A stretch of DNA of 64,000 bases from Hansschlegelia beijingensis (lineage in GTDB: Bacteria > Pseudomonadota > Alphaproteobacteria > Rhizobiales > Methylopilaceae): contig NZ_JACIDR010000005.1 in assembly GCF_014196425.1 (NCBI RefSeq), forward strand, positions 1 through 64,000, given 5' to 3'. The position numbers were made by a program, and so were the translations under genes. The notes below the pieces were generated by a model. That model had not been told where the DNA came from. It saw nothing but the letters and a program-made list of their open reading frames with translations, and ran no database searches. Positions 1 through 64,000 of this stretch are shown here, piece after piece. Position 1 is the stretch's first letter, and each line of letters begins with the position of its first letter.

Positions 1-410
1 GCGGCGACTGCCAGCAAACGGCCCCGGCGCCCGCCCCCTTCACCACGGGGAGTGTGCGCGGGCGGCAGCTGCCGGGGGTCGTGCCGCCTGCTCCTGCGGC
101 CGCGCCGCGCGGCTCGGCCGCCGCCTCCAACGTCACCGCCATCGGCGGCCGGCCGGCCGCGACCGCGATCTCCGGCCAGACCGCGACCGCGCTCAAGCGC
201 GACCCGGCGCCCGAGGAGGCCCTCAGCCACCTCGCCTGGGAGGCCCCCTCCCCGGCCCCGGCCGCCAAGACCGCCGACGCCCGCCGCATGGAGGCCCGCC
301 TCAAGGGCTACGAGGGCGAAAGCTGCTCCGAATGCGGCAACTTCACCATGGTGCGCAACGGCACCTGTCTGAAGTGCGACACCTGCGGCTCGACGAGCGG
401 CTGCAGCTAA
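1..410 (+). CDS. nrdJ: Vitamin B12-dependent ribonucleotide reductase, C-terminal part (cut by window start)
   Basis: Only the last ~136 residues are present; the reading frame is open from base 3 and ends at TAA 408-410. The product reduces ribonucleotides to deoxyribonucleotides using adenosylcobalamin. Visible are a low-complexity Ala/Pro-rich linker and then the typical class II tail, which starts ARLKGYEGESCSECGNFT and continues with CxxC pairs (CLKCDTC) to a final SGCS. This Cys-rich zinc-finger-like tail is characteristic of the long alphaproteobacterial NrdJ and re-reduces the active-site disulfide. The gene fits the B12 uptake operon 20 kb downstream. Family call is firm; the catalytic domain lies outside the window. 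Confidence 0.9.
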   Translation, partial: GDCQQTAPAPAPFTTGSVRGRQLPGVVPPAPAAAPRGSAAASNVTAIGGRPAATAISGQTATALKRDPAPEEALSHLAWEAPSPAPAAKTADARRMEARLKGYEGESCSECGNFTMVRNGTCLKCDTCGSTSGCS

Positions 411-537
411 GAGACCGGTCGGTCAGCAATGTGGAGGCGACCAAAGTTTCCACGAAATGTGACCCAGGTTTCTACGTGAAGACAAAAAGTCGCCTGGAAG
501 CTGCTGGGGCGGCAAGTGGGACCCGTCGGGCGTTTTC

Positions 538-627
538 GCCCGGCGGCGGACTTCTTCCAACGATAGAAAGTCGCCACCGAGACGCCCAGCTTGCGGCAGA
601 TCTCCTCGCCCAACGTCCCGTTCTCAG
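538..627 (-). pseudogene. Remnant of IS3-type transposase OrfA (N-terminal HTH)
   Basis: On the minus strand the frame reads ENGTLGEEICRKLGVSVATF followed by YRWKKS, which is the helix-turn-helix of IS3/IS407-like OrfA proteins (usual pattern EVCRKLGISEATFYRWKK). The similarity ends after about 30 residues and continues into unrelated sequence, so this is a fragment. It lies directly against the stop codon of the DUF411 gene (634-636). No OrfB or terminal inverted repeats were found nearby. The rest of 411-633 shows no gene. Confidence 0.4.
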
Positions 628-633
628 GGATGG

Positions 634-1101
634 CTAAACGGGTGTCACACCGCGGAAAGCCATGAAGACACTGGCTCCGTCCTCGCCGAACGCCATCACG
701 TCATATCTCTCGGGAGCACGGCCCTCGACTTCCATACCCGGCGAGCCGATCGGCATGCCGGGCACCGCGAGGCCGTGGACCTTCGGACGCTGGGCCAGCA
801 GGCGGGCGATGGCCGCGGCTGGGACGTGCCCTTCGAGGACGTAGCCGTCGATCTCGGCGGTGTGGCAGGACCTCAAGGCGATCGGGACCCCAAACTTCGC
901 CTTGATCGCGTTGATGGCCGGAACAACTGCGACCTGCGCCTCGTAGCCGGCCGCCCGGACGTGCTCGAGCCACGCTTCGCAGCAGGCGCAGTTCGGATCC
1001 TTGTGGACCTTCATCACCTGAGCCGCCCTTGCAACGCCTGCAGCCACAAGCGGAGCGATCAAGGCGCCCACCACGAAACTTCTCCGGCCAATCTGCGTCA
1101 T
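634..1101 (-). CDS. DUF411 periplasmic metal-binding protein
   Basis: 155 residues. The N-terminus IGRRSFVVGALIAPLVAAG followed by VARA looks like a Tat signal peptide (twin Arg, then a hydrophobic core and an AxA-type cleavage site). The mature part starts VMKVHKDPNCACCEAWLEHV, the DUF411 CxCC motif, and carries SCHTAEIDGYVLEGHVPA and AVPGMPIGSPGME, all hallmarks of the family. DUF411 proteins usually accompany copper resistance genes; a copper-binding or copper-handling role is inferred from that. The start overlaps the stop of an upstream His-rich micro-ORF (ATGA), implying translational coupling. The C-terminus (FRGVTPV) abuts an IS remnant and may have been altered by it. Confidence 0.85.
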   Translation of the reverse strand: MTQIGRRSFVVGALIAPLVAAGVARAAQVMKVHKDPNCACCEAWLEHVRAAGYEAQVAVVPAINAIKAKFGVPIALRSCHTAEIDGYVLEGHVPAAAIARLLAQRPKVHGLAVPGMPIGSPGMEVEGRAPERYDVMAFGEDGASVFMAFRGVTPV

Positions 1102-1229
1102 CGGTTCTCTCCTGCGCCAGACCCTCGTGGCCAGACCGGCCCGAGCGAGTCGCCGCTCGGTCCGTGGGCATGCCCGGAGTGGTCCTCGCCACCATGATCG
1201 TGCCCGGCATGGTCATTGTGTGCGCTCAT
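1098..1229 (-). CDS. 43-residue histidine-rich peptide, coupled to DUF411 gene
   Basis: Short frame beginning MSAHNDHAGHDHGGEDHSGH and ending GENR. Eight of the first 23 residues are His, interleaved with Asp and Glu, so metal binding (Cu, Ni or Zn) is plausible. Its TGA overlaps the ATG of the DUF411 gene as ATGA, an arrangement that pervades real gene pairs in this window. A purine-rich GAGGACGGGG lies just upstream of the ATG. There is no signal peptide in the visible frame; it could be cytoplasmic, or the remnant of a longer His-rich protein whose 5' part is lost. Existence as an expressed gene is inference from composition and coupling. Confidence 0.5.
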   Translation of the reverse strand: MSAHNDHAGHDHGGEDHSGHAHGPSGDSLGPVWPRGSGAGENR

Positions 1230-1418
1230 CGTCGCCCCGTCCTCAACCGCGACCTTGGCGGGCGTCCCTCAGCATATGCTCGAAGAATTCGCGCCGCGCA
1301 GCGAAGTCGGGGGTCGACCTTGACGCAAACGGCCGTGAAGTCCGGGCGAGGAAAACCGAGGACAGAACGTTGCGCATCGGAGGGCTGATCGCGGGGGACA
1401 GCCGCCGCCAGCCGGCTC

Positions 1419-1435
1419 TTTAAGATCGCCGTAAG
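1419..1435 (+). promoter_or_regulatory. Degenerate PmrA/QseB-type box upstream of dsbD
   Basis: TTTAAG-ATCGC-CGTAAG: two hexamers separated by 5 bp, with one mismatch in each to the CTTAAG-N5-CTTAAG element at 5396-5412. It lies 44 bp before the dsbD start. Binding by the nearby OmpR-family regulator is inferred. Confidence 0.4.
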
Positions 1436-1479
1436 CTTCGACACCGACACGCGGCGCTCTTTGGTCGGAGAGCTCCGCT

Positions 1480-3300
1480 ATGTCTTTCGATCGGTTCGTC
1501 GTCGCGGCCGGCATGGCTCTAAGCATCATTACGTCGACCGCGGCTTATGGGGCGGTGGACGCGCCGCCGCCTGCAGAGGAGGCGATCTCGCTGACCGCGA
1601 GCCGAGCATCGGACGGGATGCTCAAACTGTCTTGGACCCTTGCGCCCGGCGTGTACCTCTACCGCGACAAGATCGCGGCGACGTCGGGCGGCCGGCCGGT
1701 CCCGGTCGACACGCCGTCGCCGAAATCAAAAGGCGATCCGGCCTTCGGCGTCGTCGAGATTTACGACGCGAGCTTCACCGGGCTGATCAAGGACCGCCTC
1801 GTCGATGCGTCCTTGCCGCTTGAGGTGACCTATCAGGGCTGCGCGGAGCGAGGGATCTGCTATCCGCCGGTCACACAGCAGATCAACGTCGCCGAAATCG
1901 AGCAGCCTGGCGCGCCGACTTTCTTGACGTCCCGCCCGGCGCCTACCGCCGCCGACGATCGGGCGGCGGCTGAGTCCAGCCCCTCGCCGCGGATCGCGAC
2001 TCCATCGTCTACGCTGGGCATCGGGTCCGATCTGCGAGGCGATCTCACGATCGTGCTGGCGACATTCTTCGGTCTCGGCCTGCTGCTGGCGCTGACGCCT
2101 TGCGTCTATCCGATGATCCCGATTCTCGTCGGCGTTCTTGCGCGTTCGGGCGAAGCGTTGTCGCCGCGGCGGGGGCTGGCGCTATCGCTCGCCTACGTGA
2201 TGGCCATGGCGAGCGCGTACGCCGCGCTGGGCGTCGCTGCGGCCTGGACGGGGCAGAACCTGCAGACCACCCTGCAGACGCCTGCCGCGCTGACCGTGGC
2301 GAGCCTCGTCTTCGTCGGGCTCGCGCTGTCGATGTTCGACGTGTTCCAGCTGCAGGCGCCGTCAGCGATCGCGTCGCGGATCGCGCCGTTCGGGTCCCGG
2401 GCGCGAGGCTCCGTGCTCGGCGCCGCGTCGCTTGGCTTCGTTTCGGCGCTGATCGTCGGCCCTTGCGTGACGCCGCCGCTTGCCGCGGCGCTCGTCTATG
2501 TCGCCCAGACCGGCGAAGTCGCGCGCGGATCGTCCGCGCTCTTCGCACTCGGGCTCGGCATGGGCGCTCCGCTCGTGGCCGTCGGCGTCTTCGGCGCGAA
2601 GATCCTGCCGAAGTCGGGCGGGTGGCTGACGGGGATCAAACACGGCTTTGGCGTCGTGTTCCTTGGGGTCGCCATCGCTCTTGTCGGACGCGTCGCGCCG
2701 CCGGCCCTTACGCTGACGCTCTGGGCGCTGCTTGCGATCGGGCTCGGCGTATTCCTCGGCGCCTTCGAGGCCGTCGGAGGAGACGCCGCCGCCGGGCGGC
2801 GCCTCTCAAAGACCGCCGGCGTCGCCGCGGTCGTCTATGGCGCGACGCTGGTCGTCGGAGCGGCCTCCGGCGCCGACGACGCGCTGCGCCCGCTGTCGCG
2901 TCTTGCTGTAGCGCGGGCGCAATCCGAAACCCACTCGACGGGCGTCACCGTCGACAATGCCGAAGGACTGGCGGCCGCCTTGAAGGAGGCGCGCGCGTCC
3001 GGGCGCCCGAGCCTCGTCCTGTTCACCGCAGACTGGTGCGCAGCGTGCGCCGAGAACGAAGCCGCGATGGAGGCGAGCGGCGCGGTCCAGGCGAGGCTGC
3101 AAGACTTCGCGGTGATCAGGGTCGACGTTACTGACAACGATCCCGACGCCAAGGCCGTCATGAAAGACCAGAGGGTTGTCGGCCCACCAACAGCACTGCT
3201 CTACGACCGTATGGGCGCTGAACTGCCCGGTCTTCGCTCGATCGGCGCGATCGATCTGGAGGTCTTCCAAGAAAACCTGCGGCGGGCATCCGGTGGTTGA
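1480..3300 (+). CDS. dsbD: Thiol:disulfide interchange protein DsbD
   Basis: 606 residues, normal DsbD length. It carries electrons from cytoplasmic thioredoxin across the inner membrane to periplasmic thiol proteins. Order: signal peptide (about 1-25); periplasmic nDsbD domain with the C121/C127 pair in QGCAERGICYPPV; about eight membrane helices with the two redox Cys in LTPCVYPMIPIL and VGPCVTPPLAA; C-terminal thioredoxin-like domain with C520/C523 in TADWCAACAE. All three Cys pairs are intact. Start chosen for the signal peptide and a GGAGAG ribosome site. It faces a two-component system on the other strand and a DsbA-like gene beyond, so the region is probably an envelope thiol and metal stress unit. 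Confidence 0.93.
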   Translation: MSFDRFVVAAGMALSIITSTAAYGAVDAPPPAEEAISLTASRASDGMLKLSWTLAPGVYLYRDKIAATSGGRPVPVDTPSPKSKGDPAFGVVEIYDASFTGLIKDRLVDASLPLEVTYQGCAERGICYPPVTQQINVAEIEQPGAPTFLTSRPAPTAADDRAAAESSPSPRIATPSSTLGIGSDLRGDLTIVLATFFGLGLLLALTPCVYPMIPILVGVLARSGEALSPRRGLALSLAYVMAMASAYAALGVAAAWTGQNLQTTLQTPAALTVASLVFVGLALSMFDVFQLQAPSAIASRIAPFGSRARGSVLGAASLGFVSALIVGPCVTPPLAAALVYVAQTGEVARGSSALFALGLGMGAPLVAVGVFGAKILPKSGGWLTGIKHGFGVVFLGVAIALVGRVAPPALTLTLWALLAIGLGVFLGAFEAVGGDAAAGRRLSKTAGVAAVVYGATLVVGAASGADDALRPLSRLAVARAQSETHSTGVTVDNAEGLAAALKEARASGRPSLVLFTADWCAACAENEAAMEASGAVQARLQDFAVIRVDVTDNDPDAKAVMKDQRVVGPPTALLYDRMGAELPGLRSIGAIDLEVFQENLRRASGG

Positions 3301-3309
3301 ACGCAATCT

Positions 3310-4686
3310 TCAGGCGGCCGCTTCAGGCCGTCGCGCCGCGACGGCTGACCGCCCTGCGTCGAAAGCAATGCGCGCGATGAGCCCGGCCCGATCCGTGCGG
3401 TTCTGGAAGACCAGCCGGGCGCCGCATTGGTCCGCCGCCGCCGCCGCGATTGCGAGGCCGAGCCCCGCGCCCTCGCCGGTTGCGACCTTGGCTGATCCGC
3501 GAAAGAAACGTTGCGTTAGGCGATCAAGCTCTTCCTCTGGCGCGCCCGGCCCTTCGTCGACAACGTCCAGCACTGTCCCGCCGGAGCCGACGCGGCAGGC
3601 GACGACGCCCTGCGGCGGCGTGTGCTCGAGGGCGTTTTCGAGCAGGTTGCGCAACATCAGCAGGAGGTGCTCACGGGGAGCGCATATGGTCGCGGCGCGA
3701 GCGTCGCTCGTGACCTCCACCCGCGCCGACCCAGCGGGCCTCGAAAGTTCGAGCGCGTCCTGGATCGCGGCGCTGAGGGTGATCGTCTCTGGCGCCGCCC
3801 GGATCGCCTCGGCGTCCAGCCGGGCCAGCGCGAGAAGCTGGCTAACCAGTCGGCCCGTCCGGTCGACGGCCGACAGGATCTGCTTCAGCGCCCTGTCGCG
3901 GATAGCAGGCTCCTTCGCGGCCACGGCGATCTGCGCCTGCGTCTTCAGACCTGCGAGCGGCGTGCGCAGTTCGTGCGCGGCGAAGGCCGTGACGTCACGC
4001 TCGTGACGGCGCGCCCGCTCGACCTTGTCGAACAGCCCGTTCAAAGCGACCGTCAGAGGCCTGATTTCGGAGGGCGCCGCTCCGGCGTCGACCGGACTCA
4101 TGTCCTCCGCGTCACGCCGAGCAAGTTCATGCGCGATACGGTTGAGCGGCTTCAGTCCCCGTCCTACGCTCGCCCAGATGATGAGGCCGAGCAGCGGCAG
4201 GATCAGCGCCGCGGGCCAGAGCAGCCCCTTGATGAGGTCCGCGACGAGCTTCTCGCGCAGGCCGAGCCGATCGCCGACCAGCACGCGGATCCCCTTGGCC
4301 TCGTCCTCAACCGCATAGACGCGCCACAACTCGCCGTTGACGACGCGCTCAGAGAACCCGGCGCCCCGGTCGCTGAGCTTCTGGTCCGGCGCGCCGCTCG
4401 ACCGCGCGACGAGCCGGTCGTCAAGCGACCAGATCTGACATGACAGCTGCCGCTCGTAACCGCCGGGAGCTGGGAGCGTCGCGGGCGCGCCTGCGTCCGG
4501 CTTCGCCGGCATGTCGCCGCTCGCCACAAGGGACGCGACCATGCGCGCCGCTTCCTGCAGGCGGGTGTCGAGCACATGCTCGACCTCCTGGCGCGCGCCC
4601 ACATAGATCCAGGCGGCGGCGATTAGCCAGAGCGCGCCGGTCGCCCCGATCAGCGTCGCGAACAGGCGGACGCGCAGCGAGCTCAC
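3310..4686 (-). CDS. Sensor histidine kinase, QseC/TctE-like
   Basis: 458 residues from a GTG that overlaps the regulator stop (GTGA). The N-terminal helix (about 8-30) and a second helix (about 156-175) flank a periplasmic sensor region of about 125 residues. Then HAMP, a HisKA box FAAHELRTPLAGLKTQ with phospho-acceptor H238, and an HATPase domain with N-box RNLLENALEHT, DEGPGAP and GEGAGLGLAIA. This is the arrangement of QseC/PmrB-type kinases with a short sensor domain. The gene is convergent with dsbD, only 9 bp apart, and is cotranscribed after its regulator. The signal is unknown; the neighbours suggest metal or envelope redox stress. Confidence 0.9.
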   Translation of the reverse strand: MSSLRVRLFATLIGATGALWLIAAAWIYVGARQEVEHVLDTRLQEAARMVASLVASGDMPAKPDAGAPATLPAPGGYERQLSCQIWSLDDRLVARSSGAPDQKLSDRGAGFSERVVNGELWRVYAVEDEAKGIRVLVGDRLGLREKLVADLIKGLLWPAALILPLLGLIIWASVGRGLKPLNRIAHELARRDAEDMSPVDAGAAPSEIRPLTVALNGLFDKVERARRHERDVTAFAAHELRTPLAGLKTQAQIAVAAKEPAIRDRALKQILSAVDRTGRLVSQLLALARLDAEAIRAAPETITLSAAIQDALELSRPAGSARVEVTSDARAATICAPREHLLLMLRNLLENALEHTPPQGVVACRVGSGGTVLDVVDEGPGAPEEELDRLTQRFFRGSAKVATGEGAGLGLAIAAAAADQCGARLVFQNRTDRAGLIARIAFDAGRSAVAARRPEAAA

Positions 4687-5345
4687 GCGGGGCCTCCCAT
4701 CCGATAGCCAAGGCCGCGCACGGTCTCGATCGCCTCCCGGCCGAGCTTCGCCCTGAGGTGGTGGACATGCACTTCGACGGCGTTGCTCTCGACCTCCTCC
4801 TGCCACCCATAGAGCCGGTCTTCGATCTCTGCGCGCGAGGCGATCGCGCCTCGCCGCTCCATGAGCGTCGACAGGACGGCGAACTCCCGGCGCGAGAGAG
4901 CGAGCGGCGCGCCGCCACGCGCCGCCGTCCTGGCCGCCGGATCGAGCGTCACGTCGCGCCAGGCGAGTATCGCGCTCGCCCGGCCGGCGCCACGTCGAGC
5001 GATCGCCCGGATCCGGGCCGCGAGTTCGTCGAGGTCGAACGGCTTGCCGAGATAATCGTCCGCGCCGGCGTCGAGACCATCGATCCGGTCAATGATGTCG
5101 TCGAGCGCTGTGAGCAGCAGGATCGGCGTCCGGTCGCCGCCGGCCCTCAGCCGCTTCAGCACGTCAAGACCGCAGCCGTCCGGCAGCATGCGGTCGAGCA
5201 CCACGGCGTCGAAGGCGCTGGTCGCGAGCGCGGCTTCGGCATCTCCGCATGAGGAGACGACGTCACACGTCGCTCCGGCCAAGCCGAGACCGACCCTGAG
5301 GCCGTCAAGCAGCACGGGGTCGTCCTCAACGACCAGCACCCTCAT
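4683..5345 (-). CDS. OmpR-family response regulator, QseB/PmrA-like
   Basis: 220 residues. Receiver domain with acidic pocket EDD (8-9), phospho-acceptor D51 in AVVLDRMLPDG, and the conserved Thr and Lys in LLTALDD and DYLGKPFD. The C-terminal winged helix contains LSRREFAVLSTLMER and ends VRGLGYRMGGPA. Divergent from the dsbA-like gene. The intergenic region holds a perfect CTTAAG-N5-CTTAAG element, the direct-repeat form bound by PmrA/QseB-class regulators, so autoregulation and control of dsbA are likely (inference). Confidence 0.92.
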   Translation of the reverse strand: MRVLVVEDDPVLLDGLRVGLGLAGATCDVVSSCGDAEAALATSAFDAVVLDRMLPDGCGLDVLKRLRAGGDRTPILLLTALDDIIDRIDGLDAGADDYLGKPFDLDELAARIRAIARRGAGRASAILAWRDVTLDPAARTAARGGAPLALSRREFAVLSTLMERRGAIASRAEIEDRLYGWQEEVESNAVEVHVHHLRAKLGREAIETVRGLGYRMGGPA

Positions 5346-5395
5346 CGTGATGGCTCCCGTTCGATCTGTCTTGTCCGTTTCGGTGCGGTTCGCCG

Positions 5396-5412
5396 CTTAA
5401 GCCTGGCTTAAG
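5396..5412 (+). promoter_or_regulatory. PmrA/QseB-type direct-repeat box CTTAAG-N5-CTTAAG
   Basis: Two identical CTTAAG hexamers with a 5-bp spacer (CCTGG), 51 bp before the response regulator start on one side and 53 bp before dsbA on the other. Spacing matches the PmrA box (YTTAAK-N5-YTTAAK). The flanks GCCG and GGCGGC also make it nearly an inverted repeat. Confidence 0.6.
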
Positions 5413-5464
5413 GCGGCTGAAGCCTCTGGCGCGGGTCTGAAGCAATCGCCGGAGCTCGATCTTC

Positions 5465-6103
5465 ATGTTCTGCACGTTCGTCACCAGACGCTTCGCTTTC
5501 GCGTTCGTCCTCGCGCTAACGGCGGCGCTGCCGTCGATCGCCTTCGCCGATGACGCCGATGTCACCCGTGAGATGATCGTCAACGACCCGGCGGCTCCGA
5601 TGGCCGGCAATCCGCAAGGGGACGTCACGATCGTGGCCTATTTCGACTACAACTGCCCCTTCTGCAAAAAGTCAGCGCCGGCGCTCGAGAAACTGGTGAA
5701 GTCGGACGGCAACGTCCGGGTGGTCTACAAGGACTGGCCGATCCTCACCGAAGCCTCGATCTATGGCGCGAAGCTTGCGCTGGCGGCGAAGTACCAAGGC
5801 AAGTACGACGAGGTCCACAAGGCGCTGATGTCGATCTCCGGGCGCAGAATCCCGGAGGCTCAGATGCTCGCCGCGGTGAAGGCGTCGGGCGTCGACATGG
5901 CTCGGCTCGAAGCTGACGCAAAGGCGTATGCGGCGGAAATCTCGGCGCTGCTCAAGCGCAACGACGCCCAGGCAAGGGGCCTTCGCCTGCAGGGCACGCC
6001 TGTCTATCTGATCGGACCGCTTCTGGTCGCCGCCGCGCCGGACTATGCGCAGTTCAAGGATGCCGTCGCCGAGGCGCGTAAGCGCGCCGACAAGCCGTCC
6101 TGA
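5465..6103 (+). CDS. DsbA-family periplasmic thiol oxidoreductase
   Basis: 212 residues: signal peptide to about residue 28 (LPSIAFADD), then a thioredoxin fold with the active site NCPFCKKS (C64, C67), an inserted helical domain, and the cis-Pro loop GTPVYLIG. It resembles the Com1/BdbD/ScsC branch of DsbA-like proteins, which either oxidise or protect thiols in the periplasm. Together with dsbD it could form an oxidation and reduction pair like ScsB/ScsC in copper tolerance; that pairing is inferred. It is divergent from the response regulator and probably controlled by the CTTAAG box. An L,D-transpeptidase follows 18 bp downstream. Confidence 0.88.
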   Translation: MFCTFVTRRFAFAFVLALTAALPSIAFADDADVTREMIVNDPAAPMAGNPQGDVTIVAYFDYNCPFCKKSAPALEKLVKSDGNVRVVYKDWPILTEASIYGAKLALAAKYQGKYDEVHKALMSISGRRIPEAQMLAAVKASGVDMARLEADAKAYAAEISALLKRNDAQARGLRLQGTPVYLIGPLLVAAAPDYAQFKDAVAEARKRADKPS

Positions 6104-6121
6104 CCGCGGAAGCCCATAGTC

Positions 6122-6787
6122 ATGTCGGTTCCCGCCTGCTCCCGTAGGGCGATGATCATCGCTCTGCCGCTGCTGCTCAGCGCGTGCGCCAGCCTGCGCT
6201 CGCCGGTCCAGCCCGTCGGCGCGCCGCCGACGCCGCCCATCGATCCGTTTCAAGCCGCGCGCTATGGCGCGATGCCCGACGAGCCCTTTGAAATTCAGCC
6301 GGTCGATCTCAGAAAGATGGACCCGAAACACCTCAAGCAGGAAGTCGATTTCCCCACCGACCAGCCGCCCGGAACCATCGTGGTCGACCCGCATTCCCGC
6401 TTTCTCTATCTCGTCCGGGAGAACGGCAAGGCGCTCCGTTACGGTGTCGGGGTCGGCAAGGCCGGGCTCGAGTTCCAAGGCTCGGCGTCGATCCAGATGA
6501 AGCGGGAATGGCCCCGCTGGACGCCGACGCCCGACATGATCAGGCGGGAGCCCGAACGCTACGGCCCCTGGAGGGCCGGCATGGATGGCGGCGCGCGGAA
6601 CCCGCTCGGCGCGCGCGCCCTTTATCTGTTCAAGGACGGCAAAGACACGCTCTATCGTATCCATGGCACCAACGAACCGCAGAGCATCGGCAAGGCGGTC
6701 TCGTCGGGCTGCATACGAATGCTGAACCAGGACGTCATCGATCTCTACGGCCGCGTGCCGCAAGGCTCGAAGGTCGTCGTGCTCTGA
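6122..6787 (+). CDS. L,D-transpeptidase (YkuD domain) lipoprotein
   Basis: 221 residues. Signal peptide with lipobox LLLSACAS (lipidated C22). The YkuD domain contains GTIVVDPHSRFLYLV and the catalytic segment HGTNEPQSIGKAVSSGCIRM, with H181 and nucleophile C197 intact. It forms 3-3 cross-links in peptidoglycan or attaches proteins to it. It sits 18 bp after the DsbA-like gene; since L,D-transpeptidases use a reactive Cys in the periplasm, cotranscription with thiol oxidoreductases makes functional sense (inference). Confidence 0.9.
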   Translation: MSVPACSRRAMIIALPLLLSACASLRSPVQPVGAPPTPPIDPFQAARYGAMPDEPFEIQPVDLRKMDPKHLKQEVDFPTDQPPGTIVVDPHSRFLYLVRENGKALRYGVGVGKAGLEFQGSASIQMKREWPRWTPTPDMIRREPERYGPWRAGMDGGARNPLGARALYLFKDGKDTLYRIHGTNEPQSIGKAVSSGCIRMLNQDVIDLYGRVPQGSKVVVL

Positions 6788-6850
6788 CGCCGCCTTCGCT
6801 GGTTCGTCGAAGCTTGCCTGGCAACGGAGCTTCGGAGGGCGGAGGGAGGC

Positions 6851-8206
6851 ATGAGACGCATCACGATCGCATTCTGGGCCACCCTTCTGCTCGCCGGAGC
6901 GCTGTGGCTCGCGGCCGATCCGGAGAGCCTGCGCCCGTCCGGCTTCTTCCCCCTCCGCGGCTCGATGGTTCAGCTCAGCGGCGTCCTGGCGATCATCTGC
7001 ATGAGCCTCGCCATGATCCTCGCCACCCGCCCGAAATGGCCGGAGGGCTGGATGGGCGGGCTCGACAAGATGTACCGGCTGCACAAGTGGCTCGGCATCG
7101 GCGCCCTGGTCCTGGCCGTCGTGCACTGGCTCTGGTCGGAAGCGCCGAAATGGGCCGTGCGCCTCGGCTGGCTCGAGCGGCCGCAGCGCGGACCCCGGCC
7201 GGTTCCGGATCATGCGATCGAGCAATTCCTCCGAACGTGGCGGGGGACGGCGGAAACGATCGGCGAATGGGCCTTCTACGCTGCCGTGTTGCTGATCGCG
7301 GCGGCGCTCATCCACCGCATCCCGTACCGTCTGTTCTACAAGACGCACCGCCTGCTGGCTGTGGTCTACGTGGCCCTGGTGCTGCACGCGCTCATTCTGG
7401 TCCGGCCGGCATATTGGTTATCGCCGCTCGGCGTCGTGCTCGCGGTTTCCCTGGCATGGGCCACATGGGCCGCCCTGGTAGTGCTCTTCCGGCGCGTCGG
7501 CGCCGGTCGGAAGGCGGCCGGGACAATCGAGCGGTTGCACTACGATCCGGCCCTTCGCGTGATCGAGGGCATCGTTGACGTTCCGCAGGGTTGGCCCGGC
7601 CACAAGCCGGGGCAATTCGCTTTCGTCACCTCGGATGAGGACGAGGGAGCGCATCCATACACGATAGCGTCCGCCTGGCGCCCGTCCGACCACCGGCTGA
7701 CCTTCATCGTGAAGGAGCTCGGCGACCATACGAGGCGCCTGCCGGACAGGTTGCGGATCGGGCAGCCGGTGACGGTTGAGGGACCCTACGGGTACTTCAC
7801 CTTCGATGACGACTGTGCGCGCCAGATCTGGGTCGGCGGCGGCATCGGGATCACGCCCTTCATCGCCCGCATGAAGCAGTTGGCGATGGACCGGCGCGAC
7901 TATCCGGACCGGCCGCACGGACAGGCGGTCGACCTGTTCCACGGCACGGCCGAATACAGCGAAGATGCGATCCGCAAACTGACCGCGGACGCGGCTGCCG
8001 CCGGAGTGCGCCTCCACGTCCTGCACGACCCCCGCGACGGAAGGCTTAGCGGCGACGCGATCCGGGCCGCCGTTCCCGGCTGGCAAGCGGCCAGCGTGTG
8101 GTTCTGCGGCCCCCCGGGCTTCGGGGCGGCGCTGCGAGACGACCTGGGGCGACATGGCCTGCGGGTCTCCGAGCGCTTCCATCAGGAACTGTTCGAGATG
8201 CGGTGA
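6851..8206 (+). CDS. Ferric reductase-like membrane flavocytochrome
   Basis: 451 residues. N-terminal half: about six membrane helices of the ferric-reductase-like type, with His residues in YRLHKWLGIGALVL, VVHWLW, YKTHRLLAVVY and VLHALIL that fit bis-haem ligation. C-terminal half: ferredoxin-reductase FAD domain (HPYTIASAW, then GPYGYF) and NAD(P)-binding domain (WVGGGIGITPFIARM, ending FCGPPGFGAAL and FHQELFEMR). It moves electrons from NAD(P)H across the membrane to ferric iron or another periplasmic acceptor. Starts 63 bp after the L,D-transpeptidase with GGAGGGAGG as ribosome site. The acceptor is unknown. Confidence 0.85.
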   Translation: MRRITIAFWATLLLAGALWLAADPESLRPSGFFPLRGSMVQLSGVLAIICMSLAMILATRPKWPEGWMGGLDKMYRLHKWLGIGALVLAVVHWLWSEAPKWAVRLGWLERPQRGPRPVPDHAIEQFLRTWRGTAETIGEWAFYAAVLLIAAALIHRIPYRLFYKTHRLLAVVYVALVLHALILVRPAYWLSPLGVVLAVSLAWATWAALVVLFRRVGAGRKAAGTIERLHYDPALRVIEGIVDVPQGWPGHKPGQFAFVTSDEDEGAHPYTIASAWRPSDHRLTFIVKELGDHTRRLPDRLRIGQPVTVEGPYGYFTFDDDCARQIWVGGGIGITPFIARMKQLAMDRRDYPDRPHGQAVDLFHGTAEYSEDAIRKLTADAAAAGVRLHVLHDPRDGRLSGDAIRAAVPGWQAASVWFCGPPGFGAALRDDLGRHGLRVSERFHQELFEMR

Positions 8207-8290
8207 GTGCGCAGTCCGCCCGGCCGAAGCGGGCGGAAGGACGTTCGTGTCCGAGGAGGCGCGCTTGAGCTCGCGCGAGCTCCGCGCCGC

Positions 8291-8986
8291 TCAGATGGCG
8301 CGCCCCACAAGCGCGCCGATGAGTGCTGTCGCGCCCATCGCGACGGCGCCCCAGAAGGTCACGCGAAGCATCGGGCGCAGCACACCTGCCCCGCCCGCCC
8401 GTGCCCCGACGGCCCCGAGCACCGCCAGCCCGGCAAGGGAGCCGATCGACACCGCCGCGCCCGTCAGTTGCGTCGGAGCCAGCACGGCTATGACGAGAGG
8501 GAGAAGAGCCCCGCTTGCGAAGGTCGCGGCGGAGGTGAGCGCAGCCTGCACCGGTCGCGCGGCGACGTGCTCGGCAAGGCCGAGCTCGTCGCGGGCATGG
8601 GCGGCGAACGCGTCCTTCGCGGTCATTTGCTCGGCCACCTTGCGGGCGAGGTCGGGCTCGACGCCGCGTTCCACATAGATCTGCGTCAGCTCGTTCAGCT
8701 CGGCATCCGGCATGGTCGCGAGCTCATGCCGCTCGCGCTCGAGGTCGGCCTGTTCCGTATCGGCCTGGGAACTGACGGAAACATACTCGCCCGCCGCCAT
8801 CGACATCGCGCCGGCGACGAGGCTTGCGATGCCGGCCACAATGACCTCGCCGGGCCCCTTCGCCGCGGCCGCGACACCGACCACCAGGCTGGCGGTCGAG
8901 ATGATCCCGTCATTGGCGCCGAGCACGGCGGCGCGAAGCCAGCCGATCCGATGGATGAGGTGCGTTTCCCGATGCAAAGGGTGCAT
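8291..8986 (-). CDS. VIT1/CCC1-family iron/manganese transporter
   Basis: 231 residues from an ATG preceded by GAGGGG. Begins MHPLHRETHLIHRIGWLRAA followed by VLGANDGIISTASLVVGVAA, the family signature. A cytoplasmic insert rich in Glu follows (SQADTEQADLERERHELATM), as in the metal-binding domain of VIT proteins, then more helices to the C-terminus. Bacterial members export or sequester Fe2+ or Mn2+. It lies convergent with the flavocytochrome, so the island combines iron reduction and iron disposal. Confidence 0.88.
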   Translation of the reverse strand: MHPLHRETHLIHRIGWLRAAVLGANDGIISTASLVVGVAAAAKGPGEVIVAGIASLVAGAMSMAAGEYVSVSSQADTEQADLERERHELATMPDAELNELTQIYVERGVEPDLARKVAEQMTAKDAFAAHARDELGLAEHVAARPVQAALTSAATFASGALLPLVIAVLAPTQLTGAAVSIGSLAGLAVLGAVGARAGGAGVLRPMLRVTFWGAVAMGATALIGALVGRAI

Positions 8987-9244
8987 GTCGTCCCCTCGTG
9001 AACCCGACAACCCTATTCTCGCGGCGAAGAGGCGCAACGCGCGTCGCTCTCTCCCGTGCTCAGGCGAACCGGATTTCCTCCTGACGGCTGGGAGCATCGT
9101 CCCGATACCTCGGGCTCAGCGTCGCCCCGCCGCGTCGGACCGTCGCCGGATTCGCCAGCTGGGCGTCGGCGCTGCGCGCTCAGGCAAGACAAGAAGCGAG
9201 CAGGATCGCTCCCCCCGCCCTTGCGGGCATATGAGATCTCTCTA

Positions 9245-9270
9245 AATTAGCATTTGCTGTATTAATTAGC
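9245..9270 (+). promoter_or_regulatory. Candidate operator: AATTAGC direct repeats before ArsR-family gene
   Basis: Two AATTAGC copies, 19 bp start to start, in the AT-rich stretch that ends four bases before the ATG of the ArsR-family gene. This is the only strongly AT-rich segment nearby, and overlap with the ribosome-binding region suits autorepression. BigR-type operators are AT-rich and similarly placed. Confidence 0.4.
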
Positions 9271-9274
9271 TCCG

Positions 9275-9607
9275 ATGACCCGCTCCCCCGTTTCCCTCGA
9301 TGATCTCGAGACCGCGACCGAAGTCGCGGACATCCTCCGTGCGCTCGCCAACGAGCGCCGGCTGATGATCGCCTGCAAGCTCGTGGAGTGGGGGGAGGCG
9401 AACGTCACGACGCTCGCGGGAGCCGTCGGGCTCTCGCAATCCGCTCTGTCGCAGCATCTGGCGAAGATGCGCGAGGAGGGAATTGTGACCTTTCGCCGGG
9501 AGAGCCAGACGCTCTGGTATCGGATCGCCGATCCCCGGATCGAGCAGCTTTTTGCGACCCTGCACGGGCTCTTCTGCAGCCCGAAAGCCACGGGCGCTTC
9601 GGAGTAG
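9275..9607 (+). CDS. ArsR/SmtB-family repressor, BigR-like
   Basis: 110 residues: winged helix with [20 protein letters not shown] and recognition helix [20 protein letters not shown]. Cys residues at MIACKL and LFCSP match the pair that senses sulfide/persulfide in BigR and SqrR. Its immediate downstream partners are two YeeE/YedE sulfur-transport proteins, as in bigR operons, so sulfide or persulfide sensing is the likely role (inference from Cys and context). The usual persulfide dioxygenase (blh) is not present here. Confidence 0.82.
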
Positions 9608-9611
9608 CCTC

Positions 9612-10037
9612 ATGACCGCGTTCACACCTCTCTCAGCGCTGGCGGGCGGCCTGATGATCGGCGCCGCCGCCGCGCTCCTGCTGCTGCTGAACGGCCGGAT
9701 CGCCGGGATCAGCGGCATCCTCGGGGGCCTCCTGCCGCCGCAGGCCGGCGACGCCGCATGGCGCGTCGCCTTCGTCGCGGGGCTCCTTCTCGCGCCGGTC
9801 GCCTACGCGGCGCTCGGCCATGCGACGCCGGCCGTTTCGCTCGAGGCCTCCACGCCGCTGCTCGTCGTCTCGGGGCTCCTCGTCGGGTTCGGCGCCCGGC
9901 TGGGATCGGGCTGCACCAGCGGGCACGGCGTCTGCGGCATCGGACGCGGGTCGCGCCGCTCGCTCGTCGCGACCGCGATCTTCATGGCGGTCGCCGTCGC
10001 GACCGTCTTCGTCACCCGCCACGTCCTCGGAGCCTGA
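9612..10037 (+). CDS. YeeE/YedE-family sulfur transport protein, first half
   Basis: 141 residues, about four membrane helices. Carries [20 protein letters not shown], the conserved Cys motif of the thiosulfate/sulfur carrier family (TsuA/YeeE). Start is 4 bp after the repressor stop. The full-length YeeE protein is about twice as long; here the two halves are separate genes, of which this is the N-terminal one. Role: uptake or export of a reduced sulfur species under control of the adjacent regulator (inference). Confidence 0.87.
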
Positions 10038-10038
10038 G

Positions 10039-10485
10039 ATGGCGCGCATCCTCTCCGCCTTCGCCATTGGCCTGCTCTTCGGCTTCGGCCTCCTCGCCTC
10101 GCAGATGGCGAACCCCGCTAAGGTGCTCGCCTTCCTGGACGTCTTCGGCGCCTGGGACCCGAGCCTCGCCTTCGTGATGGGCGGCGCCGTGATCGTCTCG
10201 TCCTTGGGCTATCTCGCGGCGCGCCGCCTGGGCCACGCCGTGCTGGCGCCCAAGCTCGACATCCCGAGCCGCCGGGACATCGACCCGCGCCTCGTCGCGG
10301 GCGCCGCGCTCTTCGGTCTCGGCTGGGGCCTTGTCGGGATCTGCCCCGGCCCCGCCCTGACGCTGCTGTCGATCCTCCCCCGCGAGGCCAGCATCTTCGT
10401 GGCCTCTATGCTCGTCGGGATGGCGCTGTTCCGGCTCGTGCCGCAGAGCGGGGTGGCGTCCACGCTCCGGGAGGCGGATGCGTGA
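10039..10485 (+). CDS. YeeE/YedE-family sulfur transport protein, second half (DUF6691-like)
   Basis: 148 residues with four to five membrane helices. Motifs GFGLLASQMANPAKVLAFLD and GLGWGLVGICPGPALT are typical of the second YeeE/YedE half; C in GICPGP is the conserved thiol. The ATG is one base after the previous stop, so the pair is translated together. It probably forms one channel with the preceding protein. Confidence 0.87.
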   Translation: MARILSAFAIGLLFGFGLLASQMANPAKVLAFLDVFGAWDPSLAFVMGGAVIVSSLGYLAARRLGHAVLAPKLDIPSRRDIDPRLVAGAALFGLGWGLVGICPGPALTLLSILPREASIFVASMLVGMALFRLVPQSGVASTLREADA

Positions 10486-10841
10486 CCCTCCGCTCGTCAC
10501 GGCGGGACGCCCGACAGCCCGTTGCCGGAGATCTCCCCGGACAACTGCCGGGAGGGGCGTCCTGGCTCTTACGGGGCTTCAAGGAGCGCGCTGCTGACTG
10601 CCTCCGGAAAGCAGGCGCCCTCAGCTTCTGAATAGGGTCAGCCGCAGCCGGTCTTCAGCAGCCGCTTGGCGCCAGCAAAGAAGGATGCGATTCGTCCGGT
10701 TTTCCTCGGTCCTAAGGAGAACACTGCCGGACTCTCGATGTTCCGCTTCTGCTTGGCGCCTTTAATCCGCGGCCCAACATGGCGCGGGCGCTGATCCGTC
10801 CTAGTTGTCCGCCAACAAGCAGACAACCCAGGAAGATTGCG
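10486..10841. other. Intergenic region containing repeat copy A
   Basis: No supported gene. The right half (from about 10671) is the first copy of a diverged inverted repeat; the left part shows nothing recognisable. Confidence 0.5.
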
Positions 10842-10877
10842 ATGGCCACCATAGATGCGGCGTCGATCGTTCAAGCC
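10671..10877 (+). repeat. Diverged inverted repeat, copy A (left of haem operon)
   Basis: Contains GAGAACACTGCCGG, GATGTTCCGCTTCTGC, TGGCGCCT and GCGGCGTCGATCGTTCAAGC in this order. The same blocks occur in the same order on the opposite strand at 17705-17891, with divergent sequence between. The last block runs into the coding start of the 70-residue protein at 10842. Confidence 0.75.
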
Positions 10878-11054
10878 CGCAGAACGGTTCTTGCGGCCTT
10901 GAACGAAGCATTCGCTGACCACACCAGTCGGGGCTTCAAGCCCTACGAATTCGGATCCGATGTCTCCCCGTTGATCAACGCCTTCGCCGCTTTGGCGATC
11001 CTCGAACAAGAGGAGCCCTCTGAGCCTGGCGCAGCAAGCCGCTCCGATGATTGA
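10842..11054 (+). CDS. 70-residue protein of unknown function
   Basis: Begins MATIDAASIVQARRTVLAAL, then an acidic, Phe-containing middle (FKPYEFGSDVSPLINAFAAL) and a Glu/Ser-rich tail. The ATG is preceded by AGGAAG at good spacing. The first dozen residues recur (MTATDAASIVQA) at the second repeat copy near 17740, where the frame then diverges, so this appears to be the intact member of a duplicated small gene. No known domain was recognised. Predicted soluble. Confidence 0.45.
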   Translation: MATIDAASIVQARRTVLAALNEAFADHTSRGFKPYEFGSDVSPLINAFAALAILEQEEPSEPGAASRSDD

Positions 11055-11417
11055 GGCGGCCCGGCCTGGCGGGCGGACTGTTCCAAGACGGCCACCGGAA
11101 CGCCGAGGAACCGCGCCTCGGCTGAAGATCCCTCGCTAGAAAGTGACGACGGCCGCGGACGACGGGAGGCGGGTGCGCATCCGGCGTCAGCCTTCGACAT
11201 GAGCGAGGGCTGGCGTGGCGGGTGCTCGGCGCGGATCGGACGAGCAGTCGTCATCGGGGCTCGCGCCCCCGACGACCTTGTAATTTTTCCATCTATAAGA
11301 AAGAGCGGTCGCTTCTTCCAAGTATTCCAAGTTGAAGCCCATCAACTCTCTTGATCGCATCTTGTCTGGCGCAAGGTCTTTGCCCTAAACGGCTCGGGCA
11401 AATCGGGGCTTCGCGTT
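11055..11417. promoter_or_regulatory. Leader region of haem-uptake operon
   Basis: 363 bp without a supported gene. The last 140 bp are noticeably richer in A+T (TTGTAATTTTTCCATCTATAAG at 11278-11299) and probably hold the promoter of the TonB receptor. I found no convincing Fur, Irr or RirA site by eye. Confidence 0.35.
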
Positions 11418-13754
11418 ATGACCAGACTTCTCCTTGCCGCCGCGGGCGTCGCGGCGGGTGTGGGCGCTTACGTCTTTTCGTGTGCGGCTTCAGCTCAACC
11501 GCAGATGGCCGAGAACAATGCGCTCGACACGCGGCGACTGGAGCCAAGTGCGGACTCCGAGCCGCTGGAAGAGATTTCAGTCACGGCTACACGGCAGCCG
11601 ACGCAGGTGCTCGACGTGCCAGGCGTTGTATCCGTCACCACACGCAAGCAGATCGACGAGCGGCAGATCCGCGACGCTCAGGACCTGGTGCGCTACGAAC
11701 CTGGCATCAACGTGCCGCGGCAGACCTCGGGCACGGATCCATTCGGCAACCTCGGGTCGTTTAACATCCGCGGGGTGTCCGGCAACCGCGTGCAGATCCA
11801 AGTCGACGGGACACGTGTCCAGGAGCAGATCACCGACGGCAACCGCGGCTTCTTCGACTTCCCGACGCTAAAGGCGGTGGAGATCCAGCGCGGCCCCGGA
11901 TCGGTGCTCTGGGGGGCGGACGCGCTCGGCGGCGTGGTGTCGTTCCGCACGCTCGACCCCGGGGATCTGCTAGACGGAACGAGGCCGGTCGCCGGCCGGA
12001 CGGAGACCTCCTTCGACAGCTTCAATGACCGCTTCAGCAAGACCGGCATGGCGGCGTCCCAGCTGACGCCGGAACTGCAGGCGATCTTGATCCTGAACCA
12101 GGCGAGTTACCACGAGGGCAAGCTCCGCAAGGCGCGCGCGGACGGCGGCGACTGGGGATGCCCACGCGTCCCGGATGCAATCCGCTGCGACGAACTGAAC
12201 CCGCTCGACGGCACGTCGTGGAACGCGCTCAGCAAATTTGTCTGGACGCCGACCGACGACCACAAAGTTACGTTGACAGGCGAGATCTTCGACTCGACTG
12301 GCAAGATCCAGCAGTTGTATGATTACGGACTTCAGCCGACCGGCGCCTTCAACGGCGAATACGAACGCAAGCAGGACCAGACGCGCGAGCGTCTGTCGCT
12401 TGCGCATGAATGGAACGTCGGGACGACGTGGCTGGACCAGCTGCGCTGGCAGGTCTCGTTCTCGCCGCAGAAGCGGGAGCTGAATTCCGATCGGTTCACG
12501 CGCACCGCGCTTGGCGTCGAGCGTCGGACCTACGATCTCCTGAGATACGAGGAGAAGTTCCTGCAAGGCGACCTGCAACTGACCTCGGTCGCCGAGACTG
12601 GGCCAGTCAGCCACCGCTTCACCTACGGCTTCCAGGGCGACTTCACGAAGACGAATTATGAGCGGCGGACGCTTGTCACCGACATCGCCACGGGCGTGAC
12701 CACGCCCGGCGTTGTCAGCGGCTTCGCCAACGCCGAAACTATGCGCGGCGATCTTTACCTGCAGGACGAGATCAAGCTCTTCGGCGACCGGCTGAAGGTC
12801 ACGCCGGGCGCGCGATGGGCGAACTACCAGATCGATCCGAAGGGAGGCGTCTACACGCCGATCCCCGGCTTCGGCGATCCCGAGAAGCAGAACTCCAGCA
12901 GACTGATCCCGCAGATCGGCGCGCTCTACAAGCTGACCGACGAGTACTCGGTCTACGGACGCTACGCCGAGGGCTTCAAGATGCCGACGGCGCAACAGCT
13001 CTACACGTCCTCGCCTGGCGTCGCCTTCAACCTCATCCCGGCCCCCGACCTCAAGCCTGAAAGCGTCAAGTCCTATGAGGCCGGATTGCGGGCTCAGTAT
13101 GGTGCGTCAGACTATTTCCAAGAAGCGTGGTTCTCGGCAGGCGTCTTCAAGGCGGATTATGCCAATTTCATCCAGAGTTTCTACAACGTCCCTGGCACCA
13201 ACGACTATACCTACCGCAACCTGTCCCAGGTTAAGATCTGGGGCCTCGAGGCGTCCGGCGAGGTGCGGCTGTCCGATCGCTGGTCCGTCAACGGCACGTT
13301 GTCCTGGCAACGCGCGAACCAGCGCGCGGAACGCGGCGCGGCCAAGACGCCATTCGACGGCGCGATCCCGTTGGTCGGCGTGCTCGGCGTAAAGTGGCGC
13401 GATCCCGCGCTCGGGCTCGAGATCGAGGGCGTCGGCACCTTCGCGCAAGGGGTGAAGCGTGCGAGCTCCGACGGCCAAGACCTGCCGGAAACGCTGCAGA
13501 TCTTCAAGCCGGGCGGCTACGCCGTATTCGACCTGTTCGCCAACTGGTCCCCCCCGATCGCGGTTTCGGGCTCGATCAGGGCGGTGACGTTCCGCGGCGC
13601 GATTCTGAACATGTTCGACAGGCGCTACTTCAAGACGCCGCTGCCCTACACGTTCAACGTCAGGCCCTCGAGCGCGGTCGCGATCTCCAACCCTCTGGAG
13701 CTTCAGACCGCGCCCGGCCGGACCTTCAAGATCAGCGCCTCCGTCGACTTCTGA
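11418..13754 (+). CDS. TonB-dependent haem/haemoglobin receptor
   Basis: 778 residues, typical length. Signal peptide to about residue 29 (FSCAASAQ), TonB-box-like LEEISVTATR, plug domain with DLVRYEPGINV, NIRGVSGNRVQIQVDGTRV and GPGSVLWGADALGGVVSFRT (the latter is typical of TonB-dependent haemoglobin/transferrin/lactoferrin receptors), and a 22-strand barrel with VYGRYAEGFKMPTAQQLY (FRAP-like region) and SYEAGLRAQY, ending in FKISASVDF with terminal Phe. It imports haem through the outer membrane. The following three genes are closely spaced and complete a haem operon. Confidence 0.88.
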   Translation: MTRLLLAAAGVAAGVGAYVFSCAASAQPQMAENNALDTRRLEPSADSEPLEEISVTATRQPTQVLDVPGVVSVTTRKQIDERQIRDAQDLVRYEPGINVPRQTSGTDPFGNLGSFNIRGVSGNRVQIQVDGTRVQEQITDGNRGFFDFPTLKAVEIQRGPGSVLWGADALGGVVSFRTLDPGDLLDGTRPVAGRTETSFDSFNDRFSKTGMAASQLTPELQAILILNQASYHEGKLRKARADGGDWGCPRVPDAIRCDELNPLDGTSWNALSKFVWTPTDDHKVTLTGEIFDSTGKIQQLYDYGLQPTGAFNGEYERKQDQTRERLSLAHEWNVGTTWLDQLRWQVSFSPQKRELNSDRFTRTALGVERRTYDLLRYEEKFLQGDLQLTSVAETGPVSHRFTYGFQGDFTKTNYERRTLVTDIATGVTTPGVVSGFANAETMRGDLYLQDEIKLFGDRLKVTPGARWANYQIDPKGGVYTPIPGFGDPEKQNSSRLIPQIGALYKLTDEYSVYGRYAEGFKMPTAQQLYTSSPGVAFNLIPAPDLKPESVKSYEAGLRAQYGASDYFQEAWFSAGVFKADYANFIQSFYNVPGTNDYTYRNLSQVKIWGLEASGEVRLSDRWSVNGTLSWQRANQRAERGAAKTPFDGAIPLVGVLGVKWRDPALGLEIEGVGTFAQGVKRASSDGQDLPETLQIFKPGGYAVFDLFANWSPPIAVSGSIRAVTFRGAILNMFDRRYFKTPLPYTFNVRPSSAVAISNPLELQTAPGRTFKISASVDF

Positions 13755-13808
13755 TCGCACGCGTCGTCGCCCGCGCGAGCGACACCTGTTCCTCATTGGA
13801 GATTCATC

Positions 13809-14531
13809 ATGACCGAACCTGCCACCCGGCCGGAGCGCGAAGCGCTGCCCATTGCGCCGCGCGAACTCATCGACCGCCTGCCGCTGCTCGGCCGCGCAAT
13901 GCTCACCGCTACCAAGGGCGGCGCGACGCATGAGCGGATAGGCCTGGTCCAGAAAACGGCGGTGGAGGGCGACGCTGCCTTGCTTTCGGGCGATTGCCAC
14001 GACGCGCGCATCGATCTCGGCACCCTCGCGCGCGTCGTTGCGGACCGCTCCGGCAAAATGAAGGACCGCGTGCTGCCGCGGTTGGAGTTCCAGACCGCGG
14101 ACGGCGAAACGGTCTTCAGCGTGATTGCGCTGGACGGGATCGAGCCGTTCGAGGCGGCGCTCGCCTCGACCCCCGTCGGAAAGAGCCTGCCGCCAAAAGA
14201 GAAGCCCGCCGCGGGCCCAGCTGAACTCGCGGAGGATGACCCGGGTCAGGCGCCCTTCGCCGCGGCCCGCGACGCCGGCGGCGAGGTCACGATCGCGCTC
14301 GCGCTGCCGGGGCTGGCCCAGCGTTGGCGCGGCCGCGTCGCCGAGATCACGCCGGCGATGGGCTTCATCAACGTGATGACTTCGGACTTCCACCTGCACC
14401 TACGCGGCGGCGCTATCGCGTCGTGGAGGCGAGAGGAAATGGAGGACGGGCTCATGTTCTCGGCCGAGGATCATCTCGGCGCACCGACCGGCCTCACCAT
14501 TTCTGGCCCCGCATCATCGTTTTCGGCATGA
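13809..14531 (+). CDS. HutX/HemS-like haem utilisation protein
   Basis: 240 residues, no signal peptide. Two related modules seem present: residues about 20-120 (GRAMLTATKGGATHERIGLV, then LPRLEFQTADGETVFSVIAL) and about 155-235 (WRGRVAEITPAMGFINVMTS followed by DFHLHLRGGAIASW). The latter pattern, with a His-containing DFHLHL strand and a basic strand, resembles the HemS/ChuX/HutX fold that carries or degrades haem in the cytoplasm. The protein is shorter than HemS (about 350) and longer than HutX. Assignment rests partly on its place after the haem receptor. Stop overlaps the next start (ATGA). Confidence 0.6.
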   Translation: MTEPATRPEREALPIAPRELIDRLPLLGRAMLTATKGGATHERIGLVQKTAVEGDAALLSGDCHDARIDLGTLARVVADRSGKMKDRVLPRLEFQTADGETVFSVIALDGIEPFEAALASTPVGKSLPPKEKPAAGPAELAEDDPGQAPFAAARDAGGEVTIALALPGLAQRWRGRVAEITPAMGFINVMTSDFHLHLRGGAIASWRREEMEDGLMFSAEDHLGAPTGLTISGPASSFSA

Positions 14532-15397
14532 TCCGCGAGGTTCCTCACGCCCGCGCCGCCTGGCTTGACCCCATGACCGGCGCGCCAGTAGAGCAGGGCG
14601 AACTGCTGCGCGGCCTCGCGGCCAAGCGCGCAGTCCTGCTCGGCGAGACCCATGACGTTGCGGAGATCCACCGGTGGCAGCTGCAGGTCACGACCTGCCT
14701 TCATCTGCTGCAGCCGCGGCTCGCGGTCGGATTCGAGATGTTTCCGCGGCGCCTTCAGGGCGCGCTCGACGCCTGGGTCGACGGCGCATTCACTACGCAG
14801 GAATTTCTCGAGGCCTGCGAGTGGCGATCAGTTTGGGGATTTGATCCCGAACTCTACCTGCCGCTGCTTCACTTCTGCCGGCAGCAACGCGTTCCGATGA
14901 TTGCGCTAAACTGCCGCCGCGCCCTCGTGACCGAAGTCGGCCGCGACGGCTGGGACGGGATCCCAGAGGCTGAGCGCGACGGGCTGACGCCGTCTTCGCC
15001 GGCGCAGCCCGCCCATCGCGAATGGCTGTTCGGGCTCGTCGACGGAAAGCGCATAGGCGGAGCGGCCTCGGCCGCGGATCCCGGCTTTGACCGCTTCGTG
15101 CGCGCGCAGCAGGCGTGGGACCGCGCCTTCGCCTGCAACATCGAACGCGCCCTGGCAGAAGATCGAGCAACGCTCGTGGTCGGGATCATCGGTCGCGGGC
15201 ATCTGGAATACGGATACGGCACGCCGTTTCAGCTCGCGGACCTCGGCGTGAACGACGTCGCCGTCCTGCTGCCGAACGAGGAGCCGACGCTGAGGGTGCA
15301 GCCGGACCGGAAGCGCGCCGACGCGATCTTCCGGCTTGATCGGCCGGAGCCGCCGTCCTCGTTGAGGTCGACGCCGCCCGGCCGGATCTCGGCGTGA
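14528..15397 (+). CDS. ChaN-like haem-binding protein (Tiki/EreA superfamily)
   Basis: 289 residues starting at the ATGA overlap. Motifs of the ChaN family are clear: VLLGETHDVAEIHRWQ, VGFEMFPRRLQGALDAWV, MIALNC and VVGIIGRGHLEYGYGTPFQL, with the conserved GE-H and G-GH-E residues. Campylobacter ChaN is an iron-regulated haem-binding lipoprotein; this copy has no signal peptide or lipobox in the chosen frame, so it may act in the cytoplasm. Nothing upstream in frame looks like a leader, since that is inside the previous gene. Next gene is 9 bp away. Confidence 0.78.
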   Translation: MIREVPHARAAWLDPMTGAPVEQGELLRGLAAKRAVLLGETHDVAEIHRWQLQVTTCLHLLQPRLAVGFEMFPRRLQGALDAWVDGAFTTQEFLEACEWRSVWGFDPELYLPLLHFCRQQRVPMIALNCRRALVTEVGRDGWDGIPEAERDGLTPSSPAQPAHREWLFGLVDGKRIGGAASAADPGFDRFVRAQQAWDRAFACNIERALAEDRATLVVGIIGRGHLEYGYGTPFQLADLGVNDVAVLLPNEEPTLRVQPDRKRADAIFRLDRPEPPSSLRSTPPGRISA

Positions 15398-15406
15398 GGC
15401 GGTTCG

Positions 15407-17107
15407 ATGATCGCGTTCCTCCGCCGCCTGCTCCGACTTCTGCGGCTGTGCGCCTCCGGGGCGCGGGGCCGGATCGGGCTGGTCTATCTCGTGGCCGTGC
15501 TGGCGCTCGGCTTTGCCGGCATCTGGATTTCCGTCCGCATCATCGCCTGGAACGCGGCCTTCTATAACGCGCTCCAGCAGGTGAACGGCGCGGAGATCCT
15601 GGCGCAGATCGGCGTCTTTGGTCTGCTCACCGCCGCGAGCGCGACGCTCTATCTCGTGGGCCGCTATTTGCAGAAGTTGCTGGAAATCACTTGGCGGCAG
15701 CGGATCACCGAAATCGCGCTGGATCGGTGGTTGCGGGACCAAGCCTACTGGCGGCTGCGCGCCGGCAATGGGTCGGAGGTGGAGATCGACAACCCTGACC
15801 AACGCATCGCCGACGACTGCCGGATCTTCGTGGAGCGCGCCACCGGCGAAGGCCTGGAGTTCATCCAGGCCCTCGTCGCAGTCGTGTCCTACTTTGCGGT
15901 GCTGTGGGGCCTTTCAACCTTCACGCTTGCCTTCGACGTGGGGGGCGTCAACGTCGAGATTCCGCGTTACATGGTGTGGGCCGCGCCGATCTACGTGGCG
16001 CTCGCGAGCGGGCTGACGCACTGGTTGGGCGCCCCGCTGAAGCTGCTGAACTTCGAGCAGCAGAAGCGCGAAGCCAACTTCCGCTTCGCTCTCGCGCATC
16101 TCAGGGAAGCGGCGGAGGCCGTTGCGTTGCACCGGGGAGAAGCGGCGGAGCGACGGAGCCTCGACGTCCACTTCGCCGCGATCGCTGCGAACTGGCGCAG
16201 CCTCATCAGGCGCGAATTCATCCTTGGCTGCTTCACGCGGCCCTACATGCAGACCGTCCTGCGCATCCCTATGTTCCTGGCGCTGCCCGCCTTCATCGCC
16301 GGCAAGGTGACGCTGGGCGGTCTCATGCAGGTTGCGTCGGCGTTCTCCAATGTGGTGACGACGCTGTCGTGGTTCATCTTCTCCTACCGCGATCTTGCGG
16401 AACTTGCGGCGACCGCAAGCCGTCTCGATCAGTTCTTGCTGGAAACCGACACGGCCGCCGCCGGCAAGACGGGAGCGCTGTCCGTTTTCCCCTCAGCGGA
16501 CGGCGCTCTGCGGCTGAAGGGCGTGAGGCTCGAAGCGCCGAACGGCGACGTAATCGCGCAACTGCCCGACTTAACCGCCACGCCAGGGTCGTGTTTGTGG
16601 ATCAAGGGTCCATCGGGCCTTGGCAAGAGCACGCTCATCAAGGCCATTGCGGGGCTCTGGCCGCACGGCGCTGGAACGATCGAGCGCCCCAGCGGAATAC
16701 TGGCCTTCCTTCCGCAGCGTCCTTACACGCCGCTTGGCGGGATAACCGCCGCGGCGCTCTATCCCGCGCCGGAGGACGAGAACGCGGCCGAGCGAGCGCG
16801 ACGCGTGCTTGAGGGACTCGGTCGCGATCCTGAGAGTGAACAATCGAGCTCCTCGGCGTCCGCACAGCTTGGTCTCTCTGGCGGCGAACTCCAGAAGCTC
16901 GCGCTCCGCCGGCTAATGGAGGAGCGCCCTGACTGGGCGTTTCTCGACGAACCGACCAGCGCGATGGATGAGGAGAGCGAACGCTCCGCGCTCGTGGCGC
17001 TCAGGGCGACGCTTCCTCGTTCAGCGCTCGTGATCGTTTCGCACCGACGGCCCGCAGGCCTGGAAGAAGTCATAGAACTCGATCTCGGCAGCTGCAGGCG
17101 GAGCTGA
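15407..17107 (+). CDS. SbmA/BacA-type ABC transporter with fused ATPase
   Basis: 566 residues. Membrane half (1-340) is of the SbmA/BacA type: WNAAFYNALQQVNGAEI, ITWRQRITEIALDRWLRDQAYWRL, and an EAVALHRGEAAE segment. ATPase half: Walker A GPSGLGKST (401-409), signature LSGGELQKL, Walker B WAFLDEPTSAMD and the switch SHRRP (His followed by Arg). Mycobacterial and rhizobial relatives (Rv1819c, BclA) import cobalamin or peptides. As last gene of a haem operon it may move haem or a tetrapyrrole across the inner membrane in place of a HmuTUV system, which is absent here (inference). Confidence 0.85.
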   Translation: MIAFLRRLLRLLRLCASGARGRIGLVYLVAVLALGFAGIWISVRIIAWNAAFYNALQQVNGAEILAQIGVFGLLTAASATLYLVGRYLQKLLEITWRQRITEIALDRWLRDQAYWRLRAGNGSEVEIDNPDQRIADDCRIFVERATGEGLEFIQALVAVVSYFAVLWGLSTFTLAFDVGGVNVEIPRYMVWAAPIYVALASGLTHWLGAPLKLLNFEQQKREANFRFALAHLREAAEAVALHRGEAAERRSLDVHFAAIAANWRSLIRREFILGCFTRPYMQTVLRIPMFLALPAFIAGKVTLGGLMQVASAFSNVVTTLSWFIFSYRDLAELAATASRLDQFLLETDTAAAGKTGALSVFPSADGALRLKGVRLEAPNGDVIAQLPDLTATPGSCLWIKGPSGLGKSTLIKAIAGLWPHGAGTIERPSGILAFLPQRPYTPLGGITAAALYPAPEDENAAERARRVLEGLGRDPESEQSSSSASAQLGLSGGELQKLALRRLMEERPDWAFLDEPTSAMDEESERSALVALRATLPRSALVIVSHRRPAGLEEVIELDLGSCRRS

Positions 17108-18043
17108 AGTCCTTTTTCGTCTGCGAGGCTTTCCGCCCTTCTCTGAGCTTGGGCAGCATCTGCTTCCAGCAAATCCGCTTTGCCGCTCGCGGCCGACCCG
17201 CAGCGATCCCGATCGGTCAGGACCAACTCGCATTCCACATGTGCGAAGAGGCGAACTAAAGGTGCATGCTCCTCCGTCGACATCAGCGAAGGGTCAGCAG
17301 CACTCGAGGCCAAGGCCACTGCTGAGAGATGCCGCCACAGCGCGCCAACGCGATGGAACCCGACCTGGCAAGCGGATCCTCCCGCGCGGGGAGCAGATCC
17401 GGACCGCGGAACGGATTCAACACCGGGTCACTCGGATCCCGCTTCGCGCTTGGCCACCAACCCGTGATCCGAATCTGCCCGGCCTGAAGCCCTGCGCGCT
17501 CACGACGATTTCAAGCACTTCTACTGGACGGCGAGAACCGGAGCGCGCCGGGATCTTCCCAACTTTGGGTCCGGTTCTCAGGCGGCTCCAAAATGCCAGA
17601 ACCCTTCTCGGCGCTCGGGCATCTCTCGAGCGCTGGGAGGCTGAACGTTCCGGGCGGCCTTGTGGCTGCCCGGAATAGCCTTGAGCACGTCGCCAGCGTG
17701 CAACGGCTTGAACGATCGACGCCGCATCGGTGGCGGTCATCGCTGTTTGCTTTTCTGGCAGACCATCAGACGGATCGCCCCCTCGCGCGATCCCAGCGCC
17801 GGGCCGCAGGCGCCAGGCAGAAGCGGAACATCCAGAACCCGGCAGTGTTCTCCCTCCCATCAAGGGAGACGAGATGGATCGCATCTTTCAGCGACCATGG
17901 TCATCACCGCGCCCGGGCGCACGGCGATGAGCGTTGCGTCCGCGCGCCAAAACGGGCGGCGTCTCCAAAGGACCGTAAAGCTGCGCCCCTCGGCCGGCCC
18001 AAGGCGGCGAGGCGCCAACCTCGCAGAACGCAGGAGACGTCAT
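17108..18043. other. 936-bp region without a supported gene
   Basis: Frames here overlap, lack ribosome sites and show no family resemblance. It contains repeat copy B (17705-17891) and what looks like decayed coding sequence on the minus strand starting MTATDAASIVQA at 17740. Confidence 0.5.
17705..17891 (-). repeat. Diverged inverted repeat, copy B (right of haem operon)
   Basis: Reverse complement carries the blocks of copy A at 10671-10877 in the same order, including GAGAACACTGCCGG, GATGTTCCGCTTCTGC and GCGGCGTCGATCGTTCAAGC. Spacing between blocks is similar but the intervening bases differ. The small gene that follows in copy A is not intact here. Confidence 0.75.
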
Positions 18044-18307
18044 ATGACCACCACCTCCAGGATCGGGCTCGCCGCCCTGCTCTCGCTCGTCCTCGCTTCT
18101 CCGGCGCTGGCCGACCGCGCCGGCCCCGACTGGATCAGCGCCGAGCAGGCGACCCAGAAGGCCAAGGCCGCGGGTTACTCCTCCGTCACGAAGATCGAGG
18201 CCGATGACGGCCACTGGGAGGCCAAGGGCGTCAAGAACGGCCGCGTCTACGAGTTTCACATCGACCCGAAGACCGGCGCGATCTCGAACGAGCATCTCGA
18301 CGACTAG
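18044..18307 (+). CDS. PepSY-domain periplasmic protein, paralogue 1
   Basis: 87 residues with a signal peptide (ALLSLVLASPALA) and a single PepSY domain: ISAEQATQKAKAAGYSSVTK, DDGHWEAKGV and YEFHIDPKTGAISNEHLDD. Ribosome site CAGGAG. It is 75/87 identical to the protein at 50884-51147, and both share the same leader bases (GAACGCAGGAGAC) and a similar downstream hairpin. Small PepSY proteins often modulate two-component or metal systems in the envelope; a specific role is unknown. Confidence 0.85.
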   Translation: MTTTSRIGLAALLSLVLASPALADRAGPDWISAEQATQKAKAAGYSSVTKIEADDGHWEAKGVKNGRVYEFHIDPKTGAISNEHLDD

Positions 18308-18320
18308 GCACGTCTCTAAG

Positions 18321-18344
18321 GTCCCGGCTCATCGGAGCCGGGAC
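18321..18344 (+). terminator. Perfect 10-bp hairpin after PepSY gene
   Basis: GTCCCGGCTC-ATCG-GAGCCGGGAC, starting 14 bp after the PepSY stop. No T-run follows, so it may be a weak terminator or an RNA-stabilising 3' hairpin. A close copy follows the paralogue at 50846-50872. Confidence 0.55.
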
Positions 18345-18442
18345 GGAGCGCATCCAAAAGCCATCGCGGCGCTTGCGCAGCGGGCCGCGGACTGCCCATC
18401 AGAGCCGGAGACGCGGCGGCGAAGCCGCGGAGGCCTGTCGCG

Positions 18443-18862
18443 TCACTTGACGATCATCACCACGACGCCGCGCCCTGCCTTGGAGTCGAGTTCGGCCGCA
18501 GTCAGCTTCCCGTCCTTGTTCGCGTCGGCTTGCGCAAAGCGCGCCCGGGCGATGGTGAGCCACTCATCCATCTCGAGCGTCTCGTCGCCATCCTTGTTGA
18601 CGCTCTTCCACTCCTCCTCGGTGACCCGGCCCTTGACCTCGTCCGGCTCGAGCGTGGAATCGCCGTCCGGATTGATCGCCCCGAAAGTCTTCTGCGCGAG
18701 CGCAATGACTTCCGTCATCTCCAGCGTATCGTCGCCATCCGTATTGAGCTTCTTGAGGATGTCGGCGCCACTCGCCTTGGTCATCGTCTCTGCCGCGAGC
18801 GCAGGCGTGAGCGCGAGTAAAGCAGAAGCTACAAGGGCGGCGGCGACTTTTCCGGTCTGCAT
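18443..18862 (-). CDS. Secreted EF-hand calcium-binding protein
   Basis: 139 residues: signal peptide (to about LTPALAAE), then four EF-hand loops NTDGDDTLEMTE, NPDGDSTLEPDE, NKDGDETLEMDE and NKDGKLTAAE, with Asp/Asn at loop positions 1, 3 and 5 and Glu at 12 in the first three. It should bind Ca2+ in the periplasm. The C-terminus RGVVVMIVK is hydrophobic. It stands alone, convergent with the PepSY gene. Similar calmodulin-like proteins are common in Hyphomicrobiales; partner unknown. Confidence 0.85.
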   Translation of the reverse strand: MQTGKVAAALVASALLALTPALAAETMTKASGADILKKLNTDGDDTLEMTEVIALAQKTFGAINPDGDSTLEPDEVKGRVTEEEWKSVNKDGDETLEMDEWLTIARARFAQADANKDGKLTAAELDSKAGRGVVVMIVK

Positions 18863-19088
18863 GTTACCTCTCCCGATATAAGAGCTTCATGGCCGTTTAT
18901 TATGTCGCGGTGGGCCGCCTCGCCACCGCCAGCAAAAGCGCCTGCTGAACAAGAAAGCGCGAGCGCGCCGGCTGGCCAAACGACCACCGGAACAGGCTTC
19001 AGGAAGGCGCCCGTCCCAGAGGGCGCCAGGCGCCTCCCGGTCGTCGCCCGCGCCGGTCCTGGCGGGAAGCCGCGCACGCCGGCTTCCT

Positions 19089-19997
19089 TCAAGGCGCCGT
19101 GGGGAGCCCGCGCTGCAGCGCTCCGACGCGCGCCGCCATCCTTTCAGGCCGGGTCAGCGGCTTGAGATCGTCGCCGTGGATCTCGTAGGCTGCGGCGCGT
19201 TTCACCGCCACGAGACGCTGGTCGCCGAACCGGTCGAGCAGCGACTGGAAGGATGCGTGGCGTTCCGGATCGAACGGCGCCGGAAGGCCGCGCGCGTCGC
19301 GATACGGGTGGGGTGGCGCAAAGCCGCCGCAAGGCGCGAGATGTTCCGGGATCGGAGCGTTGGCGGCGTGGGTGCGGCCGGTGCGCATCAGCTTCGGCAA
19401 CACGTGGGTGTGCGGGCCAGGCGGTGTGGTCGCGCCTTCCGCAGGGATCGGCTGAAAAACCTCCGCCCTGCCGATCCGGGTCATGAACACCCGGTGTGGG
19501 CTGGCCTTCAGCACCGCCGTGAGCGCACCGTGCGAGGCGTCGAAGAAGGACCGGCCTTCGGCCCGCCTCAGGATATCGATCAGCCTGAGGTCGCTCGTCC
19601 GGACGCAGGCGTCGACCTGAGGCCTGTCGAGCCCGAGATCGAACAGAAGACACCGACGGTCGTCCGCCCGCACTGCCTGGTGGTCACGCCCAAGCTCTGT
19701 GATGACCTTCCGCCGGTTCATGGCGCAGGCGTCCCTCGGCAGGCAGAGCGCGACATGATGGCCCCACGACTTCGCCCGGCTCGCCGCGGTCTCGTAGGCG
19801 AAGAGCGCGAGATCCGCCGTCGCCTCGAGGCGAATGGCGCCGCGGGCGGTGAACGCTGCGAGGCCGCCATCGTCGGGAAACGCGACCGGCTCGTCGGCGT
19901 CGCGCATGAACTCGGCGACGACGCCGAAGGTCCCGATGTGCCAGTGGGTTTCGGGCGAGCGGAGATGGCGCTCGAGCAGCGCCTGCACTTCGGTCAT
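19089..19997 (-). CDS. Conserved protein of unknown function, last gene of B12 operon
   Basis: 302 residues, no signal peptide or membrane helix. Begins MTEVQALLERHLRSPETHWH with a following IGTFGVVAEF. It contains several His/Cys-rich turns (ALCLPRDACAMNRRK, PGPHTHVLPKL, HLAPCGGFAPPHPY). ATG overlaps the stop of btuD (ATGA), so it belongs to the operon. I do not recognise a domain with confidence. A stretch HTHVLPKLM followed by a proline-rich tail recalls proteins found beside alphaproteobacterial cobalamin transporters. A role in cobalamin binding or remodelling is possible but not shown. Confidence 0.65.
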   Translation of the reverse strand: MTEVQALLERHLRSPETHWHIGTFGVVAEFMRDADEPVAFPDDGGLAAFTARGAIRLEATADLALFAYETAASRAKSWGHHVALCLPRDACAMNRRKVITELGRDHQAVRADDRRCLLFDLGLDRPQVDACVRTSDLRLIDILRRAEGRSFFDASHGALTAVLKASPHRVFMTRIGRAEVFQPIPAEGATTPPGPHTHVLPKLMRTGRTHAANAPIPEHLAPCGGFAPPHPYRDARGLPAPFDPERHASFQSLLDRFGDQRLVAVKRAAAYEIHGDDLKPLTRPERMAARVGALQRGLPTAP

Positions 19998-20788
19998 CGG
20001 TTTCTCTCCAAATGCGGATCGATCCGCCGCCAGGGGGCGACCAGCGGCTCGCCATGGGCGACGGCGCGCGCCAGCGTGACCCCGTAGGCGGCGGCCGCGG
20101 CGCTGTCGGTGAGCACCGCGGCCGGCGCGCCGTCGCCGATCACGCGGCCGCCCGCCATCAGCACGAGGCGGTCGCAGAAGCGGCTCGCGAGCGTGAGATC
20201 GTGGAGCACCACGACGACGCCTATGCCGCGCCGCGCCGCTTCGTGAAGCCGCTCCATCACGCCGAGCTGATGAGCGGGGTCCAGCGCCGCGACCGGCTCA
20301 TCGGCCAGCAGCCATTCGCTCTCCACCGCGAGGGCCCGCGCGAGGAGAACGCGAGCGCGCTCGCCGCCTGAAAGCGCGCTCATAGGGCGTTCGCGGAAAG
20401 CGCAGGCGTCAGCCGCCCGGAGCGCGCGGTCCACGGCGGCGGCGTCGCCGGCCGCCGCGGCGCGGCCGAAGCGGCGATGCGGGAGGCGCCCGAGCCCAAC
20501 CACGTGGTCAGCGCGCAGCGGCCAGTGCGCCTCCGAGGTCTGCTCCAGGTAGGCAAGGCGCCTCGCCATCGTCCGGCGGCCGATGTCCGCGAGCGTTCGG
20601 CCGCCGTAGCGCACGGCCCCCTCGTCGGGCTCGCGCAGCCCGGCGAGCGCGCGGAACAGCGTGGTCTTGCCGGCGCCGTTCGGCCCGATCAGCCCGACAA
20701 GCTCACCCGGCCGCAGGATCAGCGAGACGCGATCGACACGCGCGACGCCGCCAAGCCGGACAGTGAGGTTTTCAGCAGCGATCTCCAT
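19994..20788 (-). CDS. btuD: Cobalamin ABC transporter, ATP-binding subunit
   Basis: 264 residues from the ATG that shares its A with the TGA of the permease. Walker A GLIGPNGAGKTTLF, Q-loop AYLEQTSEAHW, signature LSGGERARVLLARAL, Walker B WLLADEPVAALD and H-loop VVLHDLTLA are all intact. FecE/BtuD/HmuV type. Couples ATP hydrolysis to B12 import with the adjacent permease. Assigned to cobalamin rather than haem or siderophore because the operon is headed by a B12 riboswitch. Confidence 0.88.
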   Translation of the reverse strand: MEIAAENLTVRLGGVARVDRVSLILRPGELVGLIGPNGAGKTTLFRALAGLREPDEGAVRYGGRTLADIGRRTMARRLAYLEQTSEAHWPLRADHVVGLGRLPHRRFGRAAAAGDAAAVDRALRAADACAFRERPMSALSGGERARVLLARALAVESEWLLADEPVAALDPAHQLGVMERLHEAARRGIGVVVVLHDLTLASRFCDRLVLMAGGRVIGDGAPAAVLTDSAAAAAYGVTLARAVAHGEPLVAPWRRIDPHLERNR

Positions 20789-21786
20789 CACGCCTCCCGC
20801 CTCAGCCGCCACAGCAGCAAGAGGAAGAAGGGCGCGCCGATCAGCGCCGTGACGACGCCGAGCTTCAGCTCCGGCCGCACCCCGACCACCCGGACCGCGA
20901 TGTCGGCGGCGAGCACGAGGGCCGCGCCGCCGAGGCCGGAGACGAGCAGCAGCCGTCCCGGCCTGCCGCCGACGAGGGGGCGCAGGAGGTGCGGGACGAC
21001 GAGACCGACGAAGCCGATCGCGCCCGTCACCGCGACCGCCGGACCAACGGCGAGCGCGGTCCCGACAATGAGCAGCAGCCTCACCCGGGCCATGTGGAAG
21101 CCGAGGCTGGTCGCCGTGTCCTCGCCGAGCGACAGCGCGTCAAGCGCGGGGCCGCACACAAGGATCATGAGCCAGCCGGCGATAAGCAACGGCGCGGCGA
21201 ACTGAACGTGCGTCATGCTTCGGTCGGCCAGCGACCCCATCAGCCAGAACATCACCTCGGTCGCCGCGTAGGGGTTCGGCGAGAGGTTGAGCGCGAGCGC
21301 CGTCAGCGCGCCCGCAAGGCTGCTGATGGCGACGCCCGCGAGGATCAGCGTCATGGTCGCCGAACCGCGGCCCGCAAGCGCATAGAGCAGCGCCACCGCG
21401 ACGCCGGCTCCCAGAATGCCGCCGGTGGGCAGCGCCAGGCCGAAGCTCGCCGAGAGGCCGGAGTAGAACGCCATCACCGCGCCGAAAGCGGCCGCGCCCG
21501 AGACGCCGATCACGCCGGCGTCCGCCAGAGGATTGCGGAGCAGACCCTGCATCGCGGCGCCCGCGAGCCCAAGGCTGAAGCCGACCAGGGCGCCGATGAT
21601 CGCGCGCGGCAGGCGCAACTCCATCAGCACGAGCGCGCCGAGCGAGGTTCTGCCTGCGAGAAGATCGGCCAGCGCGCCGCCGACGTCGATCGTCGCGTAG
21701 CCGATCCTTACGGACGCGACGAAGGCCACGAGCACGAGCGCCGCGAGCGCGCCCGCCAGCGGGGCGTAAGGCGGGGACGGGCTCAC
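20788..21786 (-). CDS. btuC: Cobalamin ABC transporter, permease subunit
   Basis: 332 residues from a GTG overlapping the stop of btuF (GTGA). FecCD/BtuC family with about ten helices: MELRLPRAIIGALVGFSLGL, AGAAMQGLLRNPLADAGVIG, LSLGEDTATSLGF and GAIGFVGLVVPHLLRPLVG (coupling region). Forms the inner-membrane channel for the substrate delivered by BtuF. Length and motif order are normal. Confidence 0.88.
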   Translation of the reverse strand: MSPSPPYAPLAGALAALVLVAFVASVRIGYATIDVGGALADLLAGRTSLGALVLMELRLPRAIIGALVGFSLGLAGAAMQGLLRNPLADAGVIGVSGAAAFGAVMAFYSGLSASFGLALPTGGILGAGVAVALLYALAGRGSATMTLILAGVAISSLAGALTALALNLSPNPYAATEVMFWLMGSLADRSMTHVQFAAPLLIAGWLMILVCGPALDALSLGEDTATSLGFHMARVRLLLIVGTALAVGPAVAVTGAIGFVGLVVPHLLRPLVGGRPGRLLLVSGLGGAALVLAADIAVRVVGVRPELKLGVVTALIGAPFFLLLLWRLRREA

Positions 21787-22619
21787 GGCGCGCTCCCCGC
21801 CGCGTCGACGAGGATGTCGTAGGCGTCGGCGATGCTCGGCCCGTAGCAGGTCCAGAGTCTTGGCGGGATCTTCACGACGCGGACCCGGTCGCCGAGCTTC
21901 GCGAGGATCGGGTGGCTCAGAACTTCGGTGGCAATCGCCGGCGGGCCGGCCCGGTCCCCGTCGACGATCAGCAGGTCGACGCCGGCCAGTATGATCGTCT
22001 CGAGCGGCAGCTGGCCGTAGGTGTCGAGCTTCAGCTCCGCCGCGACGTTCACGAGCCCGGCGCGCCGCATCAGCTCGTCGCTGAGCGAGCCAGGGCCGGC
22101 CGTAAAGCCGTTGGGGCGGAGAACCGCAGCCCGCAGCTTCGGCGTGCGGACAGGAGTGGGGCGCGACATCCGACGCTCGAGTTCGGCGATCATCGCATCG
22201 CCGCGGTCGCCATGACCGATCGCGTCGGCGACCCGGCGGATCTCGGCCTTCACCTGATCGAGCGTGCCGGGCGCGTCGGCGTCCACTACGGGCACGCCGA
22301 TGCGCCTGAGCACCGAAACGGCGGCTCGGGCGGTGTAGCGGCCGGCGAGCACAAGATCGGGCCTCGCGGCGACGACCTCCTCGGCGAAGCCGTGGTTCTG
22401 CGGCACGTCCATGACGCGGTCCGCCACGTTCGATCCGGCCGACGCCGCCGACAGCCAGCTCACCGATGCGACCTGCGCAGGATCGGCCAGCTGGACCAGC
22501 AGTTCGTCGGTGCAGAGGTTGATCGAGACGACCCGGGCGGGCGCGGCGGCCGCGGCCGATCCACACCAGAGGCCAAGGCACGCCGCCGCCAGGACGAACG
22601 CGAGAAAGCGCTCAGCCAT
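21783..22619 (-). CDS. btuF: Cobalamin ABC transporter, periplasmic binding protein
   Basis: 278 residues with signal peptide (AACLGLWCGSAAAAAPA). Two-lobe class III binding protein: ARVVSINLCTDELLVQLA, VPQNHGFAEEVVAARPDLVL and LRPNGFTAGPGSLSDELMRR. Overlaps the unknown gene upstream by 8 bases. The riboswitch-controlled context identifies it as BtuF-like; by sequence alone it could equally be a haem or siderophore binder. Confidence 0.82.
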   Translation of the reverse strand: MAERFLAFVLAAACLGLWCGSAAAAAPARVVSINLCTDELLVQLADPAQVASVSWLSAASAGSNVADRVMDVPQNHGFAEEVVAARPDLVLAGRYTARAAVSVLRRIGVPVVDADAPGTLDQVKAEIRRVADAIGHGDRGDAMIAELERRMSRPTPVRTPKLRAAVLRPNGFTAGPGSLSDELMRRAGLVNVAAELKLDTYGQLPLETIILAGVDLLIVDGDRAGPPAIATEVLSHPILAKLGDRVRVVKIPPRLWTCYGPSIADAYDILVDAAGSAP

Positions 22620-23208
22620 GGGCGAAGCCGCGCCCCTCTTCGTCGAGCGCCTCCGGGTCGCGGCCGAGCCAGCGCTTCGAGACCGCCCGCCACGTCGCCA
22701 GTCGCGAAAAGTCCGGCGTCGCTGAGAGGCTGTCGTCGTCCTCGATGAAGGGGTTGGCGAAGAAGATCGAGATCATGGGCTCGCCGGCCCCGTTCCACAT
22801 CTCGAAGCCCCACGTCGCCGGCTTGCCGTCGCGGCCATATCCGCGAAACAGCTGCGCCTTCGAGGGCTTCCGTCGCAGCGTCAGTTCTGGCGCGACCGGA
22901 AAGCGCTCCGAGCCACGGTTCTCGCCTATGCACAGATGGAAGTGGCCGCCATGGCCGAACATGACGGTGAGGTAGCCGTCCGTCAGGCCGATCTTTTGCG
23001 GAGCGCCGGGGCATCGCCACTCATAGGCCGCGCCCTCGATCAGCGGGCCGAACCGTATGCCCGCCCAGTGGTTCTCGAACACGTCGCGCAGGAACGCTTC
23101 GAGCGTGGCCTCATCGGCGCCGAGCGCCCAGATCTCACGCCTCACGGCGCCCTGGTCGTCGCGGATGATCTCGGTCGGCTCGCGCCGCGAAAAACTCTCT
23201 TCAGGCAT
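22612..23208 (-). CDS. Conserved protein of unknown function in B12 operon
   Basis: 198 residues, no leader or membrane segment. Begins MPEESFSRREPTEIIRDDQG. Notable are GHGGHFHLCIGENRG and WRCPGAPQKIGLTDGYLTVM, which could supply His/Cys ligands, and FRGYGRDGKPATWGFEMWNG. Located between btuB (with an intrinsic terminator in between) and btuF, with an 8-base overlap to btuF. A part in handling cobalamin or a cobalt corrinoid is inferred only from position. Confidence 0.65.
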   Translation of the reverse strand: MPEESFSRREPTEIIRDDQGAVRREIWALGADEATLEAFLRDVFENHWAGIRFGPLIEGAAYEWRCPGAPQKIGLTDGYLTVMFGHGGHFHLCIGENRGSERFPVAPELTLRRKPSKAQLFRGYGRDGKPATWGFEMWNGAGEPMISIFFANPFIEDDDSLSATPDFSRLATWRAVSKRWLGRDPEALDEEGRGFAHG

Positions 23209-23225
23209 TGCGCCACCCGGGTCTT

Positions 23226-23261
23226 GAAAAAGGGCGGCCGCCGGGGACGAGCCGGCGGCCG
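23226..23261 (-). terminator. Intrinsic terminator after btuB
   Basis: 10-bp G+C stem CGGCCGCCGG / CCGGCGGCCG with a 7-base loop (23235-23261). On the minus strand it is followed by CCCTTTTTC. Begins 7 bp after the btuB stop and precedes the rest of the operon, so it should reduce read-through into the ABC transporter genes. Confidence 0.75.
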
Positions 23262-23267
23262 GCGTCG

Positions 23268-25298
23268 TCAGAACGAGAGCTTGAGGCCGCCATAGGCGCC
23301 GCGCCCGGGCGCGTCGTAGGTGAGGACCTCCTCGTATTTCCTGTCGAAGAGGTTCTCGACCCGCCCGTAGACCTCGGCGTTCTCGGTCACCTTGTAGGAC
23401 GCCGCGACATTGACGAGCGTGTAGGCCTTCAGCGGCACGCTGGTGCGCGCGTATGTCGTCGCGTCGTAGGCGAAGTCACGCTGGCGGCCGTTGTGGACGA
23501 CCCCGAGATTGACGTTCGCGCGGCCCTCGAAGAACGCGTAGTTGGCGTTGAAGCTCGCGACATGCCGTGGCCGCCGCACGAGCGTCGCGCCCGTCGCGTC
23601 CTCACCGTCGGTGAAGGTGTAGGCGGCGCGCAGCGTCAGCCCGTCGATTGGCCTGACGGTCAAGCCGAGCTCGACGCCGTCGATCTTTGACGTGCCCGGA
23701 ACGTTGATCGGCCGGTTGACGAAGCCTGTCGGATCGCCTGGGTCGGCGACGGTCTCGCTCGAGATCAGGTCGCGGACGCGCTGCTGGAAATAGGTCGCGT
23801 CGACGACAATCCGGTCGCTCCACAGCGGCTGGTCGAAGCCGACATCCCAGCCTTCGCCGCGCTCGGGCTTGAGATCGCCGTTCGGGACGAAGTTCCCGGA
23901 GAAGCCGAACAGCTCGAACGTCGTCGGGTTCTTGACGCCCGTGCCCCACGAGGCGCGCAGCTTCGTCTTGGTGTGATCGAAGGTGTAGGCGCTCGCGACC
24001 CGGTAGGTGGTCGCCTCGTCGAACCGGTCGTTGAAGTCCTGACGGATGCTGCCGGTGACGAACAGCTTCTCGAAGAAGCCGATCTGGTATTGGCCGACGA
24101 GGCCGGCGTTATCGATGTGCTTGCGCAGCGGGTTCGGCGCGTCGGCCGGGAACGGGAAGGCCGTGAAGCTCTTCACCGCGTCGCGCGTGTGGTCGGCGCC
24201 GAAGGTCAGGACGTGGCTCGCGGGCAACGCGCCGCCGGTCTGGAAGCGGATGTTCGTCTGGTAGTCGAACCGCGTCATCTCGCCGAGCGAGGCGTAGGTC
24301 TTGAGGTCCGTGCCGTCGAAGCTGCGCCGGTCCTGCCGCGTGTAGGACATGCCGAGCACATGGTCCCAGGCGCCGTCGAGCAGCGTCGCCCTGGCCTGCG
24401 CGCGGCCGAAGAACTGCTTGCCCTTCTCGGTGTCCCGATTGTCGACCGCGGCCGCGAACGGGTAGCCGTCCGACGCCGCGCCGAAGCCGTCGCGGTCGGC
24501 GTCGAACTCCGTGTAACGAGCGACGCCCGTGAACTCGACGTTCTCGGTCGGCCTGACCGAGACCTTGGCGAGACCGGTCCCGCTCCTGTAGCCGTCGCGG
24601 TCGAGCGAGCCGGGCGGCGCGTACGCGTCGAACCGCTTGGCCGTCGAGACGCCGCGGGTGCTGAACCCCTGGCCGGCGATCAGGTAGTCGTAGGCCTCCG
24701 TCCCGCCAGAAACCGAGGCCGTTCCCGTCACCGTGTTGAACGACCCACCTTCGATGGAGGCTCGGAAGCGGGTCGGGCCCGGCTCGCCCTTGCGCGTCAC
24801 GATGCTTATCACGCCGCCGATCGCGTCAGAGCCGTAGAGCGCGCTCTGCGGCCCGCGCAGCACGTCCACGCGCTCGACCTCGAGGTTGAGCAGGTTGGCG
24901 AAATCGAACTCGGCGCTCGTGCCGGGATCGTTCATCCGGATCCCGTCGATGATCACCAGCGTCTGGTTGCCCTCCGATCCGCGAATGCGGATCTGGGTCA
25001 GGGCGCCGACCGGTCCCGTGCGGTTCACCGCGACGCCCGGGAGTTCCCGCAGGACGTCGGAGACGACGCGGATCTGGCGCTGCTCCAGCTCCTTTCCGGA
25101 GATCGACGAGACCGCGCTGCCGATCGCGGCCTGCGGGCCTGCGATCCGGTTGGCGGTGACGGAGATCTCCTCGAGCTCGGCTGCGTCGTCCAATGGGGAC
25201 GCGTGGGCCGCAACGACGGAGGTGAGGCTGAGAAAGATGGCCGCGGACACCGCCGGGCGCGCGCACGCGCCCTGTGAAAAGCAAGAAAGGCTGGACAT
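23268..25298 (-). CDS. btuB: TonB-dependent cobalamin receptor BtuB
   Basis: 676 residues. Signal peptide from MSSLSCFSQGACARPAVSAA, cut near VVAAHASP. TonB box LEEISVTANRI, plug with LRELPGVAVNRTG, IRIRGSEGNQTLVIIDGIRM and GPQSALYGSDAIGGVISIVT, then a barrel ending in GRGAYGGLKLSF with terminal Phe. Transports corrinoids through the outer membrane. A cobalamin riboswitch precedes it. The start at 25298 was preferred to an ATG 27 bp upstream because it gives a standard leader. Confidence 0.93.
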   Translation of the reverse strand: MSSLSCFSQGACARPAVSAAIFLSLTSVVAAHASPLDDAAELEEISVTANRIAGPQAAIGSAVSSISGKELEQRQIRVVSDVLRELPGVAVNRTGPVGALTQIRIRGSEGNQTLVIIDGIRMNDPGTSAEFDFANLLNLEVERVDVLRGPQSALYGSDAIGGVISIVTRKGEPGPTRFRASIEGGSFNTVTGTASVSGGTEAYDYLIAGQGFSTRGVSTAKRFDAYAPPGSLDRDGYRSGTGLAKVSVRPTENVEFTGVARYTEFDADRDGFGAASDGYPFAAAVDNRDTEKGKQFFGRAQARATLLDGAWDHVLGMSYTRQDRRSFDGTDLKTYASLGEMTRFDYQTNIRFQTGGALPASHVLTFGADHTRDAVKSFTAFPFPADAPNPLRKHIDNAGLVGQYQIGFFEKLFVTGSIRQDFNDRFDEATTYRVASAYTFDHTKTKLRASWGTGVKNPTTFELFGFSGNFVPNGDLKPERGEGWDVGFDQPLWSDRIVVDATYFQQRVRDLISSETVADPGDPTGFVNRPINVPGTSKIDGVELGLTVRPIDGLTLRAAYTFTDGEDATGATLVRRPRHVASFNANYAFFEGRANVNLGVVHNGRQRDFAYDATTYARTSVPLKAYTLVNVAASYKVTENAEVYGRVENLFDRKYEEVLTYDAPGRGAYGGLKLSF

Positions 25299-25429
25299 CG
25301 AGACCCCGAGCGGGACGAGTGGCACGTCACCGCGAACTCGAGGTCTTGCCGCAGACGCACGTCATGCGCCCGCGGTTCGCCCACCATCGGTGCACCCCGC
25401 CCGACGCGTTCGCGTGTGACCACACGACT

Positions 25430-25605
25430 GACGGCAGGTCTCCTGGCTCGCGGGTCGTAGCGCCCTCCGTCGCCTTCCCAGACCGCGTGGGTCCAGTGGC
25501 CGATGACGAAGTCGCTCGCCGCTCACAGTAGCGGGGGCTGCCGCGGCATGAGGTCCGAAAACCCGCACCGCGTTCCCTTTTGATCCCCGAGGGGAACCGT
25601 CGCGG
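25430..25605 (-). ncRNA. Cobalamin riboswitch (B12 element)
   Basis: Read on the minus strand the conserved blocks occur in order: AAAAGGGAACGCGGTGCGG, GCAGCCCCCGCTACTGT, GCCACTGG, CTGGGAAGGCGACGG and the B12 box GAGCCAGGAGACCTGCC. A CGTGTG-AC-CACACG hairpin (25413-25426) follows and may be part of the expression platform. About 130 nt separate it from the btuB start. Adenosylcobalamin binding should lower expression of btuB and the downstream genes. Confidence 0.95.
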
Positions 25606-25783
25606 CGGAAGCTATGGCGAGACTGTGAACGGTGTCAACGCGTCAAAGGGAGACCGTCCCCAGGCGGCTGCTGGGACCACTGCTCGTGTCAGCGCCGGCG
25701 GTGGGCGGCTGGTCTCACACATGATTGATGCTCGGTACGGCGCTGATCGGAGCAAATCACTCTGCGATCTCTATGTTGCGCCC

Positions 25784-26359
25784 ATGTTGTTCGCGCGTCG
25801 CTCTCGCCTTCCGTTGGTCGCCAGGATCAGGAATTTCGTCTGGCCTTCCGCGGGGTTCAGGCGTGCGATCGCCTACCTCGCAAAGCGCGTGGCGCGCCTG
25901 CGAGCTTCCCCGCATGCGATCGCGGCCGGATTCGCCTCGGGCGCCGCCGCCTCCTGCTTCCCTCTGATCGGATTGCATTTCCTGCTGAGCTTTGCGCTCG
26001 CCTGGTGTCTGCGCGGCAGCATGGTCGCGGCGGCGCTCGGCACTGCGGTCGGCAACCCGCTCACGTTCCCGATCCTGTTCGCGGCCGCCTACAGGCTGGG
26101 CGCCGCCATCCGCGGCGAGGAGGCGGCCCTCCCGGGAGCGATCGATCAGGCAGGGTCCGAACTCGCCGCCGAAGGGATCTTCAGCGGCTCTCTCGAACAC
26201 GCCTGGCCGCTGTTCACGACCACAATGATCGGGGCGGCTCCAATCGCGCTCGCGACGTTCGCCGCCTTCTACATGCTGGTGAGGTGGTCCACCGCCAGGG
26301 TGCAGGCGGCGCGCAGGGATCGCCTCGCCTCAAAGGCTCTCCGCGGCCGCACGGCATGA
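25784..26359 (+). CDS. DUF2062 membrane protein
   Basis: 191 residues starting MLFARRSRLPLVARIRNFVW. Family pattern: LRASPHAIAAGFASGAAASC followed by FPLIGLHFLLSFALAW, then ALGTAVGNPLTFPILFAAAY, a periplasmic or cytoplasmic loop, and a last helix. Three to four membrane helices. DUF2062 proteins occur in many Proteobacteria, often near lipid or glycosyl metabolism; the function is not known. Divergent from the riboswitch. Longer in-frame starts would run into the riboswitch region and lack a ribosome site. Confidence 0.8.
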   Translation: MLFARRSRLPLVARIRNFVWPSAGFRRAIAYLAKRVARLRASPHAIAAGFASGAAASCFPLIGLHFLLSFALAWCLRGSMVAAALGTAVGNPLTFPILFAAAYRLGAAIRGEEAALPGAIDQAGSELAAEGIFSGSLEHAWPLFTTTMIGAAPIALATFAAFYMLVRWSTARVQAARRDRLASKALRGRTA

Positions 26360-26454
26360 CGCGCGCCGCTGAAAGACCTCTGGCGCCGGCCCCCAGGGCA
26401 GATGTTGGAGGTTCTCCGAGGACAGCACCGCCGGGGTCACGGGCCGGCGTTCGC

Positions 26455-27915
26455 CTAAAGCTCCGAAAGAACCCCCGGCGCGGGCTGCCCCGAAGGCTTC
26501 ACCCTGCGAGGCTTCGTGAGGATCACCGGATCGCTCGTGCGTTCGATCATCTCGGGATCCAGACCGGGAGCCTCCTCGAGCACTTCCCGGATCGATCTGC
26601 CGGAAGTGAGCACCTCCTTCGCCAGTTCCGCAGCCCGCTCGTAGCCGATGAAGGGCGTGAGCGCCGTCGCGACCGCCGTGCTGGCCTCGAGGTGCTGGCG
26701 GCAGCGCTCGCGGTTGGCCGTAAGGCCCGCGACGCATTTCTCGCGGAGGACGTCCGTCGCGTTCGTGAGCAGCGTGATCGAGTTCAAAAGGTTGTAGGCG
26801 ATCACCGGCTCCATGACGTTCAGCTGAAGCTGGCCGGCTTCGGCCGCAAGCGTCACGGCGAGGTCCGCGCCGATGACCTGGAAGGCCACCTGGTTCACGA
26901 CCTCCGGAGCGACGGGGTTCACCTTCCCCGGCATGATCGAGGAGCCAGGCTGAAGCGGCGGCAGGTTGATCTCCGCGAGGCCGCCGCGCGGGCCGCTTGA
27001 AAGAAGCCGAAGATCGTTCGCGATCTTGGAGAGCTTCACGGCCGTGCGCTTCAGCATGCCCGAGAAGAGCACGAACGCTCCCGTGTCCCAGCAGGCCTCG
27101 ATCAGGTCTGTCGCCGGCACCAGCTTGAGCCCCGTCAGCTTCGCGAGCTCCTCGACGGCGACGGCTTGATATTCAGGGGCGGCGTTGATGCCCGTCCCGA
27201 TGGCGGTCCCGCCGAGATTCACGTCGAGGAAGTGAACCGAAAGATCGTCGAGCCGCGCCACATCCTCACGCAAGGTGGAGGCGAACGCCTTGAACTCCTG
27301 CCCGAGCGTCATGGGCACGGCGTCCTGCAGCTGGGTCCGTCCAAGCTTGATGACGTCGGCGAACTCGTCGCCCCGCTGCTGAAACTCGTCTGCGAGCCGG
27401 GCCACCGCCCCTTTCAGCGCTCCGTAGCTGAACAGCACCGCAAGCCGGATGGCGGTCGGATAAACGTCGTTGGTCGACTGCGAAAGATTGACGTCGTTGT
27501 TCGGGTGGATGACCTCATAGCGGCCCCGGGCGAAACCCAGGAGCTCCAGCGCTCGGTTTGCGATCACCTCGTTCGCGTTCATGTTGGTGGAGGTGCCCGC
27601 GCCCCCCTGGAAAACGTCGATCGGAAACGCCTGGTCCAATCGACCGGCGATGACGTCGTCGCAGGCGGCGCAGATCGCTTCGGCCGTCGCCTTCGGAAGA
27701 TCGCCAAGGCGGGCGTTCGCGATCGCCGTGGCCTTTTTGACCTGCCCCAACGCGCGGATGAAAATGGGGAAATGGCCGATCGGCACGCCCGAGATCGGGA
27801 AGTTAGCGATCGCGCGAGCGGTCTGGGCTCCGTAATAGGCGTCGGCCGGCACTTCGATGGGGCCGAGCGGATCCCGCTCGACGCGTTTCGGGCTATCTTC
27901 AGCCTGGGTCATCAT
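26455..27915 (-). CDS. aspA: Aspartate ammonia-lyase
   Basis: 486 residues. Class II fumarase/aspartase family with all signatures: FQGGAGTSTNMNANEVIANR, HPNNDVNLSQSTNDVYPTAI, LGRTQLQDAVPMTLGQEF and the catalytic loop GSSIMPGKVNPVAPEVVNQV. The QDAVPMTLGQEF segment is that of true aspartases rather than fumarases. Converts aspartate to fumarate and ammonia. Start at ATGATG preceded by AAGGGGA. It is the last gene of the left arm of the GntR-centred cluster; with an aminotransferase in the right arm it could drain amino groups to ammonia (inference). A related substrate other than aspartate cannot be excluded. Confidence 0.85.
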   Translation of the reverse strand: MMTQAEDSPKRVERDPLGPIEVPADAYYGAQTARAIANFPISGVPIGHFPIFIRALGQVKKATAIANARLGDLPKATAEAICAACDDVIAGRLDQAFPIDVFQGGAGTSTNMNANEVIANRALELLGFARGRYEVIHPNNDVNLSQSTNDVYPTAIRLAVLFSYGALKGAVARLADEFQQRGDEFADVIKLGRTQLQDAVPMTLGQEFKAFASTLREDVARLDDLSVHFLDVNLGGTAIGTGINAAPEYQAVAVEELAKLTGLKLVPATDLIEACWDTGAFVLFSGMLKRTAVKLSKIANDLRLLSSGPRGGLAEINLPPLQPGSSIMPGKVNPVAPEVVNQVAFQVIGADLAVTLAAEAGQLQLNVMEPVIAYNLLNSITLLTNATDVLREKCVAGLTANRERCRQHLEASTAVATALTPFIGYERAAELAKEVLTSGRSIREVLEEAPGLDPEMIERTSDPVILTKPRRVKPSGQPAPGVLSEL

Positions 27916-28050
27916 CGGTTCCCCTTGCGGAGGCAGCGCCGAACGGACCGCCGGCCGACCGAGAGGCTGTGTCGCCATCGCGGAGCGCCTTCCGACGGCT
28001 CGACGGATGAGACCGGGCGGATCGGACCGACCGACCCGCCCGGATCAACC

Positions 28051-29481
28051 TCACTCGGTGGCTGAGCGTGAGGGCTGGAGCGCGGCGAGCGAGGCGGTTT
28101 CGCCACCCCAGATCCGCTTGCCAATCTCGCTGATGGTCATGACGACCAGGGGCACCAGCAGCGCCACATAGGCGTTATCGATCCCGAACGGGTTGCCCAG
28201 CAGGAACCAGCCGACGGTGACGACAAGCGACGTCAGGATGCTTATCAGCGCGCCGAGCTTCGTCCCGTAATACGGCGCGTAGAACACGAACAGCACGAGC
28301 ACCGAAAGGGACGCGCGCAGCGCCTTCCCCAGGAACGTCATCTTGAGGATGTCCGGCGTAAAGATCGCCAAAGCGATCGGCAGCAAGCCCACGACGACCG
28401 TCGCGATCTGAACGAACCGCAGAGATTGCTTCGACTCCTCGCCCCCAGCGACGAGGGGCAGGTAGAAGTCCTTGTAGAGAAGCGTCGCGGTAGAGACGCT
28501 GATCGCGGCGATCGTTCCGAACAGGGACGCAGCAAGACCGGCGGCGACGACGCCCGCCATCAGACTGTCCATGTGGCCGATCAGCTCCGAGAACGCGCTG
28601 ATCGACTTGACCTCCGGGAACATGACCTTCGCGCACATGCCGACCAGAGCGGCCATGATTCCGAAGGGCACCATGAGGATCGCGGTGTAGAAGCTCGCCG
28701 CCTGCGCCTTGCGTGCGTCACCGACCGTGTTGATGGCCTGGATCACATACTGCGTTGAGAATGTCGCGCCGACGCCGGCGATGAACCAGGCGAAAATCTG
28801 GCTCCAACCGACATTGGTCCACGAAAACATCTCCGGCGGCAGCTTGGCCTGCAGCTGATCGAACCCGCCGACGCTGGTGACGCCGAAGTAAAGCGCGAGG
28901 CCGACGCCGATGTATTTGACCACCGAGTGGATCACGTTCGTGTAAATGACGGAGGTCATGCCTCCCATGCACACGTAGAGAACCGCCACCGCGCCACAGA
29001 TGACGATGGCGAGATTCCGGTCCACGTGAAGAAGGCCGCTCAGGACCGTTCCTCCGCCGGCATAGAGCGACACCGCCACGATCTGAAGCGCGAAGATCAT
29101 GACGACTGACGTCGCGACCTTGGTCTTGTGTCCATAGACCTGCGCAAAAACGCCGGAGATGGTGTTCTGGCCGGAGTTCTTATACTTACCTGCCAGAAGA
29201 AAAGCGTAGAAAAGGAAGCCGACGCCGAGCGCAATGATGTTCCAGGACGCCGAGATGCCAGACTTGAAGGCCTCCTGCGTCGTGCCTACGCTTGCCGCCG
29301 TTCCGATGAACTCCGACATAAGCAGAAAGCCGACCAGGACCGCCGGAACGCTTGCGCCGATGCCGCTCGCCGTCGTGAACGAGTGCGCGCTGGTCACCGA
29401 CCGGCGCGCATATGAGCTGATGAGCCCTAAGGCCACCATGTAGCCGATGACGATCGCCACGGCCATGTAATTGGCTTGCAT
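28051..29481 (-). CDS. Sodium:solute symporter (SSS family)
   Basis: 476 residues, about 13 helices. Starts MQANYMAVAIVIGYMVALGL after GGGAGGGG. Typical motifs: SVTSAHSFTTASGIGASVPA, GGMTSVIYTNVIHSVVKYIG, and IAAISVSTATLLYKDFYLPL. Couples Na+ entry to uptake of an organic solute; substrate unknown, presumably the thiol, amino acid or carboxylate processed by the neighbours. The promoter region carries ACATGT palindromes shared with the regulator and right arm. Leader contains a strong hairpin. Confidence 0.85.
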   Translation of the reverse strand: MQANYMAVAIVIGYMVALGLISSYARRSVTSAHSFTTASGIGASVPAVLVGFLLMSEFIGTAASVGTTQEAFKSGISASWNIIALGVGFLFYAFLLAGKYKNSGQNTISGVFAQVYGHKTKVATSVVMIFALQIVAVSLYAGGGTVLSGLLHVDRNLAIVICGAVAVLYVCMGGMTSVIYTNVIHSVVKYIGVGLALYFGVTSVGGFDQLQAKLPPEMFSWTNVGWSQIFAWFIAGVGATFSTQYVIQAINTVGDARKAQAASFYTAILMVPFGIMAALVGMCAKVMFPEVKSISAFSELIGHMDSLMAGVVAAGLAASLFGTIAAISVSTATLLYKDFYLPLVAGGEESKQSLRFVQIATVVVGLLPIALAIFTPDILKMTFLGKALRASLSVLVLFVFYAPYYGTKLGALISILTSLVVTVGWFLLGNPFGIDNAYVALLVPLVVMTISEIGKRIWGGETASLAALQPSRSATE

Positions 29482-29520
29482 GTCCCCTCCCACCCCGCCG
29501 CCCGTTGGACGGCAAACACG

Positions 29521-29549
29521 CGCCGTCATTCGAGTGACGGCGTCTTTTT
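29521..29549 (+). terminator. Strong hairpin with T-run, in leader of minus-strand symporter
   Basis: CGCCGTCA-TTCGAG-TGACGGCG followed on the plus strand by TCTTTTT. As an intrinsic terminator it points to the plus strand, where no gene precedes it. On the minus strand it lies in the symporter 5' leader, between the operators and the start codon. Its role is unclear. Confidence 0.5.
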
Positions 29550-29554
29550 GGGAT

Positions 29555-29586
29555 GAACATGTTCAGATGCGCTTTAAAACATGTCA
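29555..29586. promoter_or_regulatory. GntR candidate operators at symporter promoter
   Basis: Perfect palindrome GAACATGTTC (29555-29564) and a second site AAACATGTCA (29577-29586), centres 22 bp apart (two helical turns). Same ACATGT core as at 30980-30989 and 31189-31200. Confidence 0.6.
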
Positions 29587-29725
29587 ATAGAATAAATCGG
29601 CTAGCTGACAATGGGCCGTGAGCAGTGACGCTCTGACAAGCGCAGCGACGTAATAAGGCGGAGGTGCGCACGGGGAGCAAGACGCTCCATGCGTGCATTC
29701 AGATGGCGTAGATCTTCTTGTTCAG

Positions 29726-30262
29726 TTACGACAACTCACGCGCGAGGTATTCGCGATCCACAGACGTCGCAACAGCCTTATGGTTGAAGCCGTAGATATG
29801 AACGGTCATGGCCATATCGGACCCGATGTTTCGGATGCGATGAATGTTGGGCCGTCGCGGCCTGAGCGCCGTGATCGCGCCGCGAGGCCGATCATGCGCC
29901 TTCGCCAGGCGAACGAATTCGGACCCCTCGTCCTCGGGTTCGAACCATTCTTCCAGCACCGTCCCGTCGACGACGCCCACCACGCAAGGGCAATGGTGGT
30001 CATGGATCGGCGTGCTCGCTCCTGCGCCCCAGGCGAACGCCCAGGCGCTGGTCATGCCGTCGCCGAACAGGAACCTCTTCTCATACTTCCCCGGCTCTGC
30101 GACCAGCCCGAGAGAGAGCACGTCGGTCGGGTCGGAAACGAAGACGTCGAGGAGCCGCTGAGCCTTATCGATGAAGAGTTCGTCCACCGAGATGGCGAGC
30201 GTCGACAACCGCGCAAGCCGCTCCCTCGTGGTCGTGTCCGTGGTGAGTGTCTTCACTTGCAT
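29726..30262 (-). CDS. Cupin thiol dioxygenase (cysteine / 3-mercaptopropionate dioxygenase type)
   Basis: 178 residues. Iron ligands H87 and H89 in PIHDHHCPCVVGVVDG and H141 in PNIHRIRN. The Ser-His-Tyr triad of this family is present as T153-H155-Y157 in MTVHIYGF, and R63 (KRFLFGDG) fits the substrate carboxylate ligand. It adds O2 to a thiol to give a sulfinate. Two Cys (C91, C93) stand directly after the HDH motif, where cysteine dioxygenases have one crosslinking Cys slightly further on and mercaptopropionate dioxygenases usually none, so substrate class is uncertain. Sits between the GntR gene (10 bp) and symporter on the same strand. Confidence 0.8.
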   Translation of the reverse strand: MQVKTLTTDTTTRERLARLSTLAISVDELFIDKAQRLLDVFVSDPTDVLSLGLVAEPGKYEKRFLFGDGMTSAWAFAWGAGASTPIHDHHCPCVVGVVDGTVLEEWFEPEDEGSEFVRLAKAHDRPRGAITALRPRRPNIHRIRNIGSDMAMTVHIYGFNHKAVATSVDREYLARELS

Positions 30263-30272
30263 AGCCTTTCGA

Positions 30273-30992
30273 TCAGCCGGCGCCGATCTTCACGTCGAGC
30301 AGGGACGCGCTGGATAGAAGGGCGTCGAGCACCATCGCTCGAGAGGCCCGAACCTGGTCGACGGTCACTTTCTCCGCCGTGTCCGCATCGCCGGCCGCGA
30401 GCGCGTCGATGAGCGCCTGATGCTCCGAGTGCATCTCGTTGCCTCGATCACGGAGCGACAGACCGAAATGAAACATGCGCTCCAGCTCGACGAGCAGCTG
30501 GCTCAACACGGCGACCAAGCGCTCGTTGCCGGTGGCCGCTGCGACGCACAGATGGAATTCGCTGTTGCGCTGAAGGAAAACCGCTTCGCTGTCCCGGTCG
30601 CCGGGCTGGTAGTCGGCCAGACAAAGTCGGTCGAGCCGATGGAGATCGGCGGCGTCGACCCGCCCCGCCGCGAGGCGAACACACGCCACCTCGATGATCT
30701 CACGCATCTGGAAGAGATCGTTCAGATCCCTCAGCGTGATCGGCTTCACCTTGTAGCCTTGGCGGCGAACCGGCTGCAGCAGGCCCAGCAGAGATAGCCG
30801 ATCGACCGCCGCCCGCGCGCCCGCGCGGCCCACGTTGAAATGGTTCGCGAGCTCGATCTCCGTCACGATCGCGCCGGGCATGATCTCGCAGCGGACGATC
30901 GCCTTGCGGATTTCCTCGAACGCAACGTCGCTTTGCCGGCGGGCGGACCCGGGGTCACGTGGCGCGCGCTCGATCTTTAGAACATGTCCCAT
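30273..30992 (-). CDS. GntR-family regulator, FCD subfamily
   Basis: 239 residues: winged helix (VAFEEIRKAIVRCEIMPGAI, then ELANHFNVGRAGARAAVDRL with LSLLGLLQPVRRQGY), followed by an all-helical FCD ligand domain (LNDLFQMREIIEVACVRLAA, NSEFHLCVAAATGNERLVAV, MHSEHQALIDAL). Such regulators bind small organic acids and are often autorepressors. An ACATGT palindrome covers codons 2-4, and GGGGGG serves as ribosome site. Head of the left arm and divergent from the MDR gene; the likely controller of both arms. Confidence 0.9.
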   Translation of the reverse strand: MGHVLKIERAPRDPGSARRQSDVAFEEIRKAIVRCEIMPGAIVTEIELANHFNVGRAGARAAVDRLSLLGLLQPVRRQGYKVKPITLRDLNDLFQMREIIEVACVRLAAGRVDAADLHRLDRLCLADYQPGDRDSEAVFLQRNSEFHLCVAAATGNERLVAVLSQLLVELERMFHFGLSLRDRGNEMHSEHQALIDALAAGDADTAEKVTVDQVRASRAMVLDALLSSASLLDVKIGAG

Positions 30993-31011
30993 AGACCCCC
31001 CATAAACATAT
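30980..31011. promoter_or_regulatory. GntR candidate operators at its own start codon
   Basis: GAACATGTCC (30980-30989) lies within codons 2-4 of the regulator gene; a half-like AAACATAT follows at 31004-31011 upstream of the start. Fits autorepression. Confidence 0.5.
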
Positions 31012-31188
31012 CACGAAAGAGTTGCAAGGCACTCCGACGCGCGACGGCCGCGATTATACCGCGCTGTCGCCCTGCGTGAAAGCGTTGGAAAATGAGCACA
31101 ACAGGGGCGCATCAGCCGACTTCGGAGGTGTTTGACCAGTTCGTTGGAGCACTAGACAGGCGAATTTTTTCGTTTAGGAAGGCGGCTA

Positions 31189-31200
31189 TAAACATGTTTA
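31189..31200. promoter_or_regulatory. GntR candidate operator TAAACATGTTTA before MDR gene
   Basis: Perfect 12-bp palindrome, 13 bp before the ATG at 31214, directly followed by the ribosome site AGGGGGG. The strongest of the ACATGT-centred sites in the cluster. Confidence 0.65.
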
Positions 31201-31213
31201 AGGGGGGTTTCAG

Positions 31214-32233
31214 ATGTCTTCGACCACGATGCGCGCGCTGGTTCTGGCGGAGCACGGATCCCTGGAGAACCTCCGGGTGGTCGAGGACCACCCCAAGCCG
31301 ACCGCCAGCGAAGGTCACGTCGTCATCCGCGTGCGGGCGTCTTCCTTCAATTATCATGACGTGTTCACCGTCAGGGGCATGCCGGGGATCAAGGTTCCTC
31401 TGCCGGTCGTCATCGGCCTCGATATGGCCGGCGAGATCGATGAAGTGGGAACTGGCGTCAGCGGGTGGTCGAAAGGCGATCGGGTGCTCGTCAACCCGCT
31501 GAACAAGCGCCGGGGCCTGCTGGGTGAGATGATGGACGGCGGCATGGCGGAGTACTGCCTGGTCGCCGCCGAGCAGCTCATTCGCATGCCCAATGGCGTT
31601 TCCTTCGAGGACGCCGCATCGCTGCCGGTGGCTTACGGCACGGCCCACCGAATGCTTGTCACCCACAACACCGTGAAGGCGGGGGACAGGGTTCTGGTTC
31701 TCGGCGCCTCCGGAGGCGTTGGCACGGGCTGCGTGCTGCTGGCGAAGCTCGCCGGCGCCGAGGTGATCGCCTGCGCCGGCGGCGAGGACAAGATGCAGCG
31801 CCTCCGTGACCTCGGGGCGGATCACGTCATCAACTACAAGGAAGTCGACTTCTCGAAATGGGCCATCGAGAAGTTCGGCAAGCCCCAGCGCAGAACCTAC
31901 GAGGGCGGCGTCGACGTCGTCGTGAACTTCACCGGCGGCGACACCTGGGCGCCTTCGCTCAAGTGCCTGAAGCGCGGCGGCAAGCTGCTCGTCTGCGGGG
32001 CCACGGCCGGGCACGACCCGAAGGAAGACCTTCGTTACGTGTGGAGCTTCGAGCTTCAGATCATCGGATCGAACAGCTTCTACGACGACAACCTCGCCGA
32101 TCTCATGCAGCTGATCGCGGAGGGGAAAATCAAGCCGGTCGTGGACAAGATCCTGCCGCTCGATCAGGCCATCGAAGGACTGAGGCTCATCGAACAGCGC
32201 GAGGTCATGGGCAAAGTCGTCATCACGCCCTGA
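31214..32233 (+). CDS. MDR-family NAD(P)H oxidoreductase (quinone reductase/alcohol dehydrogenase-like)
   Basis: 339 residues. GroES-like domain with ASSFNYHDVFTVRGMPGIKV and VIGLDMAGEIDEVGTGVSGW, then a Rossmann domain with LVLGASGGVGTGCVLLAKLA. The structural zinc Cys cluster of alcohol dehydrogenases is absent (the loop reads VLVNPLNKRRGLLGEMMDGG), and the catalytic Cys position is replaced, so it is a zinc-free or single-zinc enoyl or quinone reductase type. Probable role: reduce an unsaturated acyl-CoA or aldehyde in the pathway of this cluster (inference). First gene of the right arm. Confidence 0.8.
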   Translation: MSSTTMRALVLAEHGSLENLRVVEDHPKPTASEGHVVIRVRASSFNYHDVFTVRGMPGIKVPLPVVIGLDMAGEIDEVGTGVSGWSKGDRVLVNPLNKRRGLLGEMMDGGMAEYCLVAAEQLIRMPNGVSFEDAASLPVAYGTAHRMLVTHNTVKAGDRVLVLGASGGVGTGCVLLAKLAGAEVIACAGGEDKMQRLRDLGADHVINYKEVDFSKWAIEKFGKPQRRTYEGGVDVVVNFTGGDTWAPSLKCLKRGGKLLVCGATAGHDPKEDLRYVWSFELQIIGSNSFYDDNLADLMQLIAEGKIKPVVDKILPLDQAIEGLRLIEQREVMGKVVITP

Positions 32234-32281
32234 TCTGCCCCGACGACCGTTCTTCTATAACAAAAAAAAATGGGGAGCATA

Positions 32282-32701
32282 ATGTCTGAGGTCGAACTGA
32301 CGCCGGCGCAGGTCGAGGAGATGATCGCTCGCGGGCCCTTCAACAAGTGGCTTGGTCTTCGCATCCAGAAGGTCGACAAGGAAGGCATCGAGCTAATCGC
32401 GACCTGGCGCGAAGAGTGGGTCGTCAATCCGCAGCGGCGTTACACCCATGGCGGCATTCTTGCCGCGCTGATCGACTTGACCGCGGACTGGTCGCTTGTG
32501 GCGCACACCGGTCGCGGCGTGCCGACCATCGACCTGCGGGTGGACTATCACCGCGCCGCCATGCCCGGCGATCTGATCGCGCGCGGGAAGATCGTGAAGC
32601 TTGGCAGCCAGATCTCGGTGGCCGAAGCGTCCGTGTTCGATATGGAAGAAAAGCTGCTGGCCAGCGGCCGAGGCGTCTATCTCACAACGCCTCCGGCTTA
32701 G
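32282..32701 (+). CDS. PaaI-family hotdog thioesterase
   Basis: 139 residues from the ATG preceded by GGGGAGC. Hotdog fold with RYTHGGILAALIDLTADWSL (HGG motif with acidic Asp on the following helix) and TIDLRVDYHRAAMPGDLIAR. Hydrolyses acyl-CoA thioesters, probably clearing dead-end CoA esters made by the ligase two genes on. 48 bp after the MDR gene. Confidence 0.85.
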   Translation: MSEVELTPAQVEEMIARGPFNKWLGLRIQKVDKEGIELIATWREEWVVNPQRRYTHGGILAALIDLTADWSLVAHTGRGVPTIDLRVDYHRAAMPGDLIARGKIVKLGSQISVAEASVFDMEEKLLASGRGVYLTTPPA

Positions 32702-33174
32702 CGGCGACCGATAATAATCGCCGCCAAGCAGCGCGCAGCGGCCCGGGAGCCTCGACAAAGCGGGGTTCGGCCGGCTCGACTTCTGGTCGATCGGTCGGAA
32801 CCGTTGAAGCCAAGGATCCGTGCGCGTTCTCGCGGTCTTCGCCGACGGGTGTTCGCCATCCGTCGGCGTCGATCCAGCAACTCCGAAGCGCGAACTGCTC
32901 GACCCGCCCGTCTTCATGAACGTCCTGGCTGTCATGGCGCCAGATCCTCGCTCCGAAGCGTCGATCTCGCCGACCGCGAAGCTTGAACTCCACTCCGTGG
33001 GCGCGTCCGCCGGATCGCCGCTCCCGGAGGAGCCGGGTGGGTGAGCCTTTCGACGCTCTTCAACGCAGCCTCGGCGCCGGACGCCCCGTCCGGCCCCGAA
33101 ACCGGGCCGCCCATTCTCCTTCGGGTCAGGCCGTCGCGTGACATCCGATTCAGCGAGACTTGGTGAACCCATCA
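32702..33174. other. 473-bp gap inside the right arm
   Basis: Open frames exist on both strands (for example 32820-33044 +), but none has a convincing ribosome site or recognisable family. It may hold a decayed gene or a separate promoter for the ligase. Confidence 0.4.
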
Positions 33175-34668
33175 ATGAACGCCCCATGCAATCTTGGTTC
33201 GATCATCAGCAACGCACCCGAACCCGCGAAAACCGCCATCATCGATTTCGACGGACAAAACTCACGCGAGGTCAGCTATGGCGCTCTCGACGCGCTCGCT
33301 GACGGAGTGGCCAGGGCCCTCGTCGCGAGAGGTTTCCGCAAGGGACAGCGCGTCGCGATCCTGGCGGCCAACAGTTCCGATCACCTGGCGGTGCATTTCG
33401 GCGCAATGCGCGCCGGACTGGTCTCTGTTCCCGTCAACCATCGCCTTCCGGCCGACACCGTCCACCGGATCCTCGAAGACAGCGGGGCTGTCATCGTCTT
33501 CTGCGACGCAGAGCGGCGAAGCGCTGTCCCTCCCGGCGCCGCGACGGTCGTCTTCGACCAGGACGGCGGGCTCGAAAGCTTCATCGACCGCGGCCCCTTC
33601 ACGGCCGTCGAAACGGCGCCGGACGATCCCTCCACGATGCTCTACACCTCGGGATCGACCGGACGCCCGAAGGGCGTCGTGCTGAGCCACGCCGGCCAGC
33701 GTTGGGTCGTCGACATGCGGCTTGCGATGCAACCGGTCGAGAACGAGCGGTTCCTGATCGCCGCGCCGCTCTATCACCTGAACGCGCTCGCCCTGGCGCA
33801 TCTGATCTTCTCCGGCCGCAGCGAGATGGTGCTGATGCCGCAGTTCAAGGTCCGGTCCTACATCGCGGCGATCGAGCGCTTCCGCTGCACCTGGCTGACT
33901 TCGGTCCCGCCGATGATCGCCATGATGCTGGAGGACCGGGAAGCCGTCGCAAAAGCGGACTTCTCCTCCGTGCGCAACCTCCGGATGGGTTCAGCGCCGG
34001 TCAGCCCGAGCCTGCACCTGAGAATTTGCGAGCAGTTCCCGCAAGCGAAGATCGTCAACGCCTACGGGACGACCGAAGGCAGTCCGGTCGTCTTCGCTCC
34101 CCATCCCGGCGGGAAGCCGACGCCGCCGGGCTCCCTCGGCTGCCGACATCCAGCCGTCGAGCTGCGCCTGATCGACGAAACGGGCGCTGCAAGCGACAGC
34201 GGCGTCCTTCAGATGCGTTCGCCCGGCCTGATGAGCGGATACCACAACCGGCCGGACCTCTCCCCGTTCACGACCGATGGTTTCTACGTCACGGGTGATC
34301 TGTTCCGAAGGGACGCCGACGGATTCTACTACTTCCTTGGCCGTTCCGACGACATGTTCGTGAGCGGCGGCGAGAACATCTTCCCCGGAGAGGTCGAGCG
34401 GACGCTCGAGATGCATCCGGACGTGGTCCAATCCTGCGTCGTTCCGATCGACGATCCGATTAAGGGCCAGAAGCCGGTCGCATTCGTCCGCCTCAATAAC
34501 GGTTCGACCATCGACGCCGACGCCTTGAAGGCTTTCGCGCTGGAGCGGGGACCCGCTTACCAGCATCCGCGAGCCATCTGGTTCCTCGAGGACTTCCCGC
34601 TCGCATCAACGAACAAGATCGATCGAGCCGCGCTGATGAAGCGCGCGCGCGAACTCACACAACCCTGA
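33175..34668 (+). CDS. AMP-forming acyl-CoA synthetase/ligase
   Basis: 497 residues. ANL superfamily motifs in order: P-loop STMLYTSGSTGRPKGVVLSH, adenine motif NAYGTTEGSP, hinge GDLFRRDADGFYYFLGRSDD, SGGENIFPGEVE and the catalytic Lys in ASTNKIDRAAL. Activates a carboxylate to acyl-CoA through an acyl-AMP. Substrate not readable. In this context an alkyl sulfinate, mercapto acid or short-chain acid is possible. Start chosen at the first ATG; a TTG 15 bp upstream is an alternative. Confidence 0.87.
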   Translation: MNAPCNLGSIISNAPEPAKTAIIDFDGQNSREVSYGALDALADGVARALVARGFRKGQRVAILAANSSDHLAVHFGAMRAGLVSVPVNHRLPADTVHRILEDSGAVIVFCDAERRSAVPPGAATVVFDQDGGLESFIDRGPFTAVETAPDDPSTMLYTSGSTGRPKGVVLSHAGQRWVVDMRLAMQPVENERFLIAAPLYHLNALALAHLIFSGRSEMVLMPQFKVRSYIAAIERFRCTWLTSVPPMIAMMLEDREAVAKADFSSVRNLRMGSAPVSPSLHLRICEQFPQAKIVNAYGTTEGSPVVFAPHPGGKPTPPGSLGCRHPAVELRLIDETGAASDSGVLQMRSPGLMSGYHNRPDLSPFTTDGFYVTGDLFRRDADGFYYFLGRSDDMFVSGGENIFPGEVERTLEMHPDVVQSCVVPIDDPIKGQKPVAFVRLNNGSTIDADALKAFALERGPAYQHPRAIWFLEDFPLASTNKIDRAALMKRARELTQP

Positions 34669-34693
34669 CTGACGGTCACCAGGATCTGTACAC

Positions 34694-35965
34694 ATGAATC
34701 GGTCTACAGCGTTTCGCGACGTGCCTTTCATGGGCGTCATATGGGTCGTGGACGAGGCGATGAAGCTCGGCTTCCGCAATCTCGACCCGGACTGGTGTAA
34801 CCTCGGCCAGGGCATGCCTGAGATCGGACCGCTGAAGGGCGCGCCGGACCGGCTGAACGCGATCAACGTTGCGGTCGGGGATCTCGCCTATGGTCCCGTG
34901 GGAGGGATCGATGCGCTCCGGGAGCGGGTCGCCGACCACTACAACCGGCTCTTCCGTCAGGGCAAGGCGAGCCAGTACACGAAGGCGAACGTCGGCATCG
35001 CAGCCGGCGGCCGGCTGATGCTGAGCCGCTTCGTGGCGGCGCTCGGCGAACACCGGCTGGGCCACGTCGTCCCGGACTACACCGCCTACGAAGACCTTCT
35101 CGACTACCACCGTCATCGGATCACCCCGGTCGCGATCGAGACGAAGCCGGACACCAACTTCCATATACCGGCCGATCGCTTCGATGCGATCGTCCGGGAC
35201 GAGAAGCTGAACTCGTTCCTCATCTCGAACCCCTGTAATCCCACGGGGAACCTGATCGAGGGGGACGAACTGGCGAAGTATGTCCAGGTCGCTCGGGAGC
35301 GTGATTGCTGGCTCTGCCTTGACGAGTTCTATTCCCACTTCATCGTGGATGAGGATGGGAATCCGGGCGCTGGTCCAGTCTCGGGGGCGGCGTATGTCGA
35401 CGACGTCAATCGCGATCCGGTGGTCATCATCGACGGCCTGACCAAGAACTACCGCTATCCCGGTCTGCGCGTCGGGTGGATCGTCGGGCCGACCGATGTC
35501 ATCGAGCAGGTGACGAGGACCGCGAGCGCCATCGACGGGGGGCCGCCTGTCCCGATGCAGCGCGCCGCTTACGACCTGCTCGAGCCGAGAAGGGCTGACC
35601 AGGAGACGAACGCGGTCCGCGCCGCTTTCGCCGACAAGCGACGCCTGATGGTCAACGAGCTGACCAAGATGGGCGTCAACGTTCAGAACAGCGGGCGCGG
35701 CACCTTCTATCTGTGGGCGGACCTCAAGGATCTTCCGCCTCCCCTATCGAACTCTGACGAGTTTTTCAGGAAGGCGCTCACGCGCAAGGTCATGACCGTC
35801 CCGGGGCGCTTCTTCGATGTGAATCCGGGCCGGGTTCGTGCCGCCGAGATGATCGGCGAGACGTGGACTCGATTCTCGTTCGGGCCGCCGATCGACAACG
35901 TTCGTCTTGGTCTCGACCGCCTCCGGTCGATCTGCGACCAGGCTCAATTGGCCAAAGCCAGCTGA
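34694..35965 (+). CDS. PLP-dependent aminotransferase, class I/II
   Basis: 423 residues, fold type I. Visible: NLGQGMPEIGP at the N-terminus, YGPVGGIDALRERVADHYNR, NPCNPTGN, LDEFYSHF (Asp-x-x-Tyr pair for PLP) and the Schiff-base Lys in IDGLTKNYRYPGLRVGWIVG, with the C-terminal carboxylate-binding Arg in ETWTRFSFGPP. Transfers an amino group between an amino acid and a 2-oxo acid. With the thiol dioxygenase it could transaminate cysteine sulfinate, and with oxaloacetate as acceptor it would feed the aspartase (inference). 25 bp after the ligase. Confidence 0.87.
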   Translation: MNRSTAFRDVPFMGVIWVVDEAMKLGFRNLDPDWCNLGQGMPEIGPLKGAPDRLNAINVAVGDLAYGPVGGIDALRERVADHYNRLFRQGKASQYTKANVGIAAGGRLMLSRFVAALGEHRLGHVVPDYTAYEDLLDYHRHRITPVAIETKPDTNFHIPADRFDAIVRDEKLNSFLISNPCNPTGNLIEGDELAKYVQVARERDCWLCLDEFYSHFIVDEDGNPGAGPVSGAAYVDDVNRDPVVIIDGLTKNYRYPGLRVGWIVGPTDVIEQVTRTASAIDGGPPVPMQRAAYDLLEPRRADQETNAVRAAFADKRRLMVNELTKMGVNVQNSGRGTFYLWADLKDLPPPLSNSDEFFRKALTRKVMTVPGRFFDVNPGRVRAAEMIGETWTRFSFGPPIDNVRLGLDRLRSICDQAQLAKAS

Positions 35966-36518
35966 GTCACAGACAGGGCGTCGAGGCGTAAGCGGCGTCG
36001 CAGCCATCGCGTCGCGACAGGCAAGGGAAGCGCCGTCGCCGAAGAGGTCGGCGGCCTTTTCGCCGCGACCGTGGGGTCAAGCAGCAGGGCGCGCTGAGCG
36101 CGGTCATCGCTCTGCCGATTTCGATCCTGAGCGCCCCCGGCCGGCTCGTTGACGATCGTTGAGGATCTGCTGCGCGAGCGCGGGGCTCAGCGGGGGCGGC
36201 AGCGTCGGTCCCGCCCACGGCGGATCATCCGTGCCGCGGGCATCTCCAGGCGGCGGCGCCGGTCCTTTGCATCAGTTCCGAGCGCACCCTGACGGCGCCC
36301 GTCCCGTTCGCGACTCGCGGCGAACGGCGGGCAAGAACGTCATCCTCGACGGGACGACGTTCCGACCCGCTGATATCGCCGCGCACATGAGGCTATTCCG
36401 CGCCGCTCGCGAGGAATTCAGGAACGCCCGCGGTTAGTTGGAGGCAGAGCGGTTGTCCGGCTCGGGCTAAATCAGCGATACAGAGCCAGCGCCGCAGGAG
36501 GCTCGGCGCTTCCCAAGG
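35966..36518. other. 553-bp gap before mrp operon, with a possible small ORF
   Basis: The only frame with coding-like character is 36159-36437 (+), whose last part reads GKNVILDGTTFRPADIAAHM and ends REEFRNARG with G/C-rich third positions, while its N-terminal part is low-complexity. No family recognised and no good ribosome site. AGGAGG at 36496-36501 lies too far from the mrpA start. Confidence 0.3.
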
Positions 36519-39461
36519 ATGCTGATGTCTTACGCTTTTTCACTGGTGGTCTTGCTCGCGCTCCCGTTCGCCGGGAGTTGCGTGGCCGCGCTGCTGCGTG
36601 AAAACGCCCGCAACGCCGAGGCCTGGCTCGCCGGCGCCGTCGCGCTCGCGGGCCTCATCCTGGTCGCCTCCTGCTATCCCCAGATCGTCGACGGCGGGGT
36701 GATCCGCTACACCGCCGAGTGGGCGCCGGAGCTCGGGCTCCGGTTCAGCATCCGGATGGACGGCTTCGCCTGGCTGATGGCGACGCTCGTCACGGGCATC
36801 GGCTTCCTGGTCGTGCTCTACGCCCGCTACTACCTGTCGCCCGCCGATCCGGTTCCGCGATTCTTCTCCTTCCTGCTCGCCTTCATGGGCGCGATGCTCG
36901 GCGTCGTGCTGTCGGGGAACCTGATCCAGCTCGTCTTCTTCTGGGAGCTGACGAGCCTCTTTTCGTTCCTGCTGATCGGCTACTGGTACCAGACGGCGCC
37001 GGCCCGCGACGGCGCGCGCATGGCCCTCACCATCACCGCGACCGGCGGGCTCTGCCTGTTCGCGGGCGTGCTCATCATCGGCCACATCGTCGGGAGCTAC
37101 GAGCTCGACCGGGTGCTGGCCTCCGGGGCGCTGATCCGCGCGCACCCGCTCTACGTGCCGGCGCTGGCGCTCGTGCTGCTCGGCGCGCTGACCAAGAGCG
37201 CGCAGTTCCCGTTCCATTTCTGGCTGCCGAGCGCGATGGCGGCGCCGACGCCAGTCTCGGCCTACCTGCACTCCGCGACCATGGTGAAGGCGGGCGTTTT
37301 CCTGCTGATCCGGCTGTGGCCGGCGCTCGGCGGAACCCAGGAATGGCTCTGGCTGGTCGGCGGCGCGGGCCTCGTGACCTTCATCTTCGGCGCCTTCTGC
37401 GCCTGCTTCCAGCAGGACCTAAAGGGTCTGCTCGCCTACTCCACCATCAGCCATCTCGGCCTGATCACGCTGCTCACCGGACTCGACTCCCCGCTCGGTC
37501 AGGTCGCCGCGATCTTCCACCTGATGAACCACGCGACCTTCAAGGCGTCGCTGTTCATGGCGGCGGGGATCATCGATCACGAGGCCGGCACCCGCGATAT
37601 CCGGCGACTGAGCGGGCTCTGGCGGTTCATGCCGGTCACCGCGACGCTCGCCATGGTGGCGGCCGCGGCGATGGCGGGCGTGCCGCTGCTGAACGGGTTC
37701 CTCTCCAAGGAGATGTTCTTCGCGGAGACGATCGAGATCCACGACAACTCGCTGATCGACCAGGCGCTGCCCTACATCGTGACGCTCGCCAGCATGTTCA
37801 CGGTGGCCTACTCGATCCGCTTCATCCGCGACGTGTTCTTCGGCCCGCCGCCGCAGGACCTGCCACGCACCCCGCACGAGCCGCCCTTCCTGATGCGGCT
37901 GCCGGCGGGTCTTCTGGTGCTCGCCTGCCTGGTCGTCGGGGTCGCGCCGACGATGACCGTGGGGCCGGCGCTCAACGCCGCCGTCCGCGCCGCGCTCGAT
38001 GCGCCGCCGCCGCCCTACAGCCTCGCGGTCTGGCACGGCTTCACCTTCGAGTTCTTCATGAGTTTCGTGGCGCTCGCGGGCGGGGCGGCGATCTATGTCC
38101 TGCTCCGGCCCTATCTCCTTCGCGGCCTCGACGGGCCGCCCCTGTTGCGGGAGCTGAGCGGGCGCCGGATGTTCGACCGCGTGCTCGTCGCGATATCCTG
38201 GCGTCTCGCGCGCTGGCTCGAGGGCGTGTTCGGCACGCGCAGGCTTCAGCCGCAGCTGCAATGGCTGACGATCGTGGCCGTGACCGCGGCCGTCTCGGCC
38301 CTATTCGCCGTTGGCCTGTCGGTCGGAAACGGCTCTTCGAGCGGGCCGGACCTCCCCTTCGCCCTGCTCTGGGTCGTCGGCCTCGCCTGCGCGGTCGGGG
38401 CCGCGAGCCAGGCCAAGTACCACCGCGTCACGGCGCTGATCCTGCTCGGCGGCGCGGGGCTCGTGACCTGCGTGACGTTCGTCTGGCTTTCCGCGCCCGA
38501 CCTCGCCCTCACGCAGCTGGTGGTGGAGACGGTGACCACGGTGCTGCTGCTGCTCGGCGTCCGCTGGCTGCCGAAGCGGTTCGAGCCCGCCGAGCTCAAC
38601 GGCGAGGCCGGCCGCGTGATCCGCTGGTACCGCGTCCGCGACCTGCTGATCTCGCTTGCGGTCGGGGGCGGGCTCGCCGCGCTCGCCTACGCCGCGATGA
38701 CGCGGCCGGCGCCGGACAGCATCTCCCGCTTCTTCGTTGAGAACGCCTACCTGAAGGGCGGCGGAACCAACATCGTGAACGTCATCCTGGTGGACTTCCG
38801 CGGCTTCGACACGCTGGGCGAGATCACGGTGCTGGGCGTCGTGGCGCTCACCGTGTTCGCCCTGCTGCGCCGCTTCCGCCCGGCGCCGGACAGCATCCCG
38901 GTGCCCGAGCAGCAGCGCACGCAGAACCTGTTCGACGAGAGCCTCCCCGAACGGGAAAAGGGCGCGATCGTGCGCGACGCGATGGCGGTTCCGGCCCTCA
39001 TCATGCGCCTGCTGTTCCCGGTGGTGGGGACGATGGCCGTGTTCCTGCTGCTGCGCGGGCACGATCTGCCCGGCGGCGGCTTCGTGGCGGGCATCACGAT
39101 GGCGGTCGCCTTCCTGCTGCAATACATGGCGCTCGGCACGGCGCAGGCGGAGGAGCGCCTGCGCGTGCTGCCCGTGCGCTGGATCGGCGTCGGGCTGCTG
39201 CTGGCGGCCGGGACCGGAGCGGCCTCGTGGCTGTTCGGCCGGCCGTTCCTGACCTCCTATTTCGGCTACGCCGACCTGCCGCTGATCGGAAAGGTCCCGA
39301 CGGCGAGCGCTTTCGTGTTCGACCTCGGCGTGTTCTCGCTGGTGGTCGGCGCGACCGTGCTGATGCTGATCGCGCTCGCCCACCAGTCGGTGCGCAGCCA
39401 TCGCATCGCCGCGGAGCAGGAGGCCGAGACGCCCGCAACCGCCGCCGGTGACGCCCGATGA
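36519..39461 (+). CDS. mrpA: Mrp Na+/H+ antiporter subunit A, fused with MrpB
   Basis: 980 residues, about 20 helices. Residues 1-500 are the NuoL-like core (ARYYLSPADPVPRFFSFLLA, LTKSAQFPFHFWLPSAMAAP, TPVSAYLHSATMVKAGVFLL). A long C-terminal extension with the MrpA-specific domain (DLALTQLVVETVTTVLLLLG) follows, then from about 825 the MnhB domain (RLLFPVVGTMAVFLLLRGHD, PGGGFVAGITMAVAFLLQYM). Fusion of A and B occurs in rhizobial PhaAB. It exchanges Na+ or K+ for H+ as part of a multi-subunit complex. First gene of a seamless operon. Confidence 0.92.
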   Translation: MLMSYAFSLVVLLALPFAGSCVAALLRENARNAEAWLAGAVALAGLILVASCYPQIVDGGVIRYTAEWAPELGLRFSIRMDGFAWLMATLVTGIGFLVVLYARYYLSPADPVPRFFSFLLAFMGAMLGVVLSGNLIQLVFFWELTSLFSFLLIGYWYQTAPARDGARMALTITATGGLCLFAGVLIIGHIVGSYELDRVLASGALIRAHPLYVPALALVLLGALTKSAQFPFHFWLPSAMAAPTPVSAYLHSATMVKAGVFLLIRLWPALGGTQEWLWLVGGAGLVTFIFGAFCACFQQDLKGLLAYSTISHLGLITLLTGLDSPLGQVAAIFHLMNHATFKASLFMAAGIIDHEAGTRDIRRLSGLWRFMPVTATLAMVAAAAMAGVPLLNGFLSKEMFFAETIEIHDNSLIDQALPYIVTLASMFTVAYSIRFIRDVFFGPPPQDLPRTPHEPPFLMRLPAGLLVLACLVVGVAPTMTVGPALNAAVRAALDAPPPPYSLAVWHGFTFEFFMSFVALAGGAAIYVLLRPYLLRGLDGPPLLRELSGRRMFDRVLVAISWRLARWLEGVFGTRRLQPQLQWLTIVAVTAAVSALFAVGLSVGNGSSSGPDLPFALLWVVGLACAVGAASQAKYHRVTALILLGGAGLVTCVTFVWLSAPDLALTQLVVETVTTVLLLLGVRWLPKRFEPAELNGEAGRVIRWYRVRDLLISLAVGGGLAALAYAAMTRPAPDSISRFFVENAYLKGGGTNIVNVILVDFRGFDTLGEITVLGVVALTVFALLRRFRPAPDSIPVPEQQRTQNLFDESLPEREKGAIVRDAMAVPALIMRLLFPVVGTMAVFLLLRGHDLPGGGFVAGITMAVAFLLQYMALGTAQAEERLRVLPVRWIGVGLLLAAGTGAASWLFGRPFLTSYFGYADLPLIGKVPTASAFVFDLGVFSLVVGATVLMLIALAHQSVRSHRIAAEQEAETPATAAGDAR

Positions 39462-39805
39462 CGGAGATCGTGCTCGCCATCGGCATCGGGACGTTCGCGG
39501 CGTCGGGCATGTGGCTGCTGCTGCGGCCGCGCACCTTCCAGGTGATCATCGGCCTGTCGCTGCTGTCCTACGCCGTTAACCTGTTCATCGTCGCGATGGG
39601 CCGCCTCCACACCGACATGCCGCCCGTGCTGGAGAAGGCGGGCCCGGGCGATCCGGCGCTCTACGCCGATCCGCTGCCGCAGGCGCTGGTGCTCACCGCG
39701 ATCGTCATCAGCTTCGCGACCACCGCCTTGCTGCTCGTGGTGCTGCTCGCCGCGCGCGGCCTGACCGGCACCGACCACGTCGACGGCCGCGAGACGCCGC
39801 CATGA
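39458..39805 (+). CDS. mrpC: Mrp antiporter subunit C
   Basis: 115 residues, NuoK-like, three helices (IGIGTFAASGMWLLLRPRTF, QVIIGLSLLSYAVNLFIVAM, DPLPQALVLTAIVISFATTA). Overlaps mrpA by ATGA. Normal length for the subunit. Confidence 0.92.
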   Translation: MTEIVLAIGIGTFAASGMWLLLRPRTFQVIIGLSLLSYAVNLFIVAMGRLHTDMPPVLEKAGPGDPALYADPLPQALVLTAIVISFATTALLLVVLLAARGLTGTDHVDGRETPP

Positions 39806-41427
39806 GCGCGCTCGCCGACCACCTGATCATCGCCCCGATCATCCTGCCGCTTGTGGCGGGGATCGTGACGCTGCTGCTCGGCGAGCCGCGGCGCAACGTG
39901 AAGGCCGGGATCAACGTCGCCTCGAGCTTCGCGCTGGTCGCGATCGCGGTCGCGCTGCTCGTCAAGGCGGACGCGGCGGACGGGCCCGTCGGCGTGTACC
40001 GGCTCGGCGACTGGGCGGCGCCATTCGGCATCGTTCTGGTGGCCGACCGGCTCTCCGCGATGATGCTGCTGCTGACCGCGATCCTCGGCTCGGCCGCCGT
40101 CGTGTTCTCGCTCGCGCGCTGGCACCGGGCGGGCGCGCATTTCCACTCGCTGTTCCAGTTCCTGCTGATGGGCGTGAACGGCGCGTTCCTGACCGGCGAC
40201 CTGTTCAACCTGTTCGTGTTCTTCGAGTTGCTGCTGGTCGCGTCCTACGGGCTCGCGCTGCACGGCTCGGGGGCGGCGCGGGTCAGGGCGGGCCTCCACT
40301 ACATCGTGGTCAATCTCGCGGCCTCGCTGCTGTTCCTGATCGGCGTCAGCCTGATCTACGCCGTCTCCGGCACGCTCAACATGGCGGACCTCGCCGCGCG
40401 CATCCCCGGGATCGCCGCGGGAGATCGGCCGCTTCTGGAGGCGGGAGCGGCGATCCTCGGGACCGCCTTCCTGCTCAAGGCCGGCATGTGGCCGCTCTGC
40501 TTCTGGCTGCCGACGAGCTACGCGGCGGCGACTCCGCCGGTGGCCTCCGTCTTCGCGATCCTCACCAAGGTCGGCGTCTACGTCCTGCTGCGGCTCTGGC
40601 TGCTGCTGTTCGGGGACGGCGCCGGCGCCTCGGCGCAGTTTGGCGGCGACTGGCTGCTTTATGGCGGCCTCGCCACCGTGGCGTTCGGCGCGATCGGCTC
40701 ACTCGCCTCGCAGGACATGGCGCGGCTCGCGGCGTTCTCGGTTCTGGTTTCCTCCGGCACCGCGCTCGCGGCGATCGGTCTGGGGCAGACCGGGGTGACG
40801 GGCGGGGCGCTGTTCTATCTCGCAAGCTCCACGCTCGGCGTGGGCGCGTTCTTCCTGCTGGTCGAGCTGGTGGAGCGCGGTCGCGAGCCCGGCGCGGACG
40901 TGCTCGCCGTCACCCGCGAGGCCTATGGCGAAGGGGAAGAGGAGGTCGACGAAGAGGACGAGGTCGGGCTCGCCATCCCCGCCACCATGGGCGCGCTCGG
41001 CGTGGCCTTCATCGGCTGCGCGGTGATCATCGCGGGGCTGCCGCCGCTCTCGGGCTTCGTCGCCAAGTTCGCTCTGCTGACCGCCGCGCTGAACCCTGCG
41101 GGCGCAGGCCAGAACGTTGCGCCGGGCGCGGCCTCCTGGATTCTCCTGGTGGTCCTGATCGTGTCGGGGCTCGCCGCGCTGATCGCCATGACGCGCGCGG
41201 GCATACGCGTGTTCTGGGCCGCGCCGGACCGCTCGGTGCCGCGGATCCGCGTGATCGAGATGGCGCCTGTCGCAGCGCTCCTGCTCCTGTGCGCATGGCA
41301 GACGGTTCAGGCCGGTCCCGTGATGCGCTTCATGCAGGCGACCGCCGAATCGCTCCACGCGCCGCAGAATTACGTTCGCGAGGTGCTGAAGCCCGGCGCT
41401 GCGCCGTCCGGGGGGACGGAGCCATGA
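39802..41427 (+). CDS. mrpD: Mrp antiporter subunit D
   Basis: 541 residues, NuoN/NuoM-like with about 14 helices. Proton-channel motifs DLFNLFVFFELLLVASYGLA and LKAGMWPLCFWLPTSYAAAT carry the essential Glu and Lys. A charged insert (EAYGEGEEEVDEEDEVGLAI) of about 15 acidic residues interrupts the region near residue 375 and is longer than usual. Overlaps mrpC by ATGA. Confidence 0.92.
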   Translation: MSALADHLIIAPIILPLVAGIVTLLLGEPRRNVKAGINVASSFALVAIAVALLVKADAADGPVGVYRLGDWAAPFGIVLVADRLSAMMLLLTAILGSAAVVFSLARWHRAGAHFHSLFQFLLMGVNGAFLTGDLFNLFVFFELLLVASYGLALHGSGAARVRAGLHYIVVNLAASLLFLIGVSLIYAVSGTLNMADLAARIPGIAAGDRPLLEAGAAILGTAFLLKAGMWPLCFWLPTSYAAATPPVASVFAILTKVGVYVLLRLWLLLFGDGAGASAQFGGDWLLYGGLATVAFGAIGSLASQDMARLAAFSVLVSSGTALAAIGLGQTGVTGGALFYLASSTLGVGAFFLLVELVERGREPGADVLAVTREAYGEGEEEVDEEDEVGLAIPATMGALGVAFIGCAVIIAGLPPLSGFVAKFALLTAALNPAGAGQNVAPGAASWILLVVLIVSGLAALIAMTRAGIRVFWAAPDRSVPRIRVIEMAPVAALLLLCAWQTVQAGPVMRFMQATAESLHAPQNYVREVLKPGAAPSGGTEP

Positions 41428-41915
41428 CGCGCCTCCTGCCCTACCCCTTGCTCTCGGCGGCGCTGCTGCTGCTGTGGCTCCTCGCCAACCAGACGGTGAG
41501 GCCGGGCCAGATCCTGCTCGGCGCCGCTGTCGCGCTCGTCGGCGGCTGGGCGCTGACGGCGCTGCAGCCGCCGAAGGCGCGGCTGCGCCGCCCCGCCGCA
41601 GCCCTGCGTCTCGGCGGGCGGGTGCTGGTCGACATCATCCGCTCCAACATCGCGGTCGGCCGCATCGTGCTCGGCCTGAACGGGCGGCGGGAGAGACGGT
41701 CGGGCTTCATCGACATCCCGCTCGAGCTGCGCGACCAGAAAGGGCTCGCAGCCCTCGCCTGCATCATCACCTCGACGCCCGGCACCCTGTGGGTCAATTT
41801 CGATCCGGCGCGTGGGACGCTGATGATCCACGTCCTCGACCTGATCGACGAGGAGGAGTGGGCGCGCACCATCAAGGGCCGGTACGAAACGCTGCTGCTG
41901 GAGATCTTCCAATGA
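41424..41915 (+). CDS. mrpE: Mrp antiporter subunit E
   Basis: 163 residues. Two to three N-terminal helices (LLWLLANQTVRPGQILLGAA) and a soluble domain with ACIITSTPGTLWVNFDPARG and MIHVLDLIDEEEWARTIKGR YE, typical of MnhE. ATGA overlap with mrpD. Confidence 0.92.
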   Translation: MTRLLPYPLLSAALLLLWLLANQTVRPGQILLGAAVALVGGWALTALQPPKARLRRPAAALRLGGRVLVDIIRSNIAVGRIVLGLNGRRERRSGFIDIPLELRDQKGLAALACIITSTPGTLWVNFDPARGTLMIHVLDLIDEEEWARTIKGRYETLLLEIFQ

Positions 41916-42193
41916 GCGCGGCGATCCTGTCCTGGTCGCTTTGGGCGGCGCAGATCATGCTCGCGCTCGGCATGAGTTGCGCCGTGTTCCGCATGCTGCG
42001 CGGCCCGCGCGCGCAGGACCGCGTTCTGGGGCTCGACACGCTCTACATCAACGCGATGCTGCTGCTGCTGACCGTCGGCATGGCGTCCGGCCGCACGCTT
42101 TATTTCGAGGCGGCCCTGATCATCGCGCTGCTCGGCTTCGTCGGCACGGTCGCGCTCGCCAAGTTCCTGCTCCGCGGCGAGGTGATCGAATGA
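41912..42193 (+). CDS. mrpF: Mrp antiporter subunit F
   Basis: 93 residues, three helices, with RMLRGPRAQDRVLGLDTLYI as family signature and ALIIALLGFVGTVALAKFL at the end. ATGA overlap with mrpE. Confidence 0.92.
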   Translation: MSAAILSWSLWAAQIMLALGMSCAVFRMLRGPRAQDRVLGLDTLYINAMLLLLTVGMASGRTLYFEAALIIALLGFVGTVALAKFLLRGEVIE

Positions 42194-42588
42194 GCGCCGC
42201 GGCGGAGCTGCCGGTCTGGGTCGCGATCCTCACGGCGGCGCTCGTTCTGCTGGGCGCGGCGCTCGCGCTGGTCGGCTCGATCGGGCTGCTGCGGCTGCGC
42301 GGCTTCTACGACCGCGTGCATGCCCCGACCCTCGGCGCGACGCTCGGCGCCGGCTCGATCGCGCTCGCCTCCATGATCTATTTCAGCGCGCTCGAAACGC
42401 GGCCCGTGCTGCACGAAGCGCTGATCCTCATCTTCGTCGCCGTCACCACGCCCGTGACGCTGATGATCCTGGTGCGCGCCGCCTTGTTCCGCGACCGGGC
42501 GGAGAATGACGATCCGCTCCTGCGGCCGGGCGAGGGCGTGGCCCGATTGGACGCCGATGCGCGCGATCCGAGGGAAACCCGGGGATAA
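42190..42588 (+). CDS. mrpG: Mrp antiporter subunit G
   Basis: 132 residues, three helices: GSIGLLRLRGFYDRVHAPTL, GATLGAGSIALASMIYF, LILIFVAVTTPVTLMILVRA. Hydrophilic tail of about 25 residues. ATGA overlap with mrpF. Completes the operon. Confidence 0.92.
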   Translation: MSAAAELPVWVAILTAALVLLGAALALVGSIGLLRLRGFYDRVHAPTLGATLGAGSIALASMIYFSALETRPVLHEALILIFVAVTTPVTLMILVRAALFRDRAENDDPLLRPGEGVARLDADARDPRETRG

Positions 42589-42711
42589 GCGGAGAAGCCG
42601 TCCCGCCTGCCGGGGCCGGAATCTTCGGTGATCCGCTCGTCGGAAAGCGGGTGAACGCCGGATCGTTTTAGGTGCTTCACGCGCCGGAAGCGGTCCTCGG
42701 CGCGATCGCGA

Positions 42712-43749
42712 TCATCCGCGTACGCCGTACTTCTGGATCAGCGCGCGTTCGGAGGTGAGACCGGACGCCCTGTAGATGGCGAGCTTGTAGTTCTTGATGG
42801 TTCCCTTGGCCAGCGACAGCACCTTCGAGATCGAGGACGTGGAGCCGCCCGCCAGCATCAGATTGAACACTTCGCACTCCCGCGGGTTCAGGCGCGCCAG
42901 CAGACTGGCTCGCTCGATCGCGGCGGTTCTTTCCTCCGGATCCGCTGAATACGGCGCGAGCGCGAAAAGCCGGCCCTCGGGCGCCAGCGGGAAGTATCGG
43001 TCCAGGACATCGCAGGTGAGGATGCAGTCGTCGAGGCATTCCGCGCCCTCGCCGGCCATCGCCTGAACTGCGTCCATGATCCGCGGATCGGCTTGCGCTG
43101 CGGAACGCCACGCGGCCGTCGAGTGGATCTCGACGCCATGGCGGTCCTGAACCAGCGCGGAGCCGTCGAGAAACGCCGGGGATGCGGAGTCGCCGCGCTG
43201 CACACGCTCGAACAGCCGGCCGATATGGGCGCGGTGCAGGCCGTCTACTGTGGGAAAGGCGAGGCGCGCGATCTCGAGCTCTTCGTCGGTAAACTCCCCG
43301 GTCTCACGCTCCAGGAACAGTCCAAGCGACGAGCGCCCTATCGTGGAGACGAAAAGCCCCACCTCGTCGGTGACGTTCGCGGCCGGCTTGAACGCCTGAT
43401 TGTACGGGTAGGGATCGACCGAACCCACCTCGCCCTCGAACCGGGAGAGAGCTCTGACGCCGGTTTCGAGATGAAGCCGCCAATGGGCGGCGAACGGGTC
43501 GATCGAGGCGCAGCTCGCATTGTAGTGCTCCACCACGTGGGACGGCACGCCGTGGGTGGACATCACTTCCGGCAGGGCGACGTCGGAGAAGCGGATCACC
43601 CAGCGCGCGCTGTGATCGATCAGGGCGCCCACGAGCTCCAGAAGCGCGTCGTGGAAGCGCTCGGCGCCGAGCGTGAGCGAGGTCGCGCCCACCAGGTCGA
43701 ACCAGGCGCGGCTTCCATACGCGATGGGCGGGCGAGCGGACGCCGTCAC
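42712..43749 (-). CDS. LuxR-type transcriptional regulator 2
   Basis: 345 residues from a GTG that overlaps the stop of the preceding regulator. C-terminal HTH: LNPRECEVFNLMLAGGSTSS, ISKVLSLAKGTIKNYKLAIY. The N-terminal ~270 residues resemble those of its neighbour (for instance SCASIDPFAAHWRLH against QCAVVDPFSARWSVN, and both have NVTDEVGL or NIEDEVGI) but match no sensor domain I recognise. There is no receiver Asp pocket. The pair is divergent from the dimethylamine operon and a candidate controller of it. Confidence 0.82.
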   Translation of the reverse strand: MTASARPPIAYGSRAWFDLVGATSLTLGAERFHDALLELVGALIDHSARWVIRFSDVALPEVMSTHGVPSHVVEHYNASCASIDPFAAHWRLHLETGVRALSRFEGEVGSVDPYPYNQAFKPAANVTDEVGLFVSTIGRSSLGLFLERETGEFTDEELEIARLAFPTVDGLHRAHIGRLFERVQRGDSASPAFLDGSALVQDRHGVEIHSTAAWRSAAQADPRIMDAVQAMAGEGAECLDDCILTCDVLDRYFPLAPEGRLFALAPYSADPEERTAAIERASLLARLNPRECEVFNLMLAGGSTSSISKVLSLAKGTIKNYKLAIYRASGLTSERALIQKYGVRG

Positions 43750-44780
43750 AGATGCTTCGCGAGGTGCAGAAGCTTCATGACGAGCTCGCCTTCGGAGGAG
43801 ACGCCGGTCTTGCGGTAAAGCCTCGTCTTGACGTTCCGGATCGAGCCCGCGCCGACGCCGAGCGCGCGGGAGATCTCCGCATTGCCGCGTCCCTCGAGCG
43901 CAAGCCGCAGCACGTCGCGCTCGCGCTGGGTGAACAGCGCGAGCGTCTTCTCGATCGCGTCGGCGTCCTCGCCGCCCCTGACGTGGGCGAGTTGCTCCAG
44001 CACGCAAAGCAGGCCGTTCGGGGCGAGCGGGAAGTCCGGCCCCATGCGCTCGGCGCGGATGACGACGTCGCTGAATTCATGATCGCCCCCGCCCGCCTCG
44101 ATGATGGCGGGCAACCTCGCCTTGAGCTCGGGACGGCGGCGGAGCGCCTCCTCCCAGGCGGCGCTCGCGTGGACCTGCGAGCCCGAAGGATCCACCACCA
44201 GCGTCGGCCGGCTCGCGAGGCCGCCGGCCGGGCCGGCCCGGCCGGCCTTGATGTCGCTGAACAGCCACCCGAGATGCGCGCGGCAGAACTGCTCCACCAT
44301 CGGATAGAGCGTGCGCAGAAGCGCGAGCTCGTCCTCGGTGAAGAGGCCCCGCCTCCGCTCGAGGAAGATCGCGAGGCAGCTCTGCGCCGTGACGGGAAGG
44401 AGGATGCCGACCTCGTCCTCGATGTTCGCCACGGCGCGGAAGATGTCGCTGTAGCGCGCGTCCTCTTCGCTGGCCGGACGGATCGCCGAAAGCGCGAACA
44501 CGCCGGCCTGCTTGTTGACGCTCCACCGCGCGGAGAACGGGTCGACGACGGCGCACTGCTCGCAGTAGGCCTGCCGCACGCGCTTCGACACCCGGTGGGT
44601 GAAGACGACGTCGGGGCTCGCCTGCCCGGCGTAGCGAATGATCCAGAATGAGTCGGTGGGCACAGTGAGGCCGAGCAGCTTCATCAGCTCCTCGTGAAAC
44701 AGCGGCGTCCCGATGGATCGCGCCAGAACGCCGGCTTGGCCGCTCCACCGCGGCGCTCGGAACACCGACGCGCCGGTCAT
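43746..44780 (-). CDS. LuxR-type transcriptional regulator 1
   Basis: 344 residues from an ATG preceded by CAGGGGGGGC. C-terminal HTH: LFTQRERDVLRLALEGRGNA, EISRALGVGAGSIRNVKTRL. Paralogue of the next gene along its whole length, including a DPFSARW segment and FLERRRGLFTEDELALLRTL (partner: FLERETGEFTDEELEIARLA). Tandem duplication with translational coupling suggests the two act together, maybe as a heterodimer (inference). Ligand unknown. Confidence 0.82.
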   Translation of the reverse strand: MTGASVFRAPRWSGQAGVLARSIGTPLFHEELMKLLGLTVPTDSFWIIRYAGQASPDVVFTHRVSKRVRQAYCEQCAVVDPFSARWSVNKQAGVFALSAIRPASEEDARYSDIFRAVANIEDEVGILLPVTAQSCLAIFLERRRGLFTEDELALLRTLYPMVEQFCRAHLGWLFSDIKAGRAGPAGGLASRPTLVVDPSGSQVHASAAWEEALRRRPELKARLPAIIEAGGGDHEFSDVVIRAERMGPDFPLAPNGLLCVLEQLAHVRGGEDADAIEKTLALFTQRERDVLRLALEGRGNAEISRALGVGAGSIRNVKTRLYRKTGVSSEGELVMKLLHLAKHL

Positions 44781-45135
44781 GCCCCCCTGCTCCCTGATTC
44801 CTCGCCCGGCCTGGCCGGCGGCACCGTGAACCACCGATCATGCCAAATATCACCATTGCGTAGCCGGCGCGCCAAGGCATCCTGACTGGAAAATAAAAAT
44901 ACCCAGAGGAAACGACCTGCAGGAGTTCTTCGCGCCCCAGAGACCGCGGCGCGCATCTCGATCATCGACCGGGGAATGACCAGTCGGACGCGCGAAGCGC
45001 GCCGGACACAGGACATCTACGGCTGAAGCACTGCAGGACGCGGCCGCCAAGCGGGTTCGCGAACGGGGTTCTGCGTCCGGCCAACAAGCCGCCGCGGACC
45101 GCCACAAAAAACAAGAACTGCGAGGAAACGCTTCG
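44781..45135. promoter_or_regulatory. Divergent promoter region between LuxR pair and amine operon
   Basis: 355 bp without a gene. The AT-rich ATAAAAATACC at 44893 and the purine stretch before the permease ATG (GAGGAAACGCTTCG) are the only notable features. Expected site of regulator binding. Confidence 0.4.
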
Positions 45136-46752
45136 ATGAACAGCGCCATAGCCGACGCGGCGGCGTTTACGCCCGCCGAACGAGAACTCCGCCGAAGCAT
45201 CTCCTGGACCGGGGCGTTCTGGGTGGCGAGCGGCGTTCCGCCCCTGGTCCTGTTCTCGATCGGCGGCATCGCCGGCACCACGGGCACGCCGGCCTTCGCC
45301 ATCTGGGCGGCCTCGATGATGATGGGCTTCATCCAGTCCTTCGTCTACGCGGAGCTGGCGGGCCTGTTCCCGAACAAGTCCGGCGGCTCGTCGGTCTATG
45401 GCGCGGCGGCCTGGTTTCGCTACGCCAAACCGGTGTCGCCGCTCCTCGTGTGGTGCAACTGGATCGCTTGGACGCCGGTGCTCTCGCTCGGCTGCACGAT
45501 CGCTGCGGCCTACATCCTGAACGCCGTCGATCCGGACCCGAACTCCGCCCTGCGCACATGGTCGCTCGCGAGCGGCACGCTGGGCTCCGTGTCATTCTCG
45601 CTCAACGCCGCCTTCTTCATCGGCGTGGCGCTCATGCTCGCGGCCTTCGCCATCCAGTATCGCGGCATTAGCGGCACGGCGCGGGTGCAGCAGGTGATCG
45701 GGCTGCTGGTCATCATCCCGCTGCTCGTGATCGGCGTGGCGCCGCTGCTCAAGAACGGCGTGAACTGGGAGAACTTCTCGCCCTTCGTTCCGCTCGCGGC
45801 CGCCTACGAACCGGCGCCGGGCGCGTGGAACACCGCGGGATGGACGCTCGTGCTCGGCGGCATGTTCATCGCCGCCTGGTCGACCTACGCCTTTGAAACG
45901 TCGATCTGCTACACGAGCGAGTTCAAGAACCCGAAGACCGATACGTTCAAGGCCATCTTCTACTCCGGCCTGCTCTGCATGGCGGTCTTCCTGCTGGTGC
46001 CCTTCACCTTCCAGAGCGAGCTTGGCCTTACGGGCATGCTCGAGCCTTCGATCGCCGACGGCTCCGGCGTCGCGGCGGCCCTCGCCCGGATGGTCGGCGG
46101 CGGACCGATCATCGCGAGCGGCCTCGTGATGCTCATGATCCTCGCGCTGCTGCTTTGCATCATGACCGCGATGGCGGGCGCTTCGCGCACGCTCTACCAG
46201 GGCTCGCTCGACGGCTGGCTGCCCAAGTATCTCGGCCGCGCGAACCGCCACGGCGCGCCGATCGCCGCGATGTGGACCGGGCTGATCGTCAACCTCTTCC
46301 TTCTCGCGATCGCCTGCGCCGACGCCACCTCGTTCTTCTTCATCCTGGCGGTGTCGAACTGCGGCTACATCATCTTCAACTTCCTGAACCTGAACTCCGG
46401 CTGGATCCACCGGATCGACAACGCCCATCTCGAGCGGCCCTACAAGGCGCCGACGGCCATCATCGCGATCGGCGTGCTGTTCGCCTTCGTGAACGCGATG
46501 TTCCTGGGCGCCGGCGCGAAGGTCTGGAACCCGTGGGCGCTCTGGGCCGGGCTCATCGCCGCCGGCGCGATCATCCCGGTCTTCCTGTTCCGCCACTACG
46601 TGCAGGACCGCGGGCAGTTTCCCGCCCAAATGCTGCGCGACCTGCAGATCGACGGCGCGGTCGCGCGCCGGAGGGCGGGCGCGCTCCCCTACCTCACGCT
46701 CGCGGCCGGCGTCGCGACCGTGATCCTCGCAAACTTCATCTTCCAGCTCTGA
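45136..46752 (+). CDS. APC-family permease, probable amine/amino acid importer
   Basis: 538 residues, 12 to 14 helices. N-terminal ISWTGAFWVASGVPPLVLFS, then AELAGLFPNKSGGSSVYGAA (APC motif), AWSTYAFETSICYTSEFKNP and LSIC-like MTAMAGASRTLYQGSLDGWL. Likely takes up dimethylamine or another methylated amine (or a related amino acid) for the dmm enzymes 62 bp downstream; substrate is inferred from that context. Ribosome site GAGGAAAC. Confidence 0.82.
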   Translation: MNSAIADAAAFTPAERELRRSISWTGAFWVASGVPPLVLFSIGGIAGTTGTPAFAIWAASMMMGFIQSFVYAELAGLFPNKSGGSSVYGAAAWFRYAKPVSPLLVWCNWIAWTPVLSLGCTIAAAYILNAVDPDPNSALRTWSLASGTLGSVSFSLNAAFFIGVALMLAAFAIQYRGISGTARVQQVIGLLVIIPLLVIGVAPLLKNGVNWENFSPFVPLAAAYEPAPGAWNTAGWTLVLGGMFIAAWSTYAFETSICYTSEFKNPKTDTFKAIFYSGLLCMAVFLLVPFTFQSELGLTGMLEPSIADGSGVAAALARMVGGGPIIASGLVMLMILALLLCIMTAMAGASRTLYQGSLDGWLPKYLGRANRHGAPIAAMWTGLIVNLFLLAIACADATSFFFILAVSNCGYIIFNFLNLNSGWIHRIDNAHLERPYKAPTAIIAIGVLFAFVNAMFLGAGAKVWNPWALWAGLIAAGAIIPVFLFRHYVQDRGQFPAQMLRDLQIDGAVARRRAGALPYLTLAAGVATVILANFIFQL

Positions 46753-46814
46753 CGGCGCGGGCCGCGGACGCAACCGCTGCGCCCGCGGCCTCACCCCAAG
46801 ACGGAGAACCACGC

Positions 46815-47414
46815 ATGAACACCGACGTCATGGACAGCAGGCCGACCTATGGCGGCCTCCGGCTCGACCCTCGCGCGAAAAGCCACCTGGTCGTGGTCGA
46901 CGGCGACGGCGCCCCGGCAGTGCTCGACGCCTTCGCCGGCGCCGAGGACGAACTCAACCGCACCACCATCCTGTGCGCCCACGAGGACGTGGCGGCGGGC
47001 GGGCTTGAACGGCTCTGCGCGCTTCGCGCCGCGCGCCTTCAGCTGAGCGGCTCGTCCGAGGACCTGCTCACGGAGTTCGAGCGCGTTCTCGACGGCGCCG
47101 ATATGAGCGTCCGCATCTACGTGGCGGGCCGCGAAAGCTTCATCGGAAAGGTCGTCGCGAGCGCGGCGCTCCGCGGCGTCGTGCCGGACTCGGTGGTCGC
47201 CGAGCGGCGGGGCGGCGTCTCCCGGCGCGTCCAGTGCGTGCACTGCAAGCATATCGACGAAGGCGTCACCGCCTCGCCCTATCGATGCTCCGGCTGCGGC
47301 CAGCACCTGCTGGTCCGCGACCACTTCTCGCGTCGCCTCGCGGCGTTCCAGGGCGTCCGCATCGACGCCGAGATCCCCGGCGAGGTGCCGCCCGCAATGG
47401 AGCTCGCGTCGTGA
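46815..47414 (+). CDS. dmmA: Dimethylamine monooxygenase subunit DmmA
   Basis: 199 residues. Central GADMSVRIYVAGRESFIGKV and C-terminal zinc-ribbon-like QCVHCKHIDEGVTASPYRCS followed by GCGQHLLVRDHFSRRL; four Cys in two CxxC pairs. This matches the small DmmA subunit of dimethylamine monooxygenase. In methylotrophs and marine Roseobacter, DmmABC converts dimethylamine, O2 and NAD(P)H to methylamine and formaldehyde. Overlaps dmmB by GTGA. GGAG ribosome site. Confidence 0.85.
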   Translation: MNTDVMDSRPTYGGLRLDPRAKSHLVVVDGDGAPAVLDAFAGAEDELNRTTILCAHEDVAAGGLERLCALRAARLQLSGSSEDLLTEFERVLDGADMSVRIYVAGRESFIGKVVASAALRGVVPDSVVAERRGGVSRRVQCVHCKHIDEGVTASPYRCSGCGQHLLVRDHFSRRLAAFQGVRIDAEIPGEVPPAMELAS

Positions 47415-48373
47415 GCGGCGGCGTCGAGATCGCCGTGGTCGTGGCCGAAATCGAACAGGCCGCCCGCAACGTGAAGCGCTTCCGTTTTGCGGCGAAGGAC
47501 GGCGGGTCCCTCCCCCATTTCGCGGCCGGATCGCATGTCGTGGTCCTGATGCGCGACGGCGAGCGGACCATCCGGAACGCCTACTCGCTGATCGACCGGG
47601 CGGAGGACGGCTCCAGCTACCGCATCGGCGTTCTCCGGACGCCGAACTCCCGCGGCGGATCGAAGTTCATGCACGAGCGGGTCTCGGTCGGCGACGAGCT
47701 CAGGATCACCATGCCGGTGAACCTGTTTCCGCTGTTCCATCCCGGCCGCAAGCATCTGCTGATCGCGGGCGGCATCGGCGTCACGCCGATCTACGCCATG
47801 GCGGACGAGCTCCAGCGGCGCGGCGCGCTCTACGAGATCCACTACGCCGTCCGCGATGAAGCCCACGGCGCCTTCATCGACGAGATGCGGGCGCGGCACG
47901 GCGACCGGCTCAAGCTCTACCGCCGCGACCTCGAGGAGATCCTGGCGGTCGACCAGATCCTGCCGGGCCAGCCGCTCGGAACGCACCTCTATGTCTGCGG
48001 TCCGGAAGGCATGATCGAGGCCGTTCTGGAGGGCGGCCTCGAGGCCGGGTGGCCGAAGGAGCACCTGCACGCCGAGCGCTTCCAGACGCCGCCGACGGGC
48101 GAACCCTTCGCGCTGCGTCTCGCGAAAGCCGGCCTCACCTGCGAGGTCCGGGGCGACCAGAGCATGCTCGAGGCGCTCGAGGAGGCGGGCTTCGATCCCC
48201 CCTCTCTCTGCCGCGGCGGCGCCTGCGGGCAGTGCGCGGTCGACGTCCTCGAGGCCGACGGCGAGCTGATCCACAACGACCACTACCTGTCGGCGGCCGA
48301 ACGCGCCTCCGGCGAGAAGATCATGCTCTGCGTCTCCCGTCTGAAGGGACGCGAGCTGGTCCTCGACCTGTAA
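47411..48373 (+). CDS. dmmB: Dimethylamine monooxygenase reductase subunit DmmB
   Basis: 320 residues from the GTG overlapping dmmA. Phthalate-dioxygenase-reductase type: FMN/NAD domain with AYSLIDRAEDGSSYRIGVLR and LLIAGGIGVTPIYAMADEL, YVCGPEGMIEAVL, then a C-terminal plant-type 2Fe-2S centre LCRGGACGQCAVDVL with the fourth Cys in IMLCVSR. Passes electrons from NAD(P)H to the haem monooxygenase subunit. Confidence 0.88.
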   Translation: MSGGVEIAVVVAEIEQAARNVKRFRFAAKDGGSLPHFAAGSHVVVLMRDGERTIRNAYSLIDRAEDGSSYRIGVLRTPNSRGGSKFMHERVSVGDELRITMPVNLFPLFHPGRKHLLIAGGIGVTPIYAMADELQRRGALYEIHYAVRDEAHGAFIDEMRARHGDRLKLYRRDLEEILAVDQILPGQPLGTHLYVCGPEGMIEAVLEGGLEAGWPKEHLHAERFQTPPTGEPFALRLAKAGLTCEVRGDQSMLEALEEAGFDPPSLCRGGACGQCAVDVLEADGELIHNDHYLSAAERASGEKIMLCVSRLKGRELVLDL

Positions 48374-48440
48374 CGGCAAGTCACAAGAGACCGCGAACGC
48401 GGCTCATCCCGCTTTGCGCGAGGATGACGGAGGAACGCCA

Positions 48441-49481
48441 ATGACGGTGCACTTCAAGCAGGAAACCTTCCGGGACGACTACACCTACTCGAACTCGCCC
48501 GAAGCGATCCGCAGGTTTCCGTTCCCGTTCGACAAGGACGAGTACATGTACTCGGTCAACATCGAGCAGCACATGCCGGGGCCGGCGAAGTCGCCCTTCG
48601 AGTTCCCCATCGACATCGACGAGCATTACGTCTCGGAGATGCGCGACCGGGCGATCACGCTCGCGCAGGATCCGAAGCGCTGCCAGTCGCTGCCGCACAT
48701 GATCACGGCGGAATGGGACCTGGTCGAGCTCCTGATGGAGTCGATGGCGAAGCACTATCCCGAGCTGTTCACGCTGACCCAGGACGGGGACCGCTGGCGC
48801 TGGATCAACCGGCCGCTCGACATCGACCAGACCTTCACCTTCGGCGACGCCTCGACGCTCCCCTACCCGCCGATGGAGTACATAACGCGGCAGTGCCAGG
48901 GCGACTTCGCGTTGCTCGACCAGCGCCTCGACAATCTCTGGATGGACGCCGGGATGATCACGTCCCAGGCGGACTGGTCGCTCGACTTCGACATCGGCAT
49001 GAACTTCCTGGAGTGGCACGCGCCGGTGCCGCTCGCGAAGGACATGGCGATCTTCGAGCGCGCGCTGAAGTTCCTGCTGAACCTTCAGCAGGGCCGGCCG
49101 GTGCGGCGCCTCAACTGGACCATGACGATCAACCCGCGGCTCGATACGAGCCCGGAGAATTACGACAAGTGGGGCGCGGACCGCGCGACCGTGACGCCCG
49201 AGAACGTCGGCCGGAAGGTGCACCTGCGGGTCGAGCTGCAGGCGATGTGGCGGCTGCCGCGGTCGAACGCGATCGTGTTCTCGATCCGCGGCTACCTCAT
49301 CAACATGGACGAGCTCGTCACCGTGCCGAAATGGGCGCGGCGCTTCCATCGCGTGCTGCGCGAACTTCGGCCGGAGCTCGCCGAATACAAGGGACTGACG
49401 CGCTACCGCCAGACCACGATCGACTGGCTCGCGAAACACGATGACGGCGCCCCGACCTCTCCCGGATTCCAGCCGGACTGA
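48441..49481 (+). CDS. dmmC: Dimethylamine monooxygenase haem subunit DmmC (DUF3445)
   Basis: 346 residues from an ATG with GGAGGAA ribosome site. DUF3445/haem-dependent oxidative N-demethylase family: FPFPFDKDEYMYSVNIEQHM, ALLDQRLDNLWMDAGMITSQ, WHAPVPLAKDMAIFERALKF and VELQAMWRLPRSNAIVFSIR, with YLINMDELVTVPKWARRFHR near the end. Binds haem with a PAS-like fold and carries out the oxidative demethylation. Length and order agree with DmmC. Confidence 0.88.
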   Translation: MTVHFKQETFRDDYTYSNSPEAIRRFPFPFDKDEYMYSVNIEQHMPGPAKSPFEFPIDIDEHYVSEMRDRAITLAQDPKRCQSLPHMITAEWDLVELLMESMAKHYPELFTLTQDGDRWRWINRPLDIDQTFTFGDASTLPYPPMEYITRQCQGDFALLDQRLDNLWMDAGMITSQADWSLDFDIGMNFLEWHAPVPLAKDMAIFERALKFLLNLQQGRPVRRLNWTMTINPRLDTSPENYDKWGADRATVTPENVGRKVHLRVELQAMWRLPRSNAIVFSIRGYLINMDELVTVPKWARRFHRVLRELRPELAEYKGLTRYRQTTIDWLAKHDDGAPTSPGFQPD

Positions 49482-49576
49482 GAGCGGCGCCGGACCACGA
49501 CCACCCATCCGCCCACCCCTGCCGCAGCCGTTCGCGACCGACGGCTCGACGCGGCCAAGCATGAGGACCAATAGCG

Positions 49577-50734
49577 ATGACCCTCGATCCCTTCCCACGG
49601 AAGAACGCGCTCGCCCAGCGGCACGCCGAGCTCGGCGCAAGCCTCGACACGGAATGGAACGGCCGGCTGATCCCGCAGCGCTACGCCACCGACCCCTATG
49701 AGGAGGTCGCCATCGTGCGCTCGAAGGCGGGGCTGTTCGACGTCTCCGGCCTCAGGATCATCAACGCTTCCGGCCCCGACGTGGTGGCCGTGCTGAACCG
49801 GATGCTGACCACCGACGTCGACAAGCTTCAGCCTGGCGCCTCCGCGATCTCCAACATCGTGGACGAGACCGGCGCGCTGATCGACGACGTGCTCGTCTAT
49901 CGCGACGGCCCGACCGAGTTCCGGCTGAGCCATGGCGGGGGCAAGCTCGACGAGGCGATCGGCGCCTTCTTCGAGGGTTCGCAGTCGAGCTGGAGCAAGG
50001 ACGACGACGTCCACATCCTGTCGCTGCAGGGGCCGCTCGCGCTCGACATCCTGGCGCCGCACGCCGACATCGACCTCTCGGCGATCCGCTATTTCGAGCA
50101 TCGCCGCGGCAAGCTGTTCGGCAAGGACGTCTCGATCGCCCGCGGCGGCTACTCGGCCGAGCGCGGCTACGAGGTGTTCTGCACGGCAGCCGACGCGGTG
50201 TTCCTGTGGGACAAGATCATGGAGGCCGGAAAACCCGTTGGCGCCTGCGCGGCGTCGTGGGACTGCCTCGACATCGTCCGGGTCGAAGGCGCCCTGCTCT
50301 TCTTCCCCTTCGACATGCCGAACGGCGACGAGACTCCGTGGGAGGTCGGCGCCGACTGGACGGTCGATCTCTCCAAGCCGGACTTCAACGGCAAGGACGC
50401 GCTGGTCCGCCGCAAGAACGAGATCCGCTACGCCAATGTCGGTCTGGAGATCGAGGCGCACGAGGCCATCGAGCCGGGCGCGAAGGTGCTGAAGGACGGG
50501 CGCGAGGTCGGCCGTGTGAACTCCACCACCTACAGCCGCCACCTAATGAAGTCGCTCGCGCTCGCGCAGGTGACGCCGGATCTGACCGCGCTCGGGACCG
50601 AGTTCGAGATCCGCTCGTCGAAGGGCTCGGCGCGGGCTCACGTCGTCCGCACGCCGTTCTACGATCCTGACCGCCTGCGCACCCATCCGCTGGCGGAGCG
50701 GGAGGAACGGACGCCCGCCTCGCGCGCGGCCTGA
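49577..50734 (+). CDS. dmmD: GcvT-like folate-binding aminomethyltransferase DmmD
   Basis: 385 residues. GcvT fold: GLFDVSGLRIINASGPDVVA, LNRMLTTDVDKLQPGASAIS, SNIVDETGALIDDVLVYRDG and GGYSAERGYEVFCTAADAVF, with EVGADWTVDLSKPDFNGKDA as the second conserved block. In dmm operons this protein captures the released formaldehyde with tetrahydrofolate as methylene-THF. Ribosome site AGGACC. A perfect hairpin 20 bp after the stop probably ends the operon. Confidence 0.86.
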   Translation: MTLDPFPRKNALAQRHAELGASLDTEWNGRLIPQRYATDPYEEVAIVRSKAGLFDVSGLRIINASGPDVVAVLNRMLTTDVDKLQPGASAISNIVDETGALIDDVLVYRDGPTEFRLSHGGGKLDEAIGAFFEGSQSSWSKDDDVHILSLQGPLALDILAPHADIDLSAIRYFEHRRGKLFGKDVSIARGGYSAERGYEVFCTAADAVFLWDKIMEAGKPVGACAASWDCLDIVRVEGALLFFPFDMPNGDETPWEVGADWTVDLSKPDFNGKDALVRRKNEIRYANVGLEIEAHEAIEPGAKVLKDGREVGRVNSTTYSRHLMKSLALAQVTPDLTALGTEFEIRSSKGSARAHVVRTPFYDPDRLRTHPLAEREERTPASRAA

Positions 50735-50754
50735 TCCAGACCTCTGCTGCCCAC

Positions 50755-50781
50755 GCGCCGCCTCGGGTTTCGAGGCGGCGC
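50755..50781 (+). terminator. Perfect 11-bp hairpin after dmmD
   Basis: GCGCCGCCTCG-GGTTT-CGAGGCGGCGC, 21 bp after the dmmD stop. No T-run follows, so termination may be imperfect. Confidence 0.6.
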
Positions 50782-50845
50782 GTCCCACAGAAGCGATGTC
50801 CGGACCGGCGTTCCGGCCACGCCGCGACGGTCGGGCGAGAGGTTC

Positions 50846-50872
50846 GGTCCCGGCTTCGGCGAGCCGGGAACC
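50846..50872 (-). terminator. Hairpin after PepSY paralogue 2
   Basis: GGTCCCGGCT-TCGGCG-AGCCGGGAACC with one bulged base, 12 bp downstream of the minus-strand PepSY stop. Same stem sequence as the hairpin at 18321-18344 after paralogue 1. Confidence 0.55.
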
Positions 50873-50883
50873 TTGAGACCTCG

Positions 50884-51147
50884 TCAGTCGTCGAGATGCT
50901 CGTTCGTGATCGCGCCGGTCTTCGGGTCGATGTGGAACTCGTAGACTTGGCCGTTCTTCACGCCCTTGGCCTCCCAGTGACCGTCATCGGCCTCGATCCC
51001 CGTGACCTCGGCGTAGCCCGCTTCCTTGGCCTTCTGAACCGCCTGCTCAATGCTGATCCAGTCGGGTCCGGCGCGGTCCGCGAGGGCCGGAGCCGCGAGG
51101 CCGAGCGAGAGCAGGACGGCGAGCCCGATCCTGGAGGTGTTGGTCAT
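50884..51147 (-). CDS. PepSY-domain periplasmic protein, paralogue 2
   Basis: 87 residues: signal peptide (VLLSLGLAAPALA) and PepSY domain (ISIEQAVQKAKEAGYAEVTG, DDGHWEAKGV, YEFHIDPKTGAITNEHLDD). 75/87 identical to the protein at 18044-18307. Ribosome site CAGGAGACC. Divergent from a third PepSY gene and its two-component system; the shared promoter region carries candidate regulator sites, so it is probably a target of that system (inference). Confidence 0.87.
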   Translation of the reverse strand: MTNTSRIGLAVLLSLGLAAPALADRAGPDWISIEQAVQKAKEAGYAEVTGIEADDGHWEAKGVKNGQVYEFHIDPKTGAITNEHLDD

Positions 51148-51205
51148 GTGAGGTCTCCTGCGTTCGGTTGATGGCGTCCTTCTCGCAGCCTCCGCCCATG
51201 TTTCC

Positions 51206-51234
51206 CTGATAGGCTCTGTCAGCGGATTATCAGC
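51206..51234. promoter_or_regulatory. Candidate response-regulator box: TCAGC-N6-TCAGC and CTGATA/TATCAG
   Basis: Direct repeat TCAGC at 51219 and 51230, exactly 11 bp apart, as in PhoP/OmpR-type boxes. CTGATA (51206) and TATCAG (51228) form an overlapping inverted repeat. Lies between divergent PepSY genes, 20-50 bp before the operon of the response regulator. Confidence 0.45.
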
Positions 51235-51256
51235 TTCGGGCCCGTAAACTCTCGCC

Positions 51257-51565
51257 ATGCCGAAACCTGTCGCGGCCTTCGCGGCCGCAACCCTTTGTCT
51301 CCTGCTGCTGCAGCAGGCCGCCCCGGCGTCGGCGGACGCGAGCGACCAGGATCGCGCGCGGCAGGCGCTCGAGCGCGGAGAGATCCGGCCGCTCGACCAG
51401 GTGCTCGCCGCCGCACGCAAGGCGCTGCCGGGCGAGGTCGTGAAGGTCGAGCTCGAGCGCGACGACGGACGCTGGATCTACGAGATCAAGGTGCTGACCG
51501 CAGAGGGCGAGCGACGCGAGGTCGAGATCGACGCGCAGTCACTGGCGGTCCTGGAGATCGACTGA
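51257..51565 (+). CDS. PepSY-domain protein of two-component operon
   Basis: 102 residues. Signal peptide (LCLLLLQQAAPASA), then a PepSY domain: GEIRPLDQVLAAARKALPGE followed by VVKVELERDDGRWIYEIKVL and REVEIDAQSLAVLEID. Stop is 2 bp from the start of the response regulator. Such upstream PepSY proteins are common in proteobacterial PhoPQ-like operons and may modulate the kinase in the periplasm. Confidence 0.85.
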   Translation: MPKPVAAFAAATLCLLLLQQAAPASADASDQDRARQALERGEIRPLDQVLAAARKALPGEVVKVELERDDGRWIYEIKVLTAEGERREVEIDAQSLAVLEID

Positions 51566-51567
51566 CC

Positions 51568-52233
51568 GTGCGCGTGCTGGTGGTCGAGGACGAGCCACGG
51601 ATCGCCGCCGACATCCGGCGGGGCCTCGAACAGGCGGGCTTCGCGGTCGACGTGGTGGGCGACGGCGAAGCGGCGTGGTTCCAGGCCGACGTCGAGACCT
51701 ACGACGCCATGATCCTCGATCTCGGGCTGCCGAAGCTCGACGGGCTGAGCGTCCTGAGGAAGCTGCGGAGCGCGAACAACGCGCTGCCGGTCCTGATCCT
51801 CACGGCGCGCGACGGCTGGCGCGAGCGGGTGGACGGCATCAACGCCGGCGCAGACGACTATCTGTCGAAGCCGTTCCGCATGGAGGAACTCGTCGCGCGC
51901 CTCCACGCCATCCTGCGTCGCACCGCAGGCCAGGCCTCCCCCATCCTGCGCGCCGGCGAGGTCGAACTCGACCCGCGCACCAAGCTGGTCACGGTTTCGG
52001 GCGAGGCGCTGTCGCTTACGCCGCTCGAGTACCGGCTGTTCGCCTATCTCCTGCACCGCCGGGGCGATGTCGTATCGGCGGGCGAGCTGCTCGATCATGT
52101 CTACGAAAGCGGAACCGACCGCGAGGCCAACGCCATTGAGGCGCTCGTGGCGCGGCTGCGCCGGAAGCTCGGCCCCGCGGTGATCGAGACCCGGCGCGGC
52201 CATGGCTACGTCGTTCCGGCCGGCCTGCAGTGA
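51568..52233 (+). CDS. OmpR-family response regulator, PhoP-like
   Basis: 221 residues from GTG. Receiver: VRVLVVEDEPRIAADIRRGL, phospho-acceptor Asp in AMILDLGLPKLDG, ILTARDGWRERVDGINAGAD and DYLSKPFRMEEL. Winged helix: LSLTPLEYRLFAYLLHRRGD, EANAIEALVARLRRKLG, ETRRGHGYVV. Overlaps the kinase gene by GTGA. Confidence 0.92.
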   Translation: MRVLVVEDEPRIAADIRRGLEQAGFAVDVVGDGEAAWFQADVETYDAMILDLGLPKLDGLSVLRKLRSANNALPVLILTARDGWRERVDGINAGADDYLSKPFRMEELVARLHAILRRTAGQASPILRAGEVELDPRTKLVTVSGEALSLTPLEYRLFAYLLHRRGDVVSAGELLDHVYESGTDREANAIEALVARLRRKLGPAVIETRRGHGYVVPAGLQ

Positions 52234-53582
52234 CGCACGGGTCGCTGCGCCTCAGGCTGAGCGTCGCGGCGGCCGCCCTGATCGCGCTCGCGCTGCTCGC
52301 CAGCGGGGCCGGCCTGTTCCTGATCTTCGAAGCGGCGCTCGACCGCCGCACGGCGGACGAGCTGAACCACACCGCAAAGCTGCTCGCAGGGAATGTCGGG
52401 TTCGACGCCGCGGGCGACATCGTGGTCGAGCAGCCTCCGGGCGATCCGCGCTACGCGACCCCCTATGGCGGCCTCTACTGGCAGATCGAGAGCGCGGGCA
52501 GGAAACCGCTGCGCTCGCGATCGCTCTGGGACAAGTCGATCGCGCTCCCCCAGAAGCCCGCGGCCGACATGGCCCACCACGCGTGGGCTGACCTGCCGGG
52601 TCCGGACGGCGGATCGCTGATCGCGGTGTTCAGGACGGTGCGGATCAAGGGCGCTCCGGGGGAGCCGCTCGTCGTGATCACCGTCGCGATGGACCGTGCG
52701 CAGCTGGCGGCGAGCCGCGACCTGGTGCTGAGGCTGCTGCCGGTCTCGCTCGCGGCGCTCGGCGTCCTGCTGGCGCTCGCCATGGCGGCCTTCGTGCATC
52801 GGGCGCTGAGCCCCTTCCGGGCCCTCCGCGCGGAGCTCCAGACCCTGCGCGAGGGACGCGCCGCCCGGCTGCGCGGCGGTTATCCGACCGAGGTCCAGCC
52901 GCTCGTCGACGACCTCAACCGTCTGATCGCGCAGCAGGAGGAGGCCCTCGAGCGCGCCCGCAGGCAGGCCGCCGACATGGCGCACGGCCTCAAGACGCCG
53001 CTCGCGGTGCTCGATGCGCTGGCGCGCCGCATCAGGGATCGGAACGCCGGTCTCGCCGCCGAGATCGAGGAGCAGTCGCTGGCCATGCAGGAGCAGGTGT
53101 CGCGCGCGCTTGCGCGGGCGCGAAGCGCGGCGGCGTCCGGGCTTCAACAGCGCCGCACTCCGATCGCGCCGGTGATCGACCAGCTGGTCTCGGCGACGAA
53201 GCGCCTGCCCGGCGCCGAGCGGATCGACTGGCGCGTGGACGTTCCCCCGGACGCCGCCTATCCCGCCGGCGAGGGCGAACTGCTCGAAATGCTCGGCAAC
53301 CTGGTCGACAACGCCCGGAAGTGGGCGAAGCGGGAGGTGATCGTCACGGTCGCGACCGCAGGGGCCGGAGGGTCGATCGTGCTCGAGGACGACGGCGCAG
53401 GGATGGACCCCTCCGAGATGGCCGCGGTGGACCGCGGGCGACGCTGGGACGAGACGGTCCCGGGCACCGGCTTCGGCCTCGCGATCACGCGCGACCTCGC
53501 GGCCGCGACCGGCGGCCGGCTTCACCTCTCCAGGGGGGCTTCGGGCGGCCTCCGGGCCAGCATCGAATGGAGCGGCGACTGA
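52230..53582 (+). CDS. Sensor histidine kinase, PhoQ-like
   Basis: 450 residues from the GTG overlapping the regulator. Helix at about 10-32, periplasmic sensor of about 130 residues (LNHTAKLLAGNVGFDAAGDI onward), second helix near 172-192, HAMP, HisKA box ADMAHGLKTPLAVLDAL, and HATPase N-box EMLGNLVDNARKWAKREV, DDGAGMDP, GTGFGLAITRDL. The HGLKTPL form of the H box is typical of PhoQ-type kinases. Signal unknown; divalent cations or antimicrobial peptides are usual for relatives. Confidence 0.9.
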   Translation: MTHGSLRLRLSVAAAALIALALLASGAGLFLIFEAALDRRTADELNHTAKLLAGNVGFDAAGDIVVEQPPGDPRYATPYGGLYWQIESAGRKPLRSRSLWDKSIALPQKPAADMAHHAWADLPGPDGGSLIAVFRTVRIKGAPGEPLVVITVAMDRAQLAASRDLVLRLLPVSLAALGVLLALAMAAFVHRALSPFRALRAELQTLREGRAARLRGGYPTEVQPLVDDLNRLIAQQEEALERARRQAADMAHGLKTPLAVLDALARRIRDRNAGLAAEIEEQSLAMQEQVSRALARARSAAASGLQQRRTPIAPVIDQLVSATKRLPGAERIDWRVDVPPDAAYPAGEGELLEMLGNLVDNARKWAKREVIVTVATAGAGGSIVLEDDGAGMDPSEMAAVDRGRRWDETVPGTGFGLAITRDLAAATGGRLHLSRGASGGLRASIEWSGD

Positions 53583-53625
53583 CGATCTCGCGTGGGCCGG
53601 CTGCGTTTCTTCGCCCGCGGCGGGG

Positions 53626-54510
53626 CTAGCCGCCGGCCTCTTGCGCCGCTTGCGCCACGAGGCTGGCGAAGGCCTCGATCTCCCGCTCCCTCAACGAGAA
53701 CATCCAGTAGCGCAGCGGAATCTCGATACGCCCGATCCGCTTCAGCTCGCCGGCGGCGAGCGCATGGCGCGCGGCTCGTTCCGGAACGATCCCCGCGCAG
53801 CGCCCGGCCTCGAGCGCCGACAGCGCCGCTGCGCTCGAGGACACCTGAAGCCGCTTGAAGGCGAGCCGTCGCGCGTCGACGCCCTGCTGATCGAACGCCG
53901 CGACGATCAGAGGCGTCAGATCGCTCTGCTCCCACAGGATCGGCCCATGGTCGACGAGCGAGCCCCAGTTCGGCGTCCCATAGGCTTCTGCGACCGCAGG
54001 CGCGCCTGCGAGCACCAGCCGGTCGGCGAACACCCCGAGATGCCGGAACTGAGGGTGGCTCGGCGCGATCTCCGTCACGCCGACATCCGCGGTGCCGCGC
54101 ATCACCCAGGCCTTCACCTCCTCGTCTGTCCCCCGCAGGAGGTCGATGCGCGGCATCTCCCTGGCCCCGCCGATCCGCGAGACCAGCTCCGGCATCCAGA
54201 AGTCATAGGCGTTCGGCGTGCAGGCGACGATCGGGTAACGGTCCTCCTCGGACCTGCGACTCTCGACCCGGCGGATGGTGAGTTCGACGTCGCGCAGGAT
54301 GCGCTCGGCTTCGGTCAGCAGAATCTGCCCTGCCTCGGTGACGGCGAGCCGACGCCCGGAGCGGTCGAATAGAAGCACGCTGTGGCGCTCCTCGAGTTTC
54401 TTGATCGAGACGCTCACCGCCGACTGCGTGAGCCCGAGCTTCTCCGCCGCGATCGTGAAGCTGCCGTACTGGGCGGCCGCGACGAAGATCCTCATCTGCT
54501 CGAATGTCAT
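53626..54510 (-). CDS. LysR-family transcriptional regulator
   Basis: 294 residues. N-terminal HTH GSFTIAAEKLGLTQSAVSVS IKKLEE, then a LysR substrate domain (YPIVACTPNAYDFWMPELVS, GTADVGVTEIAPSH). Divergent from the symporter and monooxygenase operon and probably its regulator. Effector likely the organosulfur or amine substrate, or a sulfur-status signal (inference). Confidence 0.9.
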   Translation of the reverse strand: MTFEQMRIFVAAAQYGSFTIAAEKLGLTQSAVSVSIKKLEERHSVLLFDRSGRRLAVTEAGQILLTEAERILRDVELTIRRVESRRSEEDRYPIVACTPNAYDFWMPELVSRIGGAREMPRIDLLRGTDEEVKAWVMRGTADVGVTEIAPSHPQFRHLGVFADRLVLAGAPAVAEAYGTPNWGSLVDHGPILWEQSDLTPLIVAAFDQQGVDARRLAFKRLQVSSSAAALSALEAGRCAGIVPERAARHALAAGELKRIGRIEIPLRYWMFSLREREIEAFASLVAQAAQEAGG

Positions 54511-54909
54511 GCGGTCATCTCGAAACCGGGCCGTGCCGCCCGGAAGGGAGCGCCCTCAATTTCCATGCCAGAGAACGGGGATTGTCGCGCGCCCTTGGCG
54601 GGGCCCGGCGGTGACTTTTCTCCAGGCGCCCCCAGGCGGGCGGATCAACTTCGTTCATGCGGGTCAGCGCCTCGACGTGCGAGATCGAGCCCGCTCATGA
54701 ATTCCAGTTCACTGCCCTGAATCAAAATCATGCAGAGCCGCATATTCAGTCAGCGGTGGCCTCTCTCCCGCGCATCGCGTGGCGCTACGGCGCTCGAGCC
54801 GTGAAATTTTTGGCAGCGCCATGTCCCGGCCATCTGCTGGCACATCGCTTGCGGACCCCTCCGGCGAACAGGGCGTCGCCTCCGACGTCCTATGCTTCGG
54901 AGCGGGGTC
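54511..54909. promoter_or_regulatory. Divergent promoter region between LysR gene and monooxygenase operon
   Basis: 399 bp with no supported gene. The centre (54700-54760) is the least G+C-rich part (AATCAAAATCATGCAGAG at 54720). No clear T-N11-A palindrome could be picked out with confidence. Confidence 0.35.
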
Positions 54910-56391
54910 ATGGACAAAACACAACTTGCGGCTTCACCCGAACTGACGCAGGGGCTCGGCCTCACGTTGATGATCGGCTGCGGACTGGTCTTCCTGGTGA
55001 TGGCCTACGTCATCAAGTCGAAGCTCGTCCGCAACACGCACGACTTCATCATCTCCAACCGCCGCATCGGGCTCGGCTTCGGCGTCGGCGCGATCGTCTC
55101 GGTCTGGACCTGGGCCATGGCCGTGATGATGAGTTCGGCCATGACGTTCCAGTGGGGCCTGTCGGGCCTGTTCTGGTTCGTGGTGCCGAACGGCTTCGCC
55201 ATCATGGCGGTGATCCCGCTCGCCAAGGCGCTGCGCCGCCGGATGCCGGCCGGCTACACGATCAGCCAGTTCATCCACAACCGCTTCGAGCAGTCGCGGG
55301 TCGCGTCCGGCGTCGTCACGGTTACCATGATCTTCGGCATCCTGCTCGAGATCCTGATCAACCTGAAGGGCACCGCGGTCGTGATGTCGACCGTGTTCAC
55401 GATCGACTGGCGGCTTGCGACGCTGCTCACCGTCTTCGTCGTCCTGGCCTATTCGTACTTCGGCGGCCTCTGGACCAGCGTGATGACCGGCACGGTCAAC
55501 ACCTGGATGATCACGGTGCCCTCGGCGATCGTCGTGGTCGCGGTGTTCGGCCTGATCGACGGCGGCGCGACCACCGTGTTCAACAAGGTCGCCGAAGACC
55601 CGGCCAAGTTGTCGGTGATGAACTGGGACGCGGCGGCGGGCTTCGGCATCACGCTCGCCTTCGGCCTGCTGGCCGCGACCGTCGCCGACCAGACCTTCTG
55701 GCAGAAGGTGTGGGCGATCCGCCCCAACCAGGTCGGCCGCGCGTTCCTGTGGTCCGGCGTGCTGTTCTATCCGATCCCGATCTGCTTCGGAGCGCTCGGG
55801 CTCGTCGGGATCGCCTATGGCCTGACGCCCGCAGACGTCGGCGGCGACATCGTGGCGGTCGGGCCGTACATCGTCTCGCACATCGGTCTGCCGGTCATCC
55901 TGATCGTCGCCTATGTGCTCGCGATCCTCGCGGCCTGCTACTCCACGATTGACGGCGCGAGCTCGGCCCTGTCCTCGATCGTCGCGGTCGACATCGTGAA
56001 GCGCTACGCGCCGAAGACGTCGGAGTCGAAGCTCTTCTACATCACCAAGCTCTCGATGTTGGCGGGCGGCATCGTCGCGGCCATCATCGTGCTCTCGGGC
56101 GCGGACTTCACCTCGCTGGTGCTGACGACCTATGCGCTGAAGACTTCGGTGCTGATGCCGCTGGTGCTGTCGATCCTGTGGCCGCGCACCAACACGCTCG
56201 GCTTCGTGGGCGGCATCGTCGCCTCGATCGCAATCGGCATGACGCTGCGCGGCCTCTATGGCGAGCTCGTCGGCACGATCTCGATCGTCGCCATCAGCGC
56301 GGCCGTCGTGATCATCGCCGGCCTCGCTTCGAGCCGCTCCTTCGACATGGGCGAGCTCGGCGTGAAGCGCGCCATCAATCTCGAAGGCTGA
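54910..56391 (+). CDS. Sodium:solute symporter of monooxygenase operon
   Basis: 493 residues from ATG with GGAGCGGGG ribosome site. About 13 helices: GLTLMIGCGLVFLVMAYVIK, SNRRIGLGFGVGAIVSVWTW, YSYFGGLWTSVMTGTVNTWM, and ACYSTIDGASSALSSIVAVD (SSS motif). Imports an unknown organic solute, presumably the substrate of the two flavin monooxygenases. Resembles the urea/pantothenate/amine-type SSS branch only loosely. Confidence 0.83.
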   Translation: MDKTQLAASPELTQGLGLTLMIGCGLVFLVMAYVIKSKLVRNTHDFIISNRRIGLGFGVGAIVSVWTWAMAVMMSSAMTFQWGLSGLFWFVVPNGFAIMAVIPLAKALRRRMPAGYTISQFIHNRFEQSRVASGVVTVTMIFGILLEILINLKGTAVVMSTVFTIDWRLATLLTVFVVLAYSYFGGLWTSVMTGTVNTWMITVPSAIVVVAVFGLIDGGATTVFNKVAEDPAKLSVMNWDAAAGFGITLAFGLLAATVADQTFWQKVWAIRPNQVGRAFLWSGVLFYPIPICFGALGLVGIAYGLTPADVGGDIVAVGPYIVSHIGLPVILIVAYVLAILAACYSTIDGASSALSSIVAVDIVKRYAPKTSESKLFYITKLSMLAGGIVAAIIVLSGADFTSLVLTTYALKTSVLMPLVLSILWPRTNTLGFVGGIVASIAIGMTLRGLYGELVGTISIVAISAAVVIIAGLASSRSFDMGELGVKRAINLEG

Positions 56392-56455
56392 ACGGGACAG
56401 CGACAGGCGGCGCTCGTGGAGCGCCACCTCACACCCCAATCATGAGGATTTCCAG

Positions 56456-56767
56456 ATGACGCCGCTTCTCGCCGTCTTTCTCGTTCTCGCCGGGCTCGCC
56501 ACGGCGCTCTTCATCGCAGGCTATGTCCGCGGCGCGAAGGTCGCGCTCGCGAGCTACGACGACGACACCGTCGAGGTCGACGACAGCGGGGACATCAAGA
56601 CCTATTGGTGGGCGATCGCGATTGCGGTCGTGGGCGCCGGCGCGATCATCGCGCTTGAGGGAGTCCACCCTCTCTTCATCTATGCCGGCCCGCTGCTTGC
56701 GCTCGTGACCGCAGGCGGGATCGGCCTCGCCTTCTTCGTCGACGAATACTCCAAGCCGAAGGCGTGA
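56456..56767 (+). CDS. Small three-helix membrane protein
   Basis: 103 residues: helix at about 4-24, acidic loop SYDDDTVEVDDSGDIKTYWW, then helices at about 50-66 and 73-94, and tail DEYSKPKA. Placed between the symporter and the first monooxygenase and overlapping the latter (GTGA), so it may be an accessory subunit of the symporter. No family recognised. Confidence 0.7.
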   Translation: MTPLLAVFLVLAGLATALFIAGYVRGAKVALASYDDDTVEVDDSGDIKTYWWAIAIAVVGAGAIIALEGVHPLFIYAGPLLALVTAGGIGLAFFVDEYSKPKA

Positions 56768-57873
56768 GCGGAATGAGCTTGTCCGGCCCCAAGCCGATGC
56801 GCTTCGGCGTCTGGCTCCCGGTCTATGGCGGCTGGCTGCGCACGGTCGACCAGCCGTCCGCGCCGGACGTCGCGTCCTGCCTCGCAATAGCCCAGCAGGC
56901 CGAGGCGCTCGGCTTCGACTTCCTCTACGCGTCGGAGAACCTGCTGAACTGCATTCATGGGCCTCAGGAGGGCGTCGTCGACGCCTGGAGCCTGCTAGCG
57001 GCGATCGCCGCCACCACCAACCGCATCGGCCTCTGCGGCGCGGCGAAGCCCGGCTTCCGCTCGCCCTTCCTCGTCGCACGCATGCTCGACACGCTGACGA
57101 AGGTCGCCCGCCGCAAGCTCGCGCTCAACATCATCTGCGGCTGGTGGAAGGAGGAGTTCGAGCTCTCGGGCGTGAGCTGGCTCGACCACGCCGGCCGCTA
57201 CGACCGCGCCAACGCCTTCGTGCGCGACCTCCACGGCCTGTTCCAGCCGCCGCCCGTGCTGCACGCCGAGAGCGGCGACGATCCGGTGTTCCCGGGCGGC
57301 GAGGCGGCCTCTCCGGAGAAGCCCCGCAGCTACGGCCTCGACGAGGCCTCGATGCCCGAGGTCTGGATCGCCGGACATTCGGACCGTGCGATCAAGATGG
57401 CGGCCGAATGGGGCAATTGCCTGTTCCTCAACGGAATGCCCGACGCCGCCATGGCGCGCCACATCGAGGCCGCGCGGCAGGAGGCGAACCGCTGGGGCCG
57501 CTCGATCGAGATCGCGGTCAACGCCTATGTGGTCGCGACCGAGACGCCCGAACAGGCCAGGGAGCGCTGGCGCGCCGTGCTCGCGCGGCGGAACGTCGAG
57601 ACCATCGAGTTCTTCCGCGAGGTCATGCGGCAGTCGGGCGCCGCCGCATGGGCCGCGCTCGACGAGGAGCAGATGGTCGATTCCAACGCCGGCTTCGAAC
57701 TCGGCCTGATCGGCTCATTCGACGAAATCCGCGAGCGCATCCCGAAGCTCGCCGAAATCGGCGTCGACCGGATCGTCTGCCAGTTCGACGACCCGATGCG
57801 CGACGCAGGCCCCTTCACCAAGCGGGTGATCCGCCCGATCCAGCGCGACGCTGCGGACCGGCGCGTCGCCTGA
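56764..57873 (+). CDS. LLM-class FMN monooxygenase, SsuD/SfnG-like
   Basis: 369 residues. TIM-barrel of the bacterial luciferase family: MRFGVWLPVYGGWLRTVDQP, AEALGFDFLYASENLLN, RIGLCGAAKPGFRSPFLVAR, LALNIICGWWKEEFELSGVS and YDRANAFVRDLHGLFQPP. NIICGWWKEEF corresponds to the alkanesulfonate and dimethylsulfone monooxygenase signature. Uses FMNH2 from the reductase of this operon to cleave a C-S or C-N bond. Start at GTG overlapping the previous stop; an ATG 9 bp later is also possible. Confidence 0.82.
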   Translation: MSGMSLSGPKPMRFGVWLPVYGGWLRTVDQPSAPDVASCLAIAQQAEALGFDFLYASENLLNCIHGPQEGVVDAWSLLAAIAATTNRIGLCGAAKPGFRSPFLVARMLDTLTKVARRKLALNIICGWWKEEFELSGVSWLDHAGRYDRANAFVRDLHGLFQPPPVLHAESGDDPVFPGGEAASPEKPRSYGLDEASMPEVWIAGHSDRAIKMAAEWGNCLFLNGMPDAAMARHIEAARQEANRWGRSIEIAVNAYVVATETPEQARERWRAVLARRNVETIEFFREVMRQSGAAAWAALDEEQMVDSNAGFELGLIGSFDEIRERIPKLAEIGVDRIVCQFDDPMRDAGPFTKRVIRPIQRDAADRRVA

Positions 57874-57932
57874 GGGCCGGCCCGGCCATCGCAACAAGCA
57901 TTCCGCGGCGGCGCCGCGACAGGAGACCAGTG

Positions 57933-59264
57933 ATGACTGACCAGGTCCGGAAGAAGCGAGCCCATCTCCTCGGCTTCATCCAGCACGGCGTGAACAGCCA
58001 CGCGACCGGCATGTGGCGCAATCCGAAGGACAAGATCGGCTGGAACTTCGCCCGCCCCGAATACTGGCGGCACATTGCCCAGACGATGGAGCGCGGCATG
58101 TTCGACGCGATGTTCATCGCTGACGAGCTCGCGCCCTACAACACGTTCGAGGACTCCTCCGACGCGACGGTGAAGTGGGCGGTGCAGTGCCCGACCCACG
58201 AGCCCTCGACCATCGTCCCGATCATCACCGGCGCCACCAGGCATCTCGGCGTGGGCGTGACGCTCTCGACGGCCTTCGAGCACCCCTATTCGATGTGTCG
58301 GCGGCTCTCGAGCCTCGATCACCTGTCCGGCGGACGCGTCGCCTGGAACATCGTGTCGTCCTACTCCAAGAGCGAGTGGGACGCCTACGGCGCCGTGATG
58401 ACCGACCGTTCGCAGCGCTACGCGCGCCTCGAGGAGTATATGGAGGTCTGCTACAAGCTCTGGAACTCCTGGGAGCCGGACGCGATCGTCGCCGATAAGG
58501 AGAGCGGGATCTACGCCGACCCGGCCAAGGTCCATGAGGTGATTCACGAAGGTCAGTTCTACAAATGTCGCGGCCGTCACTTCTGCGCGCCCTCGCCCCA
58601 GGGTCAGCCGGTGCTGTGGCAGGCGGGATCCTCCGGACAGGGTCGCGACTTCGCCTCGAAGCACGCGGAGGCGATCTTCGCCGTGCACCCGAACGTCGAT
58701 CGGATGAAGCAGTACGCGGACGACCTCAACGACCGCACCATCAACAAGTTTGGCCGGGCGCCGGGGTCGGTGAAGCTGATCTACGGCCTGCAAACCGTCG
58801 TCGCCGAGACGCGGTCGGAAGCGCAGGAGAAGTATGAGCGGATCAAGGCCTGCATTCCGCTCGAAGGCGCGATCGCCTGGATATCAGGCCACTTTGGCCT
58901 CGATTTCTCGAAGTTCTCCATGGACGACATCGTCCAGAACATCGAGATCCCCGGCATTCAGGGCCTGTTCGAGTCGATCATCTACGCCAAGGGCGGCGCG
59001 CCCGTGACCGTGAAGGAGGCGGCGCTCATCTACGCGCAGGGCATGGGCATGCCGGTCGCCGTCGGCACCGCATCCGACATCGCCGACCAGATCGAGCACT
59101 ACATGGACGAGGGCGGCGCCGACGGCTTCATGCTGGCCGCCACCTACACGCCCGGCTGCTTCGAGGAGTTTGCGGACCTCGTGGCGCCCGAACTGCAGCG
59201 GCGCGGACGGCTGCGCACCCGCTACGAGGGCGCGACGCTGCGCGAAAACCTGCTCGCCTCATGA
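57933..59264 (+). CDS. NtaA/SnaA/DszA-family FMN monooxygenase
   Basis: 443 residues. Family motifs: HLLGFIQHGVNSHATGMWRN, WRHIAQTMERGMFDAMFIAD, GVTLSTAFEHPYSMCRRLSS, LDHLSGGRVAWNIVSSYSKS, and YEGQF-like HEGQFYKCRGRHFCAPSPQG with QPVLWQAGSSGQGRDFASKH. Relatives oxidise nitrilotriacetate, dibenzothiophene sulfone or dimethylsulfide. Having both this and an SsuD-like enzyme with a private flavin reductase implies a two-step oxidation of one substrate (inference). Purine-rich AGGAGACC precedes the start. Confidence 0.86.
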   Translation: MTDQVRKKRAHLLGFIQHGVNSHATGMWRNPKDKIGWNFARPEYWRHIAQTMERGMFDAMFIADELAPYNTFEDSSDATVKWAVQCPTHEPSTIVPIITGATRHLGVGVTLSTAFEHPYSMCRRLSSLDHLSGGRVAWNIVSSYSKSEWDAYGAVMTDRSQRYARLEEYMEVCYKLWNSWEPDAIVADKESGIYADPAKVHEVIHEGQFYKCRGRHFCAPSPQGQPVLWQAGSSGQGRDFASKHAEAIFAVHPNVDRMKQYADDLNDRTINKFGRAPGSVKLIYGLQTVVAETRSEAQEKYERIKACIPLEGAIAWISGHFGLDFSKFSMDDIVQNIEIPGIQGLFESIIYAKGGAPVTVKEAALIYAQGMGMPVAVGTASDIADQIEHYMDEGGADGFMLAATYTPGCFEEFADLVAPELQRRGRLRTRYEGATLRENLLAS

Positions 59265-59788
59265 GCGCGCTCGCCACGACGCGGGCGCGGAAGCCCGAAA
59301 ACTCCCTCGTCGACGACTTCAAGGCGGCGTTTCGGCGGCTGGCCTCGGGCGTCTGCGTGGTGACGTTCGAGAAGTCTGGCGAATTGCACGGCTTCACCGC
59401 GACTTCGGTGACGTCGATCTCCGCCAGTCCGCCGATGCTGCTGTTCTGCGTCTCGAACCGCAGCAGCAGCTTCGCCAGCATGGCGGAAGGGCTGGAGGTC
59501 GGCGTGTCGATCCTGTCCGCCAGCCAGCGTCCGCTGGCCGAGCGCTTCGCGAAGCGGGCGGACGGCGGCGGCTATCCGGATGTGGAGATCTCTCGTCTCG
59601 ATGACGGCGCGCCGGTTCTCAGCGGAGCTCTCGCCGGCGTTTCCGGGCGAGTGACCCGGATCGCATCGGCCGGCGAGAACATCGTGCTGTTCTGCGAGGT
59701 CGGAATGGCTCGTCACGCGCCAGACGGAACGCCGCTGCTCTACGGCGACGGTTCATATCTCGCGCCCCAGCCTGCGGCCGGCGTCTAA
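59261..59788 (+). CDS. Flavin reductase (HpaC/NtaB-like)
   Basis: 175 residues: FKAAFRRLASGVCVVTFEKS, GFTATSVTSISASPPMLLFC, VGVSILSASQRPLAERFAKR and ENIVLFCEVGMARHAPDGTP followed by LLYGDGSY. Supplies reduced FMN to the two monooxygenases. Overlaps the preceding gene by ATGA and ends the operon. Confidence 0.9.
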   Translation: MSALATTRARKPENSLVDDFKAAFRRLASGVCVVTFEKSGELHGFTATSVTSISASPPMLLFCVSNRSSSFASMAEGLEVGVSILSASQRPLAERFAKRADGGGYPDVEISRLDDGAPVLSGALAGVSGRVTRIASAGENIVLFCEVGMARHAPDGTPLLYGDGSYLAPQPAAGV

Positions 59789-59801
59789 GCTCGCAAGGTG
59801 C

Positions 59802-60425
59802 TCATTCCGGAGGCTTCACGCTTGGAAGCCTCCAGTTCCAGTAGATCGCCGTCATGCGCAGGAAGACGCATGTCGCGGCGCCCGCGAGGGTGACGAGGCT
59901 CTCCGGCAGCTCCAGATAGAAGCCGGCCACGACCACAAGACCGGCGGCCAGGGCCGCGACGGCGTAGATGTCGGACCGCAGGACGACCGGGGTCCGGGCG
60001 GCGAGGACGTCGCGGATCATGCCGCCGCCGACGCCGCTGATCATCCCGAGCACGGCCGCCATCGGCCAGTTCAGCGCGGCGTCGAGCGCCTTCTGGGTGC
60101 CGACCACCGCGAAGATGCCGAGACCAACAGCGTCGAAGAACAGGACGGGGTGACGCAGACGGTCGAGCCGCTCGTGGAACCAGAAGGTCAACAGACCCGC
60201 CGCCATCGCCACGGCGAGGTAATGCCAGCTCGCAATGGCGGCCGGCGGGATCGCGCCGATCAGGAGGTCGCGGACGATCCCGCCGAACACTGCGGTGACG
60301 AAGGCCAGAACCAGAACCCCGAACAGGTCCATCCCCTGCCTCGACCCGAGCATCGCCCCGCTTATGGCGAACACGAAGGCGCCGACGAGATCCAAAACCC
60401 GAACGAGGAGATGCGCGGTGTCCAT
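59802..60425 (-). CDS. TRIC-type cation channel / UPF0126 (YadS) membrane protein
   Basis: 207 residues, seven helices in two similar halves: LDLVGAFVFAISGAMLGSRQ with GGIVRDLLIGAIPPAA, then FFDAVGLGIFAVVGTQKALD with GGGMIRDVLAARTPVVLRSD. The duplicated GG-x-RD motif identifies the family, which forms K+-permeable channels. Convergent with the flavin reductase, 13 bp apart. The ATG at 60425 was chosen over a GTG 6 bp upstream. Confidence 0.88.
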   Translation of the reverse strand: MDTAHLLVRVLDLVGAFVFAISGAMLGSRQGMDLFGVLVLAFVTAVFGGIVRDLLIGAIPPAAIASWHYLAVAMAAGLLTFWFHERLDRLRHPVLFFDAVGLGIFAVVGTQKALDAALNWPMAAVLGMISGVGGGMIRDVLAARTPVVLRSDIYAVAALAAGLVVVAGFYLELPESLVTLAGAATCVFLRMTAIYWNWRLPSVKPPE

Positions 60426-60555
60426 TCCGACCAAGCTAACACGCTCGCGCGGCGTCGCGGGCGTGGCGGCCCGGACCGCGGAACGTCGTCGGAGAGCAGG
60501 AGCCGCAGTTCGGGCCGCCGAGGCAAGCTCGCCCGAAGGGCGAGCCCGGCGCGCG

Positions 60556-61584
60556 TCAGTGGCCCATCCGCAGGACGATGCGGCCGTCGACTCCGCCCTG
60601 CTCCATGCGTTCGAAGATGGCGTTGATGTTCTCCATCGTGTCCCAGCTGAAATGCGCCGCGACCGCGCCGTCGCCGGCGAATTCGAGCGCCTCTTCAAGG
60701 TCCTGGCGCGTCCCGACGATCGAGCCGCGCACAGTGATGCGCTTGAGCACCGTGTCGAAGATGGGCATCGCGAACCGGCCGGGCGGCAGTCCGACGAGCG
60801 CCATGGTACCGTGCGGACGCAGAACGCCGAAGGCCTGCTCGAAAGCCGAAGGCGACACGGCGGTGACGAGCACGCCATGGACGCCGCCGAGGAGCTTCTG
60901 CAGCTCCGCCGCCGGATCGACCTCCTTCGCGTTGAGCGCGATCTCGGCGCCGAGCGACGTGGCGAGGTCGAGCTTGTCCGGGTGAATGTCGATGGCGGCG
61001 ACATGCATGCCCATCGCCTTGGCGTACTGCACGGCCATATGGCCGAGCCCGCCGACGCCCGACACCGCGACCCATTCGCCGGGCTTCACCTCGGTCTCCT
61101 TGAGGCCCTTGTAGACCGTGACGCCGGCGCAAAGGACGGGCGCGGCAGGACCCCAGTCGAGACCGTCCGGGATGCGGCCGACATAGTTGGGGTCGGCAAG
61201 GGCGTATTCCGCGAAGCTGCCGTTGACCGAATAGCCGGTGTTCTGCTGCTGGCCGCAGAGCGTCTCCCAGCCCGTGCGGCAGTACGGGCAGTGGCCACAG
61301 GCGGTGTGAAGCCAGGGGATGCCGACGCGGTCGCCTTCCCGCACCCGCTTGACCGAACGCCCGACGCCGACGACCACGCCGACGCCTTCATGGCCCGGGA
61401 TGAACGGAAGCGCGGGCTTCACCGGCCAGTCGCCGTTCACCGCGTGCAGATCCGTGTGACAGACCCCGGTCGCCTCGATCCGCACGAGGATCTGCTCGGG
61501 CGCAGGCTCCGGAACCGGAAGCTGCTCGATCCGGAGCGGCTGTCCAAAGGACCGCGCCACCGCGGCGGTCATCATGTTGGCCAT
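60556..61584 (-). CDS. Zinc-dependent alcohol dehydrogenase (AdhP/AdhA-like)
   Basis: 342 residues. Catalytic zinc ligands in GVCHTDLHAVNGDWPVKPAL and PGHEGVGVVV, structural zinc Cys cluster in ACGHCPYCRTGWETLCG, and NAD site AVSGVGGLGHMAVQYAKAMG followed by VAAIDIHPDKL. Oxidises primary alcohols such as ethanol to aldehydes, or the reverse. Ribosome site AAGGAGG at 61593-61599 just before the start. Stands alone. Confidence 0.92.
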   Translation of the reverse strand: MANMMTAAVARSFGQPLRIEQLPVPEPAPEQILVRIEATGVCHTDLHAVNGDWPVKPALPFIPGHEGVGVVVGVGRSVKRVREGDRVGIPWLHTACGHCPYCRTGWETLCGQQQNTGYSVNGSFAEYALADPNYVGRIPDGLDWGPAAPVLCAGVTVYKGLKETEVKPGEWVAVSGVGGLGHMAVQYAKAMGMHVAAIDIHPDKLDLATSLGAEIALNAKEVDPAAELQKLLGGVHGVLVTAVSPSAFEQAFGVLRPHGTMALVGLPPGRFAMPIFDTVLKRITVRGSIVGTRQDLEEALEFAGDGAVAAHFSWDTMENINAIFERMEQGGVDGRIVLRMGH

Positions 61585-61767
61585 GTCAGGTCGTCCTCCT
61601 TGATGTCAGAGAAGGAACTCGGTTCGGTCATCCGCCTCCAGGTGACGCTGGTCACATGATTTGAACGCTGCGGACGGCGGCATCATCTATGCCGCAACGG
61701 CTTTCCCACGGCCGTCCGAGGCCGCGACGGACTTTCCAGGCCGAGGCGCCTGCTTGGGAGATGGGGC

Positions 61768-61974
61768 ATGCTGGACTGGTTCGTAAGGCTGTCGTTTGTG
61801 GTGGCGAGCTGGGTCACGGCGGTTTTCGTCGCCCGCGACGCCGTCAACTTCGGCGCCGTCAACGCCTTCGTCGCAGTCCTGCTGCTGGCGCTCGGCATCG
61901 CCTTCCTGGCCTTCTGGCCACAGATGCGGGACGCCTGGCTGCGCTTTTACCGGAGCCTGCGCCGCAGGCCCTGA
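61768..61974 (+). CDS. Small two-helix membrane protein
   Basis: 68 residues beginning MLDWFVRLSFVVASWVTAVF, a second helix FVAVLLLALGIAFLAFW, and a basic tail (YRSLRRRP). Ribosome site GGGAGATGGGG. No family recognised. Confidence 0.55.
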   Translation: MLDWFVRLSFVVASWVTAVFVARDAVNFGAVNAFVAVLLLALGIAFLAFWPQMRDAWLRFYRSLRRRP

Positions 61975-62065
61975 GGCCACGACGACATCCGACGAGCCGA
62001 TCTTCGAAGACCTTCGCCTCGCCGCCCTCCGGGTCAGGAGCGGCGGTTTGAGCCCGCGACAGACC

Positions 62066-62626
62066 TCAGAGGGCGGCCGTATCTGGCCGCCGCGCCGCCC
62101 ACTCGCGCTGCAGGAGCGCGTATCCGAGTTCGTCGTGCCAGCGTCCGCCAAGCCATCGGCTCTCCACGGACTGGCTCTCCAATCGCATCCCCACCCGGTC
62201 CATCAGGCGGCGGGACGCGTCGTTGGTCCGAAGACAATGTGCAGTGACGCGATGGAGGTCTCGGCCGGAGAAACACCAGCCAATCAAGGCCTGTACGGCC
62301 TCGGTTGCAAAACCCTGCTTCTGGTGGACGGGATTCAACCACCAACCCAGGTCGCCCTCACGTGGACGCTCAGCAGAGCTGAAGACCCCGACCTCCCCCA
62401 CAATGCCGGGTTCTTCGCGGCGCTCGACCGCGAACATTCTCCATCCGCAGGCATCTTCCCCCAGGCTGGACTGCGTATCGAGAAACGTCAGAGCGCGATC
62501 CGCATCCACGGCCGCCATCATCTGCGTGGCCAGGCCCGATAGCTCGTTGCGATAGGCCAGATAACCGCTGAGATCATCGGGACTTGGGGTGCGCAACACC
62601 AGACGAGGGGTGAACAGCCTTAGCAA
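62066..62626 (-). CDS. GNAT-family N-acetyltransferase (RimJ-like)
   Basis: About 186 residues starting at a TTG preceded by GGAGCGGG. Begins LRLFTPRLVLRTPSPDDLSG, then GEVGVFSSAERPREGDLGWW, LNPVHQKQGFATEAVQALIG (acetyl-CoA binding motif) and VTAHCLRTNDASRRLMDRVG with MRLESQSVESRWLGGRW. Acetyltransferase_3 type that modifies protein N-termini or small amines; substrate unknown. No ATG fits upstream without leaving the conserved region, so the start is uncertain. Confidence 0.8.
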   Translation of the reverse strand: MLRLFTPRLVLRTPSPDDLSGYLAYRNELSGLATQMMAAVDADRALTFLDTQSSLGEDACGWRMFAVERREEPGIVGEVGVFSSAERPREGDLGWWLNPVHQKQGFATEAVQALIGWCFSGRDLHRVTAHCLRTNDASRRLMDRVGMRLESQSVESRWLGGRWHDELGYALLQREWAARRPDTAAL

Positions 62627-62967
62627 TATTCCCGCTCCGCCTTGAGTAACGGGCCAGCGGCGCACGTCGCCCCGACCCTGAGACTCTCCTGAGGCGGAAG
62701 TGAGGGCCCCTCGCCTCCGGGGGAACCCGGAGGTCAATCCCCACTCCGATGGATGGGAGGATCGGGCGGAGCCAATTGCGGGACGATACGGGCCATGTGC
62801 TCCGTGTCGGTCGGAGACCGACCTACACAGTCGGCCGATTCCGCCTGCGCCGTTCAACGCCTCGACGGCACACGAACGTTTCACTACGCCGGCTCGACAA
62901 TCGACAGCCGGCGTCTGGTAGGTATGGCTGACGAGCCACGCCAGGCCGAGCAGGCGGTCGACTCCCG
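62627..62967. other. 341-bp gap with hairpins
   Basis: No supported gene. Holds two short perfect hairpins: CCTCCGGG-GGAA-CCCGGAGG (62714-62733) and GTCGGTC-GGA-GACCGAC (62805-62821). Function unknown. Confidence 0.4.
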
Positions 62968-64000
62968 ATGCTGCTGCACGATCGACCTCCGACACGAGCA
63001 CAGACGTTGCTCGCCCTCTGGGTGGCGGCCGCCCTTCTTCTCGCGTTCTTCGCCGCCCTGCCCTTCGCCCGCGTTCAGTTGCCGGGCACGGAAGCCGCGC
63101 TGCCGGCCTACGCGACAGCCATTCTGATCAATGACGTCCTCACGGCCGCCCTTCTGCTCGCCCTGTTTTCGGCCCAGCCCGCGCCGGGAGTTCTTTTTCT
63201 CGCGATCGGCTATCTGTTCGTCGGGCTGCTCGCGGTTCCTTGGGCGCTGACGTTCCCGGGGGTGTTCGCGGAGCACGGACTCTTGGACGCCGGCCAGCAG
63301 ACCACCGCGGCGATCGCGGCGCTCCGGCGATGCGGGTTTCCGGTCTTCGTGCTCGCCTACGCGCTGCTGCGCGGCGCTCGGTTTCCGCAGGGAAGCCTTC
63401 GGATCTGGTCAGGCCGGCGCGCGATTGCGGGCGCGGTCTTTCTGGTCTGCGCGGGCACGATCGTCGTGACGGCCGTCATCGTCGCGCATGACCAGAACAT
63501 GCCGAAGTTGATGGCCGGCAGAATGGAGGCGTCCAGCCTCTGGACCTACGTGGCCGGCGCGTCGGTCGTGCTCTACGTGGCCGCGATCGTCGCCCTCCTG
63601 AGGGGCCCTCGTTCGGTGCTCGATCTGTGGCTGCTCGTCGTTCTCTTCGCGCTGCTGCTCGAGATCGTGCTGCTGTCGTTCATCAGCTCCGGGCGGCTGA
63701 GCGTCGGCTGGTGGGCAGGGCGCGGCTTCGGCCTCGCCGCCGCCAGCGTCGTGCTGTTCCAGATGATGTGGGAGACCACCGCGCTTTACGCGCATCTCGT
63801 GCGCTCCATCGTCGTGGAACGGCGCGCCAACCAGATGCGCCTCGCCAGCCTGGAGGCGCTCTCGGCCTCGATCGCGCACGAGCTGAACCAGCCGCTGGCG
63901 AGCATGGTCACGAACGCCGACGCCGGGTTGCTATGGCTGGACAGACCCGAGCCGAACGTGACGGAATGCAGGGGGGCGCTCGACCTCATCGCGTCGGAGG
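62968..64000 (+). CDS. MASE4-like membrane sensor histidine kinase, N-terminal part (cut by window end)
   Basis: 344 residues visible and open to the window edge. Begins MLLHDRPPTRAQTLLALWVA. Eight or so membrane helices over residues 12-275 (for example TAAIAALRRCGFPVFVLAYA, then LWLLVVLFALLLEIVLLSF with SSGRLSVGWWAGRGFGLAAA) match the MASE4 sensor. They lead into the histidine phospho-acceptor box LSASIAHELNQPLASMVTNA with ADAGLLWLDR, the form found in FixL-like kinases. The ATPase domain lies beyond the window. Start is the first in-frame ATG; no strong ribosome site. Confidence 0.8.
   Translation, partial: MLLHDRPPTRAQTLLALWVAAALLLAFFAALPFARVQLPGTEAALPAYATAILINDVLTAALLLALFSAQPAPGVLFLAIGYLFVGLLAVPWALTFPGVFAEHGLLDAGQQTTAAIAALRRCGFPVFVLAYALLRGARFPQGSLRIWSGRRAIAGAVFLVCAGTIVVTAVIVAHDQNMPKLMAGRMEASSLWTYVAGASVVLYVAAIVALLRGPRSVLDLWLLVVLFALLLEIVLLSFISSGRLSVGWWAGRGFGLAAASVVLFQMMWETTALYAHLVRSIVVERRANQMRLASLEALSASIAHELNQPLASMVTNADAGLLWLDRPEPNVTECRGALDLIASE

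Follow-up and report, generated by a model that had tools for sequence, protein, structure and literature searches.

Gene content and operator-like sites of the cluster

The window, that is, the whole stretch of DNA analysed, comprises 64,000 nucleotides from Hansschlegelia beijingensis (GCF_014196425.1, contig NZ_JACIDR010000005.1, positions 1 to 64,000), and the cluster under study lies at positions 26455-35965. The eight-gene content that had been assigned to its two arms in the first-pass annotation was backed by Pfam for every gene (Lyase_1/FumaraseC_C, SSF, CDO_I, GntR+FCD, ADH_N/ADH_zinc_N, 4HBT, AMP-binding and Aminotran_1_2). The aspartase probably starts at 27915 and the symporter at about 29481, rather than at the ends of their open reading frames. 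The MDR, thioesterase and ligase genes were found together on one strand, with a GntR gene, which is the arrangement that defines the operon core. The features of the cluster are as follows:

26455..27915, minus strand: aspartate ammonia-lyase (aspartase), predicted from PRK12273 and retained AspB pocket residues
28051..29481, minus strand: sodium:solute symporter (Pfam SSF), presumed to import the substrate of the pathway
29554..29565, no strand: operator-like palindrome TGAACATGTTCA upstream of the symporter (pattern match)
29576..29587, no strand: operator-like palindrome AAAACATGTCAA upstream of the symporter (pattern match)
29726..30262, minus strand: thiol (cysteine-type) dioxygenase (CDO_I; AlphaFold/Foldseek; residue signature)
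30273..30992, minus strand: GntR/FCD regulator (Pfam GntR and FCD; 79% identity to the Afipia regulators)
30981..31012, no strand: pair of operator-like sites, AACATGTC and AACATATC, at the start of the GntR gene (degenerate pattern)
31189..31200, no strand: operator-like palindrome TAAACATGTTTA upstream of the MDR gene (pattern match)
31214..32233, plus strand: MDR (zinc-binding dehydrogenase family) oxidoreductase (Pfam; 88% and 86% identity to Afipia)
32285..32701, plus strand: hotdog (PaaI-like) thioesterase (TIGR00369, 87 bits against a cut-off of 36.6)
32736..32984, plus strand: decayed Glyoxalase_3 (VOC) gene remnant with an in-frame stop (tblastn)
33175..34668 (open reading frame from 33160), plus strand: AMP-forming acyl-CoA ligase (AMP-binding, 251 bits; 66-69% identity to Afipia)
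34694..35965, plus strand: class I PLP aminotransferase (Aminotran_1_2), starting 25 bases past the ligase

Linkage of the two arms by shared palindromes had been proposed at the outset, and this was upheld: WWAACATGTT, with no more than one mismatch, was matched eight times over the 64 kb of the window, where 0.69 matches would be expected, and none of 100 shuffles reached eight. Six of these matches represent three palindromes each read on both strands (two before the symporter and one before the MDR gene), while the remaining two lie elsewhere in the window; a degenerate form of the palindrome gave additional matches at the start of the GntR gene, at 30981 and 31005. In the closest Afipia loci, similar palindromes were seen at the same two promoters. 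Sites shared between the arms, located before the symporter, at the GntR start and before the MDR gene, support the earlier suggestion that both arms would form one regulon.

A conserved core and its relatives

Relatives of the cluster were collected as 80 named loci chosen by MDR similarity (MDR alignment search), and 97 loci were used in the search for aspartase and aminotransferase genes. The right arm minus its aminotransferase is a conserved core of MDR, thioesterase and ligase, with the thioesterase kept in 74 and the ligase in 73 of the 80 loci, which are mostly titled as Alpha- and Betaproteobacteria. A description of this core operon, or of the gene set of the window, was not found in the open-licence literature, in agreement with the initial statement that no operon with this exact set was known.

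Cysteine-type partners, which either are enzymes that consume cysteine or are similar to such enzymes, were observed near the core in 30 of the 80 loci, as a thiol dioxygenase (16), Cds1 (10) or a class V PLP enzyme (4), and never two together. Such a lack of overlap among the three had a P value of 0.019 under a random draw, the loci being related, and for the dioxygenase-Cds1 pair alone, the largest, the pattern was weak, with a value of 0.09, again for related loci. The partner label switches 17 times on the core tree, and the partners were therefore exchanged repeatedly. A dioxygenase open frame lies at most 164 bases from a core frame in 15 of its 16 loci, and Cds1 at most 45 bases away in all 10. 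No cysteine-type partner was seen in 50 of the 80 loci, partly owing to short contigs. Three of the Cds1 proteins scored 523-574 against a cut-off of 600, and the class V PLP protein, at 151 against 475, fell far short of any cut-off for cysteine desulfurases. Genes of the gamma-glutamyltransferase family occur in 21 of the 80 loci, their proteins scoring under the model cut-off (330 and 299 against 358), and TauE in 16. Together with the fold and residue signature of the window dioxygenase, the 30 loci bear out the sulfur or cysteine-type theme that had been proposed.

The core copy of the window is sister to that of Afipia, in which two operons share with it 79% identity for GntR, 86-88% for MDR, 76-80% for the thioesterase, 66-69% for the ligase and 65% for the symporter. 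This operon type (GntR-MDR-PaaI-VOC-ligase), which occurs in Afipia and other Proteobacteria and for which no name was found, has the same regulator, MDR, thioesterase, ligase, symporter and site type. In the Afipia operon, however, the VOC gene is intact and is accompanied by a gamma-glutamyltransferase-family gene, a persulfide-dioxygenase domain and a class V PLP enzyme, whereas the window has the dioxygenase, aminotransferase and aspartase instead and retains VOC only as a remnant. This remnant is held by the 458 bases between the thioesterase and ligase genes and matched by tblastn at 34% over 85 aa to a Candidimonas VOC protein (L051) and at 35-37% over 62-78 aa to Afipia; its score of 35.4 bits exceeded the 27.3 bits of the highest-scoring gap among 200 shuffles, and it was missed by the VOC family HMM (1.8 bits). 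VOC is intact in 43 of the 80 loci and hence not universal. Neither the hotdog-ligase gap nor that following the aminotransferase gave above-background evidence of decayed genes for Cds1, Blh, class V or gamma-glutamyltransferase-family proteins, the best scores (21.9 and 20.4 bits) being within the range of unrelated gaps, and a search of a plasmid collection with the hotdog-ligase gap gave no match. Elsewhere in the same genome lies a genus-typical copy of the operon, in which Cds1 is accompanied by a gamma-glutamyltransferase-family gene.

Dioxygenase, aspartase and aminotransferase

The window dioxygenase belongs to the CDO_I family and keeps the three His ligands H87, H89 and H141. Its AlphaFold model (mean pLDDT 86.2, built from 17 sequences) returned thiol dioxygenases at ranks 1-45 of the 50 Foldseek matches listed and another cupin at rank 46, the matches taking in 3MDO, CDO, ADO and Msdo structures. 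In sequence and fold alike, the best PDB matches are 3-mercaptopropionate dioxygenases. Mercaptosuccinate dioxygenase (Msdo) has the same fold, its structure 8vni being among the matches listed; the Advenella Msdo gene is placed under LysR, beside rhodanese and cystathionine beta-lyase genes, in the available part of PMC5373536. By alignment, the Cys93 and Tyr157 pair of L-cysteine dioxygenase is present in the window protein, as is T-H-Y, and the Cys aligns with the G95 position of the crosslinked G95C enzyme. At the position of rat R60 the window protein has Lys62 followed by Arg63, while its 16 core-locus relatives have Arg. The combination of Arg (R60), Cys (C93) and Tyr (Y157) is shared by 16 of the 17 dioxygenase-like proteins in core loci, all but a second copy in L056; a cysteine-sulfinate logic is therefore favoured over a 3-mercaptopropionate logic. 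The residue aligned with Arg168, which binds the carboxylate of 3-mercaptopropionate according to the available part of PMC8050391, is Thr166 in the window protein. The latter lies outside the core-adjacent group, with 38% identity to the L099 protein and 21-27% to the others, and a contig scan with the dioxygenase alone as query found no relative. For enzymology, the relatives are a source of Arg60-type bacterial dioxygenases with the Cys93-Tyr157 pair.

The lyase scored 703 bits against the NCBIfam aspartate ammonia-lyase subfamily model PRK12273, passing the cut-off of 510, and 629 bits against the aspA equivalog cut-off of 681. In alignment it keeps T187, M321, K324 and N326, residues of the AspB alpha-carboxylate pocket as named in the available part of PMC11744663, and has Gln at the place of H188, like E. 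coli aspartase. By subfamily model and pocket residues, the lyase is assigned as an aspartase; its only other close paralogue in the genome, at 43% identity, is presumably a fumarase. Breakdown of ergothioneine was considered and dropped, given this assignment and literature that offered no tie to the cluster.

Co-occurrence of the cluster's genes in other genomes had been put forward as a check, and the outcome was mixed: it held for the dioxygenase and ligase but not for the aspartase, which was found beside the core in none of the 97 loci, nor for an intact aminotransferase, likewise absent from all 97. A 62% aspartase relative in genome G747 belongs to an operon whose genes suggest amine catabolism and which is without the core. 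The aminotransferase is placed in class I/II by family assignment only, and no relative besides itself was found in 385 genomes of the class (E<=1e-40) or 398 of the phylum (E<=1e-35). In L049, from a Methylibium MAG, two collinear aminotransferase pieces (45 residues at 49% and 23 residues at 70%; E 3e-10) nevertheless lie in different frames directly before the dioxygenase and core, on a contig of low coverage by its title (2.1), so that the broken frames may be assembly errors. L049 is a second lineage in which an aminotransferase, as a frame-broken remnant, is joined to the dioxygenase and core. What ties the aspartase and aminotransferase to the core is their position, the shared sites and this remnant.

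Proposed pathway and alternative explanations

The cluster has the appearance of a variant of an operon that is widespread and apparently undescribed and that would degrade a cysteine-attached carboxylic acid; in it, the core probably frees L-cysteine and the dioxygenase, aminotransferase and aspartase then dispose of it. Cysteine sulfinate is transaminated to sulfinylpyruvate, which gives pyruvate and sulfite, and an aminotransferase with an aspartase would close the amino-group cycle of this route. From the observed gene content, operator-like sites, core conservation, dioxygenase signature and recurring cysteine-type partners, the following chemical steps were inferred. The GntR/FCD repressor would be released by the substrate, and the Na+ symporter would bring in a carboxylic acid carrying a cysteine-type S-linked group; the ligase would form the CoA thioester, MDR would perform a redox step on it and the thioesterase would release the organic acid, L-cysteine being freed during these steps. 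The dioxygenase would then convert L-cysteine to cysteine sulfinate, the predicted aminotransferase would form aspartate and sulfinylpyruvate from it and oxaloacetate, sulfinylpyruvate would yield pyruvate and sulfite, and the predicted aspartase would convert aspartate to fumarate and ammonia. The window has the dioxygenase fold and most signature residues of the cysteine dioxygenase/cysteine sulfinate route but, unlike that route, places the enzyme within an acyl-CoA operon that has an importer of its own and has Lys-Arg at the Arg60 position. Release of cysteine was modelled on isoprene breakdown (IsoG, IsoJ), in which, according to the available part of PMC10057887, the CoA thioester of a glutathione adduct is formed and glutathione then removed. 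The two would be alike in CoA activation before thiol loss, a likeness in working; the isoprene step has a predicted CoA-transferase and a glutathione transferase and the window an AMP ligase and MDR. That the window cluster arose by lateral gain and remodelling as a second copy of the widespread ligase/MDR/thioesterase catabolic operon, with cysteine release and disposal as its mechanism, was given a chance a little below even, raised because the L049 aminotransferase remnant adjoins dioxygenase and core.

It was also considered that the dioxygenase oxidises an imported 3-mercaptopropionate-like acid, with the ligase forming a sulfinoacyl-CoA from which sulfite is lost. The best PDB matches of the dioxygenase point this way, the ligase, thioesterase and MDR suit acyl-CoA chemistry, and a thiol dioxygenase with CoA chemistry is held in common with the 3,3'-dithiodipropionate/3-mercaptopropionate pathway of Advenella and Variovorax. 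However, Thr166 replaces Arg168, the relatives carry Arg60 and Cys93 instead, and the eight cluster genes include no acyl-CoA-dehydrogenase-type desulfinase such as that of Advenella (available part of PMC5373536). MDR, thioesterase, aminotransferase and aspartase are extra to the Advenella and Variovorax pathway, the last two being left without a role, and a mercapto-acid pathway appears distinctly unlikely. Of the combined logics first envisaged, the cysteine theme therefore found support and the 3-mercaptopropionate branch did not. Alternatively, the arms could be two unrelated pathways, one for aspartate or cysteine and one for an acyl acid, brought under one regulator by recent rearrangement. 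The lack of aspartase beside the core and the G747 operon would fit this, but the Afipia symporter and core likewise share sites and regulator and the aminotransferase lies 25 bases behind the ligase; such a pairing of unrelated pathways was judged very unlikely, its odds lowered because of the L049 remnant.

UbiD, which occurs in 50 of the 80 loci and plays no part in the proposed mechanism, hints that the imported substrate may be an aromatic or heteroaromatic acid. The best PDB match of UbiD from one locus is 6h6v, which we take to be a furan-dicarboxylate decarboxylase. A pathway with a sulfur-free substrate would fit these findings: such an acid would be processed by the ligase, MDR, thioesterase, VOC and UbiD, and the dioxygenase, like the other cysteine-type enzymes, would cover side needs such as sulfide or glutathione turnover. 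It would also fit an anthranilate-dioxygenase-like Rieske protein in three of the 80 loci, a class II aldolase in L060, and symporter relatives adjoining muconate and maleylacetate genes in Sphingobium (50%) and, in Azospirillum (60%), genes of the UbiX, UbiD and xanthine-dehydrogenase types. Side needs, however, predict neither the adjoining of dioxygenase and Cds1 frames to core frames nor the conserved dioxygenase residues, and the window cluster is without UbiD and has VOC only as a remnant, such that this explanation was considered unlikely.

Cysteine release and disposal may extend beyond the window, although the following was held to be more doubtful than probable: Proteobacteria would share an undescribed CoA-dependent pathway by which glutathione- or cysteine-linked acids are imported, ligase, MDR and thioesterase split acid from thiol, and the freed L-cysteine passes to interchangeable modules. 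Cds1, the dioxygenase, or a class V PLP enzyme together with persulfide dioxygenase would each serve as such a module, and in the window variant the dioxygenase, aminotransferase and aspartase would take cysteine all the way to pyruvate, sulfite, fumarate and ammonia. If the core does split thiol conjugates, this would explain how such bacteria recycle plant or pollutant acids bound to glutathione or cysteine, and the exchange of disposal modules would be a direct handle on which thiol is released.

Layout and regulation of the cluster

All eight genes that the first-pass annotation had assigned to the cluster were recovered at its positions and in the families it named by open reading frame reading, Pfam and NCBIfam. 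The cluster is real and jointly regulated, being composed of ordinary families in an unusual set.

Features of the cluster (26455-35965)
Minus strand: GntR, thiol dioxygenase, symporter, aspartase
Plus strand: MDR oxidoreductase, thioesterase, ligase, aminotransferase
29554: operator-like palindrome of type TGAACATGTTCA, upstream of the symporter (pattern match)
29576: operator-like palindrome of type TGAACATGTTCA, upstream of the symporter (pattern match)
31189: operator-like palindrome of type TGAACATGTTCA, upstream of MDR (pattern match)

Two looser operator-like sites were also seen at the GntR start. Eight palindrome matches were observed in the window against 0.69 expected by chance, six of them being the three palindromes at 29554, 29576 and 31189 counted on both strands. 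The GntR proteins of the two Afipia loci (L045 and L046) are 79% identical to that of the window, and sites of the same type were found within 260 bases upstream of MDR in both (four in L045 and two in L046), counts reached by 0/1000 and 3/1000 Markov sequences, respectively. Around the symporter open-frame start, L045 had three such sites and L046 one, as plain counts. Ten loci including the window were tested upstream of MDR, the second core operon of the same genome (L142) being left out as it was listed without a start. Sites were present in the window, L045 and L046 and absent from the core loci L051 (Candidimonas), L047, L038, L099 (Methylobacterium symbioticum), L119, L101 and L087; in these seven, GntR was only 34-43% identical or none was found. 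As sites accompany both the symporter and MDR in the window and in Afipia, the symporter and the acyl arm look, from their sequences, like one regulon in two lineages.

A conserved core operon and its cysteine-type partners

The cluster belongs to a conserved operon, with a core of MDR, thioesterase and ligase, whose description was not found in the literature covered: no paper on the core operon or the exact gene set was found in open-licence literature, with few subscription journals covered. The conserved block was found via a plasmid collection and then by MDR alignment against named genomes, which gave at least 597 stretches, of which 550 were confirmed and the best 80 loci kept. Locus titles among these were mostly of Alpha- or Betaproteobacteria; plasmids of Sodalis, Tistrella and Paenibacillus carry more distant cores.

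Genes in the best 80 loci, counted with HMMs built in this analysis (the loci were selected for a similar MDR and include many short contigs; the counts are not unbiased rates)
Core: thioesterase 74/80, ligase 73/80
Partners: dioxygenase 16/80, putative Cds1 10/80 (scores 523-574, cut-off 600), putative class V PLP enzyme 4/80 (score 151, cut-off 475)
UbiD 50/80, VOC 43/80, UbiX 20/80
TctC-type binding proteins 34/80, SsuA 18/80, TauE 16/80
GntR 22/80, symporter 3/80
Putative gamma-glutamyltransferase-family 21/80 (scores 299-330, cut-off 358), 2-hydroxyacid dehydrogenase 11/80, RidA 7/80
Rieske protein 3/80, persulfide-dioxygenase domain 2/80

The dioxygenase, Cds1 and the class V enzyme never overlapped in the 30 of these loci carrying one; with the relatedness of loci ignored, the chance of no overlap was 0.019 for all three partners and 0.09 for the dioxygenase and Cds1 alone. 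On the core tree, the partner label changed 17 times, against a mean of 31 and a minimum of 24 over 500 shuffles, showing that partners were partly inherited by descent and also swapped repeatedly. Measured between open frames rather than called starts and stops, the distance to the core was 0-164 bases for the dioxygenase in 15 of 16 loci (4.2 kb in the other), 0-45 bases for Cds1 (10/10 loci), 85-4378 bases for class V (4 loci) and 0-9163 bases for the gamma-glutamyltransferase family (21 loci). With the window dioxygenase as tblastn query, 15 of the best 80 loci (1.26 Mb) matched at E≤1e-5, and 47 places in all, its own included, matched at E≤1e-3 in 385 class genomes, so that chance dioxygenase neighbours of the core would be expected far below one.

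Arg, Cys and Tyr occupy the R60, C93 and Y157 positions, which are varied in rat enzyme structure entries according to their titles, in 16 of the 17 dioxygenase-like proteins in the loci. These positions are missing from a second copy in the core locus L056 (16062-16625), which adjoins RidA, 2-hydroxyacid dehydrogenase and Rieske genes. PMC8050391 names Arg60 and Tyr157 as outer-sphere residues in contact with bound cysteine, and PMC8389258 describes Cds1 as an H2S-forming enzyme.

The predicted fold of the window dioxygenase matched Azotobacter 3-mercaptopropionate dioxygenase with TM 0.72 and human cysteine dioxygenase with TM 0.68 (both query-normalised). It keeps the three His and Cys93, with Thr-His-Tyr replacing Ser-His-Tyr, but the Arg60 position is taken by Lys62-Arg63 and that of Arg168 by Thr. 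The closest relatives observed (38-39%) were in L099, 4.2 kb from the core, and on a Microvirga plasmid, adjoining an Lrp regulator; a second Microvirga plasmid carries a 33% relative next to Lrp and a putative sulfate exporter. Identity to the core-adjacent dioxygenase group was 21-27%, and the window enzyme seems to have been recruited separately from that group.

Several further genes were seen in core loci. A cytochrome c gene, labelled by Pfam in L086 (2317-3279) and by the same sequence cluster in L109 (11462-12388), lies between thioesterase and ligase. Near the core in L052, L059, L103 and L109 is a gene pair resembling both sulfopyruvate decarboxylase subunits (the beta-like protein of L052 scoring 131 against a cut-off of 221). 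In L064, L070, L073, L087, L101 and L115, the strand that does not carry the operon encodes one or two TauE/SafE-type exporters together with two or three MFS carriers, one member per family having been checked.

Proposed route and substrate

In the proposed mechanism, the core would release cysteine, the dioxygenase would convert it to the sulfinate, and the aminotransferase and aspartase would complete the route; the chemistry of the cysteine-sulfinate route is general knowledge. CoA activation may precede thiol loss here, by analogy with isoprene breakdown, in which the glutathione adduct is predicted to become a CoA thioester before glutathione is removed (PMC10057887). The first-pass annotation had combined cysteine-sulfinate and 3-mercaptopropionate logics, of which the former is the more likely and the latter less so. 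One UbiD member had as its best PDB match 6h6v, a furan-dicarboxylate enzyme, and core neighbours in some loci include anthranilate-dioxygenase-like and class II aldolase genes; together, these neighbours argue for a ring acid as the acid part of the substrate in many lineages. The single UbiD gene of the window's genome lies elsewhere than the cluster.

The window lyase retains the aspartate-pocket residues described for AspB (PMC11744663), with Gln replacing His188 as in E. coli aspartase. In another genome of the family (G747), a 62% relative lies among aminotransferase, aldehyde dehydrogenase and agmatinase-like genes (named from translations), so that a comparable placement of an aspartase inside a catabolic operon exists within the family. 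The aminotransferase belongs to class I/II (Pfam), and its relatives are distant: searches of 385 class genomes (E≤1e-40) and 398 phylum genomes (E≤1e-35) found no protein but itself, and one plasmid carried a 29% relative. Across 97 core loci (80 named, 7 plasmid and 10 family), a search at E≤1e-3 found the aspartase nowhere and the aminotransferase in one place, the Methylibium MAG contig L049. Two collinear pieces in different frames (L049:490-695; 49% over 45 and 70% over 23 residues, E 3e-10) lie there directly upstream of dioxygenase and core, making L049 the sole other place among the 97 loci with this aminotransferase type, dioxygenase and core. The first 337 residues had no match in the L049 DNA upstream of the pieces, the contig title gives a coverage of 2.1, and the piece is either what remains of a decayed gene or the product of faulty assembly.

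History of the window copy

A tree built on MDR, ligase and thioesterase, with the window among its 79 sequences, grouped the window with both Afipia loci with support 1.0. The second core operon of its genome (contig C3, around 317068), of order type GntR-ABC-SsuA-MDR-thioesterase-VOC-ligase-Cds1-gamma-glutamyltransferase-family, grouped with the genus, also with support 1.0. MDR matched in 11 of 18 family genomes at E≤1e-70, with two matches only in the window's genome. Aspartase relatives of at least 62% occurred in 2/18 (own and G747); the remaining matches listed in family genomes, at 42-44%, are probably fumarase. After the cluster, at 36519-42588, lies a multi-subunit Mrp-type Na+/H+ antiporter operon (from annotation of similar plasmid records), whose first gene matched at E≤1e-100 in 2/18 family genomes (own and G744, of another genus) and in none of 12 other genomes of the genus. 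The neighbouring DUF2062 gene was found in 6/18, namely its own and five of other genera. The simplest reading of these sequence comparisons is that the window copy was gained within the genus.

Between thioesterase and ligase, the window holds a decayed Glyoxalase_3 (VOC) gene with an in-frame stop, which was matched best by the L051, L046 and L045 VOC proteins, at 35.4 and 33.9 bits, with 200 shuffles reaching at most 27.3 bits. Elsewhere in the window, a DUF7676 protein (22612-23208) adjoins an apparent TonB-dependent receptor and ABC uptake system, as read from translations.
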